NCBI GenBank assembly: GCA_037176845.1
Contig: JAYKXP010000077.1
Coordinates: 186,001-250,000, forward strand
Reading direction: 5' to 3'
From: Paramarasmius palmivorus
Taxonomy: Eukaryota > Basidiomycota > Agaricomycetes > Agaricales > Marasmiaceae
Length of the DNA: 64,000 bases
This document shows, piece by piece, positions 1 to 64,000 of this stretch. Under the pieces are notes generated by a model. The model was not told the DNA's origin. It did no database searches and worked only from the letters and a program-made list of their open reading frames with translations. Position 1 is the first letter of the stretch; every line of letters starts with the position of its first letter. The translations under genes were made by a program, and so were the position numbers.

Positions 1-599
1 TAGTCTGGGTGGACTATTGTCCCTACTCCCGTTCCCCAGCATGAGAGCATTTCACCGCTTAGGTAGTTATTTGGAGCCACGTTGATTGAGTGTTTTATGG
101 TCATTGAAGGTGATGATAGGTGCATCAGGGCGAACGGTTTATCACAGCGTATTCCTGCCCTTTATGGATACACCTCGTATTTGTCTAGAACCTTTTGGCT
201 TGATCAGAGAAAACTCGGGAGCAAGTGCGATCGGTCGAGGCCATAAAAAAGATTTATCTTTACTGTTATCCTAAGTTTGGAGGTAACCCGTGAACAAATA
301 GATGACTTTGTGAGATGTGGAAGCCAGTATGGAGATGTTCAGCAGGCAGTAGTTATTGAAGATATCCGTCGATAAAAAGAATGAACCACAACTTGGCACG
401 TTCGACACCTTGATTGAGGTATCGATAGCTGCTACCCTGTTATGGCTTTATCCCAAGAGAAAACTATAATAGATATCGGGGACAGGTGTGTCGTCTCACG
501 AACATCACCGGTTGATGATCACTGGTATCCATGAAACTAACTCAAAGGCATCGCAAAACACAGCTTTGGGCAAGAATATAAAATCGGGGCCACAACTCG
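1..599. other. Intergenic sequence, no gene seen
   Basis: I see no supported coding region, RNA gene or strong repeat here. The only longer open frame starts at 86 and codes 62 residues without recognisable features, so it is not called. Confidence 0.5.
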
Positions 600-1249
600 G
601 TGCTCAACACTTATCTCGTAACATTCTCCCGCTGTAGACCGACACAGACCTCCATGAAAAATGGGACTTTTGGCTTTCCCCCTGGGTTCGACGTTTGTAT
701 TCGTCATGTTTTACGGTACGACAAGAGTGTCTTCAACGAGTATGTTTCTCAAAAACCTCTTAGGTTGCTATATGGTACTTTCTGCATTCCACGCATACCA
801 CCTTGTCATACGTAAAAAAGATATGCACCGGACACAGGTTCTACTGCTTGCCGTTTTATTAGTACTTATAACAATTGTGCTGGTAATGCGCTTTGTCCTC
901 CTGTCTATCCTGCTAGATACCTCGCCCGCGGAATTAGACAACAGATGGAATCAAAACAGTCAGAGTTCAAGGCTTGTCCTTCGGAGACTATTCACAGGCA
1001 CAATGTTTGTACGTATCATGTCGGCTTCTATATGCAATGTGTTGATCCTTCAATAGACCCTTGGAATATTTTATGGTATCATCCAGGAATGTATCGCAAG
1101 GCTTTGACTAACCTATCGTTATAGGTTCATATACATCTCTTCTTGTCCAATACATCTACACCTTGAAGAAGCCTTGGGAACGGAAGATAATATTTCCTTC
1201 AGTTGTTCTGATTATGGCAACAGCCAGTGTCATCCTTCACTTTGTAGAG
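600..1249 (+). pseudogene. Degenerate membrane protein remnant
   Basis: Open pieces at 661-1056 and 1163-1249 code for strongly hydrophobic segments. The second piece (YTSLLVQYIYTLKK, then VVLIMATASVILHF) resembles the N-terminal helices of the seven-helix protein just downstream (VLFVQCTYVLIK, then a hydrophobic helix). I could not join the pieces into one convincing gene, and the downstream helices of the family are missing, so I read this as a decayed tandem paralogue or as misassigned upstream exons of that gene. Confidence 0.35.
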
Positions 1250-2739
1250 ATGGAGATGTTGGCGCTGATCAGAGAATTTCATCCTCGAGACTTACTCCAA
1301 TTCGGCTATCCTACACCGCAAGGCCTAGCATTCGTATGTATTTTCTCGGTATTGATCCTTGAGGTCTGATATTGGCTGTAACAGGAAGTCGGATCACTTT
1401 ATGGTATGCATATTATACCGTTGGTAGTGACGACAACCTCACCCATTCTATCAGGCATATATACAGTACTTTTTGTGCAGTGCACATACGTCCTGATCAA
1501 GTACAGAAAAGAAGATCATCGAACGCACACACTCCTCCTCTCGATCATCTTTGTTCTCGTCACATGTACCACCTTTGGAAACGATCTCATAGAGACCTTG
1601 GAAGCCGCAGTCCACAGCGCGTATGCAGAATCTTTTCGAACAAGAACGCTCATGAAATCTGCGGTCAGGTACCCTATGGTCAGAATGATCTTGTTATTTC
1701 TTGCCAAGTAAGAAGTTCCCCATCATAACATTTCACTTTCAATTAAGTGCCCTGAACAGTGCGACTGCTGATGTGATTATGGTAAGGAAGCAAGTCGTAA
1801 GTTATACATTTTCGCTGATGACACTGGTTAGGTATGGCGATGCTATGTTATATGGGGAAGAAGACGGTGGGCGATGATTCTGCCCGGATCCTTGTGTTTG
1901 TTAAATCTCGGTTAGGTTTTGATTTCTATATCGACTAGAAATTGACTCATCATTTACAGTGCTGGCATTGTTTGTGATCATCCGTTATCGTGGTGGTCGG
2001 GAGTTTCTCGGCAGGGGAATGAACATAAATATAAACATCCTACCGAGTAAGAACTCTGGGTCGCTGGAGTGGCTGCATGCTCTGTATTGGCACAACTATA
2101 TTGTTTGTGGCCTATACTTTGGTACGGCATTTACAAATGCGTTTATGACAAGTATGATAGGTACGCACGTTAACAATCAGTCTTTCTAGTCTGCTTACAT
2201 ATAAGTCTCAGCGGGGCGTGTCCTTTATATCTCATATAAGGCGCGAGCATTCCTGGGCTTCACCAGCAGGAGAATGTATCAACTTATTGTTGCTATTACG
2301 TACGTTTATATTTCCTTATGAGCGCAACACTCTGAAAGCTTTATTACACAGCCTTGAATCGGGTATGATGTACTCCCTTATACTTGTCGTATTCGCTGCA
2401 GTATCAGCAAGTATGGTCAATATCCTTTCAACTCACAGGCCAGACTATGACTTTTCCAAGCTGGGTGTTGCAGCTTCTGTTGCTCAAAATGGCGTTATTC
2501 ATGTGTTGGTAAGTCTCGATCAGGCTTTGATACCAGATATGCACCAATAATATCAACAGGGAATTTCACAGACTTTGATTATCGTGCGTATTGCGTTGGT
2601 TCTCAGCCACTCCAGCGTGGACGAAGCAGTAACAACTATGCGTGCTGCTGAGGCGAAATCCAAGTCTACAGCCACGGGAACCTCGGACACAGTACTTGAC
2701 ATATCCCCAGCCAACCAGCTAAGAGCCGGTGACGTGTAG
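1250..2739 (+). CDS. Seven-helix fungal integral membrane protein (copy A)
   Basis: Reconstructed from about eight exons with short GT-AG introns. Helix segments in order include YTVLFVQCTYVLIK, LLLSIIFVLVTC, the motif ADVIMVWRCYVIWGRR, LVLALFVIIRYRGG, YIVCGLYFGTAFTNAF, LESGMMYSLILVVFAAV and QNGVIHVL, followed by a hydrophilic tail ending at the TAG at 2737-2739. The W-R-C-Y-x-I-W motif after helix three and the ESGxxYS motif after a basic loop are typical of a large Agaricomycete family of seven-helix proteins of unknown function. The copy on the minus strand at 8044-9547 has the same motif order. The first exon is uncertain; ATG 1250 is the best guess. The exon following the fifth helix (around 2185-2280) is not cleanly open in my model, so slight decay is possible. 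Confidence 0.6.
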
Positions 2740-3670
2740 GCTCAGCAGTAGCTCACTAAATAGGTGATAATTTGATGTGTGGACCCGAATAAACATCCTT
2801 GATTGTTACTACTACCTGTTGGGCTCATAATACTTATCCACATCCTGATTCTCGGAGGGAAACAACAACCTCCAGGGCAAAGGGAGTTGCGCGGTCCTTG
2901 ATCATTACCACGATCTGCGTCATTTGTTGAGCAGACTCATCCGAATCATCAATTAAAAGGTTTTCGAGTATCGCAGCTGCGTGGGTCGTATATATCATCA
3001 AATGCCTTACTCAGTGACATTGATGGTGTTTCGCCGGCATAGTATTATCCTTCGCTACATCACGATGTATTTGCTCCAATGCATCCAAATCGAGTACTGA
3101 CCATGCAAAAGTATTCCGCACTTTCTTATCTGAGTCTATATTTCTTCCGCCGAAGAAGCCTCTCTGTGCCTCTACTCATGAATGGAAAACATGGTCTGTT
3201 GAATGAGGCCGTCGACGGAGGTACTGCATATCAACGCGAACGTGCAAAGTGTCTATGTTATTGGTACAAATGTCGATACAATGCAGTATTCTCAATCTTG
3301 GGCCAGTGATATCTATAAGTACAAATCAAGGGGTTAGATAGAACTAGAAGGTAATTATCCATTCTCCTTCTCAGAGTCAATGTGTACAGCCTAAAGTCAA
3401 TCGTCAATCAAAGTTGAACAGGGGAACTCTATTGAAGTACTTACCCAGTAGTAACACCGTGGAACTTATGACTGAACAGTTTGATCACCGTCTGCTATTG
3501 GGACCGAGACGTCCAAATCCGAGGTTCTTTCCCGAGACATCGACAATCGAAATCGGGCTATCGTTATCACCAGAGGTCTTGCAACAATTGTGACTATAGC
3601 TGTACGTTAGGCGATATCATATCAGAAACAGACGAGTTTATGATTCAAACCTTTGATAGAATTAAGAGTC
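2740..3670 (-). pseudogene. Decayed paralogue of the membrane gene at 10295-17470
   Basis: The minus strand carries diverged pieces of the single-pass membrane gene that copia interrupts further right. The exon end at about 3450-3470 (codes FHGVTTG before GTAAGTAC) matches FYGVVNG before GTAAGTACC at about 17150. The tail near 3130-3170 reads VEAQRGFFGG, matching VETQRGFFGG, but the preceding Trp codon is a stop. The membrane helix exon is not found. The nucleotide similarity also covers the introns, so this is a block duplication that has since decayed. Confidence 0.45.
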
Positions 3671-3806
3671 TGAACTTCTGTAACGACAGTTGTTCATCCG
3701 AGACCATTCATGATGAGTATCGCGAGATGCTCTTGTTAACAGTCCTACTTCTAGATTTTGAACAAAGATCAACTGCGACGATAAAGTCTCATCGATTTCA
3801 GGTCTC

Positions 3807-3862
3807 GGTGTGAACGGAACTAAGCTACCCACACCTAGACAGCCGTCTAGGGAGCTATTGCA
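3807..3862 (+). repeat. Hairpin-bearing direct repeat, copy 1
   Basis: About 55 bp similar to 6869-6926: both read GTGAAC..AACTAAG..GCTACC..ACCTAGAC, then GTCTAGGGAGCTATT. The centre is an inverted repeat, CCTAGAC at 3834-3840 and GTCTAGG at 3845-3851, with a 4 nt loop. Confidence 0.55.
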
Positions 3863-6800
3863 TGACCCGCTTCCGACCTTCCGACCATGAAGGCAACACT
3901 CTTTGAAATGGTTTGCATTTCCCGAGAACTGACATATACATTCAAGGTTAAAGCACAAGTAAGGGGAACGGGAATGCAATCGTCACCTCACCTTGTAATA
4001 TTCAAAATTGTATCGCGTAGTATCTGTACCGCGATGAACACCAAACGTACCACTCCCAATTCGCTCAGTATTGGGCCCATCCATAGCCTTCAAAACGTGT
4101 TTTCCATGCGGCACATTAACATTTCGTCAGGTATACTCTCCAACAGAGAGATATGTCCGAGGTACGCCAGCGTATCCTTGTTCGCAGGTGATGAAGCTGT
4201 GGAGCAGGAGATCGCTCTTTAGGGTAGCTCGAGGAAAGTTATTTCCTTTGGAACAGGTTAGTCGGAGGTACAAGGTATACACTTTGATACCATATAACGA
4301 ACTTAATCGACGTTGGGCTTGTCTGTGGGGTACCTACGATGTCTTGGATACTCAGATCGCTCGGGAGAACACCTGTTACAATTCATCGGGGTTCCAGGTG
4401 ATGCGATGGGGTGTTGCGGATGGTGAATCAGACCGAGATGGACTACAAGAATGTAGCTGGGCGGTTTTCGTCGGAACAGTGCAGACCGAGGCGAAACTTG
4501 GGCGAAACTTGTTAAGGAGCTATGAACGACATGAGGCTCGTCATGCGAGGCTGTCGAATTACTGTGATGAATTTTGCTTGGCTCTGCAAGAAGAATAGTG
4601 AACAGTCACAGCCTGCAGATATAAGAGTTACGATGAGACGTACATACTTTGCCGTAGTATGAGCTTTCCAGTAGATTCGTAGCTTCCGTGTCAGACGGGG
4701 GTTCAAAAAGATGAAAATGATCAGTGTTTGATCAACGAAGGAGGCCTACTGAAATATCGCGGCCTACAGTGTGATCTCGGTGATGAAAGAATCACGCTGA
4801 TGAGTATTGAGTTCGGCGTTTCGGAGGAACTCGGGTTACCCTAACCCAAGCCAAGAGCGGACTATTAGTCATCTGGGCATCTCAATTCTTTCTTCCCGAC
4901 CACCACGATCTCCCATTGTTCCATCTCCATCGATGACTGGTCGCAAGGCATACGAGAGGTCTCTTAGAGAAGAGGACACTAGGGCGAATAGTGAGTGAAC
5001 TCGACGGTGGTCTTTCGTTTCATCTGATAACATCTCCGCAGATCGATAACGGAGCCCTCGTATGAAGATGGCGTTGGTATCGGTGCAGAACTGATGTTTA
5101 GGTCGGGGTAGTCGAAGAGGTACGTATCTGTCTTCCTCTACATGCTTTCCGTCTTGCTCATGACCCATTGTAGGACATCACCGCGCCCTTGTTTCGACTC
5201 GAATGCCAGCTCAACACGACGTATGACAGCATCCGGCCACCTTGTACTAGCGATACATCAAGAAACGAAAGCCAGCTCAACGTCAACACGCATCTGGCTA
5301 CCTGCGATGAAGAAGCGTTTTCAAATGCAGTGACTTGGACACCGCAGAGGTACGTAGCCCGCCATTCACGAACCCTCGCTCTTTCCCATATGTGCATTGC
5401 TCTCGAACAGCCACTGACGGTTCATTAGAGCTCCTCCCCGCACCACCTACATGTCAACGTCGCTACGCTCTCCTACTTTCGACTTCCGTTCGGTTACAGG
5501 CTCCTCACACCCCCGACTCAACCATCACCTGTCTGATTTCTAGAATCAAACCGCACCCGCCCCTTGTCGTCTCCTTCCCTCTGGAATAGACACTCTCCTC
5601 TCGGCCGGATAGTGCTGGTTACCTGCAGAACTCACGTCGCTCTTTTTCAACGATTGGTGATCGACGTGACTCCTTCCCGGAGCAACTATTACCCATGACC
5701 TTGCCCACCACCTCTCCTACACCCTACCTTGCGCTGCGATATGAAGACACCAACTATTGAGGCATATATACCACTCATGCCGCCCATCTCGAACGCCGAC
5801 TCTTCCCAAACAGCCTCTTTCCTTCCACAACACCTACTATCCCTCATCCTCCGTAGAGACGATAAGTTTACCCCACGTTTTTGTTCTGCCGCCTCGCTCT
5901 TTTGTCTCCTTTCGTTTCGTTGGTGACAAGATCCACACTTCATTTGGGTGTACACATTGCCCCCTGCTCATAGTGGGGGTCAGAGATTTGCCTTCTACTC
6001 TCCCCTTCACCTTGTTCGATAAACTCTAGCCGCATCGAGGATCGCTCCGCGGATGTTCTGAGGTTGGGTTACTCGTTGTCCGTGTTGTATCGTTCTCGTT
6101 GTACCTTCCTCTTCGAGTTTATCTCGTTGTAGATGACAGCAGTAGTATGGAATACCATCCCGTTCTTTCAATAATCATCGTGGGAGGGGGTCAGGGGGTA
6201 AAGCGGGGGCATGGGGTATCCAGGGTCGGAGAGACGGATTGATGCATCTTTTGAAGAACATATACACGCGTGTCTCCCTGCGCCCGTCGTCATGTTTCCC
6301 ACCGTCTAGGTATTCGTTTCTAAGAGGTAGTGACTCGGAGGCGTACACGTACCTCATTGTTCCGTCCTACGTAGAATATCACGCCGTGAGTTCTGGGTAA
6401 ACTCATGTTCCGTTCGTCGGAGTCACACCCACGACCTTTTACATCGATACCTCCCAGTATCGACTGCTCCGCCAATACGTGTCCAAGCACCGGCGATGCA
6501 TGCGAGAATTCATCGACATGAGGATAGCGGGTGGAGACCTCAATACGCGGCGTCTGGCGTTGCTTGGCTCTTGGGAAACTGTAGAGGTATGTAGTCAAGC
6601 TCTCAAATTGATGACCTGGACTCAAACATTTATGATAGGTACAGACCTCCTGCCCATCCTTGACGATGCTTCACTGGCAATCTATCTTTACTGTAACGCC
6701 TATGCCAGCTTCTCAACATTCACGCGTCCCTTACAATCTCCGGTCTCCAATTACCCATTTACCCGGACCATTGCTATATAAACAAGCTCATTATTTTACC

Positions 6801-6868
6801 TTCGTTAGTCTTACTTTGCCCCAGTACATGTACATACGTCGTTATAAAACCTCGTTGTGTCCAGGTCG

Positions 6869-6926
6869 CGGGTGAACTAAGGCTCTCAGCTACCATACCT
6901 AGACGTCTCGTCTAGGGAGCTATTAC
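6869..6926 (+). repeat. Hairpin-bearing direct repeat, copy 2
   Basis: Second copy of the repeat at 3807-3862. The stem CCTAGAC (6898-6904) and GTCTAGG (6910-6916) is kept while the loop differs in sequence and length (5 nt), which suggests that the stem rather than the loop is constrained. Confidence 0.55.
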
Positions 6927-7164
6927 ACCTACGGTAAAGCGCCGAACTCACAGAAAGATTATTCCACCTTCAGGCCTTCAGGCATGATCATCTAAGGTCA
7001 ACCCAGTACTTAAAACGGTTCATGTTATACTAACTCACCTATATTCTCAATATCTAATGTTTCTGAGTGTCCTACTTCGTGTCTCTTTTCTGAAGGGCGT
7101 GGACATCAGCGCTTAAGGTTCCATATTTGGTAACACGGTCTTTATGCCTGGTCATATTTCCAAT

Positions 7165-7440
7165 TGGGGTGACTGCTTTGACTAGACTTGACTTGATTCT
7201 ACTGATAATTGTTTAACTTGTATGCACATCTCCTTGACATTTACTGGCCTTAACTTGATCTTGACTCGGCTACCATTCATCTTTACTCGATCTTGACTTG
7301 AATTACCCAAGTCTTTACTCAAACTTGACTTGAATATTACTTGAACGTAATGACTATGACTTGGACTTTACTTGACCTGGTCTTGAAGATACTTAGGCCT
7401 GTCTGGAGGTTGACTTGAGTTGAACTTGTCCATACTCAGG
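7165..7440 (+). repeat. Degenerate ACTTGA-type simple repeat
   Basis: The hexamer ACTTGA/CTTGAC recurs more than a dozen times with irregular spacing. A shorter patch of GACTCAAA/GACTTAGG words follows at about 7875-7950. No coding potential is visible. Confidence 0.5.
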
Positions 7441-8043
7441 CGCTAACACGACTCGATATGTAAATACATTCTCATTAAGGATAGTGAATTCATCGAGTTC
7501 CCCAGCCTTTCGCCTAGTCTCATTCCACAATCCCCGTGCTCAGAACTCACTCCCAGAACGCGACTGAGGGTTTCCTTTGTGAGCCCAGCCTTTCATTGTA
7601 CATTCATAGGGCAAAATAGTTAAGGCGTGATGGAAGTGAGCGGAAACGGACATCTTCATTCGGTCTAGGGAGATTATAACCGACTTTGTGTGACCATTAG
7701 TAGTCAAAGGACTAGCAGATTTAATTCCGTATAACGGTAATAAAGTTGTGCAATAAGCCGCTTGGATACGGGTGTCGTTACGTGCACCGCACCCGAGGTC
7801 AAGGACATTAATGGTACAGCTCGTTACCTCTGAGGCTAGTACACATTTAAATCACCTCAACTTCCATCGAAGATGAGATGTCCTGAGGTTGACTCAAAAT
7901 GTACTCAAATCAGCCTAAGTACATTGACTTAGGTATCTTGACTCAAATTTAAGTCTGCCCGACAGCAACCCTGGAACTTGGCCCGTTGGATACTTCATCG
8001 TGACCTCACCGCTCTTATATTTGTATAGCAGTTCGTAGCCTAC

Positions 8044-9547
8044 TTATGTATGTATGTATGAGAATCGACCAAAACTGGATACCTCGTCCCATGGTTGCTT
8101 AGTCGACGATATATCGAGAACTGAGCCTAGAGAGCCCCGAGACGGCTTAATCCTTTCCACTTGCATGTTCGATATGGCTTCGTCTACGTTGGAAAAGCTG
8201 AGACCTAATGTAATGCGTACGATAATGAACGTTTGTGAGATCCCCTGATAGTAATGCAACTGAGCTTCATGTTCAAGAAGAGGTGACACCAAACGACCCC
8301 TTACCAGTACGTGAATGAGTCCATTTTGAATGAAAATCCCACTGACCGTTGGGACCAGGTAATCTCCGTTGAACCTTATGGCGTTGATCTCTGTCGCCGT
8401 TATCGCAGCAAAAATAATGAGTACCAATGGGTAGAGCATGCCGGATTCAATTCTGTGATTCGTGAGCCAGTGTTGTTGATGGATTATAGATAACATACGT
8501 GATAACAGTCACAAGATTATACAACCTCCTCTTTTTGTGACCTAGGAATGAGCTTGCCGTTCGTGAAATGCGAAAAATTCGGGCAGCTAATACACTCTAT
8601 GTGTAAGTAGTAATTCCATGACCATAGAAAAATCCTGACCAATTAAGGATGTTATAAGGATGTTTGTGAAAGCTGTAGCGAGGTACAGCCCACAGTTGAT
8701 GTAGTTGCTCATAATAACGTGCTCTCTGTCCACTCCTTTGTCAGGGGCGTAGACGGTGCTAAGATTTACAAACTGTGAGCCACCGTGATAGACAACGATG
8801 ACGACCAATGCAATCACTGTAGAAATATACCATTTTGAGTGATTATTCATTTTAGATTTAGACGAGGACGTACCGTGATTGACAATACACAAGCATCCAG
8901 GTAGGACAATCGCCCGAAGTCTTCTGCCCCATATCGCATGACACCTCCAAAGCTATATGTCATTTGTTTCAGCGTCAACATTCAGAGCAACTAAAGCATA
9001 AATTTCCCACCAAGATGATGTCCCCGACAAAGCTGTTTATGATTGTTAGGGGCGAATCCCTACTTTGGTGATTACTTACTTTGCGAGAAATAATAAACTC
9101 GTTCGCACTACATTCTTCCTGTTCGATGATTAAAAGAACACCTTGGAGATGACATGATGTTAATGCATACGTAATGGGATTCTGTGTTCCACCTAGTCCT
9201 TGGAATGTGGGGTCGATATGATCCAGATCCCATGCTGCCGCCATCATGCAAGCGGCGATGGATATTGACGACAAGATGAAGATCACGGTGATCAGGGAGA
9301 TCTGTAACCAGTATTTTCCTTGTTTTCTCTGAAAGAATATATATACGCATTGCGTAAACAGCACTGCGTAACCACCTGTAAAATATCTTCGTCTGCGTCG
9401 ACGTATGGGTGCTTTGATTTGGCGTACCGTATAGTATTCCTATCGCCTGTGGAAAATCAATGAACTACTACTTGAGAAGCAGTCGAAAGGAGCGATAACA
9501 CTCACGAGAATTGGTCCTAAAACGTAATATGCTATGTCGAATGGCAT
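8044..9547 (-). CDS. Seven-helix fungal integral membrane protein (copy B)
   Basis: Exon chain from ATG 9547: MPFDIAYYVLGPIL, AIGILYG, GYAVLFTQCVYIFFQRK and a following helix, a variable loop, DIIL/LWRCHAIWGRRLRAIVLPG, VIALVVIVVYHGG, SNYINCGLYLATAFTNILI, a basic loop FRISRTASSFLGHKKRRL, IESGMLYPLVLIIFAAITA, QNGLIHVL and a hydrophilic tail ending at 8044. The W-R-C-x-x-I-W and ESGxxY motifs and exon borders match copy A at 1250-2739. Function is unknown; the family is presumed to lie in a membrane. One splice junction (about 8600-8640) does not resolve cleanly, leaving open a minor lesion. Confidence 0.65.
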
Positions 9548-10294
9548 TCTAGAGGTTTAGAGACGGAGAAACTAGTGAGAATGTAAGCGTCTTTTGTAGC
9601 CAGAGGACTACGCTGTGTTTCCCATCTCCAACCTTTGATTGATGAGACTTGCCATAGATATGTTTGATACTACCAAGTATTCTGCACGATTGCGCAGGGA
9701 CCTATAGCAACCTGTCTAATATTGGGACATTGTTACCAGAAGAGGACCATGAGTTCTTGCAGTTCCAGAGGTGCTGACTCTGCTAATACACTGCATATCG
9801 GTCAACCCGAACATAAGACACAGCCTTGGTACAGATATCGCGACCGGCTATTGAGGGGATGGGTATGACATCAACTGCGGTTGCAGGATATATGGATATA
9901 TCCTTGCAAGTTGGAGAATAGCGTGGATCAGATTCGGGTAGCAGTTCTGACTAAGGAAACGCGAGTTCATACACTAGACATCGTCAGGGCTACACGGAAT
10001 ACCCCACAGATATCTGATAGTTGTATCACGATCAAAGAGTGAGGAGGCAAGGAGGAGGACATGACGACAGCATGAACTCATTAGAAACTTCTGATAAGAC
10101 AGTTCCGAGTTCCGCAGATCAAAGATCAAAGATGATTTTCTTCACAACCTACAGATCATGAAACTCCTCTCCCAATGACATTGATGGAGCCCCATCACCT
10201 TTTGATACATTCCGATGTATCCAGTGTGACAGAAAGCGCATGTATGTTGACCATGGGACCATCGACCATTCCAAGTTAACAACAACCGCCAAAC
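9548..10294. other. Intergenic spacer
   Basis: No gene recognised. The part from about 10100 on shares short blocks (for example CCAATGACATTGATGG) with the decayed block at 2850-3060, consistent with the 3' flank of the paralogous membrane genes. Confidence 0.4.
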
Positions 10295-10461
10295 TCATTC
10301 TACAATGCCCACCTTTCTATCAGGGTCTGTCGTTTTCCCCCCGAAGAATCCTCTCTGTGTCTCTACCCATGAATAGAAAAGATGGTCTCTGATGTTGACT
10401 TCCGACTCTACCTCCGCCACTCCCTTGACCATTTTATGCTTATTAAACATAACCATGTCCC

Positions 10462-10878
10462 TGTTGAGATTATAGTAACGCCCGTAGTAGTCACTAGACT
10501 CCGAGGATGTAACTTATCTCCTATCCTGATATTAATGATTAATTAATATAGCTGCTCCGTAGTGTACAACTCATGTAGAACACTCGTAGGTATAATCGCT
10601 ATTGGTAGCAGTAGTATAGTACATGCAATATGGGCATGTTGAACTCCACAACATGCCATTTACTTATGGTATAGTCGTGTATATTCGATCTTACCATTAC
10701 TTTACTCTATGTCTTACTTTATGCGTACATAGTTGTATTTCCAGTATATAAACTGTAGCAGATACGCTCTGTGGACAATAAGACTTTCTGTCTATTCTCT
10801 GTGCTCTCTACCTCGTTAACTCTTCTCCACTTGGTAAGTGGTCGTCACCTCGCTCGCTACGCTGTTCCTGTTTCAACA
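10462..10878 (+). repeat. 5' LTR of copia element
   Basis: 417 bp, TG...CA ends with 6 bp inverted termini TGTTGA/TCAACA. I found no difference from the 3' LTR. It carries the promoter region. Confidence 0.95.
10745..10752 (+). promoter_or_regulatory. TATA box in the 5' LTR
   Basis: TATATAAA lies about 130 bp before the LTR end, a sensible position for the U3/R promoter of a copia element. The same word is in the 3' LTR. Transcription start was not determined. Confidence 0.55.
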
Positions 10879-10893
10879 GGTTATGGGCCCCGC
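10879..10893 (+). other. Primer binding site (half initiator tRNA-Met type)
   Basis: The bases right after the LTR, GGTTATGGGCCCCGC, are nearly the complement of the anticodon stem-loop of eukaryotic initiator tRNA-Met (GGGCCCATAACC core). This is the copia-style primer, an internal tRNA-Met fragment, rather than the tRNA 3' end. Confidence 0.6.
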
Positions 10894-11614
10894 GATTCGT
10901 TCACGGTGATGACCGTCCCGTTGGACTGGTAGTGGTGGTGTTGGTTCTGGTAGTTTGGTAACCAATGGTAAATTTGATTATTTCCGTTTGTGGGCGCTAA
11001 AATATATATGCACCCTAAACCCTACTAATGTATGTAATTGTAAGACCTATGGGAGCAGAGGATAAGGCTAGGCACTACCGTAAGTCCTACGCCGAACTCC
11101 TGCCACGCTTTGGCATGACCCTGTTCGGCCTGCAAGGGTGTAGAGGGCATGTTTTAGCCTGTCCAGGCAATAACCCGGTAACCCCGGTGAGCCATGAGGC
11201 GATAGAAGTCGGCACTCCTTGGGTCCCCCGTAGAAATACGACCCCCGCGGAAAGGTTAAGTCCCTTTCACGTGTAGTATGCCAGGATGACGGGCACTTTA
11301 TTGTGCTAGCCATTCTGAGACTCTGGCCACGCTGGCTCCCTTGATCAGCGCCCGGACACTGTCTTTTGCCGAAGCACTTTCTTAATTACCTCGCGGCGAC
11401 ATTCTTTCATTAGATAGTCTTTTTACATACAAATAAAGCTAGTCCGGGCGGAAGAGGACCGGATAGCCATAGGAGAAGGGAATAACACCACTTTTACTGG
11501 TTATTAACACCGGGTCACATTGCTGGAATGAACGTGGCAACCATGACTTGCTGAGAAAGGATAACTGACTCGCTTGTTATAGTAAACCACCGGAACTAGT
11601 TACTCCATTCTACA
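10894..11614 (+). other. Untranslated leader of copia element
   Basis: About 0.72 kb between primer site and gag start. An 82-codon frame at 11028-11276 has no recognisable similarity and is not called. The tract around 11050-11400 is GC-richer than the LTR and may hold packaging or dimerisation signals, but nothing specific can be shown. Confidence 0.5.
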
Positions 11615-14600
11615 ATGTCTTCTGATAAATCCTCCGGTCTCCTTGCTTCTGTTCCCTTTTTGACCTCTGAAAACTGGGATCAATGGGACACTTGCATTGC
11701 GGGCTATGCCCGTTTTACGAAGATTTACAAAGTCTTCTATACTGATAAGCCTGCCAACATCACCGATAAAGATGGCGCTATCATTAACCAAGATAAAATT
11801 GATGATTGGGACGATATGAACATGCAGGCCCTTGGTCTCATAATTCTTCGTATCCCAACTTCAATGCATTACTTGGTTTCTAAATGCAAGAAAGCTTCGG
11901 AAGCATATGACATCTTAAAGGAGCAATTCGGTACACCAGGTCCTGCCGGCATTTTTACCGATTTTAAAGATGCCATTCATTTTCAGTTGTCTGATAACGT
12001 TGATCCCACGCCTGCTATGACGTCTCTTCAATCTCTTTTTAATAAGCTAGATAATCTCGGTTTGAAGTTGTCAGAGTCGGTTAAATGCATGATTTTGCTT
12101 GCTGCTTTGCCAAAATCCTGGGAAAATCTTTCAGCTTCGATCCTCGCTAATAAGACCTTGGATACCATTAAATTGGATGCCATCGTCGGGATCATTAGAG
12201 AAGAATACCAACGACGTCATGGTAATGCATCGGGTTTAGCTAGTCGTATCAGCGGAGTTAAGCGTAAACCGCAGAACCCCAATTGGTCAAACCAAAAGAA
12301 GCCGAAAAACGACGACAATGGCAAAGGCAAATCTCCTGAATCTAATCAGAAGAAGGATGATCAGCCTACCGCCGGCGGCTCGGCTGAAGGGGGGGATTCG
12401 GAAAAGAAGAAAAAACGCAAGCGTGGCAAGAAAGGCAAAGGCGAGAAGTCCAACGAAACTCAGGTTGAAGTTGCGACGCTTGCTACTACAAATGCCTTGC
12501 CTAGTTCTTCTACTCCTGCTCGTATCGGCTCTTACACCATCAACGACAACGGCTGGTTTGAAGAAGTTGAAATTATCAACGAAGGGACCGACGATGCTAT
12601 GATCTTCTCATGTAGTTCTCACGCGTCTTCATGTATGCCTGCCGAATATGTATCTATATCATGTCCACATGCCGAACAATATGAATCTGTCACGCTCAAT
12701 ATTCTTCAACCGTGTGAAACTGAGAATCATCCCTGTCATCATCATGATGGACCGTTACAATATTGGGTCGCTGATTCGGGTGCCTCAATTCATGTTACTA
12801 GAAACATGAGCGACTTCTCGTCGTATGAACCCTTATCACGCAAAATCCCAGTAAATACGGCAAATGCTCAGTCCATGGTTTATCTCGAAGGTAAAGGTAC
12901 CATTGTAATGCATCATGATAACCGGATAATCACAATTGACCCTGTGTACTATCAACCACACTGCCACGACCGTCTACTGTCCACGGGATCGATCAACAAA
13001 TTAGGTTATGTCACAACTAGTGATGACGTACAAACTCAGATCAGATCTAAACGAGACCAGTCTTTATTAATGAGTATGAAGCCTCTTATTCAAGGCGAAA
13101 CTATTCATTGGCTCGAATCAGAGATTATACATCCTGAAACAACTGATCTTCATAACCCACCACCCTTTAACCAAGTAACGGACTCTTATACCTGGCACAA
13201 CCGATTTGGTCATCCGTCTGATAAAGTTTTTAGTCGTATTAAAGATTCTACCACAGGCTTCCCCGAAACTTTAATTAAGAATCAACCTGACGTCTGTGAA
13301 GGCTGTGCCCTTGGAAAGATGCATGGGAAACCTCATCGATCCTCGGAGAAGCGAGCTTCAGCTCCGTTAGAATTGATTCATGCCGATCTGTTTGAACTAC
13401 CCACGCTATCATATTCTCGTAAGAAATACGTGGCGACGTTCTTAGATGATAATACCTCCTTTGTAGCCTCATTCTTCTTGACAAAGAAATCACAAGCTTT
13501 TACTGAATTTCGCAACTATAAAAAGTTCGTCGAAAAACAGACTGGTCTCAAGATCAAAAAGCTACGTGTTGATCGAGGAGGAGAATTTTCATCAACAGAA
13601 TTCATTAATTATTTGGGAGCACATGGCATTATTCATGAAAGAACCGTTGCTACGATACATGAACAAAACGGCAGAGCGGAACGAATTCATCGTACGCTTA
13701 GTGACAAATCAGAGTGCATGCGCCTGATGGCTGGCTGCCCTGAGTCATGGTGGGAATTTTCATTTCACACCGCCATTCATGTTTATAACCGCACGCCATT
13801 AAAATGGATCAATTACATGACGCCTGTAGAAGCCTTTTTAGGTAAAAAGCCTGATGTGTCTTATTTCCGTACTTTCGGCTGCGGAGCTTATGTTCATATT
13901 CCAATTGAAAAACGGAAGAACAAGCTCGCCCCTAAGTCCGAATTAATGACTTTTATCGGCTATGAATCTGGTACCAAAGCTTATCGCTTTATGCGTTCAG
14001 ACAACACCATTTTTATCGGTGAACATGGTTTCTTTTTAGAATCCACATTTCCCAGGAAGAAGTCCTCCCAAGAGCGTCCACTTCCTTCCATTCCTGAAGG
14101 TGATATACCCAAAGAGGAAATCCCTTCATTTGATGAACCGCAACCCGGCCCATCACGCAGACCACCAACTCCATTTAACTTTGATCCACCTGGATCTGGA
14201 GATGTCGACTCTGATTCAGACTCCGATCATTCTGATCGTCACGTTCCTCATCAGGAACCTCCACCTCATTTTGATCCACCACCTGCACGTCCTCCTACTC
14301 CACCTCAGCCGAATCCTTTTAGTTATAGGCCAGAGGATGTAGAAGAATGGAGACGTTTACATCCAGGTCCTCGTAATCGTCAACCAACTTCAAGATACAT
14401 TCCTGAAACGGGATCTTGGAGACGTCAAACAGGTCCAAAACCTCATACACGTGCTCCCTTAGTGCCACCTTATGTGCCTAGGGACATACCTAGTAATGTC
14501 AATCCACGTGTTGATGCTCCTGTTGATGACGATATCGAAATGGATCCAGATGCAGATATGCGACGTCCTGAAAGTCCATTTGACCCGGATGATCGTATGG

Positions 14601-16243
14601 ATGACCCTGAAGCTACTTTATCTCAATTAGCTCAAGGAGGAGGAGAACCACTTCTATCGTTTTTAATGCAACAAGCTGACACTGTATCTAATGATCAATC
14701 CTTTAAAGAATGGAACTTCCGTGACATATTAAAGTTGCCGAAGGATCAATTTGATCAGTGGATGGCTAAATGCGAAGAAGAGATCACTGATCTCAAACGT
14801 AGAGGAGTCTTCGAAGAATGTGATCTACTGAAAGGCAAAAAGGCAATCAAATGCCGTTGGGTCTTTAATCAAAAGTCTGATGGTCGTAAACGATCTCGAC
14901 TTGTTGCGAAAGGTTTTAGTCAACGAGAAGGTGTGGACTATAACGAACTGTTTTCCCCGGTTGTATGTTATAAAACCGTTAGATTACTCTTCGCACTCGC
15001 TGCTCTAGAAGATTGGAAAATCGAGGCAGTTGATGTAAAGACGGCATTCTTATATGGTGCCCTCGACGAAGAAATCTATATGGAACAGCCGGAAGGGTTT
15101 AACAAGAAAAACCCTAATAAAGTTTGGCGCCTTAAAAAAGCTCTGTATGGTCTTAAACAAGCAAGCCTTGCCTGGTGGCGTAAATGCAATGAGTCAATGC
15201 TCAAACTAGGTTTTAAGCGCTGCCGATCAGATGCAGGTGTTTACGTTTATGAAAAAGGCGACCAAAAGATCTACGCCATAGTTTATGTAGATGACGCACT
15301 ATTTCTTGGCAAAGATCACAAGTTAGTCTTAAACTTAAAAGGCAAATTTATGGAGATGTGGGAATGTCGAGATCTCGGCGAGGCTAAAGAATTCCTTGGC
15401 ATGCGCATCACACGTGATAGATCAAAGTGCACTCTTGCGTTAGATCAGTCCGATTATCTGAAAAAGATAGTGAAGCGATTCGGCATGGAAAGCGCTAAAT
15501 ACGCAAACACGCCTTTACCAACTGGATACAAGCCTACCACAAATGAGAAACCGATTGATCCTACAGTTCGCTCTAAATTCCAACAAGTGATTGGATCGAT
15601 TTTATTCTTAATGTTAGGTACACGCCCAGACATTTCATATGCTACTATTAAGTTATCTCAGTACACTGCAAACCCAAGCCCAGAGCATCTTCAAAAGGCT
15701 CTGTATATCTTATGGTACCTGAATAAGACAAGTGACTATCGTCTCGTCTATGATGGAGCCTCTGATAAAGGTTTAATTTGCTTTGCGGACTCTGATTGGG
15801 CGTCTGACAATTTTGATCGAAAGTCACATTCTGGATACGTCATTAAATTGGCAAGTGCTCCTGTGTGTTGGGTCTCACACAAACAAAAGACAGTAGCACT
15901 TTCTTCTACCGAAGCAGAGTACATGGCTCTCTCTGATGCATCGCGTCAGATTTATTGGATTCAACAACTCTTTAGCGAGCTCCAATTCCCTATTCACGGT
16001 ACTCCACTTGTCGGCGATAATCAAGGATCAATTTTCCTCGCATCAAATTGCGTTGTTGAGAAGCGATCAAAACACATTGATATACGCTTTTATTTTATTC
16101 GTGATAAGGTTGAGGACGGATCAATCGTAGTTTATTATACTCCGACCGATTCAAATGTGGCTGATATCTTTACTAAGAACCTTCCACATGCTACCTTTGT
16201 AAAGTTTAGATCCAAACTCGGTTTAGAATTTGCATCCGCATAA
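11615..16243 (+). CDS. Copia Gag-Pol polyprotein
   Basis: A single 1542-codon frame. Residues 1-230 are a copia Gag of the UBN2/DUF4219 type (ENWDQWDTCIAGY near the start). There is no CCHC zinc knuckle; a Lys/Arg-rich tract (EKKKKRKRGKKGKGEK, about 265-280) sits where nucleocapsid is expected. Protease: VADSGASIHVT. Zinc-binding pre-integrase: WHNRFGHPS...CEGCALGK. Integrase catalytic residues: HADLF, VDRGGEF and NGRAER. A Pro/acidic linker follows (about 815-1000). Reverse transcriptase: FSPVVCYKTVRLLFALAA, AVDVKTAFLYG, IVYVDDALF. RNase H: ADSDWASD, TEAEYMAL, KHIDIRF. The order protease-integrase-RT-RNase H defines Ty1/copia. No frameshift separates gag and pol, so Gag excess must arise by another route such as splicing or processing. 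Confidence 0.96.
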   Translation: MSSDKSSGLLASVPFLTSENWDQWDTCIAGYARFTKIYKVFYTDKPANITDKDGAIINQDKIDDWDDMNMQALGLIILRIPTSMHYLVSKCKKASEAYDILKEQFGTPGPAGIFTDFKDAIHFQLSDNVDPTPAMTSLQSLFNKLDNLGLKLSESVKCMILLAALPKSWENLSASILANKTLDTIKLDAIVGIIREEYQRRHGNASGLASRISGVKRKPQNPNWSNQKKPKNDDNGKGKSPESNQKKDDQPTAGGSAEGGDSEKKKKRKRGKKGKGEKSNETQVEVATLATTNALPSSSTPARIGSYTINDNGWFEEVEIINEGTDDAMIFSCSSHASSCMPAEYVSISCPHAEQYESVTLNILQPCETENHPCHHHDGPLQYWVADSGASIHVTRNMSDFSSYEPLSRKIPVNTANAQSMVYLEGKGTIVMHHDNRIITIDPVYYQPHCHDRLLSTGSINKLGYVTTSDDVQTQIRSKRDQSLLMSMKPLIQGETIHWLESEIIHPETTDLHNPPPFNQVTDSYTWHNRFGHPSDKVFSRIKDSTTGFPETLIKNQPDVCEGCALGKMHGKPHRSSEKRASAPLELIHADLFELPTLSYSRKKYVATFLDDNTSFVASFFLTKKSQAFTEFRNYKKFVEKQTGLKIKKLRVDRGGEFSSTEFINYLGAHGIIHERTVATIHEQNGRAERIHRTLSDKSECMRLMAGCPESWWEFSFHTAIHVYNRTPLKWINYMTPVEAFLGKKPDVSYFRTFGCGAYVHIPIEKRKNKLAPKSELMTFIGYESGTKAYRFMRSDNTIFIGEHGFFLESTFPRKKSSQERPLPSIPEGDIPKEEIPSFDEPQPGPSRRPPTPFNFDPPGSGDVDSDSDSDHSDRHVPHQEPPPHFDPPPARPPTPPQPNPFSYRPEDVEEWRRLHPGPRNRQPTSRYIPETGSWRRQTGPKPHTRAPLVPPYVPRDIPSNVNPRVDAPVDDDIEMDPDADMRRPESPFDPDDRMDDPEATLSQLAQGGGEPLLSFLMQQADTVSNDQSFKEWNFRDILKLPKDQFDQWMAKCEEEITDLKRRGVFEECDLLKGKKAIKCRWVFNQKSDGRKRSRLVAKGFSQREGVDYNELFSPVVCYKTVRLLFALAALEDWKIEAVDVKTAFLYGALDEEIYMEQPEGFNKKNPNKVWRLKKALYGLKQASLAWWRKCNESMLKLGFKRCRSDAGVYVYEKGDQKIYAIVYVDDALFLGKDHKLVLNLKGKFMEMWECRDLGEAKEFLGMRITRDRSKCTLALDQSDYLKKIVKRFGMESAKYANTPLPTGYKPTTNEKPIDPTVRSKFQQVIGSILFLMLGTRPDISYATIKLSQYTANPSPEHLQKALYILWYLNKTSDYRLVYDGASDKGLICFADSDWASDNFDRKSHSGYVIKLASAPVCWVSHKQKTVALSSTEAEYMALSDASRQIYWIQQLFSELQFPIHGTPLVGDNQGSIFLASNCVVEKRSKHIDIRFYFIRDKVEDGSIVVYYTPTDSNVADIFTKNLPHATFVKFRSKLGLEFASA

Positions 16244-16257
16244 GTCCATTGACGACT

Positions 16258-16268
16258 GAAGCGAGGAG
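16258..16268 (+). other. Polypurine tract of copia element
   Basis: GAAGCGAGGAG lies immediately before the TGTTGA start of the 3' LTR, the expected site for plus-strand priming. Confidence 0.7.
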
Positions 16269-16685
16269 TGTTGAGATTATAGTAACGCCCGTAGTAGTCA
16301 CTAGACTCCGAGGATGTAACTTATCTCCTATCCTGATATTAATGATTAATTAATATAGCTGCTCCGTAGTGTACAACTCATGTAGAACACTCGTAGGTAT
16401 AATCGCTATTGGTAGCAGTAGTATAGTACATGCAATATGGGCATGTTGAACTCCACAACATGCCATTTACTTATGGTATAGTCGTGTATATTCGATCTTA
16501 CCATTACTTTACTCTATGTCTTACTTTATGCGTACATAGTTGTATTTCCAGTATATAAACTGTAGCAGATACGCTCTGTGGACAATAAGACTTTCTGTCT
16601 ATTCTCTGTGCTCTCTACCTCGTTAACTCTTCTCCACTTGGTAAGTGGTCGTCACCTCGCTCGCTACGCTGTTCCTGTTTCAACA
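16269..16685 (+). repeat. 3' LTR of copia element
   Basis: 417 bp copy matching 10462-10878 at every position I compared; followed by the GTCCC duplication. Confidence 0.95.
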
Positions 16686-17470
16686 GTCCCTGCTATTTGA
16701 ATAAGGCCATCGACGGAGGTATATGAACGCGATTGCGCAAAGTGCAATAACGACGACACCACCAATTGCACCACCAATGATAGCCTGAGTTTCTAGGTTC
16801 GTATGAGGACTCGGGGTCGGGGTATCGTGTGAAGAAGGTTCGGAGCTTGAAAGATGAATTAAAGAGCTTGGATGAAAGATATAGTGAGTGAGGCATACCT
16901 ATTTTGAATAGGTCCGGAATTGGGTGGAGTGCTACTACTCATATCTGTCGTTATGGGTACTAATGTCGATACGATATTCCCAATCTCAGGCAGGAGACTT
17001 CAGTGATAGTCTATAAGTACAAATTAAGAGGTTATAGAAATAGAAGGTAATTACCCATTCTCGTTCTCAGCCGTCAGGGTATACAGTCTAAGGTCAGTAG
17101 TCATCCAGAGTTTAACGAGGGGATTCTACTGAGGTACTTACCCATTAACGACTCCGTAGAAATTAGCCACGCAAAGACTAGGGGTAAAAGACGCATTACA
17201 TAGTTTCGACGCCTCCAGCGTATCATTCTGTTTTTGCAGCTTGAACCGTATCGCGGGCTGATCATCTCCCAGCCCAAAGTAAGCGAAACTCCACTTGATT
17301 TCGAGCTGTAACATTCCGTCGGACGGTGGACTTGATTCGTAATTGTGAATTGTGAGCGTGAGCTTTGGAGTCTGAGCTCCAGTTGCTACGATTAAACTAG
17401 AAATATGAGTATATCAGTTATATACGATACGGTAAAAGTGGGCGCACAGTGATAGTACAAAGAACAACAT

Positions 17471-19314
17471 ATCTCGGTCTCTAGGAACCGGACCCAGAGT
17501 CAGATAATAGGGCTTTATGTTGATGCAAGGTGACGAAGGGACCCAAGGTCTACGAGTATTTATATCTTAGCTGGACAGGTCATTGATGTATGCTTCAGCT
17601 ATCGCACTGCATCCGAGTCATTGCTACCATCATCATGATATCGAGGAAGATCACTATCAGTCCATGGGTATTAGCGCCGCTCGAAGGAATCACAAGCTTA
17701 ACTGCGACCAAGTATACACGGGGAACAGAAAAAAGCGATGTGACGCTCAGACAAGGAACAAAAGTGGCCGTTGGAAATGAGAATAGTGTCATTAGGACGT
17801 TCACCTTAACAAACACGGGGTGAATACGATAGAGTAGAACGGATAACCAAAAAGGCAAGGAGCAAGTGTATCCTCGAGTTGCAAAAGTGGCCTAGAGAAG
17901 TAGCAGAGTGAACGTGAAGATTGTGACAATGTACCGAGCTTCCGCGACAATGCAAGTAGGAACGTTAGTTGTCTAGTACGCGGGCAATCGATGAGACAGA
18001 AGGAATTGTTGCTCAAAGCCGGGAAAGGAGGACGTGCATGTTGTGAGTAGTGGATTGGGTGTCAGGGCGAACGTGTGAATGTAAATGTTGTCTTCGCAGA
18101 TGCCATCGCACATCCCTTCTGCGACACCCATTCTTCACCCATGCTCTTTCCTCCACGCACATGCTGGATGTTTCACCCACAATACATAATTCACGCCTGC
18201 AGTCCTATATTTTGCCCTGAAATCACCATATTCTTATCCCCGTTCCTAATGACGTACGTCTCGTGCGAGAATCACGATAGCAGGTGAGGTAGCCAGCGCC
18301 GAGGATAATTGGGGTAGAAGATGTGCCGTGTTTCCTTTGGGACAGTCGAACAACGATGCGGGAGATGGGAGAGTCGGTTGGTAGTAGCGGCAGGGTATTT
18401 ATAACGGGATCATCCAGGTACAATCTATTATCCGGGGCGGAGAATGACACACTCAGCAAAGTGGTGTTCGAGGTGATTTGGTGACATACCAGCTCCGGAT
18501 TTCTTTCCGCAAGCGACTCTAATATCCCATGAATTCGCTATGCATACGCCGAGGAGCAGAGTAGGTTTGTTGGTTGCACGATGACGTGAGCAAGGCGACA
18601 CGAATGAATCGGGCATCGCCAAGAGGGTACGTGTGAGATGTTATGCATACGCCGAAGAGCAGAATAGGTTTGCTGGCTGCCGATGACGAGAGCAATGCGG
18701 GTACCAACATGGAAACGAATGGGAATGAATAGGGCATCAGCAAGAGGATACGTGTGGGATGTCGGAGGTAGAATGACCATGTGTGCTCGGTATAGAGTAG
18801 GACAACTCTATGCAAGGGCACAGGCAAAGAAAGACGAGGAACGATGAATCATGATGGTTGTCGAGAGAGAACTTTTTCATGGAACCCTGAGTTAGGGTTT
18901 GGTTTAATTGGGTTGGCGTTTCGGCCATCGGCGTGCTGCTCCGGTGCTGCAATGCGTGAATCACTGAATGCGACAACCCAGGTCCAGACACTCAAGGTAC
19001 ATCTGTGTCAGGCAGTGTCGCAGCATTTAATTTCTGGAGGGACTGAAGAGAAAGTACCATAGATCGAGGGGGTAGAGTCTAGACTTCATCCTCACGTGCC
19101 TTGCGGAACCGCAATGTTTGGCTAACTTCAACCAAACATCCGTCAGTAAGCTTCTTCCCCATAAACCTCCTCGACGACGACTGCCTGCCTCACGCTGAAT
19201 GACAGAAATCTTCCTTTAAAAACCCAGGATCAATATATTCCCCCTCATCGACCCCTTAAGATCTTATTTGGATCTTATTCCAACCAAAAATCAAACATTT
19301 GCCGCCCTATCAAG
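17471..19314. other. Intergenic spacer
   Basis: No supported gene. Open frames of 60-100 codons on both strands lack recognisable features. Contains the tandem duplication listed at 18536-18765. The last 100 bp before 19315 hold AT-rich words (CTTTAAAAACC, CAATATATTCC) that could serve the following gene as core promoter. Confidence 0.4.
18536..18765. repeat. Imperfect tandem duplication, unit about 110 bp
   Basis: The run starting ATGCATACGCCGAGGAGCAG at about 18540 returns at about 18650 as ATGCATACGCCGAAGAGCAG. Both copies continue through GTTTG(T/C)TGGYTG, GGGCATC(G/A)(C/G)CAAGAGG and ACGTGTG(A/G)GATGT. The second copy carries a short extra segment. Confidence 0.65.
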
Positions 19315-20040
19315 ATGATCGATCCTGCATCAACGAGCAACGAAAACACGATGTCGGACAATCGATCCCTTTTGACGAACAGGACCAGCCCAGATTTAGA
19401 GTGCTGTTACTTACTACCAGGAAGTGATCCGAGGGAAGAGGTCATAGTGAGCTTAAGCTGTTGTCAATCATCCCGTGTTACTAAACAACACCACAGGCCA
19501 GGTATTTCACGGCCTTGGGTTTCAGTGGAGATAAGGAGTTCAAATTCGAGAGTCCGGAGAATCGTATATTTTGTACGTGCTCCTTTAGCCGTTCCTTCCG
19601 GACCTTGTGGTTCTAATCACTGCACGACGTTAGTGGAAGCCAGTCTTCGTGAAAAATGTGAAACCTATGGCATATTCTGCTTTGTGCCCCCAATGGATAT
19701 CGTCGAGAAATGGACTAAACTCCTGAAGGCCAAAAGTGCAGAGTGGAAGGCAGATTCTCGACGTCCGGCTGAGGTGGTAAGTACAAATCGAGAGTGTTAT
19801 TATATACGTTCAGCTCGTTGAAATCAATCTCCAGTACGAAACTATGATGACTGACCTCAAGACACATGGCCTCCGTGTGCTAGTCATCCATCCCATGCAC
19901 TTCCTTGCCAAAGGACAGAATATTCAGGTTGCACAACGCAACGACTCCCTAAAAAAATACTACATACCCTCGGACTCTAGATCCCACTTAGTGGACAAGT
20001 CTGAGTGCGAACTATGCATCAACGTCTCCAGAGACATTTC

Positions 20041-20047
20041 ACCATTC
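20041..20047. other. Target site duplication, left of KDZ element
   Basis: ACCATTC, repeated exactly at 30502-30508 on the other side of the element. Confidence 0.85.
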
Positions 20048-20277
20048 CACCTATGGTGCCCGAGTAAATCCACTGATCTGTTGGACTGACAGGGGTACAT
20101 CAGCCCATCAGATGTGAAGGAAAAACCTTTGGCGGGGGTCGCCCTTCGTTACCACCTGTACATACCTTGATAATTTCCGATAACTCTGCAGGTCTATAGT
20201 CAAAGTTCGCAGTTCCGCTCAATGTCCTTCTGTCGGCGCTCTCTTCGGTAACTTCCGTTGGGCGCTGGCGTCATCGT
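20048..20277 (+). repeat. Left terminal inverted repeat of KDZ element
   Basis: About 230 bp, nearly identical to the reverse complement of 30291-30501. The main difference is an extra segment of about 20 bp (AATGTCCTTCTGTCGGCGCT at 20221-20240) present only on this side. Confidence 0.9.
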
Positions 20278-20546
20278 GTTGTTTCTTGTCCAAACAAAGT
20301 AAACGTTCCCGCCGCTGTCATAGCATCACCGTCGACCTTTGTCCCGACTCCCGAGTCCATCACATCCTGATGCCTGGGCCTGCTGTACATGTTCACCAAA
20401 ATCCTCATTCGGATTATCGCCGGCATTTTGATGTTCAATGGTTCGCTCACCAGTACAAGTTAAAGACGTCCTGTGCAATTTTTGAACATTTATTCGAGCT
20501 GTGTTGAAAAGTACGTTTGAATATGTACATCTATCTAAGCTTTCGA
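20278..20546. other. Subterminal non-coding part of KDZ element
   Basis: No gene seen between the left inverted repeat and the 3' end of the HMG-like gene. Confidence 0.4.
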
Positions 20547-22597
20547 CTACTCAAGACCTCTTTTCTGTCTATCCTCAGCAGCCTTTCCGATTGGCTTTGG
20601 CTTTGGCAGTGTTGGCTGGGTGTTATGCCCAGTCCAGTCCTCACCAAAAATTTTCTTTCGTTGCGGCACTCTACCCGTTTTCAAGGCTTTCCCACCGGCG
20701 TTCTCATCATCACCATCAACACTGCCTCTATCAGCACTCGGGTCTTGATCAACATGTGCAACAACGCCGGGAACGACATGAACGACGCCGGAATCATTTG
20801 CGAGGCCACCAGTTGGTGCTTGAGTCGAACTGTTGTCGCGAGAAGATGGTGGTGGTCCAGGGGGGTTGTCGTTTGATGATCCTTCAGACGTACCATCTTC
20901 CTTGGAGCCTTTGACAGAGCCTTTCTTCTTCCTCGCAGCTGGTGCCGACTTGGTGGATTTGGCGGACTTGGATGCTTGTGAAGGCAAAGACTTGGATGAG
21001 CCGGATGGTCTGGTAGCAGGCTTCTTGACTCTAGGTGCGTTCTTCGTTCGTTTGACAGGCGGCTCCTCAGAATCTGTGCCCGACTCGTCACCTCCTCCAA
21101 CACCCTGCCACTCTTGGTCAATTCCGGCCCACTCCTCCCCATCATCACCATCGCCATCGCCATCGCCATCGCCATCATCATCCTCCGTCCCGTCACTCTC
21201 TTCGCCACCTCAAGTCACCTCCACATGTTTCCGCTTCTGTGGGCCACGCTTCTGCCCAGCATCAGAATGGACTTTCCGGGGTTTAGAGGTGACTGTGCCA
21301 TCCTTCAAGCCCTTTTCATACTCGGTAACCCATTTGTTATGGTCTGCATCAGAAAGGCGACTAAAGCCGATCGAATTGTTGGCAAGGCCATTGTACAACT
21401 CTTTGAGCGGCTCGAGCGAATTGCTCATCTTGCTCGGGTTTTCAAATTTCGGGAAAGGCCATGCTTTGACGATGATGCCGTAGGGATGGGTGATCAACTT
21501 ATCGAACTTCTCATAGGGCACGACAGTGAATGCGACCTTGACGGGCGAGACCTCGTTGACTGCATCAACTATTTGACCCGTGAGTGAGAGGTCGGTTCTT
21601 CGTGACGTCGCTGACTCACCAAGTTTAGTTAGCATCTCTTCCCGAATTAGACGTTTGTACCACTTTGTCTGATCGCCTGAAGTCTTCAACATGTCTAAAA
21701 CTTGTAAGTATAGGTTTCATTGAAGCACTTGATGATAACTTACTGTTTGGGTCGCAACCAGCAATCGAGAACGCCTCCATCTTTGCCGCCAGGATCTTTG
21801 GGTCAAATCCCCAACCTTGCCGTATGATGATTTTCATGTAGTCGACCCAATTTGGATTGGTAAAGAACCACTTCGGGTCCATAAAAGGGTCGGAATCGCT
21901 GCGAACCATCAAGAACATTGCTTCGATCCCGCACCGAAGCTTGGCCACTTTGAGCTGCAGAAGGTATCAGCTTAGACGCATCACAGATGCAAGGAGACAC
22001 TCACCAGCTGAATTACTGCACTGACAATCTCTGCAGCACTCTTTGTTCGACCCTTTAGTGTCGGAAAATGAATCTTTGCCACCTCCTCAACCTGTCGACG
22101 TTCCTCAAATGCTTGAACAATTTTCTCCTTCTCCTGGTCGTTGAGGGCGTCGTATTCATGTCTGTACATCTCAACGAGGTCCTCAAGCTTCATGGGGTCG
22201 TGTCCAGCTGTAAAAAGTAGTCAGCTAGCATGTCAAACCCTCAAAATAGTTAAGACTTACTTTCTTTGAGTTCGACGGCCTTTTCTGACTTCCATGCATT
22301 GAATGAGTTTGTTACTGCCTGCGGCTTGGTCATGCGGAGACCATTCTGGAAGAACATGTTCAGGAACCAGCGCGGCTTCTTTTTATACTTGTCTGCGAGC
22401 TCTTCGGCGGTCTTTCGAACCTTACACATCCATTTCGCGATGTCCTTCTTGATATCCTGGCGTTCTTTTTCGGCTACGCGACGTCGTTCTTCTTTTTGGG
22501 CTGCTGTGAGCTTAATGTATACTTGCTTCGTGATCCTTCGGCGTGGGACAACAAGATTTCGAGGCACAGGAGCATTCTTGCTACGGTTACGACCCAT
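20547..22597 (-). CDS. HMG-like DNA-binding protein of KDZ element, one in-frame TGA
   Basis: Five exons (22261-22597, 22005-22207, 21744-21954, 21620-21700, 20547-21568), all phases consistent, 617 residues if the internal TGA is read. It begins MGRNRSKNAPVPRN. A basic, helical, HMG-box-like region (about 25-165) contains RWFLNMFFQNGLRMTKPQAV and EYDALNDQEKEKIVQAFEERR. Later comes a conserved block (DPKWFFTNPNWVDYMKIIIR, WPFPKFENP). The C-terminal third is low complexity: a DGDGDGDGD run, Ser/Lys-rich with nuclear-signal-like PPVKRTK and AARKKKG. A TGA at 21210-21212 (codon 397), between VEVT and GGEESDG, interrupts the frame; CGA (Arg) would restore it. The first 396 residues could still be made. 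KDZ-linked HMG-type proteins have been described in mushrooms; HMG assignment here is by pattern only. Confidence 0.6.
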
Positions 22598-22699
22598 AGC
22601 AAGAGGTAGTAGTGACGATATGGTGAGGAAAAAAAAGAAAATATTCAAGAGGAGGTGTGTTATCGGGCCGGTACAGTGTTTCGTGTGGATAAATCAAAT

Positions 22700-23278
22700 C
22701 TAAGGGCCCAAATCTTTCTCCTGATGCACGTCACCACAACCCAATTCCGCCTCCTCATGCGAAACACTAGAACTTTCATCCGCTTCATCATCACTGGACC
22801 CTGACCTGTTTCCCTGACTCTCCAGCTCCATATCTCTGGGCAAATCAGTGCGACTAAGTCCTAATCCCTCGAGAGTTTCAAGGTGTATCAGTCCTCGCAA
22901 GAGATGTACAGGAAGTTCGTTGCGTTGACCACCTTTTTCGATGAATGACCTTGCTATATTGCAATGGTATCGCAACTCATCAAGACTCTTTCTCTCTGCC
23001 CTCAGTTGACGTGCCAAGGGGCTCTCATCTCTCTCCTGTTGGTGGCGGCAGCGGATCTCATCTGAATGAGCTGTTCAGCCTTGTCAGAAAGGACCATAAA
23101 TTTTACTTACCTTGGTCACGACGTTTAAGCTCTTCTAAGAGCTTTGGCGTTACTTTCTCTCCGGGTGGCTTACTATCTGTGAGCTTTGTGAAAGTTACAT
23201 GGCAAGAATATCGCATTGAAGACATACACTCACTATCACTTTTCGTTTGCCATTCCGATTAGTATATACACGAGGCAT
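22700..23278 (-). CDS. Small hydrophilic KDZ-element protein, unknown function
   Basis: Three exons (23230-23278, 23111-23176, 22700-23061) give 158 residues with consistent phases. It starts MPRVYTNRNGKRKV, is basic in the first half (LLEELKRRD, RAERKSLDELR) and acidic/Ser-rich at the C-terminus (GSSDDEADESSS). No stop interrupts it. The first donor would be the less usual A|GTGTAT. The gene lies 103 bp upstream of the HMG-like gene in the same orientation. I do not recognise the family; a helical region around 50-100 is likely. Confidence 0.5.
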
Positions 23279-23497
23279 GGTTGTTAAGTTCAGTGGCGGA
23301 GAAGATAGAACGGCGAAATATATTTCACATTGAGTCCATCAGACGTTTCCAGGCCTTTGTCTAATTTGGAATATAAAAGCCTATAGGCTATCACTGATAA
23401 CAATTTAGAAAGGCATGGCTTCAAAAATCAAATACAAGAGCACATTCAGAACAATTATATACATCCAGGAACCTCTTGACTATGTACAGGCAGATAT
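23279..23497. other. Short spacer inside KDZ element
   Basis: AT-rich; nothing recognised. Confidence 0.4.
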
Positions 23498-24785
23498 TTA
23501 GCATTGGGAATGGAAAAGATAGTATATAAATTCAGCCTGTCCACTTGGAAGCTCTGGAAAGAACACCTGCATTCTCTCAATAAAGTCGTCCTGTGAATTG
23601 GCAATGGCATAAACAAAGCCAATTTGCTCTACTACCACCTGATTGAATCGGAAGCAGTTGAAGAACATCCAGCCAGCTGCGCCCAGACGCGCAGTCAAAT
23701 TCCGAGGTACAATACTGTCACCATCGACAAAAGGAGTCTGAGCACCGTCACTGCCTTGAGGTGGAGGAGAACGAATGGTGCTGCTGGACGGTGCACTTGC
23801 AGCAGGTGTTCGAGCTGACGGGCGTGGTGACATAAAGGCCTGTGCAAGACCAGCCGAGGTTCGGGAAGCAGAAGACTGTCCAGTGCGAGCGGGAGAGCTC
23901 CGTAGCAACGAGGGTGATCTGGCTTTCGAAGCTTCCACTACGTTGCGCTCTAAAATTTAGGGTGAGTTAATACCCATGTGCTATTGAATTCCCATGTGCT
24001 TACCCGATTTCATGGAAGGGTCCAGTACGGTTGCCTTTCCTTTGTCGCGCTTGGGGGTCTGTGGAGCTACGCCGGCATCGAGAGGTGTATTTGGCCTGGT
24101 CGGTGGTGAGGCAGGGACAGGAACAAAGGATGTGGCAATCATGTCATATCAGGGACTGCGACCATGGTTGATCATTGCAAAAACTGCGCCCATGAAGGAA
24201 CTATGTGTTTGGATGTGCCGGTTCGTAAGGCCACTTGGCATGTTCAAAGAAGGCTGAGCAAGTGATCTAAATTGAATAGTCAGAGGGTATACCTTTTGAG
24301 CTTAACCAACAACTTACTCATTACTGAAGACCCCAACCCGTTTGGCAAGGATGATAGCCCAGAAGTATTGCGATTCAGAATCCATGATGCGAGAGGCTTC
24401 AAGGAAGGGTTCCGATGTGTGAAGGAAGGAAATCACTGCATTGGCGTCGTTCTGGATATTCTGACGGAATATCTCTTCCACAGCACTCTGCATGAGGGAG
24501 AGAATCCGGTTGGCAATCAGATGGCGGCACTGTATATTAAGAGGAAACGGCGGGTGTTGGGATCCACCTGGAATGAATGGGCTGTAAATGAGAGGTGTGA
24601 TTGAGTGAATCAATGGCAAGGGAAAAAAAAAAGACGGCCTACAACTCGTGAATCTCGTACACGCCATAGGTAGCAGCGCCATAAGCGTTCGTGAAGACAA
24701 GATTTTGGGGATAGATAAAGACAACAACCAGATTGTCATCACTGAGAGTGCCGCTGGAGGCTGAGGTGCTGTTTTGGTTGGCCAT
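23498..24785 (-). pseudogene. KDZ-element protein of unknown function with in-frame TGA
   Basis: Four exons (24643-24785, 24318-24581, 24004-24266, 23498-23949) with consistent phases, 373 residues across the stop. It begins MANQNSTSASSGTLSDDNLV. An ordered first half includes VVVFIYPQNLVF, YGVYEIHE and an alpha-helical stretch (HLIANRILSLMQSAVEEIF). The middle is Pro/Ser-rich, and the end is a compact hydrophobic region (AGWMFFNCFRFNQVVVEQIG). A TGA at 24149-24151 (codon 175) separates GRSP from YDMIATSF; CGA would restore Arg. I do not recognise a domain. The gene shares orientation with its two downstream neighbours. Confidence 0.5.
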
Positions 24786-25539
24786 GGAAGTGGGGGAAAG
24801 AAAGAGTGTGGCAGAGAATCAACTTGGTCTTCACGATATCAGAGAATCAGATACAGTGCCGGAATGCCACTTACTGAAATAGGAAAAGGACATTCTCACA
24901 CCTCTACATTTATGGTGAATGGCGAGAATATCTGCCTATTGGATGTGATTTCACAGTTATATCTAGCCCTAGGGTATGGTAGATTAATGCTTATATTTGT
25001 GAAGTCAGAATATCTCATAATTTATTGCTATCGATTCACCACAATTGTACATATAGTGGTCTTTGCATCTTCGGCCTTCTCGGCCTTCAACCGACGTACC
25101 AATTTAATCATCTCCGCTCATGAAAACACTATAAAATCAGTGTTACAGTATGAGCTAGGATATATTAAGCTTACAGATGTAGAGCTAGTGGTCCCGCAGT
25201 ATCTTAATGGTCATGACATGACAACATGTGCAGCGGCGGGTATACTCGAGTATGCATTTATGATCTTGATGAACACGGAAAGTGTTTCTCTTCAAAGTTG
25301 TCTCTAACATATTACCTCTGAGTGGAATATTCTGTCAATATGTTCTCTAAACTATTCTTGATGGTTTCTGTGGCATTAAACTTGTAGCTGGCCATGCTAC
25401 AGCTAAAACATCAAGAGCGCTTATAGCGTGGTGATATATGGTGATCAGGCGTCTGTTACCATTCTGGGCGTCTGCTCAGCGTGGTGATTTTGCCAAGACC
25501 ACCATCATAACTCGCAGTCAACACTCATTCTCACACTCT
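24786..25539. other. Divergent intergenic region inside KDZ element
   Basis: Separates a minus-strand gene from a plus-strand gene, so it should hold two promoters. Open frames here look like shadows. AT-rich, no clear repeat. Confidence 0.4.
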
Positions 25540-26391
25540 ATGGATATCGAAGAGCTCCTCCGGGTGGACAATATCGATGTCGACAAAGTTTGCGATCAGG
25601 TTGCCCAACTCAATGATCGCCTCATTCACTATGTCTCACGTGAAATGGACCTCGAAAAGCAAGTTGAAAAATTAGAGGCGGAGAATAGATCACTGCATCA
25701 CGAAGTCACAGTGCTTGACCAATTCACCGAGGAACAGTCGGAGTATATTGAAAGGGTAAAGAAAGCAGCTCGGGAAGCACTCGAGGAAATTGATATGCAT
25801 GAATCAACTATTGGACGACTTGAAGCAGAGTTAAAAGAAGTGAAGGAAGACGAATGCCGTGAGTTATCAACATTCATTCACCAAGCTATCAGTATTTACA
25901 TAACATGCAGGGAATGAGAAGTTGATCAAGCTATTGAAGAGCAACATGAAGCATTGGCAGAATGAAGTTGCTCGGCTTAAAGCTAGGTACCAGAACCTTC
26001 TTCAATTGGGTCTCAACCTCATTCCAGAGTCGTCTCTGTAAAGCTCTGACTCGGACATTCATGATCAGCAATCACTGAAGTGAGTCCCTTTCCATGTGGT
26101 ATCAGCACACATGTCAATTGTACCCTATTACAGGCAAAAACCTGAAAGCGTAAGCGATGTCAAGACAACCGAGATGCCAAGGTTTGTTAATATCAATGTA
26201 CCTTCTACCTCTACTCACTTGTGTTCAGCAAAAACTGAACCAAAGCCAATGAGGCTGCAGCTAGGTATCGAGCAACTCACCGCAAACTTTTGTCGTTGAA
26301 AGAGAGAGAGCGACGTGCAAGTAAGCCTCAAATTCTTTTCGACACACACAAATGTCTGATGTGTCATTCAGGAACACGCGAAGCTCGGTGA
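25540..26391 (+). CDS. Coiled-coil protein of KDZ element
   Basis: Starts MDIEELLRVDNID at 25540. Exons 25540-25858 and 25911-26041 give a 149-residue open product ending LIPESSL. It is almost wholly coiled coil (MDLEKQVEKLEAENRSLHHEV, then VKKAAREALEEIDMHES). Beyond the TAA at 26039-26041 the same frame continues as SSDSDIHDQQ, splices to QKPESVSDVKTTEMP (26134-26181) and, past a TGA at 26236-26238, into the basic helix ATHRKLLSLKERERRA (26229-26320), ending near 26391. The ancestral protein was probably longer and bZIP-like in layout, with the order coiled coil then basic helix. It points toward the 3' end of the transposase gene. Family not recognised. Confidence 0.5.
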
Positions 26392-26621
26392 CTTACTAAA
26401 AATGGTCTTTCCTAATTCTCACTGTTCGGAAAATCATTGGGCGACATTGGGAAACTTTGGTGGCTAGCGACTTGGGGAACACATAGAGCTTGTTGACTAA
26501 ATAATGCCTTTTAAATTTTGGCCCTTAATGTTATTCCAGGCACTTATGAACATGTTACCCGGAGACTAAGAATAACCTAACCATGCCGGAGTTTTGCCTG
26601 CAGTACATACAATCTACTTAT

Positions 26622-29600
26622 CTATCCGTCTAATGTCACCTTCTCCATGAAATCAACAAGCTTTTGAGGCTCGACATCATGCCTTATTAAACCATCCATT
26701 CCTTCTCCGTCCTTGAAATTAGGCATGCAGGTGGGCTTAGTCCATGTATATTGGGGTGCTTCATCAGTCTCCCAGTCCATCGGTGCCCGTGTTAGACCAA
26801 GGACAATGTTCGCCCATTCGGGTAAAGGTGCAAATCCAGACTTGTACCTCACGCGGTGTCAATGTTCACCCGGAGTAAGATCCCCTGGAAACCAAGTCAA
26901 CGTCCAAAGGATAGAAGAAGAACACATAGCCATACCACTAAAACCAGGCAAAAGAGTTATCTGGATGAGTCTTTCTGCTATACGCCAGTGAAGCCTCTTC
27001 CTGCGGCGATATTCATGCTGTAAAAATCTTTTGAAATGTTGCCGAGTTGGATCCTCATCATCGCCATCTTCGATTTCATCAATAGCCAACCAGAAGTCGG
27101 CTTCGTCATCAATCATAAATGTAACGAGGTGTTTGATCTCTACATTCAGGCGAATGATTTCTTCCCTCGCACGTTTAAGGCCGAAATGAAGTTGCATGAC
27201 CTTCTGATTTGTAGGTTTTGCCCGTTCGAGACGTTCAACGTTAACGTGTGTATCCCTGAGGAGATCGAAATCGGCAACTGAAGCCATGTTCAGAATTGAG
27301 GCCCAAGGGATTTGTTCGCGCCCAGGTACTCGTAGCGCAAGTTCGTTGTACCGCTCTAATGCATTACGAACAGCTCCGGCCCGTGCTTTCAATGTGTTTG
27401 TGATCTTGTCTCGTTGGTGATACCCTGTACATCCATCAGATTGTTGTTCAAGAAGATCAAATTGGACGGTACCGATATCACTAGCTTCCAACTTGGTCAT
27501 CTCCATCAATCGTGATACAACCGCATGTTCGAGATCATCAACTGCTTTGCGATATTCATGTTCTACCGCACCTTGCTTAGCATCAAGATATGCAGCATCA
27601 GCTCGTTTCCACCTTGGATAAATCGCATTATCATCCTCGAAGCAAGCAAGCTCCTCTTGAATCAATCCCAGTTTTTGGTAGGTTGATGCGTTTCGGCTCT
27701 GGACTTGCTTGATCTGTTTGTCCGTCCACCCACGCGCAGCCGCAGTGCCAAGTTTCTTCCACTCTATGTGTGCGTCCCTGGAAGCTTGCCTAGATACAAG
27801 CCATCAGGAAAGAGCTGTTGATTTGATTTTGAGTGATCACTTACTCGGCTGCCCAGAATCTTTCCAAAATTTCAACATAGTCCAACTCGTATGACTCTCT
27901 TGCAGGCTCAGTGGATCTTGCGCTGAAATACTCCGCCTCTTGCTTTAGAAGATCCTCACATATCTCTGGCGTAATCTGTAGTTCTTCGCATGACCTTTCC
28001 AAGGTTGGTTCATCTTTGACAATGCGTTCAAGTGCCTGCCAATAATTCTGATAGATGAAGTTGGCTAATAATTTGTTAGGTAACACTCAAACAAATGAAA
28101 GCGGTTAAACACAAACCTGACAATGCAAATTTGTCAAGATCATGAAAATAGAAGAATTCGGAGAATTCCTGGCGTCGGTGAAAAAGATTTGTGAGCCGCG
28201 TGATTGATGCTAAGGCATTTGACAAGGAGAAGGTTCGTTCACAGGGCTCAAAGTCCTCAAGACCAACACCTTCCTTGTACATGGGATGATATCCGAGCTG
28301 ACAAGGCCGGTTGTGTGCATAACCGTGGAAAGCAGGAACGACACCGGTGATCCCACTGCTCTTCACTTTCTGACGTAGCATGGGACTTCGATGTAGCGTC
28401 TTTACAAACGCGCACCAGATGTCATAGCCGATGCCAAGCTTCTTGCCATATTTGTCGATGAGAGAATTGACAATCGCTAAGGGGTATTTCATCCTGTATC
28501 TTAGATGAGTATGGAAAACGAGGCTAATGAAGTATACATACAACTCGCCGCTTCGGATCATATCACAGAGTTGAAGAACATGGCCATGCCGACAGACCGC
28601 AACAAAGATACCCGATATCGCAAACAATTTGAAGGTACGTTTCTGAGCATCTGGTCCTGCTGCCTTCCAACGTTCGACGCATGTGTCGTCGCATGAGGTT
28701 AGGTCCTTGGTCTCATTTTCATTGAGCCATGCAATCTCGTCGGGCGCAACTGTGGTTGGCTCTTCTGGATTATCAACATCCATGTCGTCACTTGTCTGAT
28801 AGGGACATGTTGAGTGCTTCGGTAACCATGTGAAAATTGTGAACTGACCAAGTGTGCATTCCATCCAGCTTTCACCTCATTGGCAAACCGGTCCACTTCT
28901 TCCGGTTCTAGCCATCGGAAATGTGGGAGATATCTCTTGTCTATACGTTCGACACCTGCCCGAACCTCTGAGTCAACCAGCTTTGCTGAGTTATTCCCAT
29001 CAATTGAGATGAGAATGCGAGGCTCAAGAGGTGTTTCCCCTGATAGCTCATAGTTGCATGGAGGACAAGTATGTGTCGTAAATGATAGAGAATCATTCCG
29101 GTTCAATGCATCCATCATCCGGTTGTCAAGTGCACGAATGATGGTCAGGTATGCATCATAAGCACTGCGTCGCTGGTCTTCTAAATGATCATGCCTTGGT
29201 AACTTGATTTTGTGAGTTCAAGACATGTGGGACCATTTATGAGCCAGCTTACACCGTGTATGTACTGAAGGGCCTTAGACAAGCCATCAATCGTGAATTT
29301 GGGGCAAACTCGATGTATTTGACGGTAAACACTAAACATGTGAAGCGGGAATGCAACCTGAGGCTGTTTGGGCGTTGCGCCAAGATACCCATGCCGTACA
29401 AGACTGTCGTTGACTGACTGAGCATCAGACAGGTGAAAAAAGGTCATAGTACGGTTGACTGGCGGAGCACAAAGTCATTGAACAGGAACTCGTAGTGTGT
29501 AATGAAAGCGTACCATTGAAATCAATTACAGGTATTTCCCATGTTTCAACATGGTCATGCTGGGATGGAGGTCCGACCGCAGAAAAGGCAAGATATGCCT

Positions 29601-30111
29601 TGAGGAGATGTGGTAATTGAGATGTCCAGGAATCCACTTGCTTCTGGATCCGATCAGCTCGAGTTCGCGGGTCATTGAGCCTGTTATCTTGTTAATACAT
29701 TGAGGCTCATGAATGCTGGTCAACGTACTTTGTTTTTCTTGTCATGGTGCTCAAGAGTGTATGTAAAGAATGTTCGTCGCCTGCGTGACTGTTGAGAGAG
29801 CCTTCTTCGCCAGGTGGTAGAGGTAAGGTGTGGATGTCGAGGTGCCTGTCATTGGTCGGGAGATCGTCCTCATGGTCACTTGTGTCCCCTGCATCAGCTA
29901 GAGCGACACAAGCCTCATAGGAAAGTCCTGAATAACAATGTCAATGATAGAAAAAATGAAAAGATGTCAACGCACCACTAAACATTGCCTCCTCATCCTC
30001 TCGGTCAATTTCCCAAGCCTCCTTCGGAGTCCTCCCGCCACGTTCAAGAGCATCGCCGTAGATGAAGGAAACAGTACTTGATGTCCCATATCGCCTTTTA
30101 TTTCGGCCCAT
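26622..30111 (-). CDS. KDZ transposase
   Basis: Ten exons with consistent phases: 29976-30111, 29729-29927, 29514-29680, 29253-29458, 28849-29202, 28542-28795, 28117-28499, 27845-28064, 26936-27789, 26622-26884; 1011 residues if one TGA is read. The N-terminal part matches the conserved leader of these proteins (QLPHLLKAYLAF, LVRHGYLGATPKQPQVAFP), then CPPC (282-285). Probable catalytic acids of the RNase H fold are D304 in DGNNS, D465 in GYDIWC and E520 or E523 in GVGLEDFEPCER. Family motifs SGIFVAVCRHGH and FHGYAHNRPCQ are present. Residues 640-924 are helical. A TGA at 26859-26861 (codon 933) comes after TPGEH; the frame continues HRVRYKSGFAPLPEW for 78 more codons, and CGA would restore Arg. 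The catalytic domain is upstream of it, so a shortened enzyme could still act. It would cut and join at the terminal repeats. Confidence 0.92.
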
Positions 30112-30290
30112 GTATTTGAGTTTGCGAGTATATGTGAAAAGAGAGGAAACTTCAGAACGTCGGCGATGATCCGAAAGAGGAAGCAATGGGAGACCAGACC
30201 AAGACACGGACACGTATGGGCGTGAATGATGTAAATTTTGTCAACGCGGAAATGCGGAATCGGGCCCGTACAGTTGTGTAACGTGTTCAA

Positions 30291-30501
30291 ACGATGACGC
30301 CAGCGCCCAACGGAAGTTACCGAAGAGTGAGCGGAACTGCGAACTTTGACTATAGACCTGCAGAGTTATCGGAAATTATCAAGGTATGTACAGGTGGTAA
30401 CGAAGGGCGACCCCCGCCAAAGGTTTTCCCTTCACATCTGATGGGCTGATGTACCCCTGTCAGTCCAACAGATCAGTGGATTTACTCGGGCACCATAGGT
30501 G
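30291..30501 (-). repeat. Right terminal inverted repeat of KDZ element
   Basis: 211 bp, reverse complement of the left repeat at 20048-20277, ending CTCGGGCACCATAGGTG. Transcription of the transposase starts just inside it, so the promoter probably overlaps the repeat. Confidence 0.9.
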
Positions 30502-30508
30502 ACCATTC
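30502..30508. other. Target site duplication, right of KDZ element
   Basis: ACCATTC, matching 20041-20047. Confidence 0.85.
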
Positions 30509-30803
30509 GCGTTGATCATCAATGCATTCTCCAAACTCGAGTGTCTCTCCGAGGATGCGTTGTGTCAAGATGGCTTTGGGGGTATATACATGCGGATGCA
30601 CAAAAGGATGTTATTGGAATTGGTGGATCTTGCGTACTGGAGACCACCTGGTCACGAGGCGGACGCGATCGGTGCTGAGTTTCTCAGCCACCCTGTGGAC
30701 GTCAAGGTCGAGCGTCGGGCGCAGGATATGAATACAGATTCCGACTCTGATTCAGGCTCACATTCAGATACAGATACAGCAACGCCGAGGAAGGAACGGT
30801 ATA

Positions 30804-30949
30804 CCGTTCAAAACGCTCAAAAATTATTTTTGAGTGAACATATATATTTTTGACCTATAAACATATACACACACATATACTGGCATGAGCATACACATAT
30901 ACACACCTGCATACGCGTGGATTCATACATCGTTTTTGACCGAGTCCTA
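30804..30949 (+). repeat. Left terminal inverted repeat of second element
   Basis: Matches the reverse complement of 39706-39897 closely for the first 100 bp (through ATATACTGGCATGAGCATA), then less well. Contains TTTTTGACC twice and CA-rich ATACACACACAT runs. Confidence 0.85.
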
Positions 30950-31221
30950 TAATACATACGCATGTTCGGAGCATGTATATACAAACATGAGTAAGACCAA
31001 AGTTCAAGTTCAAATCAATGATACACATCAAGGCAGTTAAACACCATTAACAAAGTTCTTCATTAAGATAAAGACTGGTATCACTGGCTTAAAGCCAATA
31101 GTTTACTGACAATTAAAGTAACTAGTTCTATTCTACCACCCTTCCGCCGCACTACTTAGTGACCATCCCTCTGCTATCACCGACTCCGATCAAAGACTGT
31201 ACGAACTCAAACAATTATTGA

Positions 31222-32906
31222 CTAAAGGTCTTCCTCCAAGTAAGGAATCACAATGATTCGTCCACGAGTCCATGGGTTATCATTGAGAAGGGAAGAGAAG
31301 GACGAGGTGATGGGGTCAAGGGATAGGTCTTCTTCCTCAGTTTCAGTATCTGAAATTCAGTTAAGTTTAAGGGCAGCTTATCGATGGATCAATAAGTACC
31401 TTCAATGGTGTCAGCAAGCTTCCTTGATCCAGCGCTGCTGATGCTCGAGATGCGAGCCGACTTCCGGAGAGGTCTTGGAGATGATTCGGAATCAGAGTCC
31501 TCTCTTGCACGCTTGTTTGGGAGTCGGACCTGCGTGCAAGGGGGAGGAAGGAGAAAGGAGCTCACAGAGCTCTCGGATGCGGAGACCTCATCAACATCCA
31601 TATGATCGCTGTCTCCGTCCTCAACGGCGGTGGCACTGGCAGCATCGGTGGCATCAGAGCCATCAGAGTCGCTCCCCTCGCCTTCTTCGGAATCAGCGCC
31701 TGAGGGACCTGCAACGGTGGCGATAAGGTCTTGAATGGTGTCTCCTTTATCAGGCAAAGGAAGTTGGTCTGACCAACGGGTTAGGCTTGGAATGGCACAA
31801 GAACAAAAGAGAGCCTTACCTGCGAATCTAGCAGCTGAGGCACAAAGAGCGTTGTACTGGGTGACGAACTTGTTGAGATCGTTAATCTTGGCATGCTGAT
31901 GAATTTCATAGTATTTGATCTTATCGCAACACCCTATTGGAAATCGTCAAGCCTAAACAACAACTAAGGAAAGAAATCAATCATACCAATGTATACCACC
32001 CCAGCTCTTTTTTCTGACCGATTCCAACGCTTCTCCCACATCGTCAGAGCTGTGGGATCATCCTCATGGCCCCAGGTTAGGTAGTTCCGACTGGCACACC
32101 CCAACACACTCCAATCAGACCAAGAGGTCTCTCTCCGAAGCTGCGGAAAGGCCTTTCGAAGCATCTCGGTGGTCTGGGCATGATTGAGTGCCGTGTTGAA
32201 TGGAACACCTTCTGGGAAATCATAGACCAGCTTTAGGTTACGATACACTCCGAGGCAGTCAGAGGCTGTAGGAGCACGAGCGTTTCCATCCTCAATGGAC
32301 AAGGATCCATCCTATTAAAAGGGTTAGTCTTTCTATCAAGGAAGAAACTATCCACGCTTACAGCTGCTGCAGAGACTCCATGAGGAATCAAAACCATGGC
32401 TTTCAGGTATTTCTCGCCGCCCTTCTTGATGGCCGCTTGAGGCTTGGGTGCTCTGAGAAGACAGGGGATTCAGAGCAAGGATTTAATTTTGTAAAAGAGA
32501 CGCACAGATTTGGCTTATCGGCTTCCTTGCCTTTGCCTTTGAGCCCACGGTTTGCCTCGTCGTTGGCTTTAGCTACCTTTGCAGCAGTGCTTGACTTGCC
32601 GTTGTCGCCCAAAGCCTTCACGACCGCATTCACCATGGCGTCCTTGAGCTCTACCTTCTGCTTCTTCTTCTTCTTTCCTGGTTGAAAGAGGTGAGGTTTG
32701 TTGACCTTGGGTTTTTCCTCCTCGGTGGGGTCGAGGTCTGCTTCGGTGGTCTCTTGCGCGACGTCGTTGAAATGAGCGTCCTTGGGATGAGAGCACTCCA
32801 AGCAGTACTTTCCAGTACCGAGGAATGCTTCGCAGCCACAAGGTTGTTTTTTGTTGGATCTTGGGTTGAGGAATAAAATTTGGCAGGGCCCTGTGTCGTC
32901 TGTCAT
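31222..32906 (-). CDS. Cys/His-cluster protein, unknown function
   Basis: Six exons with clean GT-AG borders: 32506-32906, 32362-32452, 31987-32311, 31820-31933, 31400-31768, 31222-31349. No internal stop. Near the N-terminus a probable zinc-binding cluster reads CGC-x9-C-x2-C-x2-H-x4-H (from PCGCEAFLG through ECSHPKDAHF). A Lys-rich segment (GKKKKKQKVELKD), a folded middle part (YRNLKLVYDFPEGVPF, SWSDWSVLGCASRNY) and an acidic, Ser-rich C-terminal third (SEEGEGSDSDGSD) follow, with the basic NKRARED and KSARIS as possible nuclear signals; it ends IVIPYLEEDL. The layout suggests a nuclear DNA- or chromatin-binding factor. I cannot name the family. Confidence 0.6.
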
Positions 32907-34266
32907 ATTGACAGCAAAATGGCGGGAGTGGAGCAATAAAATAAGAAACGAGGGAGAGGAGGTAATAAAAAGGCGGTTAAACTTAAAAAGAAAGGGCAGG
33001 AGCGAGGAGAGAGCAAGAAAAGAGCGACAGAGAAGCTGAGATGGTGGTTGAGGTTGAAAGGGAAAATTGCACTGTGTTCCCGTGACTACCAGCCGATGGA
33101 GGCGTTACCTCAATGACCCGCGATAGCAACGCACGGAATGGTGTTTCGAGCTTCCGGTGCCTTGGCTGCAGGGTTTGCCCATGAGGTCTCAACGAGGCTT
33201 TGTTTGTTTATGTTGACTTGACGGGGTTGAAGGGCCGGTTCTTGAGGCCATTTGCGATTGATCTTGAGGATGCTGGCAAAGATCTTGAGGCTGACTCGTG
33301 CGCGGTTCAAAAAACGCAGATACAGCGTTTATTGCTCAGAAAAGAACGTCAAAAAAGGTGGGCTATCTAATCATCAAAAGGCATGGAGGGGTGCAGGCCG
33401 TATGTAAGATCGTAAAGTATGACGGCGCTGATGAAACAGCTCTCTGCAGTCAGAATGCAGAACCAGCAGGCCCTAACCATACTCGCGTTAGCCCATCAAC
33501 GCAACAATTGAGACTCAGAGGGGCGTACCATGCTGGTGTTCATGTTCCGCGCAAGGTTTGCCCTTGTAAGCGCAGCGTGTCCGGGTGAGTGCAGGTGAGG
33601 GGTGCGCTGTTGACACTGAAAGCAGACTGGAATAGAAATGGGAGTCAGCGACTGGTTGAACAGCGATGTTGACCATGCTGACCTTTTTTTCCCCATGGAA
33701 TCCATGGCATACTGGCTGCTCCATGAGCTCTTGTGATTCGGTTGGCATAAGCAGGAGCAGAGGGGTAGGAAATCCCAGGCTTGAACTGCAGGCCGTGATG
33801 AAGGGAGGGGACGGGAGTTGCAGGGTGGTGGTTGCAGGGAAAGGGCAAAGGGCAAAGGGCAAGGTGTCATTGCCCTTCTCCCAGGCCGTCGGCGTTTGCA
33901 CAGCTCTGCGGCGCTTCATCCGAGAAAGTGCCGGAACAGCTGGGATCCTGAAAAGTCAGGTTCACCCGACCTGGGGACCGATAAACCGTGTGCCCCAAGT
34001 CACCGTTAACAGCACCATCCGTAAACGCAGGCTGTTTTCACAATAGCTGCGCATTCACCGGCCGTTGTTGAGGGGAGGAAAAAAAGAACATCAATCACAG
34101 CAGATATGCTCTTATATAGATCATATCATGTGATCTTTCCACGGTCCTTTGTTGAAGACAATCAACAGACACGTAGATCACATGTTGAGTCGCATGGGTA
34201 TGTTGATCCTTGATGCTGTGACATTGCTGTGACACATCACTGTTCCGAAGTTGCCTTCCTCCTCCA
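32907..34266. other. Non-coding or unassigned 1.36 kb inside second element
   Basis: No gene could be assembled. On the minus strand a possible exon pair (about 33500-33850) would code a Pro/Ser-rich stretch then VCFQCQQR, hinting at a decayed zinc-cluster gene, but no longer exon chain or start could be supported. A GGGCAAA-type short repeat lies at 33842-33862. Confidence 0.35.
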
Positions 34267-36086
34267 ATGTATCTCACTCGCCGAGTAACGTCTCTCTTCA
34301 CGCCTCTCCAAAAAGCCGGCATTCTCTCCGGTGCCTTTAATCTTGATGACGTTGTATGGGAGCGGATGTTCAATCCAATTGAAGAGCTGAGGAATGTCGA
34401 CCCTGATTTTGCAGGGCTTGAATTTCAGTGAGCAAACCAACCTTTTTCTATGGCCTGATGCTAACAGCCACACAGGGACCTGGAGGAGCCTCAGAGAATG
34501 CCAATCCCTCCCTCCAAAAGACCCCATGACGATCTTGACGACGACGTTGAACCGCCAAACTGGGACTGGGATGACGATTCCAACGATGGCCCCTTCGAAC
34601 ACGAGTCTCTGCCAAGGAAACCCCTGAAAACCCAAAAGACCGCCAGTAAGGGATCAAAGAAGAGGAAAAGACCTCAAGGGAAGAAAACTGCATCCAAAGT
34701 CGTAAACTTGGGTGCCTCGTCATCGACACCCCCGAAGGTGGAATACCAGTGAGCCTTCACCGTACTTGATTGGTGTCAAAACCTCACTCCTTCTCTAGGT
34801 CTTCCTTCCAACTGCCGCCCCAAAGTTTCACAAAGGCTGGGTTGAGCATGCAGGAGCGGAAACATGCACGCAGCACTGTTCGCCGTCAACTGGGACGCCA
34901 GACACTTCTCGCCACCACTGGTTTCATTGACGTTGAGAAGGATACTCGACTGTCTTCCACCGGTTGGATGGGGGTCAATGCGAATTCAAAGTTCTGCAAT
35001 CAAGTAAAGGACGTACGGGACAACGGCGGTGGTCTGAAGGGAATCACACTGATATTTTACGAAAGGTGCGCATCCTCTTCTCTGATTCTTTCACCCCTAA
35101 CCTTTTGACAGGGTTGAAATCTTCATCTGTGACTCTCAAGGCCGCATTGTCATCTATCGATCAGCAGTCACCGATAACATGAAGCGCCGCCTCCTCCTGA
35201 GGGTCATTGAAGAGGCGGAAAACTTTCAACAGGAGACATCACCCCCAACTCATAAGGACTGCGAGGACAACGCTCAAGGTTTCCATTGGTTCAAAATCTC
35301 TGGGTTCGATCGAAACAACAAATCATGACCAACCCTTAGCGCTTGGCATCTAAACAATGCCGATGCTCATGATCGCTTTTTTGCAAAGGGTAGCGTCTTC
35401 TCAGAGCTTACTGATTACGGCTGCTCACTTGTGAAGGAGCACTTTCCCATGGTTTACCAGCGTTTCGCGAGCTGCTCAGAAGATATGAAGAATCGATACT
35501 CCTGTGAGGCGCCTTACGGGGGAATCTTCTTCAACTTTTGCTTGAACAGTGTTCGTTTCGGTGTCCCAAGAGTCTTCTGTCGCCCCCATGTTGACTACAA
35601 AAACATTGCGCTCGGTGTTTGCATGGTTTATGTCTACGGCCATTTCAATCACCGAGAAAAATGCTGGTTGGTCATCTGGGAAGCCAGCGTTGCTTTGGAG
35701 CTGCCCCCTGGAGTGTTTGTCATCTATCCTTCTTCTCTTTTTCTTCATTTCAACATGGACTTAGATCGTGAGTGGCTTCAGTTCTTGTTTTGGCCCCTTA
35801 ATACTAATCGCAGTCTACAGAGCTGGATTTCGTCGTGACCGAGGGTGAAGATAAGCCCACCAAGGAGAACAGCATTCCTCTCTGCTCTTGCGGTACCCCA
35901 ACTCCGGACCATGGTGCTGCCTGGGAGAGGGCTGATGGTCGTGGGTCAATAGTTTGGTTTAACCAGGCCACCATGTTTCAAACCTCGGAGCTGGGCTATG
36001 ATACCGTCAAGGAAGCAAAAGCGGCAGGTGGCTCCGGAACGTGTAAGAAGAATGCAGACGACGTCTTTAGTAAAGTATCACGGTAG
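34267..36086 (+). pseudogene. TET/JBP-like 2-oxoglutarate/Fe(II) dioxygenase, one in-frame TGA
   Basis: Five exons (34267-34427, 34476-34748, 34799-35065, 35112-35767, 35821-36086), consistent phases, 541 codons. The N-terminal part is charged (KRPHDDLDDD, GSKKRKRPQGKK, a nuclear-type signal). The dioxygenase core begins near residue 150 (ARSTVRRQLGR, STGWMGVN). Fe(II) ligands: H393 and D395 in CRPHVDYKN, H446 in SSLFLHFN; the probable 2-oxoglutarate Arg is R493 in GRGSIVWFNQ. The C-terminal QTSELGYDTVKEAKAAG is typical of mushroom TET/JBP relatives. Known members oxidise 5-methylcytosine in DNA. A TGA at 35326-35328 (codon 306) between NNKS and PTLSAWH precedes the active site, so this copy should be dead unless read through; CGA would restore it. 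Confidence 0.8.
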
Positions 36087-36109
36087 AATTACTTGTCATG
36101 TAAACTACT

Positions 36110-38175
36110 TCATACAAAAGCCTTCCTGCGATTCCAAGTGTAGACAGATTGCAAGCGCTTGAGCCCACATCTCAGCACGTGGGCGCCAAATTGAGTCCGG
36201 CAAATCAACCCTGACCTCCTTCGCTTAGACTTCTTCAACATCCAAAATGATGGATACTCCCCATTTACCCACTCCTCTCGTAGCACACCATAACCTTCTG
36301 GAAGAATTCTCTTCATTCGAACATCCTGGAAAGCTTGAAGAAATACAGGTTCCAAATCCCGAAGTCCTTGGAACGGGTTTCTGCTTTTTGGAGCTTTGAC
36401 CGAAGGAATAAATTGATGGTCGATATCTGCTTCAGTATCCTCCCAGTCAGACTCCTCACCATCCGATCTACCTTCTTCTACCGTGAAATCAACATGATCC
36501 AGGGCTTCATCATCCAAGAACCCTGCTCCAGTCTGATGCTCCTGTCGTTCTTGCACTCGCCCTTCCCGCCCATAGTACTCTCTAATCTCACTTTCGCTCC
36601 ATTCCTCACAATCATCCGGAATGACAGGCTCACTGGATTCTGGATCTACCGTTTCTGGGAAATACATGCCCTCATTTAGCATTCCCATCAGTCGCATACC
36701 CTTAACAAATATCAGTGCTTGAAAGAGCAGAGGACTGGAAATCTTACCAGAGGTGTTTTATCCTGTCCCTCGCCAGAGATAGGATGAGAGTTCCATTCCT
36801 TCACAAAGTCGTCGCAGTCCGTGTCAATCATGCCAAGAAATAGCTTATGAAGCAACCATAGGTGTGTTGGATTCTCCCGGTCCAATCCATGGAGCGCCTC
36901 CAGCCTAAAAAAGAAGGCCCTCCAGCGACGGGCAAACTGCCTTCCTACTTCAACCCACAATCTTTCAATGCGAGTATTATGAGTAGAGCTATGCCCAAAG
37001 TCAGACTGTATTACCAGGTAACCAGAAGTAAGACTCACGATCCCCAAATGAAAGAACCACGGTTTAGGCCTCTTTTCATAATCATGTATATCGCGATAGC
37101 TTTGTTCTCCTTCCCACGGTCTGCTCGAATTCGAGAGGGCAGTCCATGCTTCTTGCAAGCAATCTGGAGAAGCCGAAGTACAGTGATGGCTCGGTTGTTG
37201 GTATGGGTTCGTAAGGCAACTATCTGGAGACGAAAAGGTAAAGTCATTCTCACCACGAAAATAAAGAAATCCCACTTACCATTTGGGAGAAGCCATCAAC
37301 AAACCCATGGATCACAAAGCCCCATAAGATAAGTTTGTGATGTCTATCCACATGCCATAACGAATTCGGCCTCTTTACTCTATAGTCTCGCCGTTTAATA
37401 ACCTTGGTGGCCTGCAGCTTCCTGGAAACCTTTGAGACTCTGTTGAGTGACTGATGGACACGATATCTTGGAATTTTGATTCCGTGGCTTCCCCGTATGT
37501 GGCCTGTGACATATCGCCCACCTGATCCTAGTTTAGCATGATGATACTTCTTTACCATCGCATCAAGTTCATTATCAGAAACCTTCGGAAATTTGTGATC
37601 GATATGAGACTCGTCCAATCGGTTCGTCAAGGTATTCACAGAGACCCCAATAGCACGCGCGATTGAGGTTTTTGTGAGGCCTTTCTTCGGGGATACTGCG
37701 GATGCAAGGAATGAGGGATCAATTTGCTTTCTAGGCCTTCCTGGTCTTCCAGTGCGAACGATTGTGACTGGGTCTTCATAATAGACATTGGTTTCATCCC
37801 TTGAACATCCTTGTAATCAGATACAGCTCATGGAACAAGTTAGACTTACTTCTCCTGCGCTACTCCAAGCGCATCATTTATTCTCTTAAGGTCTTTAGCA
37901 AGAACTACCGTCGACTCCAACAGCCAATCAATAGGTAACTCCTCCTCCTCTTCGCCTTCGGCAAGTGCATACAGTGTAGATAAACCAGCAGTGAGCCTCT
38001 CTTTTTGGATCTGAAGCCTCAATGGATCTGACTCCTGTGATAGAAGTTGAGAAGCGGAGATGTGCAGGGTATTTAGTTCATGGTGAGCTTGATATATGAG
38101 AGGGGACCAAGCCTGAGTCTCTGAGTCTGATGTTGAGGGATAAGGCGGTAATGGGGGAAAATTATTGGAAGCCAT
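36110..38175 (-). CDS. Integrase-core (rve-like, DD34E) transposase
   Basis: Five exons (37850-38175, 37280-37799, 37039-37223, 36748-36988, 36110-36700), consistent phases, 620 residues, no stop. The N-terminus is helical and acidic. An AT-hook-like RTGRPGRPRK (about 124-133) leads into a helix-turn-helix candidate (TKTSIARAIGVSVNTLTNRL). Catalytic residues: D260 in LWHVDRHHKL, D317 in IRADRGKEN and E352 in HNTRIERLW, with 34 residues between the last two. The family block RRWRAFFFRLEALHGLDR and a C-terminal acidic domain follow. Members are abundant in Agaricomycetes as integrase core domain proteins; the usual DGHHKL is DRHHKL here. Its 3' end lies 23 bp from the convergent dioxygenase gene. 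It is the best candidate for the enzyme that moves this element. The IS3EU superfamily is one possible home, but I am unsure. Confidence 0.85.
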
Positions 38176-38373
38176 GGGAGTGCAGGAAAGAAAGCAGCTG
38201 CGATGGACATGGACGGGCGTTCTTTAAGAGGAATGGCTTAGATAGGAAGGTGTTACATCATGTCACAGCCTTGTGACTGGGCACCGGTCACATGTGCCAG
38301 CTGGCAACAACGTGGGAATTAACCAGCTTGTCCTCCGCCGTCATCCTACTTCCAGTCATTCCTTACTTTCATT

Positions 38374-39526
38374 ATGTCCGCTATCAACTCAGAGACCACT
38401 GAAATACCACCAACTACCCCACAAATCAACCTTCATGGTCAGTTTTTTCTCAATCCCACTTTTTTGGTTTTTGCTGTAAGTCCCTGTATCTCATATTCAT
38501 TCACTCCAAGAACTGACAGTTCAAGTGCGAGGGTGTAGTTTTTCGCCTTCCCCTAGCCATTTTGTCTTGACGTCTACCTGTTATTCAAGATATGCTGGAG
38601 TTTGTGGGGGATGATGTCGTTGTGGATGAGGGTACGGTTGAGAAACCGTTGCTGCTACCGATGCCTTTGAAGGAGTTTGAGGCAGTCTGCAAGCTCCTCT
38701 TTGATGGGTGCGTCTTAAGTCTCTCGCTGTATCTTCAAAACTAACTCATCCTCAGGGACATGCAGGGAAGCAGCTTTACCCCCGAAGAATTATTGGACCT
38801 TTACCAAGGCTGTCGCTACCTCCAATACGAAGAAGGCTTGGCCTGGGCAAGGCGCCGCTACTCCATCGCCTGCTTCCAAGTGGACCCTTATGAGAAACTT
38901 GTGCAAGGAATAGTTCTCTCCGAACCCAGCTGGATCACTAGCAGCCTTTGTGACAGCTTTCATTCTGGTTTCCTTCCCCTGCCCACACCGAAACAAGGGC
39001 GTAAGTCTTCCAATAACAACACAATGCAATTTATTAATCATGCTTTATTCACGGATCAGATATCTTAAGTGATGCTGGCTGCTCCTGGGTCATCATGATC
39101 GTTGCGAGTGCCAATGAAGTTTACAAGTCCAATGCTGCAGATTGCCTCAATACGCCGCCCAAGCCAGAGTCTTCCCATACCTGGTACCATCACAGCTGTC
39201 GAAACCATCAAGCTTGCCTCCAGGCAGTCGAAACTGGGTGGAAGATGGTGCGCAAGCGGATGCCCAGTGACATCTGCCCTCCTCAAGGTGTTTACTGCCT
39301 TCTTTCCTTCCGGGAATACCTCTCTGCTGCACCATTCCCCCGGATGCATAATGAATGCTGTGCGTCCTTCATTGAAGACGTCTCTAGCCGCGCAGAGGCG
39401 CTTCATGAAGACATTATCCTCGCCGTCGCCTCCAAGATTGAACAGATTGCAGACAAGGAAGCTCAGCGTGCACGAGCTCGCAAGGCCGCTACGGAGAAAG
39501 CTGCGGAGAAGGCAATGGAGAAATAG
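38374..39526 (+). pseudogene. BTB/POZ-like protein with in-frame TGA
   Basis: Four exons (38374-38475, 38526-38707, 38756-39000, 39060-39526), consistent phases, 332 codons. The first 90 residues look like a fungal BTB/POZ fold (VVFRLPLAILS, then RLPVIQDMLEF, then PMPLKEFEAVCKLLFDG). The region after that (YQGCRYLQYEEGLAWARRRY) resembles the helical extension of Agaricomycete BTB proteins. The C-terminus is a charged helix (KEAQRARARKAATEKAAEK). A TGA at 38568-38570 (codon 49) lies between AILS and RLPV; CGA would restore Arg. Such proteins mediate dimerisation or ubiquitin-ligase bridging elsewhere; the role in the element is unknown. It is divergent from the transposase gene with about 0.2 kb between starts. 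Confidence 0.6.
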
Positions 39527-39705
39527 CCGGTCATTCAATCTGCATACTGATGTTCTAGTCTATCGTAGCGTTCTGTGTACTTAACATACATCATTTTAAC
39601 ATGGACTGATCCCTCGAAATGAAGTCTGAGTTGGAGGCTTTCTGATTTCTGAGTTTAGAGATGATCTTAGGCGTAGACCAACAACTTTGACGCGTTGTAT
39701 TCTAT

Positions 39706-39897
39706 GACTTGGTCAAAAATGACTTGTGAGTCCATATCCATATGTGTATGTGTGTGTGTATATGCCCATGACAGGATATGTGTGTTCGTGCGGTAGGTAT
39801 GTGTATGTATATGCTCATGCCAGTATATGTGTGTATATGTTTGTAGGTCAAAAATATATATGTTCACTCAAAAATAATTTTTGTGCGTTTTGAACGG
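39706..39897 (-). repeat. Right terminal inverted repeat of second element
   Basis: Reverse complement of the left end, with an extra GT/AT-rich segment of about 50 bp. The inner limit is placed where TTTTTGACCAAGTC recurs, matching TTTTTGACCGAGTC at about 30930-30945. Confidence 0.8.
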
Positions 39898-40568
39898 TAT
39901 AGATGTCGAATTGAGTCGGGCTGGACAGAGAGGTGCATACTACATGCAAATGGTGAGGTATAGGCTGGAGGAACTAGTGCACCTCATTTATTATGCGCCA
40001 CCCGAGGGATGAGGAGCAAAAGGGACATTCGACCACATTGTCCCAGATTGCGACGGTGAACGTTTCTCCCAATGGACATCTGGATATTGACCATGGTGAT
40101 AACTCAGATGACGACTCGGATGGCTACGACTCAGATGGCTACGACTCAGATGACTACAATGGTTCAGTAATAGTCGCTCTGACGACAATAGCTCCAGCGA
40201 CAATAGCTAAGAATGTGTTTGTTCCTCAGACAACATTTGCGGTGATCGTGATGATCACAGGAGTCCAGGTGCACTCTATCCCAACGGACTGACGCAGCAG
40301 GAGCAGGATTTTGTTGCAGCGCAAGCTGTCGATTACTGAGAAAGAACGTCTTAATCTCATCATGTTGATGATTGGCATGGCGAATGGTGAGTACACGAGT
40401 CACAGAGGATGATTTGATTCACTTAATTGTCTCCACGATCGCCTAGGGTACACAGAGCTGCCAAATTTCATGAATCCCAATCTTGGGAATAGTTTGGACG
40501 AAGGAGCTGAGACAGATGGCAGTGATCGCACCGTGATGCCACAAGGCGCCACACGTCGTAGTCGTTGA

Positions 40569-41158
40569 GCAGCTCACCCTTTTGTCTGAAAAATATGAAT
40601 AGGGCGACTATGTTCAACCCAGTACGAAACGATCTGCCCGAAACCAGCCAAGCCGACCTGGTCAATTTGTAGGCCCACTCGCGGTATAATCGTTGCAGCG
40701 GTCCTGGTGACTATTGAATCTAAATCAGTCAAGTACCAAAGAAAAAGGACGCATTATAATATCCATTTACTTCGGATCTAATCATTACCCGCATACAACC
40801 TTCTAACGTACCAGTCTCGATATCCTACGGCGTAATCGGGATTCCCCACAAGTTACCGTTAACGCAGCAATCCATATGGAAGTTGAAATACAATAGAGGG
40901 AAAAAGGCGAGTGATGCATCTGAATGATAGTGGTTGGAGGCCGTCACCTCCGCGTTCGAGTGTTGATGCTCCCTGGTTAATATGCTGCAGTGTGTTTGAT
41001 TATATTCATAGTTCGGTTGTAGTATCCGTTTCAGCAACCCTAGAGAGATGTACAAAAGTACTGATTATTTTTATCTACTCTATATGCTGTAATATTCACC
41101 GACATTCTTTGCTTGCGTCCCTCAGGTTTCATGTGAGAATTACATGCTAGCATATATT
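40569..41158. other. Spacer with an array-gene tail remnant
   Basis: No gene. At about 40893-40975 the plus strand codes KRRVMHLNDSGWRPSPPRSS, a remnant of the conserved cytoplasmic tail of the membrane protein family found at 42-64 kb, here in the opposite orientation. Confidence 0.55.
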
Positions 41159-41888
41159 CTAATTTACGGACTCCTTGCTTAAACAAAATGCCACTCGACT
41201 ACTCGCACCAATAAGTCACGACGAATACAAAATGACTTGGATTGTACTTACTGGGAACAATACCTTCCGACTCTTGAGCAATGGCTGTAAAAGCACCGTG
41301 AGACAAATCCAGCGAGTTTTCATTCACACAAGTTGGACAAGCATCGGCGATGGTGACCGTGATCCCCTGACACAAACAGTTGGCTCCAGGTTTTCATATA
41401 CGCGGTCGTGGTGCAGAAACTTACCTTGCCATTGTTGATGTTAGTTAATGCAACCTTCCTCCCGCAAAGAGGAGATACTTGTCCTGTGAATCCGTAGCGT
41501 CTGGCATCTACCGTGAAGGAAGATTAGGGATGCATAAACTGAAACGCAGTAAGATAACCAAACCAATGGCAGCAATCAAGTCACCGTCTCCGTGCACCTG
41601 CATACCGGGGAGATCAATGCTTTGTTGTTGCGTTTGAACGTTCATTCTAGACATACCGCCCCGCATGCCCCTGCCACACCATTTTGCCGGAAAAGTACGT
41701 TGCACTAAGTATAAAGAAAGTAAGGGGGTGATATCGGTTGCAGAATGATGGAAAACATACAATCCACCTTGAAAGATTTCACTCTGACGAGTATGCATCT
41801 TGTTCTCCCTAGTTTCGGGGATCACTGTCGAAGTCACCGAGAGACTGGATAGCGCGATGGTTGTAGCGAGCAATGCAAATTTGAACAT
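41159..41888 (-). CDS. Secreted double-psi beta-barrel (expansin/RlpA-like) protein
   Basis: Several short exons. ATG 41888 starts a clear signal peptide (MFKFALLATTIALSSLS), then a short propeptide-like part and IFQGG. Later exons read ATYFSGKMVWQGHAG, VHGDGDLIAAI, YGFTGQVSPLCGRKVALTN, NGKGITVTIADACPTC and LDLSHGAFTAIAQESEGIVP. This matches small fungal secreted proteins of the double-psi beta-barrel fold related to expansins, RlpA and barwin, including the DACPTC segment and the Asp of LDLS. These bind or loosen cell wall polysaccharide. The expected final strand is weak (the last exon gives RVAFCLSKESVN before the stop at 41159), so the C-terminus may be altered. Remnants of the same gene lie at 44.8, 47.5 and 53.5-53.9 kb. 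Confidence 0.65.
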
Positions 41889-42645
41889 GTTTCTGGAGCC
41901 TGGGATCTTGAGTGTTGAAGACTTGCAGGTAACAGTGAAAAAGCAAGGTTTATATATTCATGGATATGCACATATCGGGCTGAACGCCTGAAGCATCGGA
42001 AAGGCCGTTCACAGCCGCAGGGCCCCAATACCAGTTGCACATCAGAATTGTCTTTGTAAGTGCTAATTCCTGCCCCACATATTGATTCCCTTTACGTAGG
42101 AACCAGGAACAGAATGGTATTCATCGCGCTTTCGTGCAAGTTCCGGGCGTGTTAACGGTGGATCTTGTTTTGAGGGATTGATACAGAGCTACTGAGTTAC
42201 GAGTTACGAAAACATACGGAGCCCCTGCATGACTCGGGTTCGACCAACTTTTATACGTGACTGCTCCATTTCGACATCACAGTCTTAGCACCTGTCAACC
42301 TAGCGAACGTAGTGGACTAGAAGCGCAGGCTTTAGTTGGAATGAAGATGCGTTTATCAAGGGACGAATTATCATTGTCCAGAATAGGAGTTGACCATAGA
42401 AAAGAAACAAGCGTCAATTATTGTGCAGGTAATGTGTATGAGCCAATGAAGACCTTTATCTGACTAGGGGACGAGGAATTGATCCAGAATGGTGTTCCGT
42501 ATGAAGTATATGTTTACAGAAACGGCTTCTAATGAGTATGAGCCCCTTGAGCCTGGGTTAGCTTGATTGGGATGGATTGTTGTTTGATGGGTAGCATCCT
42601 GTATTGGCAGTTGAGAATCTGTCATTATCTACTGACATTCAAGGA
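41889..42645. other. Spacer between array genes
   Basis: No gene. It is repeated in diverged form at about 47540-47900 (for example GGACTAGAAGCGCAGGCTT, TTAGCTTGATTGGGATGGAT), which helps define the tandem unit. Confidence 0.5.
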
Positions 42646-43752
42646 TCACAGCGCAGCATCATAACGAGGTGGTAAAAGTAAAACACTTGCGCTTGAACTC
42701 TCTGGTACTGGTCTCCAGCCACTATCTTCAAGGTAAACAACACGCCTCTCTCTGTCTGTTTCCAGTGCGAGCTGTGAGACCGGGCGATTATTGGTCTCTG
42801 TGGGAGTACCGTCCAATAAAGCGCGTTTTTTCTCGCGATCAATATTCGGGGCGATGGTATGTGGGTAAGGGTTAATAGATTGGGTTGATGGGGTGATGTT
42901 TCCTTGTTCTACGGAACGCTGAAGTCGTGCTTTATGCCTCTGTCGGAGTTTCATGATTCCAATGGTCATTAAGAGTGTGAGTGTGATTACGCCGATGAGC
43001 ATCCCTGCGATTTGACCGGCGTTGAGAGGTTTTGTAGTGTTGGATCTGGGATTGGTTCTGTCGCAGTACGTATCTGTCAGGTCCTAATCACAAGGTATGA
43101 GAAAATGAAGTGGTGTTACAGTGTGCCAGTCTCTTCACTGTTCTCTTGCGTTGTGGTAAAGGAGGTGCTTGACAAGGTAGGGAAAGTAGTTGGAAAGGTA
43201 GAGATAACTCTAAGCCTCCCGATGTCAGCAAATGCCAGTGAAAAATCGTATAAGTGAGACATACGGAATGGATGAACCAACGGAATCTGTGTTTGACAGA
43301 ACTCTTATCGTGGTTGCATTTCCAAGTTCGTTTTGGTTCAAATCAAAGGCAAGAACATGAGCCAGCCTTGGGAGGTATCAGAGTCAGATCATCACAATGT
43401 TTACGAAAGAGAGCATACACTTACCCAGGGTGGTTGAAATATATGGTCCCTCTACCACTCCGACTGCCATTGGCATTTATTGGCAAAGAACCTCCTGAAG
43501 CTCCACTGAAAATATCAATGAATTCTTGCTCCCGTATATAGAATTCCATCGGGTCGGTTGGTGACCGTGTCCAAACAAAGGTATTATTTTGGCCTGTGAC
43601 TGGTGAATCGGGAAAGTCGATGGTGAGTCCTTCCGAGAGAGGGAGAAATAGAAGATATGACGCAAGCATTCTAAGTATTACAGGAGGTCACGGTGAATCC
43701 GTGTGACAGGTCGGGAAGAAGTTGAGACTTACAAAAGAAAGAGTAGACCCAT
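42646..43752 (-). CDS. Type I membrane protein of the PPxYDAA-tail family, copy 1
   Basis: Starts MGLLFLL in a 20 nt exon (43733-43752), continued by MLASYLLFLPLSEG as signal peptide. The ectodomain (LTIDFPDSPVTGQNNTFVWTR, then YIREQEFIDIF, then HPGLAHVLAFDL) resembles the Ig-like Kre9/Knh1-type N-terminal domain of fungal wall-linked proteins (TIxFP, FxWTR); that assignment is tentative. A Ser/Thr stalk follows with three 7-residue units. The helix is IAGMLIGVITLTLLMTIGI; the cytoplasmic tail ends RRVVYLEDSGWRPVPE, then LLLPPRYDAAL. The YLEDSGWRP block and the terminal PPxYDAA are kept in every copy. PPxY resembles WW-domain ligands. The function is presumably surface sensing or adhesion. 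Confidence 0.65.
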
Positions 43753-44379
43753 ACTTGGGGCGAGTGAAGACAATCAGTAGGAAAAAGAGCGGCCTCAATA
43801 TATCCCTGAAACAGTCTCTTAAGTATCAATATTATCCCAGCTACGAAATCAACAGATCAAGATGGTTGAATCACTTGTAGTTATTGATGCCCTGACAACG
43901 GTTAAGCATGGGACGAGGAGTATATATAGCCAAGTTGCGGTTGTGACTAAGCTTGTGGGATGATTCTCCAACTTTGTCATCGTCACGTATCTGTAACAGG
44001 TCTATCTTTCAACCAACAGCATGATTTTTGACTGTTAAGAGGTCCCCAATCCGGGTATGTCATGAAGAGAACCCCAGATCCAACTTGCTTCCTGGTCGTT
44101 TGGAGTTTGAAAGTATAAGCGACACACCACCGACCGAAAATTTTCTGCTCGGGAAAGACGAAGAAAAGCCTACAGCATCGGTAAGTGTCGAAACTACACC
44201 TGATATGTCAACCTTCCTACGAGATGAATCATAGCAATTGAATTGGGTTCTATGAATCATCTGACATATGCATGATACTCAAAACATCAGAATTCGCTGA
44301 TATAGGCCATGTCTGTACACGATTGAGCCGAATGGTTTCCAGTTTTATTCAAAGTTCCATTCAAGCACACACTTGATGC
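43753..44379. other. Spacer between array units
   Basis: No gene seen. Confidence 0.4.
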
Positions 44380-44545
44380 TACACTGCAGCATCGTAAAGA
44401 AGCGGCAAAAGTGCAAGATCACTTTTCTGGTACTGGTCTCCAGCCACTATCTTGAAGATGAACAATACGCCTCTGTCTTTCCGTTTCCAGAATAGGCTCT
44501 GAGGCTGGGTTATAGTTCTCTGGGGGACTCGGAGTACGGGTTAGC
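44380..44545 (-). pseudogene. Tail remnant of PPxYDAA family
   Basis: Codes RQRRIVHLQDSGWRPVPEK then a stop. A shifted frame keeps LYDAAV at the end. No helix or ectodomain remains. Confidence 0.65.
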
Positions 44546-44754
44546 ATGTTTCTTGCGCTTCAATGGAGTGAGTCCCGAGCCCGTAACAGGCGATGGCGGT
44601 AGAATCCGAATACGATGGCAACAGTTGCGAGAGCAAGGTCGGGTGCAAATTCGAGTCTATCCAGTGGCCCTATTCGACAACGAGTACCGAGCCCGTTGAA
44701 CGGGTTCAAATGCGTTGCTTATTGGTTCCACAAACACACCGTTGGATTACATCG

Positions 44755-44880
44755 ATCTCCAAGGCGTACCACTCGACTACCCGCACCAATCAGTGACGAC
44801 GAATACAACATAACTTTGATGGTACTCACTAGGAACCGTACCATGAGATTGTACTGGATAAAGCTTCAAACTGGCTCACT
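44755..44880 (-). pseudogene. 3' remnant of double-psi beta-barrel gene
   Basis: Nucleotide similarity to 41180-41290 (CCACTCGACTACYCGCACCAAT, ACGACGAATACAA), the last intron and exon of the secreted protein gene. Confidence 0.55.
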
Positions 44881-45099
44881 GGCTCCCGTCGGGTGACCAA
44901 CTTTTATAAGACTGCAAGTAGTGACAACAAGAAACTCAATAGATCGCTGGAGCAATTATGTACTCTTTTGAGGCTACCACTTGGAACCTCGTTGCAATAT
45001 CAGTCCTGCATGTTTCCAGATTCCAAGGATCATTGAAGAAGAGAACATAAGAGGAAGCACAGAGTGAGATCATGAACGTCGAAGGGAAGGAGCCAAAGC

Positions 45100-45205
45100 G
45101 GAAAACGCCGTAACCCTAACCCAGCCTTTACCTAACCCAAATTGGTGACGCTCGAGAATTTGCCTTTTGTCTTCAACGTCCATCATCTCGTTCTGCTCGC
45201 TTGGA
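45100..45205 (+). repeat. Intergenic CCCTAACCC repeat, copy 1
   Basis: About 100 bp: GAAAACGCCGTAACCCTAAC..., then GACGCTCGAGAATTTG and CTTCAACGTCCATCATC. Shared with four other sites in the array. Confidence 0.7.
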
Positions 45206-46469
45206 ATAGGAAGAGAAATACCAGACTTTAAGTCTCAAGTATGATGACAATGGTACGTGTGGTCAAATCTTCTCCGCAAATTGCAGGTTTTGACCATGCA
45301 TCTTGTTTTTCAGGACTGATACTGTGTTGATGAGTTACCAGTAATGGAGATGGTCGAGTTTTGGATGAGAGGATAAGACGTATGATAGGTGCGTTGAGAC
45401 TGTCGCATATTTCCTTTTAGTCAGCATCTAACACTCTAGGGTCCCTCATAGGTCTCCTCATCTCACCATACTACCCTTGCCTCTCCGACGCGTATTCCGC
45501 CTTCCTGTCATTTTCCACCAACTGCCACCTGTAATAACCACTCCTCCGCAAACCTTCCGCACTCCGAGTCCCCCATTTCGTCTCTGCATCTTTCATGAGC
45601 GATTCTGGGTCGCAACGGTCGGTATAACGGCTCTTTGTGTTTGATTCAGCCTGCAGCGCAGCTCCGTGTACACCTTCCTTCTCCAACCTTCCTTCTATCC
45701 TTCGGGGGTATTGGGCATAGAGTGTTGAGTGCGGTGGGTACACTTCGATGTTCGGAGTCCGCTTTTGCTAACTCTATCCATTCCCTCGTTTGCCGGTAGA
45801 ACTTGGCGCTATCAGTTGCTGGGCCAAAGGGGAATAGGTAGCGAACGTACGGGCATGATATTCTAGGAAGAAGGGAGGACCGGGAGGAAGGGGGCAGTGA
45901 GCCCTATGCCATCGTTGTCGTTCTTGCTGACATATGTTGATGCCAGTGCGTTTTCTCTTATGTTGGATCCATATCCCACGTGTCGGTTCGGAAAATGAGT
46001 GGTGGTTATGGGGAAAGGGATGTTTGGATGGCAAGTTGGATGTTGGGGGTGGAACTGGTAAGTCCCGATAAATCCCCATAACGCCCCTACCGACTCGTAC
46101 TCATATCTAGGGCCCCTGGAAGCGCCGCTATCCTTCTTCCATGCTTAATCTCGACACTTGTTGTGGTTTTATAAACCGATGACACGTAGGAGTAGTACCT
46201 GGTCAAACCAAGGCGTGTGTTAATCATCAGCAAGCACTTCTCCCTGCCCTTCCGCAATTCGTGCTAGGCGAGATGGATCACATCGTCACATGTTTACAAT
46301 GTTTACAAATTGATATTCGCCTCTGCCTATGTAGACTAAGGATAGTGAATACTAGTATCTACCACCTCGACGAACCTAACTATAAAATACCCAGAACTAC
46401 TACCCCAAGTCAAAAGCAGCAACCTGGAATACGCTGGGTGCCCATGAGGTAAGTCAGGTGTTTCTGATT
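45206..46469. other. CT-rich spacer, part of the array unit
   Basis: No gene recognised. The stretch from about 45465 (CCTTGCCTCTCCGACGCGT...) recurs at about 55085 and 59150. Confidence 0.45.
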
Positions 46470-46790
46470 CCAGAAGTATGTGCACGCACCCAGCTCTATC
46501 GAAATATGTTGATCCTGGACCATTGAAAGCGCCATTGGCACTGACGTTGGTTACACGAGGCAAGTCCGTAACGCCAGGGTCGTCCAACTTCCTTGCACTT
46601 AGATAAAACTCTTGTGGATCCTTTTCTTGTCTAACTCAAAGTATTATTCCGAATAGATATAAGGGGCTGAGGGTGTTCGATTGTGATTGCGTTTGTGGGA
46701 AGGAAGACCAAAAAAGTGACGTAAATATCCTAACGAGCAAGTTTGAGCGAGATATACTATGTAATAAATTAGGAAAAAAGTCACAGAAAA
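46470..46790 (-). pseudogene. Ectodomain remnant of PPxYDAA family
   Basis: Reads NAITIEHPQPL, then RNNTLS, then a TAG where the family has Trp, a one-base shift, and then DPQEFYLSARKLDDPGV and GPGSTYFDRAG. The stop and frameshift show that it is dead. Confidence 0.6.
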
Positions 46791-47429
46791 AGGGGACTCT
46801 GTAGGACGGGGCAGCTGACGATGATCAATGGGGAAGAAGACCATGTTAAATCGGTAGAACTGCTGCTTAGATATTGAAGGAATGCCTCCTTCACAACTTC
46901 GAAGTGATTTGTCGTAATCGCATAATCCCTTGATAGTAGCGATGACGCATCGGAATTCGTCTGATCGGCATCTTAAAAGCTGGTTATATTTTGACAATTT
47001 TGTGATCTAAAGTGTGCCAAAGTCGGACAAAAAAATAGTGATTCGTCAACGAGTGTCGGTAAAGAGGTGATGCTGCATTCCGATTGGAAACGGTTCTCGG
47101 GATGCATTGCATGATGGTAGCTTTCCAAACTTGATAGTCACCAATCACGGGAGATGGATTCCAACGAGAAGTAAGTTTGCATGGGCTGACCGGTGTATCA
47201 GTGACAAATAGAGTGTCTGGCTGATTTTTTAGTCGATGCTTAACCAGTACAGAGCACACCTGTTTCAGAATTCTAGTAACAATGACAACTCGATGACGCT
47301 ACCTGGATGTATCGTTAAGTATTAGAGACGCATTATACACGAATTGTTGATAATGGCCGACAATGATCGACGAAAGTGGATGATATGGTTGCATTCTACG
47401 TGAATTCCAGCCCAAGCCGAACAATATCA
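46791..47429. other. Spacer
   Basis: No gene seen. Confidence 0.35.
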
Positions 47430-47545
47430 ACATAACGGTATTTGAACGATGACTATCGGTCGCTGCTGAAGTTCTCTACCATACCGTCGGATTCTGCAGC
47501 AATGGCCATAAAGGCTCCGTTAGACAAGGCCAAGTGCCGAAGACT
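47430..47545 (-). pseudogene. Double-psi beta-barrel remnant
   Basis: Codes LSNGAFMAIAAESDGMVEN, matching LSHGAFTAIAQESEGIVP of the gene at 41159-41888. The rest is deleted: the sequence joins directly to what is the promoter side of that gene (TGCCGAAGACTTGCAGGTAACAG). Confidence 0.6.
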
Positions 47546-47944
47546 TGCAGGTAACAGTGAAAAGGGCAGGTTTATATATTCCTGGATCAGGCTGAAATGT
47601 GGAGCCATCAGGAATGCCATTCACGGCCGCACGATCCCATTACAAGGTGTACATCAAGGTATTGGACTAGAAGCGCAGGCTTCAGTTGACGGAATGAAGA
47701 TGCATTTATCAATGGACAATGATTAATCATCGTCCGAGATAAGAGTCACCCAAGTAAAAGAAATAAGCGTCAATCATTGCACAGAGGTAATGTGTACAAT
47801 GGGCCAGTGAAACATCTTGATCTGACTAGGGTCGCTCAAAATGGTGTTAGCCGTCATTAAGGCTGGGTTAGCTTGATTGGGATGGATTGTTGGTGATCGG
47901 TGCATATTTGATCAATTCCGTAATTATCTGCTACCATTCAAGAG
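47546..47944. other. Spacer, diverged duplicate of 41920-42640
   Basis: No gene; see the matching spacer upstream of copy 1. Confidence 0.5.
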
Positions 47945-49199
47945 TTACACCGCAGCATCATATCGAGGCGGTAAAAGGACAACACTTGCGCTCGAATTTT
48001 CTGGTACTGGTCTCCAGCCACTATCTTCGAGGTGCACAATACGTCTCTCTCTCTCTCTTTCTGTTTCCAGCGCGAGCTCTGGGCGACTAGGCGGGTCATT
48101 GTTCTCTGGAGGAGTACGGTTAAGTAAATCACGTTCATGTTTCTTCTCGCGATCAATATTCGGGGTGATGGTATGTGGGTAAGGGTCGATTGATAAGGCT
48201 GATGAGGCGACCTGTCCTTGTTTAGTGGAACGCTCGAGTCGTGCTTTATGCCTCTGTTGGAATTTCATGATCCCAATCGTCAGTAAGAGTGTGAGTGTGA
48301 CTATGCCGATAAGCATCCCTGCGATTTGACCGGGGTTGAGCGGTTTTGTAGTGTTGGATCCGGGGTTGGGTCTGGCGCTGTAGGTATGTGTCAGGTCGTA
48401 ATCACAAAATATAAGAAAGGGAATTGATGTTACGGTGCCCCAGTCTCTTCACTGTTCTCTTGCGTTGAAGTAGAGGAGGTGCTGGGCAAGGTAAAGGAAT
48501 TACTGGGCAAGGTAAAGGAAGTACTGGACAAGGTAAAGGAAGTAATAGGCAAGGTAGAGGAAGTACTGGGCCAGGTAGAGGAAGTACTGGGCCAGGTAGA
48601 GGAAGTACTGGGTAAGGTAGAGGAAGTATTGGGTAAGGTAGAGATAGTTCTGGGTTTCCCGATGTCAGCCTAAGGCAATGCCAGTGGAGAAGTGGTATAA
48701 ATGAGACATACGGATCGGACTCTCCAGTGGAATCTGTGTCTTCCAGGACTATTATCGTGGTTTTATTTCCAAGTATATTTTCGTTGAGATCAACAGCAAA
48801 AACTTGAACCAGCCTTGGGATGTATCAGAGTCCGATCATCACAACGTTCGCGAAAGAGAACATGAACTCACCCAATTCGCTTGATATATATGGTCCCTGT
48901 ACCACTCCGACGGCCGTTGGCACTTATTGGCAAGGACACTCCTGACCCGGATGCCCCACCAAAAATATCAATCGCCTCCTGTTGCCGTACGTAAAATGCC
49001 ATTGGGTCAGTTGAATTTCGTGTCCAGACAAAGGTATTGTTTTGGCCTGCGACTGGTGACTTGGGAAAGTTGATGGTGAGTCCTTCCGAGAGAGGGAGCA
49101 ATGAAAGATACGATGCAAACATCCTGAGTATTACAGGAAGTGAATCCGAGTGAAATATCCGGAAGAAGTTGAGACTTACCGGAGAGAGAGGGGACCCAT
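47945..49199 (-). CDS. Type I membrane protein of the PPxYDAA-tail family, copy 2
   Basis: ATG 49199 (MGPLSLR in a short exon), then MFASYLSLLPLSEG as signal peptide, ectodomain TINFPKSPVAGQNNTFVWTR, YVRQQEAIDIFGG. The Ser/Thr stalk is expanded to about nine 7-residue STLPSTS-like units (48471-48659). The helix region is GQIAGMLIGIVTLTLLLTIGI; the tail RRIVHLEDSGWRPVPE ends VVLLPPRYDAAV. Closest to copy 1 in all parts except stalk length. Splices checked: GCACC|GTAACA to CCTACAG before the helix exon. The N- and O-glycosylatable stalk suggests a cell-surface protein held away from the membrane. Confidence 0.7.
48471..48659 (-). repeat. 21 bp coding minisatellite
   Basis: About nine units of TAGAGGAAGTACTGGGCAAGG (plus-strand sense), coding Ser-Thr-Leu-Pro-Ser-Thr-Ser on the minus strand. 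Copy 1 has only three units at 43157-43219. Confidence 0.85.
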
Positions 49200-49424
49200 A
49201 CCAGGGGCAAGTAAAGACGAACAGTAGGAAACCCTCAATACATTGCTGAAACAATCTCTTAAGTATCAATGTCATCCCAGCGACGAAATCAATCGATCAA
49301 GATGGTCGAAGCACTTGTAGTTATCCGAAATGTCTTGACAACCGTTGAGCATGGGAGGAGTATATCCAGCCACGATGTTGATGATGTTGATAATCTCTTG
49401 TGGGCGTCGAGAGGAGAAACCGAA

Positions 49425-49525
49425 GATGGAAAACGCCGTAGCCCTAACCCAACCATTTCCGCAAATTGCTGACGCGCGAGAATTTTTTGACTCTTGTCCT
49501 CAACGTCCATCATGTCGCCTTGTTC
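49425..49525 (+). repeat. Intergenic CCCTAACCC repeat, copy 2
   Basis: GAAAACGCCGTAGCCCTAACCC, then GACGCGCGAGAATTTTTTGACTC and CCTCAACGTCCATCATGTCGC. 4.3 kb from copy 1. Confidence 0.75.
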
Positions 49526-50963
49526 ACTGGGAATATAGGGCTCCGAGATAACTTGGATGTCTGTGGAACATTGAGTGATAATCTGCAGCGTGGTACGTCC
49601 ATCGAGTTACATTGCCAATTCTGGATGTGCTGACCATGTATGTTGATTTTCGGGACAACCACGAAAGCAGACAGAGCCGCTGCTTGGGGAAAATTGTTGA
49701 AGTTGGGATGGCAAAATAAGACGTATGATGGGTGTGTCGACATTATTGCAAGTTTCCTTCAATTTTGTATCTAACAATCTTCAGGCCGAATATAGTCAAG
49801 GCCACCTTCATGCGCTCCCCAGCGCAAATACCTTATCGTGGCCTCCATATCAGTCTCAAGCATTCGCTCATCCTCCGGCGCGGAACCTACTTCGATCCTG
49901 AACAAAAAAACCTCAATGTTCCGATTTGGCACACGCTCGGCTTCATGCTCCTTCTATGAACCTAGGTTTTCGTCTCAATCCATCCTTTTTCATTACTTGG
50001 GGGAGAGGTGAGGACGTCAGTCTGGGGTCGGGGCTAGGATCCGAGAGAGAGAAGGGAGAGAAGGGAGAGGAGACCGGCTTTTGTGAGTATAGCAGATCTG
50101 TTCACTAGCTCGCTTCCTAACCTTCGTTCTCCGTAGACCTGTAACCGCTTCCTCTCCAGTTGTTACACCACCATATTTTAGTCGTCTTCAACTTCCGAAT
50201 ATGTGCGAGATAACGCCTAGATAAAGTCTGGCAGACCCAACCATGCAACGTTGAACATCGCCTTACTCAACTACTCACCTAGTTTCCATTCGTCAATCCA
50301 TGTGTTCCTCGCTGCTGTGACAGATAGCGGACTGTGATATACTCAAGACTTAGTACATACTGCACGCTATCATATGACTTCTACTATCCGTATATTTCAA
50401 CTTTTGCGAGCCCACTTTATGGTTGCTGACAGGAATCAGAGAATCAGACTCGTGATGGATCCAAAACGGACCTTATCAAGATTAAGAGCGCTCTGAAAGG
50501 GACAAAGCTGGGTTAGCACATAGTCGGTATCTCAAAGCTCTGTACTCATACTGACATCGGTGTGTTTTCGAGCCGAACATGGTCGAGCGTTATAACACAA
50601 TCTCGTCCATGTGAGTCGCCCCGTGGACTTTGGATGTAGCAAATAATATCAGTGGATTGACGGAGTACAAAGTGCTCTCATTGACGTCGGCGGAAATGCA
50701 TGGCGTTAATTCCAATTGCGTCGAGATCCTTATCCCAATCCGTGAACCTCATACACCAACTCCTTATCTTCGGAGGGTGCGGAACACATAAAGCAACCCG
50801 TCCACAATGTAAGATATCACGACTCCTGCAAGACAACCACTTTAAACATTCAAATCACAGTTAATCACCCAATACTCGAGACAGGCGGTGGTACCTGCAC
50901 AAGGATACATATCCTATTCGTGAAGTCCCGGAATTAAGATTTCTCGCTCTGAAAACCTGATGC
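49526..50963. other. Spacer with duplicated block
   Basis: 49800-50160 recurs at 57300-57660 (CCCCAGCGCAAATACC, GTGGCCTCC, TTCGCTCATCC, CTCAATGTTCCGA). No gene recognised. Confidence 0.5.
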
Positions 50964-52061
50964 TTACACCGCCGCATCATAGCTAGGCGGCATCAATATA
51001 ATACTCGGGTTCCCTGCATCTGACCGTGGAGGCAGCGGTCTCCAACCACTATCCTCGAGATGCACGACACGTCTTTCTCTCTCAGCTCCGTGTGTCGCGG
51101 GCATATCACGATCCAAAAGCTCTTGCTTCTTCCTGCTTGGAGCGTTAAGAGCCGAGGTTGTGTGTGGGTAGGGGACGATGAACTCGGATACTATGGGGTG
51201 TTCTGTCGCTCGGTTTTCACCTCTGCGCCTAAAAACGACGATGCTGATTACGGCCAATATGATTGAAAGGATGACGCTGATGAGTATTCCTATGAGTTGA
51301 ACATCGTTCAGGGAGGATTGGTTTGATTGGGCCTCGGAAGGATTGTCCGACGAGGGAGTAGGTGCTGGTGACTGTAAAGTCTCAGTGGTTCCATTGGTTC
51401 TATATTATATTAACAGGTGGCGGAACACAAGGGCAGAAAGAAACCTACGGTGTCAGAAATATTGTCACATTGGAGGTCCTGTTCCTAACTCTGCATGTAA
51501 GCTTTATTGAATAGTCAATAGGGCTGACTTACGGAAGAATAGCTTCTGCAGAAGTCAGATTCAGAGAGACTGTTACATTGGTGACAAAGAGGGCTGGTGC
51601 AACCTGTTACAATATGTCTGTTTAGCCTTATCAAGGGTCAATGTAATCATTATATGTGCCCACTTGGTATCCTGTGAATCAAAGGCTAGAACTCGGAATA
51701 AGCTTAGATACGGGTGAGATAAGTCATATGTTCATGATCCCTTGAGTAGATGTACACACCCAGCTCTTGCGAATGACATATTTTTTGAACCTGTCGTCTC
51801 ACCCTTGGTATCGAGGATAATTACTTTGTGGGTGTGTGTAGCACCATCAGGTTGGTCCAACTTTTGTTTTTTCAGATGGAAAAGTGACGGATCATGTGGT
51901 GTCAACGTCCAGATATAAGAAGTACTCCGATTAGCCACCAGGGGCTGAGGAAACTCGATTGTGATTGCGTTTGTGAGAGGGAAGACGAGGAGGAATGATG
52001 TCAATTTTCTATTGGACAAGACTGAGCGAAATATGCTCCAATCAATTAGGAGAGAACCCAC
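50964..52061 (-). CDS. Type I membrane protein of the PPxYDAA-tail family, copy 3
   Basis: ATG 52061 leads into a hydrophobic signal (LTSFLLVFPLTNA) and ectodomain ITIEFPQPLVANRSTSYIW, FHLKKQKLDQPDG, then the exon LFRVLAFDSQDTKW and APALFVTNVTVSLNLTSAE. The helix exon is near 51230-51300; the tail RRVVHLEDSGWRPLPP ends IILMPPSYDAAV at 50964. More diverged from copies 1 and 2 and closer to copy 6. The exon chain in the middle was followed only partly, so hidden lesions are possible. Confidence 0.55.
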
Positions 52062-53329
52062 AGAAAGAGAGCATCCGTTTAAATCTAAAGCTTAAAGGGC
52101 GGGCTCGGAGTAAAGAGGAGCAATGGGGAAGGAGAGGCTTCAACACATCGGTGAAACTGTCACTTAAGTATCGAAGGCATGCCTGCAATCAAATAAGAAA
52201 CCGTGGTCAATACCTTCGGCGCATCTAAATTTGTCCAGGCGGCCTTCCATACCCATGCATCTCGGTGCTAAATATTTCTCGATATGCACTGCATGACAGT
52301 AGTTTTCCAAACCTGATAGTAATCCATTTACGGGAGATGAGTTCGCAGTTGACAACTCGGAGTATCACCTCAATTCATAGTAAAGAACAGTCTCGCCGCC
52401 GAGGCGGAAGAAGCAGTAACCCTAATCTACCTGTTCTCTTACAGTAGCTTGACTTTTCAGGAATGGATAGTTCGGATACGGAGTTGACGGACCGAGCCCT
52501 GATCTGGTACTCATCAAAGCAGCGGTGATTTCCTGTGCTAGTATTATGACTGCGTAAAAGGTATGATGGTGTGTTGAGAATAACGCGTGTTTCCAAACTC
52601 GGACACGTTTCGGACATTTTGTTTGATTCATTCCTTTACATGTTTCGTTGTTAGGTTTTATATTTGATATGATTCCTACAGAAAACCATATATATATGTA
52701 CAGATTTTGTATCTAGTTACTTTAATCAATTTCGAACTTCTTTCTTCATCTCAGTAAACTTGAATCCGAATCATCGGTATTCAACATGGTGCGTTTAGGT
52801 ATTATCAAGTTTTTGAATTTGTGGGAGATGAACTTGCAGTCAGTGAGTATGACAGAGGGAAAGTAACCCTAGTGAGGGCGTATTTGTACAGTAAGAATAC
52901 CGCACCTGTTCTACTCCCCATCATGCACAGAAACGAAAAATCAATTGGACCATGATATCTCTGAAGGGACGGGGAAGTTACACGCAGAATGCCATAAATT
53001 TGTTCATAAGTACCAATCTATTCTTGTCTTCAAAAGTCTTCTATGCTATGTGATGTCAGCGAGTGATAGCTATCATTATGCATGGGTGTGAAGCCTGAGG
53101 TTGCCATGTATCGTTTTTCTTCGGGTTTTTGTATACACTCCAGAAACATGCTCTCCAGGCTGTTCATTCCACGCTCAAGATCACTATCGCAGCTCGCTTG
53201 TGCCGAGATAACCATCACGGTCAACGAACGACGCGATTAGTGCACATATTGGTTGATTTTCCAACCATTTCCAACCCGCCTCGTGATTTCATCACAGACT
53301 TTACTTTTAAGACAGGTTCGCGGGTGTTA
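52062..53329. other. Spacer
   Basis: Contains a weak partial match of the CCCTAACCC repeat (GCAGTAACCCTAATC near 52414). No gene seen. Confidence 0.4.
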
Positions 53330-53445
53330 CATCTTCATGATAGTGATTACAAACCGTCACTCCCACTCTTCAGGTGAGGCGAATTCGGATTTCGAGTGTG
53401 GTATTGATGCCGTCAGTTTACAATGCTGCGGTATGATCATATGTA
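53330..53445 (+). pseudogene. Inverted tail remnant of PPxYDAA family
   Basis: Plus-strand GSRVLHLHDSDYKPSLP, then a stop and a shifted TATTGATGCC...TACAATGCTGCGGTATGA that corresponds to LMPxxYDAAV. Opposite orientation to copies 1-3. Confidence 0.6.
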
Positions 53446-53479
53446 TTGTTCCGTTGCAGCACTGCAGAGAAAAATATAA

Positions 53480-53900
53480 CTGAAAGTTCTGATGTTACCA
53501 GCATTGGCAGTTGTGGTGGTAACAGACAACTAGTGGGCTTTTATGTCCGCAGTAACAGTAGAGAATGTACCTTGCCATTGTCAACGTTTTCTTTCGTAAC
53601 ATCTCATATCTGTAACTTAGCAAAAAAGGACCTTTAGAATGGATGAATGATTCGTCGTCTTCGTGCACCTACATACCGTAGAGTTTTCCATCGATTCATC
53701 GCGAAACGATGGAGAACGTACAATTCACCCCAAAAGACTTCATTCTGCCGGGTACAAATCTGCTGCGCTTTGGTTCGGGGATTACTGTCAAAGATGTACA
53801 GGCTCTTGAAGGAATCATGATCACGAGTACCTGGATTCGGATCAATTGTACGACGTAGGTCTTGAAAGCTTGAACGACTAGCTTATCCGATTGTCGAGCA
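53480..53900 (-). pseudogene. Double-psi beta-barrel gene remnant
   Basis: Reads STVIPEPKRSRFVPGRM (compare STVIPETRENKMHTRQ), with later scraps such as GACAATGGCAAGGTA matching the exon end of the gene at 41159-41888. Frame is lost. Confidence 0.5.
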
Positions 53901-53939
53901 TCATGAACGTCGAAGAGAAAGGCAACCAATTGAGCCAGA

Positions 53940-54035
53940 GCGGAAAAAGCCGTAACCCCAACCCAACCGTTAACACGACGTGCGAGAATTTGACACTCTT
54001 GTCCTCAACGTCCATCAGCTCGCTCTGTTGGCTCG
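53940..54035 (+). repeat. Intergenic CCCTAACCC repeat, copy 3
   Basis: GAAAAAGCCGTAACCCCAACCC, then GACGTGCGAGAATTTGACACTC and CCTCAACGTCCATCAGC. Confidence 0.7.
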
Positions 54036-54664
54036 GAATGTGAAGGGAAAAACTGGGCTGTGAATTTTTGGTGTGATATCAATGTACGTGTGTTGCATTG
54101 GGAGTAAGAAGGATCAGTGGGAAAGGAGAGGCTGAGATACAGCGGTGGAAGCTATTTCTTAAGTATCAAAGGCATGCCAGCGATGTAATTCAAAATCAAG
54201 ATAGTTGACGTACTTTCAGTGATCAACATCAGCATCTTCGTAACTGTAAAGATTGTATCCAACCACAATTTTGATATTTACTTGTTTAATTTTCAGTATA
54301 AAAGCTGGGTGTTTGCATACTTGTTCCTCGTACCGGTTGTAGGCTTTAATGAGGGATGAGTTCTCGGAGTATACAATCCTTCGCTCGCGAGCTATGTACC
54401 TTTACAACATTAGATGCTTGATTCGATTGATAAACCACCGTGATGAAAATTACCGAGCGAAGATGAGGTATAATTCAGTACCGCATTCTGATTCAGAATA
54501 TATCAATAGCAACCCTTTACAGGAGATTAACCTGCAGTCAACGACTTGGAGAATCACATCGTAAGTCTGAGTATACTGGGGAATGTAACCTCAGCGAGGG
54601 AGCCTTTACATGCCAAGATGGAATCAGTTATATCAGGAAAGAGATCGCCGCAGCTCAGCCGCCG
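54036..54664. other. Spacer
   Basis: No gene seen. Confidence 0.35.
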
Positions 54665-54765
54665 AAGTGGGAAAGGCCGTAACCCTAACCCAACCATTCT
54701 GAGACGCGCGGGAATTTGACTCTTTGTCCTCAACGTCCATCATGTTCCCCTTTTCGCTTGGATAT
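54665..54765 (+). repeat. Intergenic CCCTAACCC repeat, copy 4
   Basis: GAAAGGCCGTAACCCTAACCC, then GACGCGCGGGAATTTGACTC and CCTCAACGTCCATCATGTTCC. Confidence 0.75.
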
Positions 54766-56527
54766 GGACTGTGATCCTTGGATTGCTCATAGAAATGGTG
54801 CGTGGATCTACGTCTCTCGCAAGTTTTTGATGTTTTCTGACCGTGCATCTTGTTTTCCAGACATCATTGAGTTTGGGCTAGGATTATGTGCTTGAACCCT
54901 TACGACTGCTTTTCGTTCGGTAGTGGGATTAGAGAGGCTTGGGCATCTACTTCAGGGCTGGGTCTGAGATCTGAGAGATAGAAGAGTAGCGTTTGTGAGT
55001 AAAACGATCTATGAGTTCGCTTCTTCCTAACTCCCGTTCTCCGTAGGCCTGCATATCCGCCTTCTCTTCCCATGTCAACACACTATCCTCGCCTCTCCGA
55101 CGCGTCTCTGTTTCTATACGCCTCCTCATCATCTCTCACTAACTGGGGCCTGGAAGAACTACTCCTTTACGACGCTTCCACGCTACGAGACGCTGGGGCG
55201 TGTATTGGCCTCCTCTTCGTCTTTGCAACGAGCAATAATGGATCAAGATTAGGAATGGGCTCGAGCGGGGATGGTACACAAAGGTTGGCATAACGTTTTT
55301 TTTTCTTGCTTTCACCTCGCTTACGGTACTCCTCGTGCAGGTTCTGCGTTTTCCCTTCCGTGCCGCTGTTCCATCTCGTGAAAAGCAGACGCCACCTTTG
55401 CTACTCATCGCCGCTTCGCCTCACAATACCTCATCCCCATATCCATTCACCCCATGAGCTTCTTTCTTCTCTCCAGCCGCCGTTCCCCCTGTTCCCTTCA
55501 GTGAAAGATGCCCTGACACCCGTCGTATCTTCGGAGCTAGGACCGCCTTCGTTAATTTAGGGTACTGGGGTTTACGGGGCCGTTTTTGCTATCATATTAA
55601 AGGTAGTCGGGCAAACATGTGTCAGCCTTGAGGCTGAGTCTGGAAACGAATGGGTTCCATTTTGGTGCGACGGTTAAGGTAGCCTGAGTGTTCGGGCAAA
55701 TAGCTCGAACGGGCTGATGCATGCTTTCGTGCTTTCCTTTTTACAATTCTCCCGTGCATCATCTCTGCTGCTTTCATCAGGTCTTCGGTCATCCTTCACC
55801 GACCGTGATATCAAAGAACGTGTGGAGAAATCTGATCATTCACGGCTGCTTCTACGTCGGCGTAGACAGCTGGGTGCTGCGGAACCTTGTACAATTTCTC
55901 CTGGCAAATAGCTATTCGCTGTTCGTGGTATCTTCTCCCGTTTCGCCTGTGGCGTAGAACATTCACGAATAACTATTACTACCTTTAGCGGCTTCGCTAC
56001 ACCAGCTCCCAAGGACGCAGATACATGATTCAACAGATGGAATGCTTCCTCTTGGAGGCGCCGCCGCCAGATATTGATACCCTTGGTGATAAGACAACGT
56101 TTTAGGTGTTGGGCAGACTCTTTCCTCACCTCAATGCGTGGGTACCCTGCCGCTTTGGCATCTTCGGGAAACGAGGCCCTTCGTTCATGTCCACGTTAAA
56201 TTAATCTCATATTCCTCTCTCGTTATCATGTCCTTCTCCAGCAATAGGTGGAACGCCTCAGCGCTTCAAGGTGTTTTATTTCTGACCCTTCCATGTATTA
56301 TCTAGGTTTCATGTCCCTATGATCTCGCCTTTGTTCATCTTACGGCCGATGATGTCGATGTACCTTTGTAATCATTTCGAAACTCGAATTCACACATTGC
56401 ATGCAGGATCCGTGGACGTTCGATGGGCTACTGGGCCTAGTTCATGTCCAAGCGATGAGACAGTGATTAGATGCTTTCACGGAGACTCGAACACTTTGAT
56501 TTGGTCAGGCTCGGATCCCAAGACACG
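54766..56527. other. CT-rich duplicated block, no gene recognised
   Basis: 55060-56520 matches 59130-61160 in order, for example TTTGTTCATCTTACG(G/A)(C/T)CGATGATGTCGATGTACCTT near 56330 and 60870. Open frames do not agree between the two copies, so I call no gene. Confidence 0.45.
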
Positions 56528-56740
56528 CTAGCCGTACAAGGAGGAATCCAGTTTTCTCTTTCGTAAATCGAATCCTTGTGGTTCCGACTCCAACCTTGTC
56601 CAGGTAAAAAAAAAATAATTCCGAACTGCCATCACCGGTTCAAGAAACTCGATGGTGACTGCACTCGTGAGAATAAACGAGGAGAGTAGAGACATTAGGC
56701 CTCTATTGTGCAAAGTTGAGTGTGATATACTCTAATGAAT
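56528..56740 (-). pseudogene. Ectodomain remnant of PPxYDAA family
   Basis: LSSFILTSAVTIEFLEPVMAVRN, FTWTRLESEPQGFDLRKRKLD then a stop. Signal peptide and FTWTR motif are kept, the rest is lost. Confidence 0.6.
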
Positions 56741-57649
56741 CAAGGAGGAGGTTTGAACTCACAGAAAAAGGGGACTCATCCTAACCTGCAGGGCAGAGGG
56801 AGTAAGGAGGATCAGCAGGAAAGAAGAGGCATGGCCACATCGGCAGAGTGTTGCTTAAATATCGAAGGAATGCCAGAAGTGTAACCAAGAATCAAGATAG
56901 TTGACATACTTGTAGTAATCGACATCACCATCTCCGCAACTGTTGGGATTGTATCCAGCCTGGACTTTGATGATCCCATCTGAGTTTGTGATGAATGTAT
57001 GTCTCTCACACTTATTCATTGTAGCGACTCTACGCTTCAATGATGAATGATTTCTTGGACTATACACAAGCGCATTCAGCTTCATGCCGTGCCGCCACAT
57101 GTCCTTCTGCTGGATTGGATCGAGCTAAAATCATCGCTCACCGTGACGATGATCAAGTCAGGATGCCCCAGAATTATAATCAATGCTGGTAGCTTGCCAA
57201 GCTTGATAGTTACCATTTGCGGGAGATGAGCGATGAACTTCAAGTTTATATCAAGTAACCGTCCTGGAGTTAATGATACCAAATTCCTAGTCAAGCCCAG
57301 GTTCAAGCACTCCCCAGCGCAAATACCGTGTCGTGGCCTCCGTATCAGTCTCAATCATTCGCTCATCCTGTGGCGCCAAACCTGCTTCGATCCTGAATAA
57401 AAGAAACCCTCAATGTTCCGACTTGGCACACTCTTAGCTTCACGCTGTTTCTAGGTTTTCCCCTCAATCAATGCCTTTCCGTTACTTGGGGACAGGAGAA
57501 GACATTAGCTTTGGGTTGGATCTGGGATCTAAGGGAGAGAATGGAGAGAAGACTGGCTTTTGTGAGTACAAGAGATCGTTTCACAAGCTCGTTTCCTAGC
57601 CCTCGCTCTCCGTACACTTGTACTCGCCTCCTCTCCAGTTGCTACAACA
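56741..57649. other. Spacer with second copy of the 49.8 kb block
   Basis: 57300-57649 matches 49800-50160. No gene. Confidence 0.45.
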
Positions 57650-57830
57650 CTTTTTCTGCCCTTGTCAAGGTAAAGGGATTATCTTGACGAGATATTGGGG
57701 ACTGAGGGAATTCGATTGTAATCGCATTTGTAGGAAGGAAGACCAAGTAAAGAGATGTGAATATCCTAATGGCAATGTTGAGCGAGATACTGTAACGAAC
57801 TAGGAGAAAAGTTACACAGAGATGGGACCC
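57650..57830 (-). pseudogene. Ectodomain remnant of PPxYDAA family
   Basis: Minus strand codes FLPTNAITIEFPQSP after a hydrophobic run, the signal peptide and first strand only. Confidence 0.45.
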
Positions 57831-58514
57831 ATCTCAACCGGTAGGACGGGGCGAGTAAAGATGGTCAATGGGGGAGTATAGACCGTGGTACATTGGTAGA
57901 ACTATTGCTTAAATATCAAAGGAATGCCTCCTTCGCAACTCCGAAGATTGTATCTACCCGCAACTTTGATTGATGCAGCAAGTGGCAGTGACGCATCAGA
58001 ATTTGTTCGATCAGCTTTTTGAGGCTGGTTGTATTGTGATTTAAAGTGCGTCGAAGATAGTGATTTGTGAGTGCCAGTGAAGAGCAACCAGCGGCACCGC
58101 GCATTCCGAATCGGAATGGTAATAATCAATGTGTCATGCCGTGTTGATCCGTTTGTTCGCCCCAACACTTTTCAGTGGTATTCTCAGTATTCTCAGCTTG
58201 CATATCATGCTTGTTACTAATCTGGAAAAGGTTCATATCTATGCATGTTTCACCCAAACATACAAGGATTTGGGGTGGATTTCGAGTGATACGTGAAGAG
58301 GGTATCATGTCGGCATTCAAACGGCATGACACAATGAATTTTACTAGGTACTGTAGCTTGCCAACCTTGATAGTAACCAGTTACGGGAGATGGATTCCAA
58401 TGAGAAGTTCATTTGCATGGGCTGAATGTGATAACATGTGATAACCTGGCGATACTAGTCCCTGCCAATCATACGCAGAGATGTAGAGGAGAAAGGAACT
58501 CAATGGGACGATCA
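57831..58514. other. Spacer
   Basis: No gene seen. Confidence 0.35.
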
Positions 58515-58625
58515 AGGCGAAAATTGCCGTAACCCTAACCTAACTCAGCAAGTCTGCCGAAGCTGGTGACGCGCGAAGTTTTGCCTCTTGTCTTCAACGT
58601 CCATCATGTCGCTCTGTTCGCTCGG
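58515..58625 (+). repeat. Intergenic CCCTAACCC repeat, copy 5
   Basis: GAAAATTGCCGTAACCCTAACC, then GACGCGCGAAGTTTTGCCTC and CTTCAACGTCCATCATGTCGC. Confidence 0.75.
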
Positions 58626-61484
58626 ATTGGGAAGAGGAAAGCCGGTGTGTTAATATCGAGTATGATCACCATGGTATGTGCATCGAGTGCTCTCCGTGAG
58701 TTCCAAGTGTGGTGACCCTGTGTTTGTTCAGGATTGACGAGTAACGAGTTGCGAAGACATGCAGAGCTGCTGCTTTGGGAAGGTGGTTGAAGCTGGGAAT
58801 AAGGCATTTTGATGGGTGCGTTGAGATTGTCGCAAGTTTTCTTTGACGTTGTATCTAACACTGAAGAATCCTAGCAAGCATCCGTAAATCTTCAAGTTCC
58901 CGGTTTCGGCGTCGCACCTCCTTCGACCCTGAACAAAACAAAGCATTAACATTCTGACTTGGCACACCTCTCGGCTTCACCTATACCTTCCTCCTCAATC
59001 AATGCCCTTCGTTACTTGGGGAGATGATCGGACGTTACTTTAGAGTTGGGTCTGAGATTTGAGGGACTTCGTGAGTCCATCGACTCTTTTCCCAGCTCAC
59101 TTTCTCACCCTGGTTCCTCATAGGTCTCCTCTCCGTATCTCAAAACACTATCCTAGCCTCTCCGGACGCGTCTCCGTTCCTAAATTACGCCTTCCTATCA
59201 CATTCCATCAACTGCGACCCGGAAACAAAACATCCGTTCACAAGGCCTCCATACCTCTTGGCTTTATGTCCTCTCACCGAGCAGCCAAGTGGAGTTATGT
59301 CCCCTTCTTCGTCCCTGCACCTTCCTCCAGTAATTCTGGGTCGGGATTAGGAATGAGTTCGAGTGGGCAGCTTCTTTAAAGGTCGGTATAACGATTCTTC
59401 CTCTTGTCATCAGCTTGCTTACACTACTTCTTGTGCTGTATCTGCGCAGCTTTATATACCCTTTCCTTCCGCAGATTTCCTCGCAGTGGGTACACCCCCT
59501 TGATCTTTAGTTTCATCTCTTTGCTAACCCGATGTTTTCTTTCGTTAGGTCGGTGTAGCTTCGGATACAGGAAGGCGGGAGGGGTGAGGCTTGAGTCGGA
59601 AGGAGAGTGGACCAAGAGAAAAGGTACAGCGAGAAAGGGGTATAGAGATAGTAAGTCCAATCCTCTGCGTTGTTGTCATTCTTGCTGACCTATCTTTCAA
59701 GTCAGCGTGTGTTCATCAGAAAATGAAGGTTTGGATGTGGGGGTATGTGACTGGGCAGTGGAAGCTGGCTGGGTGTTGGGTTAGAAGGGTAAAATGTGGA
59801 ATTTGGTAGCGGTCCTCCGTCTGTGGTTCGAGTCATTCATCCTTCGGGGAATGTACCGGTGAGTAACCCCCGCATACCTTTCGATCGGCTGCTCATTCAC
59901 TCCGTTTGTTAGGCCCCCTTCCATACCAGCATTCGCCTCCCCGAGTGTACTATTCCAAGCTTCGACAAGGTTTCCAATGGAAATGCCCATGTTCCACTGA
60001 GAAAGAGGTATGGCCGCTTCGCTATGGCTGGTATCTATTTCTTCATCCTATAGCTCTCCGCTGACCCATCTCGTGAAGGAGCAGACGCTGCCTCCACTGC
60101 TTATTATCACCGTTGCGTTCGAGCTTCCCTCGCCTCCGCTAAGCTCAGCCCCGTGAGATATTATCACGTATTGCCGATTTTGCTCATGCTAGTAGCATCT
60201 TTCGTCTCTCCAACCGCGCCCTTCTCCCCTGTTGTCGCCTCCCTTCAGCAAAGGAAGCCCTGACACCTCGGCGTATCTCCTTCCATGGAACTTCCGTTGG
60301 GGTGGTTAGCGCCATTACGTGGTTCGTCAGCCCCAGGAGACTGGGCTCGCTGGATATCGTGGTGAACGCGCTGAGGTCAGGTCTGGAATTCAATGGGCTT
60401 CCCTTTGGTGCGACCGTTAGCATAGTGTTCGGGAAACAGGGTTTGAAGGGCCAATATGCCTCCTTGACATGGCGTTCGGTTATTTCCTTTCCAACGTCTT
60501 CTCGTATATCATCTGTATCGTTATTTTCGGGTCCTCGCCGACCGTGATAGCGAGGAACGTGTGGGGGATGGCTACCTCACGAAATGGAGAGAAAGGAGTG
60601 CTGTGAAACGTTGCAACGCTTTCTTTAGAAACTGACAGACAGGTATTCGGTGCTCGCGCGATCTGGGCATCGAAAAGTTATGAATCACAGTTACTACCCT
60701 GACCTCCTCGTTACACCGGCTCCAATGGGTGCAGACGCGTGGTTTAACTGTTAGAAAGCTCAGCTCTTTCTATCGAAGACACCGTCATCCATTTTCGCAT
60801 TCTGCTGTTGGGCAAACTCTTTCCCCATCTAAATGCGTGGGTGCCCTGCAGCTTCGACGTCAGGGATCGCCTTTGTTCATCTTACGATCGATGATGTCGA
60901 TGTACCTTCGTGATTCTTATCACCGTAGTTTCCCCTTCCTGTCATCAAACCTTCACCTTCTGTCACACCGTAACATATCACATATCTCGTGGTCTGCCAT
61001 GCGGAAACCATGCGGCAAAACTGAATGCTATGCTATTCATTTCCAGATCTAGACTTGAATTTACGCATTGCATGCAGAATCCGTGAACATGTTCAATGAG
61101 CTATTATGCCTAGTTCACGTCCGAGCAATGGGACGATGATTAGACGCTCTCATGGATAACCAGAACGTCTTCTCAGACCTAAAGGCACGACACCATTACA
61201 CTACTCAGGTAAGCTCTCCCTGCAGTAAAGGCGCAAAAACTGATCTCTGTCTTATCAGGCTCATTTCACCACTATCATGGTGTTATATCGGTAGCGAAGC
61301 GTGATAGAGACTCTAGATGAAGGTCTGCGTTGTTCTAGCTCTCGTTGGTGTACGCGGCAGAACAAAGTTCTTTCTGAATTACACCTCCAAGAAGAAGGTT
61401 CTGGTCGAGGTTTGTGCTCAATATAGTACCTGAAATGATTTTTGCTGATACAAGTATGATGAGTATGTATATCAGAGTCAAGAT
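58626..61484. other. Spacer and second copy of the 55-56.5 kb block
   Basis: 59130-61160 is the partner of 55060-56520. No gene is supported; the longer open frames are Ser/Pro/Leu-rich and not shared between the copies. Confidence 0.45.
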
Positions 61485-61740
61485 ACATCGAGAAAGGCGA
61501 GTGGTGCATCTCAAGACCTCCGCGTTCGGATGAAGTGAATTCAATGGATGCCGCCTATTTAAGATGCTTTGAACGGAGCTTTAATCCAGAGTCCCACAAC
61601 ATTGAGTACAGGATATCAGAGTCGATAATGACGAGTGGTGCGTACGTGCGTCTCAACGATAGCCAAGGTTGCGGCCCGGGATAAACAGTGTTGTATCGAT
61701 GCCACATCTTTACGATGCTGCGGTATAACCTTGCTTTTAA
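61485..61740 (+). pseudogene. Tail remnants of PPxYDAA family, plus strand
   Basis: ERRVVHLKTS near 61490, and about 61590-61735 a string matching the 3' end of the copy at 61849-62457 (AGTCCCACAACATTGAG, TTGTATCGATGCCACATCTTTACGATGCTGCGGTATAAC) with several frameshifts. Confidence 0.55.
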
Positions 61741-61848
61741 TCAAGCATATACACCAATGTAGCATCTCTTGCGGGCAGCATACTCTGTTAAAGAAACATC
61801 TGACAATTCCTTCGATCTGATATCCGACGCGGTCGTAGAAGTAACGGA
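61741..61848. other. Spacer
   Basis: Similar to 62460-62570 (ACACCAATGTAG, GCAGCATACT, AACATYTGACAA); no gene. Confidence 0.4.
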
Positions 61849-62457
61849 ATGAACTTGAAGATTTATTGTCCTTGTTTTGGATACGCTTGCAACAACCTTA
61901 GGAGACAAATTTACACTGCCGCATCATATCCAGGCGGCATCAGTATTATACTCGAGGAACTTTCCATCGACAGTGCAACATCCAACTTACAAAACAGTCC
62001 GTCTGAAACAGTCCAATCTACATTGCAACCTAGTCAGATCGCAGGCATAGTTATTGGCGTGACTATTGCAACAGCTCTGGCTACCGTTGGACTCCTCGCC
62101 TTGCGGCGAAGAATCAAGAAGAGGTCGAAGGACACACCGTCACACTACTCTTTTACTTCGCCTTTATCTGACACAAATTTAATCGTCACGCCTTACCCAC
62201 ATACAATAGCTTTTAACCCAGCAGGGAAGAAGAGAGTAGAGCCTCTCGATAGCTTACAATACCGTGACGTTCGCGATTCTCCACAACTTCAGCCTGGAGT
62301 CCCACAACATGGAGCACAGGATATCAGAGCTGAGGTGGATCGAGCAAAGCGAGTGGTACATCTCAATGATAGCGGTTGGAGACTGTTACCTCCGCATTCG
62401 GGTGAAGCAAATTCCAGTGTTGTATTGATGCCACCTATCTACGATGCTGCGGTATAA
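61849..62457 (+). pseudogene. Chimeric, inverted PPxYDAA family copy 5
   Basis: The frame is open for 202 codons, but the first 40 codons are antisense to the 3' end of a minus-strand family member: the reverse complement of 61917-61965 codes SSSSIILMPPGYDAAV. At about 61970 this joins a plus-strand stalk (LQNSPSETVQSTLQPSQIAG), helix (IVIGVTIATALATVGLLAL) and complete tail (KRVVHLNDSGWRLLPP, VVLMPPIYDAAV). No signal peptide or ectodomain exists, so a surface protein cannot be made as in the other copies. Confidence 0.6.
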
Positions 62458-62635
62458 CTTTGCAATTAATCGAGTATGGACACCAATGTAGTTGCGCTTG
62501 CGTGCAGCATACTTTGTTAATGAAACATTTGACAACTACTTCGATCTAATATCTAATACGGTCATAGAACAGAATGAAGATTTATCGTTCTTGTTTTTGT
62601 ATTAAATACGCTTGCAATAACCTTAGGAGACAAAG
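62458..62635. other. Convergent intergenic spacer
   Basis: Lies between the stops of copies 5 and 6, which face each other; repeats part of 61741-61900. Confidence 0.45.
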
Positions 62636-63814
62636 TTATACTGCCGCATCGTATCTAGGAGGCATTAGTATTATACTCGAGGAGCTTTCTATGTCTGAAC
62701 GTGGAGGCACAGGCCTCCAACCACTATCCTCGAGATGCACAATACGCCTTTCTCTCTCCACTCCCCGTGTCTCGGGCATTTCTGGACTTAGATCAAAACA
62801 CAAAGCCTCACGCTCCTGTTTCTTCATGCTTGGAGCATTAAGAGCTGATGTCGTTCTTGGGTAGGCTACGATAAAATCTCGGTGTCCTGCTGCTCGGATT
62901 TTACGTCCTCGCCGCAAGACAATGGTGATAATTGCGGCTGTTATGACTGCGAGAACAACACCGATGATTATGCCTGCAAGTTGACCAGGGGTGATGGAGG
63001 AGTGGGACTCGGATTCGGATGGGGTATTGGTCGACGAAGGTCTGATACTGGGAGAAGGTGAGGTTGAGAGAGCTGAGTGTTCATTCCGAGTATTCGTATT
63101 TGAGCTAAATGGCATGATGTTATTAACAGCTGGTGGAACTCGATGCGAAAGTGCAACGTACGGTAGTGGAGTTATCATCGTGCTGGCGCCCAATGTTGTA
63201 GTCCTTAGCGCATGTAAGCTTCATTGAGTTCAGAGTTGAATTACATGGATAAACTCACGAAGGTGCGCTGATAGAGGTTGGGTTGGTAAGAACCGTCACG
63301 GTGGTGACAAAGAGCGGTTGTGACCTGCTTGTTGAGATTCATTGATATTCGGCATAATCATTCTATGAACGTACTCTTGATCCGGTGAATCAAAGGCTAG
63401 AACTTTGAATGACCTTGGGTGTGGCTGAGGTAGGTAAGATGTTCCAGGATTCCTGGGTATAAGTACATACCCAGCATACAAAAATGGTATTGTCCCTGAA
63501 CCGTTCGTTGTACCATAGGCATGCACAGTCACTAGTCCAGTAGGGCGGTCGGTGACTCCATGTTCCTCCAATTTGAGTTTCTTCAGATAGAATGTTCGCG
63601 GATCGTTTTCCGCCCGTGTCCAGTAAAAAGAATTGTTGCGAGATGCGAACAGAAATGGAGGGAAATCGATGGTGATCGCATCTGTGAGATGAAGCACGGA
63701 AAGGAATGACGCCAGCGCTCTATCAAATGAATTGAGTGAGATATAGTCCAATGTATCAGTCAATAGCTCACAAGAAAATGTGATACATGCCAACCAGTAC
63801 GTCGGGGCGAACAA
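62636..63814 (-). CDS. Type I membrane protein of the PPxYDAA-tail family, copy 6
   Basis: Reads from about 63814 into a hydrophobic signal (LASFLSVLHLTDA), ectodomain ITIDFPPFLFASRNNSFYWTR, FYLKKLKLEEHGV, an intron, then SFKVLAFDSPDQEY. The Ser/Pro-rich stalk (SALSTSPSPSIRPSSTNTPS) is not a 7-residue repeat. Helix LAGIIIGVVLAVITAAIITIVL; tail RRIVHLEDSGWRPVPP ends IILMPPRYDAAV. No stop seen in the exons I could follow. The exact start and first intron are unresolved. Confidence 0.6.
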
Positions 63815-64000
63815 AAACGATCAGAGGGAAGGGTACATTGCTCCAATGGATTTTTAAGTGTCAGGGTAAATGTAGTGATGTATATGTTCGCAACCATGAA
63901 GATTGTGCCCAGGCTTCACTTTGTTTGATCGTCAAGTAGCTGTACGTCTCACTCAGCTACTCCTTGCGCTTGCATTGATGGTTGCCCGCGATCATTACTA
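63815..64000. other. Window edge
   Basis: Upstream side of copy 6; nothing recognised. Confidence 0.35.

Follow-up and report, generated by a model that had tools for sequence, protein, structure and literature searches.

The locus raises the question of whether a transposon unrelated to the KDZ elements carries a gene for a dioxygenase of the DNA-demethylation type. The sequence analysed, here called the window, is a stretch of 64,000 nucleotides from Paramarasmius palmivorus (GCA_037176845.1, contig JAYKXP010000077.1, 186,001-250,000, forward strand), and its numbering is used in Table 1. We consider it quite likely that an IS3EU transposon family of P. palmivorus has acquired a gene for a TET/JBP dioxygenase. 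Observed are defined ends, 6-bp target site duplications (TSDs) in sister copies, and the presence of four genes together in three elements.

An element with defined ends and four genes

The inverted ends described in an earlier note on this DNA proved to be genuine. The exact pair CCGTTCAAAACGC (30804-30816, plus strand, and 39885-39897, minus strand) lies inside terminal inverted repeats (TIRs) of about 109 bp with 93.6% identity. Chance formation of the TIRs was ruled out by the copies, the TSDs, and an empty-site break. A second copy, C148:78751-87861, has the same ends, is 98.5% identical to the window element, and is flanked by the 6-bp TSD GAAACA, and a diverged relative of 10.2 kb, C47, has homologous ends (TATGGC..GCCATA) and a 6-bp target duplication; both carry the dioxygenase gene, contrary to the outcomes that the earlier note had named as refuting its reading. 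Homology between the window and the element-free paralogue C21 ends exactly at 30799 and 39902. The window copy itself lacks a TSD. The 6-bp TSD was exact in five of the seven end-pairs examined, including C148 and C47, and missing at the window copy and L016, in a count that leaves out L018 (a single recognised end) and three more implied end-pairs (C64, C108, and C195). Genome-wide, the 13-mer has 14 exact matches, 10 of which are element ends; the matches at C6, C19, C20, and C86 are not and were dropped from the set. Four short copies (L010, L014, L016, and L017) have the same ends and contain neither the dioxygenase nor the transposase gene.

Table 1. Features of the element and its neighbour, in window coordinates
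Feature	Position	Strand	Basis or remark
KDZ (Kyakuja-like) element, ~230-bp inverted ends, 7-bp TSD ACCATTC	20048..30501		Separate from IS3EU element
IS3EU-type transposon, 9,102 bp, TATACC...GGTATA	30800..39901		C148 copy; homology breaks vs C21
Left TIR, ~109 bp	30800..30908	+	93.6% identity to 39795-39901 inverted
Cysteine-rich gene, N-terminal Cys/His cluster, approximate splice model	31389..32906	-	No Pfam family
TET/JBP-like 2OG-Fe(II) dioxygenase; exons 34267-34427, 34476-34748, 34799-35065, 35112-35767, 35821-36086	34267..36086	+	Homologue and fold comparison
Premature in-frame TGA, codon 306 of model	35326..35328	+	Window copy
HxD iron-binding motif, His-Val-Asp codons	35587..35595	+	Alignment of relatives
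Distal iron-binding His	35746..35748	+	Alignment of relatives
Arg of GRGS, conserved	35940..35942	+	Alignment of relatives
DD34E rva_4 transposase; exons 38175-37850, 37799-37280, 37223-37039, 36988-36748, 36700-36110	36110..38175	-	Pfam rva_4 PF24764, 1.4e-59
BTB-like gene P0177, approximate splice model	38374..39526	+	UniRef name 'BTB domain-containing'
Right TIR	39795..39901	-	Pairs with 30800-30908

The ends, the TSDs, and the transposase profile point to the IS3EU class. TA..TA termini are an IS3EU trait (PMC10045372) and are present both in the window element (TATACC..GGTATA) and in C47, so that together with the 6-bp duplications they suggest this assignment. The other trait, a DDE transposase related to IS3/IS481, is present as the rva_4 match; against NCBIfam, P0057 matched IS481 (1.2e-13) and IS3 (9.3e-9), in both cases far below the cut-offs of those models. 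The integrase-core transposase of the DD34E type that the earlier note had recognised was confirmed, with 34 residues separating the second D from the E in the spliced model. It had also been called intact, which is true of the catalytic core, an open frame, but not of the tail: compared with C148 and C47, a 7-nt gap puts the final 36 residues in another reading frame. A frameshift in the C148 transposase was ruled out, as the gap belongs to the window copy. The dioxygenase and transposase genes are convergent and exactly 23 bp apart, as first described.

The window element, C148, and C47 share a single arrangement of four genes, namely, in order, the cysteine-rich gene, the dioxygenase gene, the convergent rva_4 transposase gene, and the BTB-like gene. 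The first and the last of these are two further element genes that were absent from the earlier note. A Pfam search of their proteins found no family, and the label "BTB" is taken solely from the UniRef name. Genome matches to the cysteine-rich gene occur at three loci only, which are the three four-gene elements. Scanning the 64-kb window against Rfam (at the gathering threshold) and for tRNAs gave no match.

The dioxygenase and the known TET/JBP types

The HxD, distal His, and Arg motifs that had been noticed were all located (Table 1), and the HxD/E...H iron triad is kept at 13 of 13 loci of the genome, as HVD or HID. The Arg of GRGS is presumed, by its position only, to be the 2-oxoglutarate ligand. 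The dioxygenase gene is not intact in the window copy. The in-frame TGA falls in a conserved stretch (across 37 relatives its G is invariant and its D, R, N, and K are shared by 90% or more), and NCBI's own model (P0001, 305 aa) ends at this codon. A 51-nt intron skipping the TGA was rejected because it would remove the stretch conserved in the 37 relatives; the Pfam, homologue, and genome searches of the dioxygenase used the model with this intron, and the conclusions do not depend on the choice. With a stop in the dioxygenase and a shifted transposase tail, the window copy is decaying.

On the basis of its modelled fold and the kept iron triad, the enzyme is predicted to be TET/JBP-like. In a comparison with VIA-align over Foldseek's top 1000 chains, the predicted structure was a TET-like double-stranded beta-helix fold with CcTET as the best match and CMD1 also among the matches; the TET likeness came only from this comparison, and a PDB search by sequence profile retrieved no TET. 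Profile searches agreed with the earlier proposal in part: the transposase matched the integrase-type rva_4, but the dioxygenase had no Pfam match at E 1, including Tet_JBP (PF12851). Its 37 relatives also gave no PF12851 match, just scattered weak ones to Pfam. AG-like fragments likewise fell below the PF12851 cut-off, and this model was therefore regarded as insensitive here and not taken as defining.

The earlier note had suggested that a second transposase lineage, apart from KDZ, had acquired a demethylation-type enzyme. The non-KDZ carrier stands, with the dioxygenase inside a TIR element in three of the three elements holding the four genes, but the idea is not news: TET/JBP genes have been described in 11 transposon lineages, IS3EU among them (Kojima, December 2025, PMC12730594). 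According to the main text of that paper, TET-carrying IS3EU transposons occur in rusts (PU-type) and the truffle Tuber indicum (PE-type), all families have an alpha-kinase gene, and no Agaricomycetes IS3EU carrier is named. Like those transposons, the present elements have 6-bp TSDs, and the dioxygenase is flanked by the transposase on one side and by a different gene on the other. The C47 ends, TATGG..CCATA, fit the TAYGG..CCRTA given there, whereas the window element and C148 have TATACC. In contrast to the published families, the four gene models have no alpha-kinase Pfam match and include the cysteine-rich and BTB-like genes instead; the host is an agaric, and the enzyme is HxD, the HxE of the PE-type being absent from all 13 loci. 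AG-type TETs, which are close to CcTET, are carried by Kyakuja and Zisupton (PMC12730594), whereas the neighbours here are IS3EU, Helitron, and CxC6. The enzyme is homologous to AG-like fragments but diverged from them (28% identity over 123 columns), with a longer stretch before the Arg (roughly 45 residues more in the distal His to Arg region) and GRGSxVWFNQA in place of FxMYxAGGLFRW. The AG and PE types do not seem to fit the HxD enzyme well, and we found no enzymatic activity for the HxD subtype in print. Although TET-carrying fungal transposons are already known, the mushroom carrier type and the enzyme subtype look new, and mushrooms would join the hosts of TET-carrying IS3EU transposons.

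CpG decay and the possible role of the enzyme

We propose that the DD34E transposase would act on the TATACC ends, that the cysteine-rich and BTB-like proteins would be its accessories, and that the dioxygenase would oxidise 5-methylcytosine, and possibly other methylated bases, on element DNA, which might ease silencing by CpG methylation. The gene may have been drawn from a pool of related genes, several of which have transposons of other types next to them in the same genome.

Differences between the window and C148 copies are mostly CpG-type transitions, and both copies have therefore probably been methylated despite the enzyme. No protection is demonstrated, since the TET-less IS3EU pair C13/C199 shows CpG decay in 15 of 17 substitutions, as visibly as the TET-carrying pair. 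Such methylation would give a motive for countering it, but the decay shows that protection is incomplete. CpG enrichment was absent or untestable in C11/C279, C73/C13, C30/C182, and C9/C19 (about 0.6-1.0 fold), as well as in the C47 ends (1/4), the window flanks against C21 (2/10), and L033/L036 (2/4).

The dioxygenase could instead be a passenger, captured by chance, unused by the transposon, and now decaying, which we regard as unlikely. The premature stop in the window copy is consistent with this, as are the ten other loci of the clade, around which (~3 kb) neither a transposase of this kind nor a BTB-like or cysteine-rich gene is seen, and the 17 of 20 rva_4 loci counted for which the dioxygenase search, with 82 of 131 candidates scored, lists no match inside 9 kb. 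The TET-less IS3EU-type loci of this genome (e.g. C118, C13, and C199) share the rva_4 transposase and differ by the missing dioxygenase; the C118 transposase is 47-52% identical, and C118 has no match to the dioxygenase, BTB-like, or cysteine-rich gene. However, the motifs are kept in two diverged element families whose dioxygenases have 51% protein identity and the same place and orientation, the C148 gene has no internal stop under the same gene model, the C47 protein (P0002) is full length, and the dN/dS of 0.32, based on few changes, argues in the same direction.

We also doubt that the enzyme modifies bases for a purpose other than escape from silencing, such as a hypermodified base or 6mA removal. 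Its structural matches CMD1 and CcTET have other or additional activities (PMC12730594), and the longer stretch that separates the distal His from the Arg region would be in keeping with such a purpose, but the best match, CcTET, oxidises 5mC (PMC12730594), and the window/C148 pair bears a 5mC-type decay footprint. That the gene is part of an older KDZ element that overlaps the IS3EU element or is nested within it is very improbable and was rejected: the KDZ element is just 298 bp away, and the clade nearest the IS3EU-borne dioxygenases, the C73/C13 pair, lies beside a CxC6/KDZ-type frame, which makes a past KDZ-type donor conceivable, but the KDZ domain is found, as the earlier note had placed it, only outside the IS3EU ends, in an element distinct from it that has ends of its own, an exact 7-bp TSD, and no dioxygenase match inside among the matches listed, and C148 and C47 carry the dioxygenase while the KDZ matches listed (150 of 365 candidates scored) include none on C148 and a single one on C47, more than 180 kb away.

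Besides its probable uptake by the IS3EU family, the same dioxygenase clade adjoins Helitron genes at two loci and a CxC6/KDZ-type gene or remnant at two loci; among the matches listed, no KDZ domain (PF18758) lies within 30 kb of the 10 non-IS3EU loci. In Marasmius, none of 19 dioxygenases adjoins a transposase by locus tags (120 of 231 transposase matches listed), and P. palmivorus is thus the single species for which the pairing is documented. Because one host-specific clade is carried by IS3EU and adjoined by Helitron and CxC6/KDZ-type genes, we put at about even the chance that Agaricomycetes have a fourth, undescribed TET/JBP type (HxD, with a longer pre-Arg stretch, and invisible to Pfam), which would pass between unrelated transposons within one genome as a shared anti-silencing cassette. 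Fungal TET gene counts may be too low, since Pfam models miss this subtype. One genome here combines a single enzyme clade, located within or next to transposons of three kinds, with TET-less relatives and a record of CpG decay, and this combination makes the idea of a transposon-borne demethylase testable through methylation on the sister copies.

IS3EU-type elements carrying a TET/JBP-like gene

The combination of a TET/JBP dioxygenase gene with an IS3EU transposon is already known as a kind, as TET+ transposons have been reported in 11 lineages, IS3EU included (Kojima, December 2025, PMC12730594). According to the parts of that report drawn on here, the TET+ IS3EU elements of Pucciniales carry PU-type enzymes, that of Tuber indicum carries a PE-type enzyme with HxE, and an alpha-kinase gene is present in every TET+ IS3EU. 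The carriers that its main text names for Agaricomycetes have AG or PE enzymes and belong to Kyakuja, Zisupton, EnSpm, Plavaka, and Helitron2; no transfer of the AG type between superfamilies is reported there. A limited literature search (titles and abstract openings) turned up no paper describing a TET+ IS3EU from an Agaricomycete. On these partial sources, the host group, the gene set, and the enzyme subtype of the Paramarasmius palmivorus (Marasmiaceae) elements therefore appear to be new.

The genome (68.3 Mb, 393 contigs) was searched for copies of the window element, and the features found are listed below. The inverted 13-mer described in the earlier note is exact at both sites and belongs to much longer inverted repeats.

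Transposable elements of the window and relatives of the IS3EU element in the P. palmivorus genome
Feature	Location	Strand	Ends and repeats	TSD	Remarks
Window IS3EU element	30800-39901		TATACC...GGTATA; ~109-bp inverted repeats, 93.6% identity
Second full-length copy	C148			GAAACA	98.5% identity to the window element across 9.1 kb; flanks differ from those of the window
Diverged relative	C47:311319-321514		TATGGC...GCCATA; 214-bp inverted repeats (96.3%)	CAGACC	10,196 bp
KDZ element	20048-30501		~230-bp inverted repeats	ACCATTC (7 bp, exact)	KDZ transposase frame, 4.4e-59
Copia LTR retrotransposon	10462-16686		418-bp LTRs, 100% identical
Copia gag-pol	11600-16243	+			single open frame, 1,547 aa

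IS3EU elements are described as having TA..TA ends and TSDs usually of 6 bp (PMC10045372). Exact 6-bp TSDs were found at five of the seven end-pairs checked (window, C148, C47, L010, L014, L016, and L017), the window copy and L016 being those without one. On contig C21, the flanking DNA of the window element is present without the element, and the homology stops exactly at 30799 and 39902; C21 has an extra 782 bp between the flanks (L046:412-1193), which is missing beside the window element. We infer that a deletion beside the insertion may be the cause of the missing TSD of the window copy.

Window-type ends are also found on shorter elements. A pattern scan (≤3 mismatches) found 21 such ends, from which nine end-pairs were read (C77, C148, C63, C56, C64, C108, C195, C198, and C204). 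Among the six of these nine whose gene content was examined (all but C64, C108, and C195), two have the four-gene set, and the four short elements contain neither dioxygenase nor transposase.

Gene content and damage in the window copy

The three long elements have the same four genes in identical order and relative orientation (cysteine-rich, dioxygenase, transposase, and BTB-like), with the transposase always convergent with the dioxygenase. Beyond these elements, the cysteine-rich and BTB-like genes have no match elsewhere in the genome (E 0.001), and the BTB-like protein has one match in the protein collection at E 1e-8, from P. palmivorus itself. The transposase has a DD34E core and matches rva_4 at 1.4e-59. 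Of 20 distinct rva_4 loci counted in the genome, three have a dioxygenase; the dioxygenase matches, scored for 82 of 131 candidates, include none within 9 kb of the remaining 17.

Codon 306 of the window dioxygenase is an in-frame TGA, lying inside a stretch conserved across 37 relatives. Upstream of this stop, the predicted protein is 100% identical to VNI00_014206 of P. palmivorus, whose NCBI gene model terminates at the same TGA; the C148 dioxygenase has no internal stop under the model in which the window copy has its TGA at codon 306. In the window transposase, a 7-nt gap puts the final 36 residues out of frame compared with C148 and C47, leaving the catalytic domain untouched.

Relatives of the dioxygenase and their neighborhoods

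The dioxygenase clade occupies at least 13 loci in the genome (among 82 of 131 candidates scored), three of them inside IS3EU elements. An unrooted tree of 41 rows places its ten P. palmivorus sequences in a single group (100/99), within which the three IS3EU-borne enzymes are together (100/98) and nearest to the C73/C13 pair (97/95). The unrooted core-only tree (25 rows, all 13 loci) gave weaker values for the IS3EU group (95/94), its joining with C73/C13 (94/92), and all P. palmivorus sequences (85/89). The homologue list holds 56 proteins, whose names we take to be all of Agaricomycete genera. By NCBI locus tags, with 120 of 231 transposase matches listed, an rva_4 transposase adjoins two of nine P. 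palmivorus dioxygenases and none of 19 from four Marasmius tag series, a comparison covering 28 of the 56 homologues.

The C73 and C13 loci have a common 2.4-kb block including a frame convergent with the dioxygenase. This frame has no significant Pfam match and is presumably the tail of a KDZ-type transposase; directly upstream of it in C13 lies a KDZ-associated cysteine-cluster domain, CxC6. The dioxygenases of C9 and C19 lie directly upstream of same-strand open frames of >2,200 residues with DUF6570, Helitron_like_N, and PIF1 helicase domains, still open at the edge of the region analyzed. These Helitron-type frames were seen downstream of the clade dioxygenase in L022 and L044 (C9) and in L029 and L043 (C19). 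Both loci thus have the dioxygenase beside Helitron-type genes and may be TET+ Helitrons whose enzyme is of the HxD kind. At C15, C18, C30, C182, C196, and C378, no transposon family was found among the part of the frames scanned. C30 and C182 have in common a 2.4-kb block beside the dioxygenase (79% identical; L024:341-2793 and L031:11-2438), without a Pfam match in its scanned frames.

CpG decay and the neighboring elements

Between the window element and C148, CpG-type transitions account for 83 of 125 substitutions, a per-position rate 19 times that of other changes, and the decayed side is the window in 57 and C148 in 26. The TET-less IS3EU pair of C13 and C199 (L047 and L048; 99.4% identity across 2,975 bp) has 15 CpG-type transitions among 17 differences, 13 of them decayed in C199. 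CpG-type enrichment is absent from four older or more diverged pairs, and changes are too few in the C47 ends (1 of 4), the window flanks versus C21 (2 of 10), and L033/L036 (2 of 4). The pattern is most simply explained by deamination of methylated CpG sites. It fits methylation of these elements by the host and does not demonstrate protection by the enzyme.

The KDZ element lies 298 bp from the window IS3EU element; the warning in the earlier note that neighborhood signals of the two could be mixed was well founded. Its 7-bp TSD is in common with two Laccaria Kyakuja families, which are described with CA..TG ends (PMC12730594); however, those families are described as lacking inverted repeats, whereas the window KDZ element has long ones. 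The Copia element is probably a recent insertion. Numerous segment-to-segment repeats (67-81%) lie within 41900-63500, apparently a cluster of related genes.
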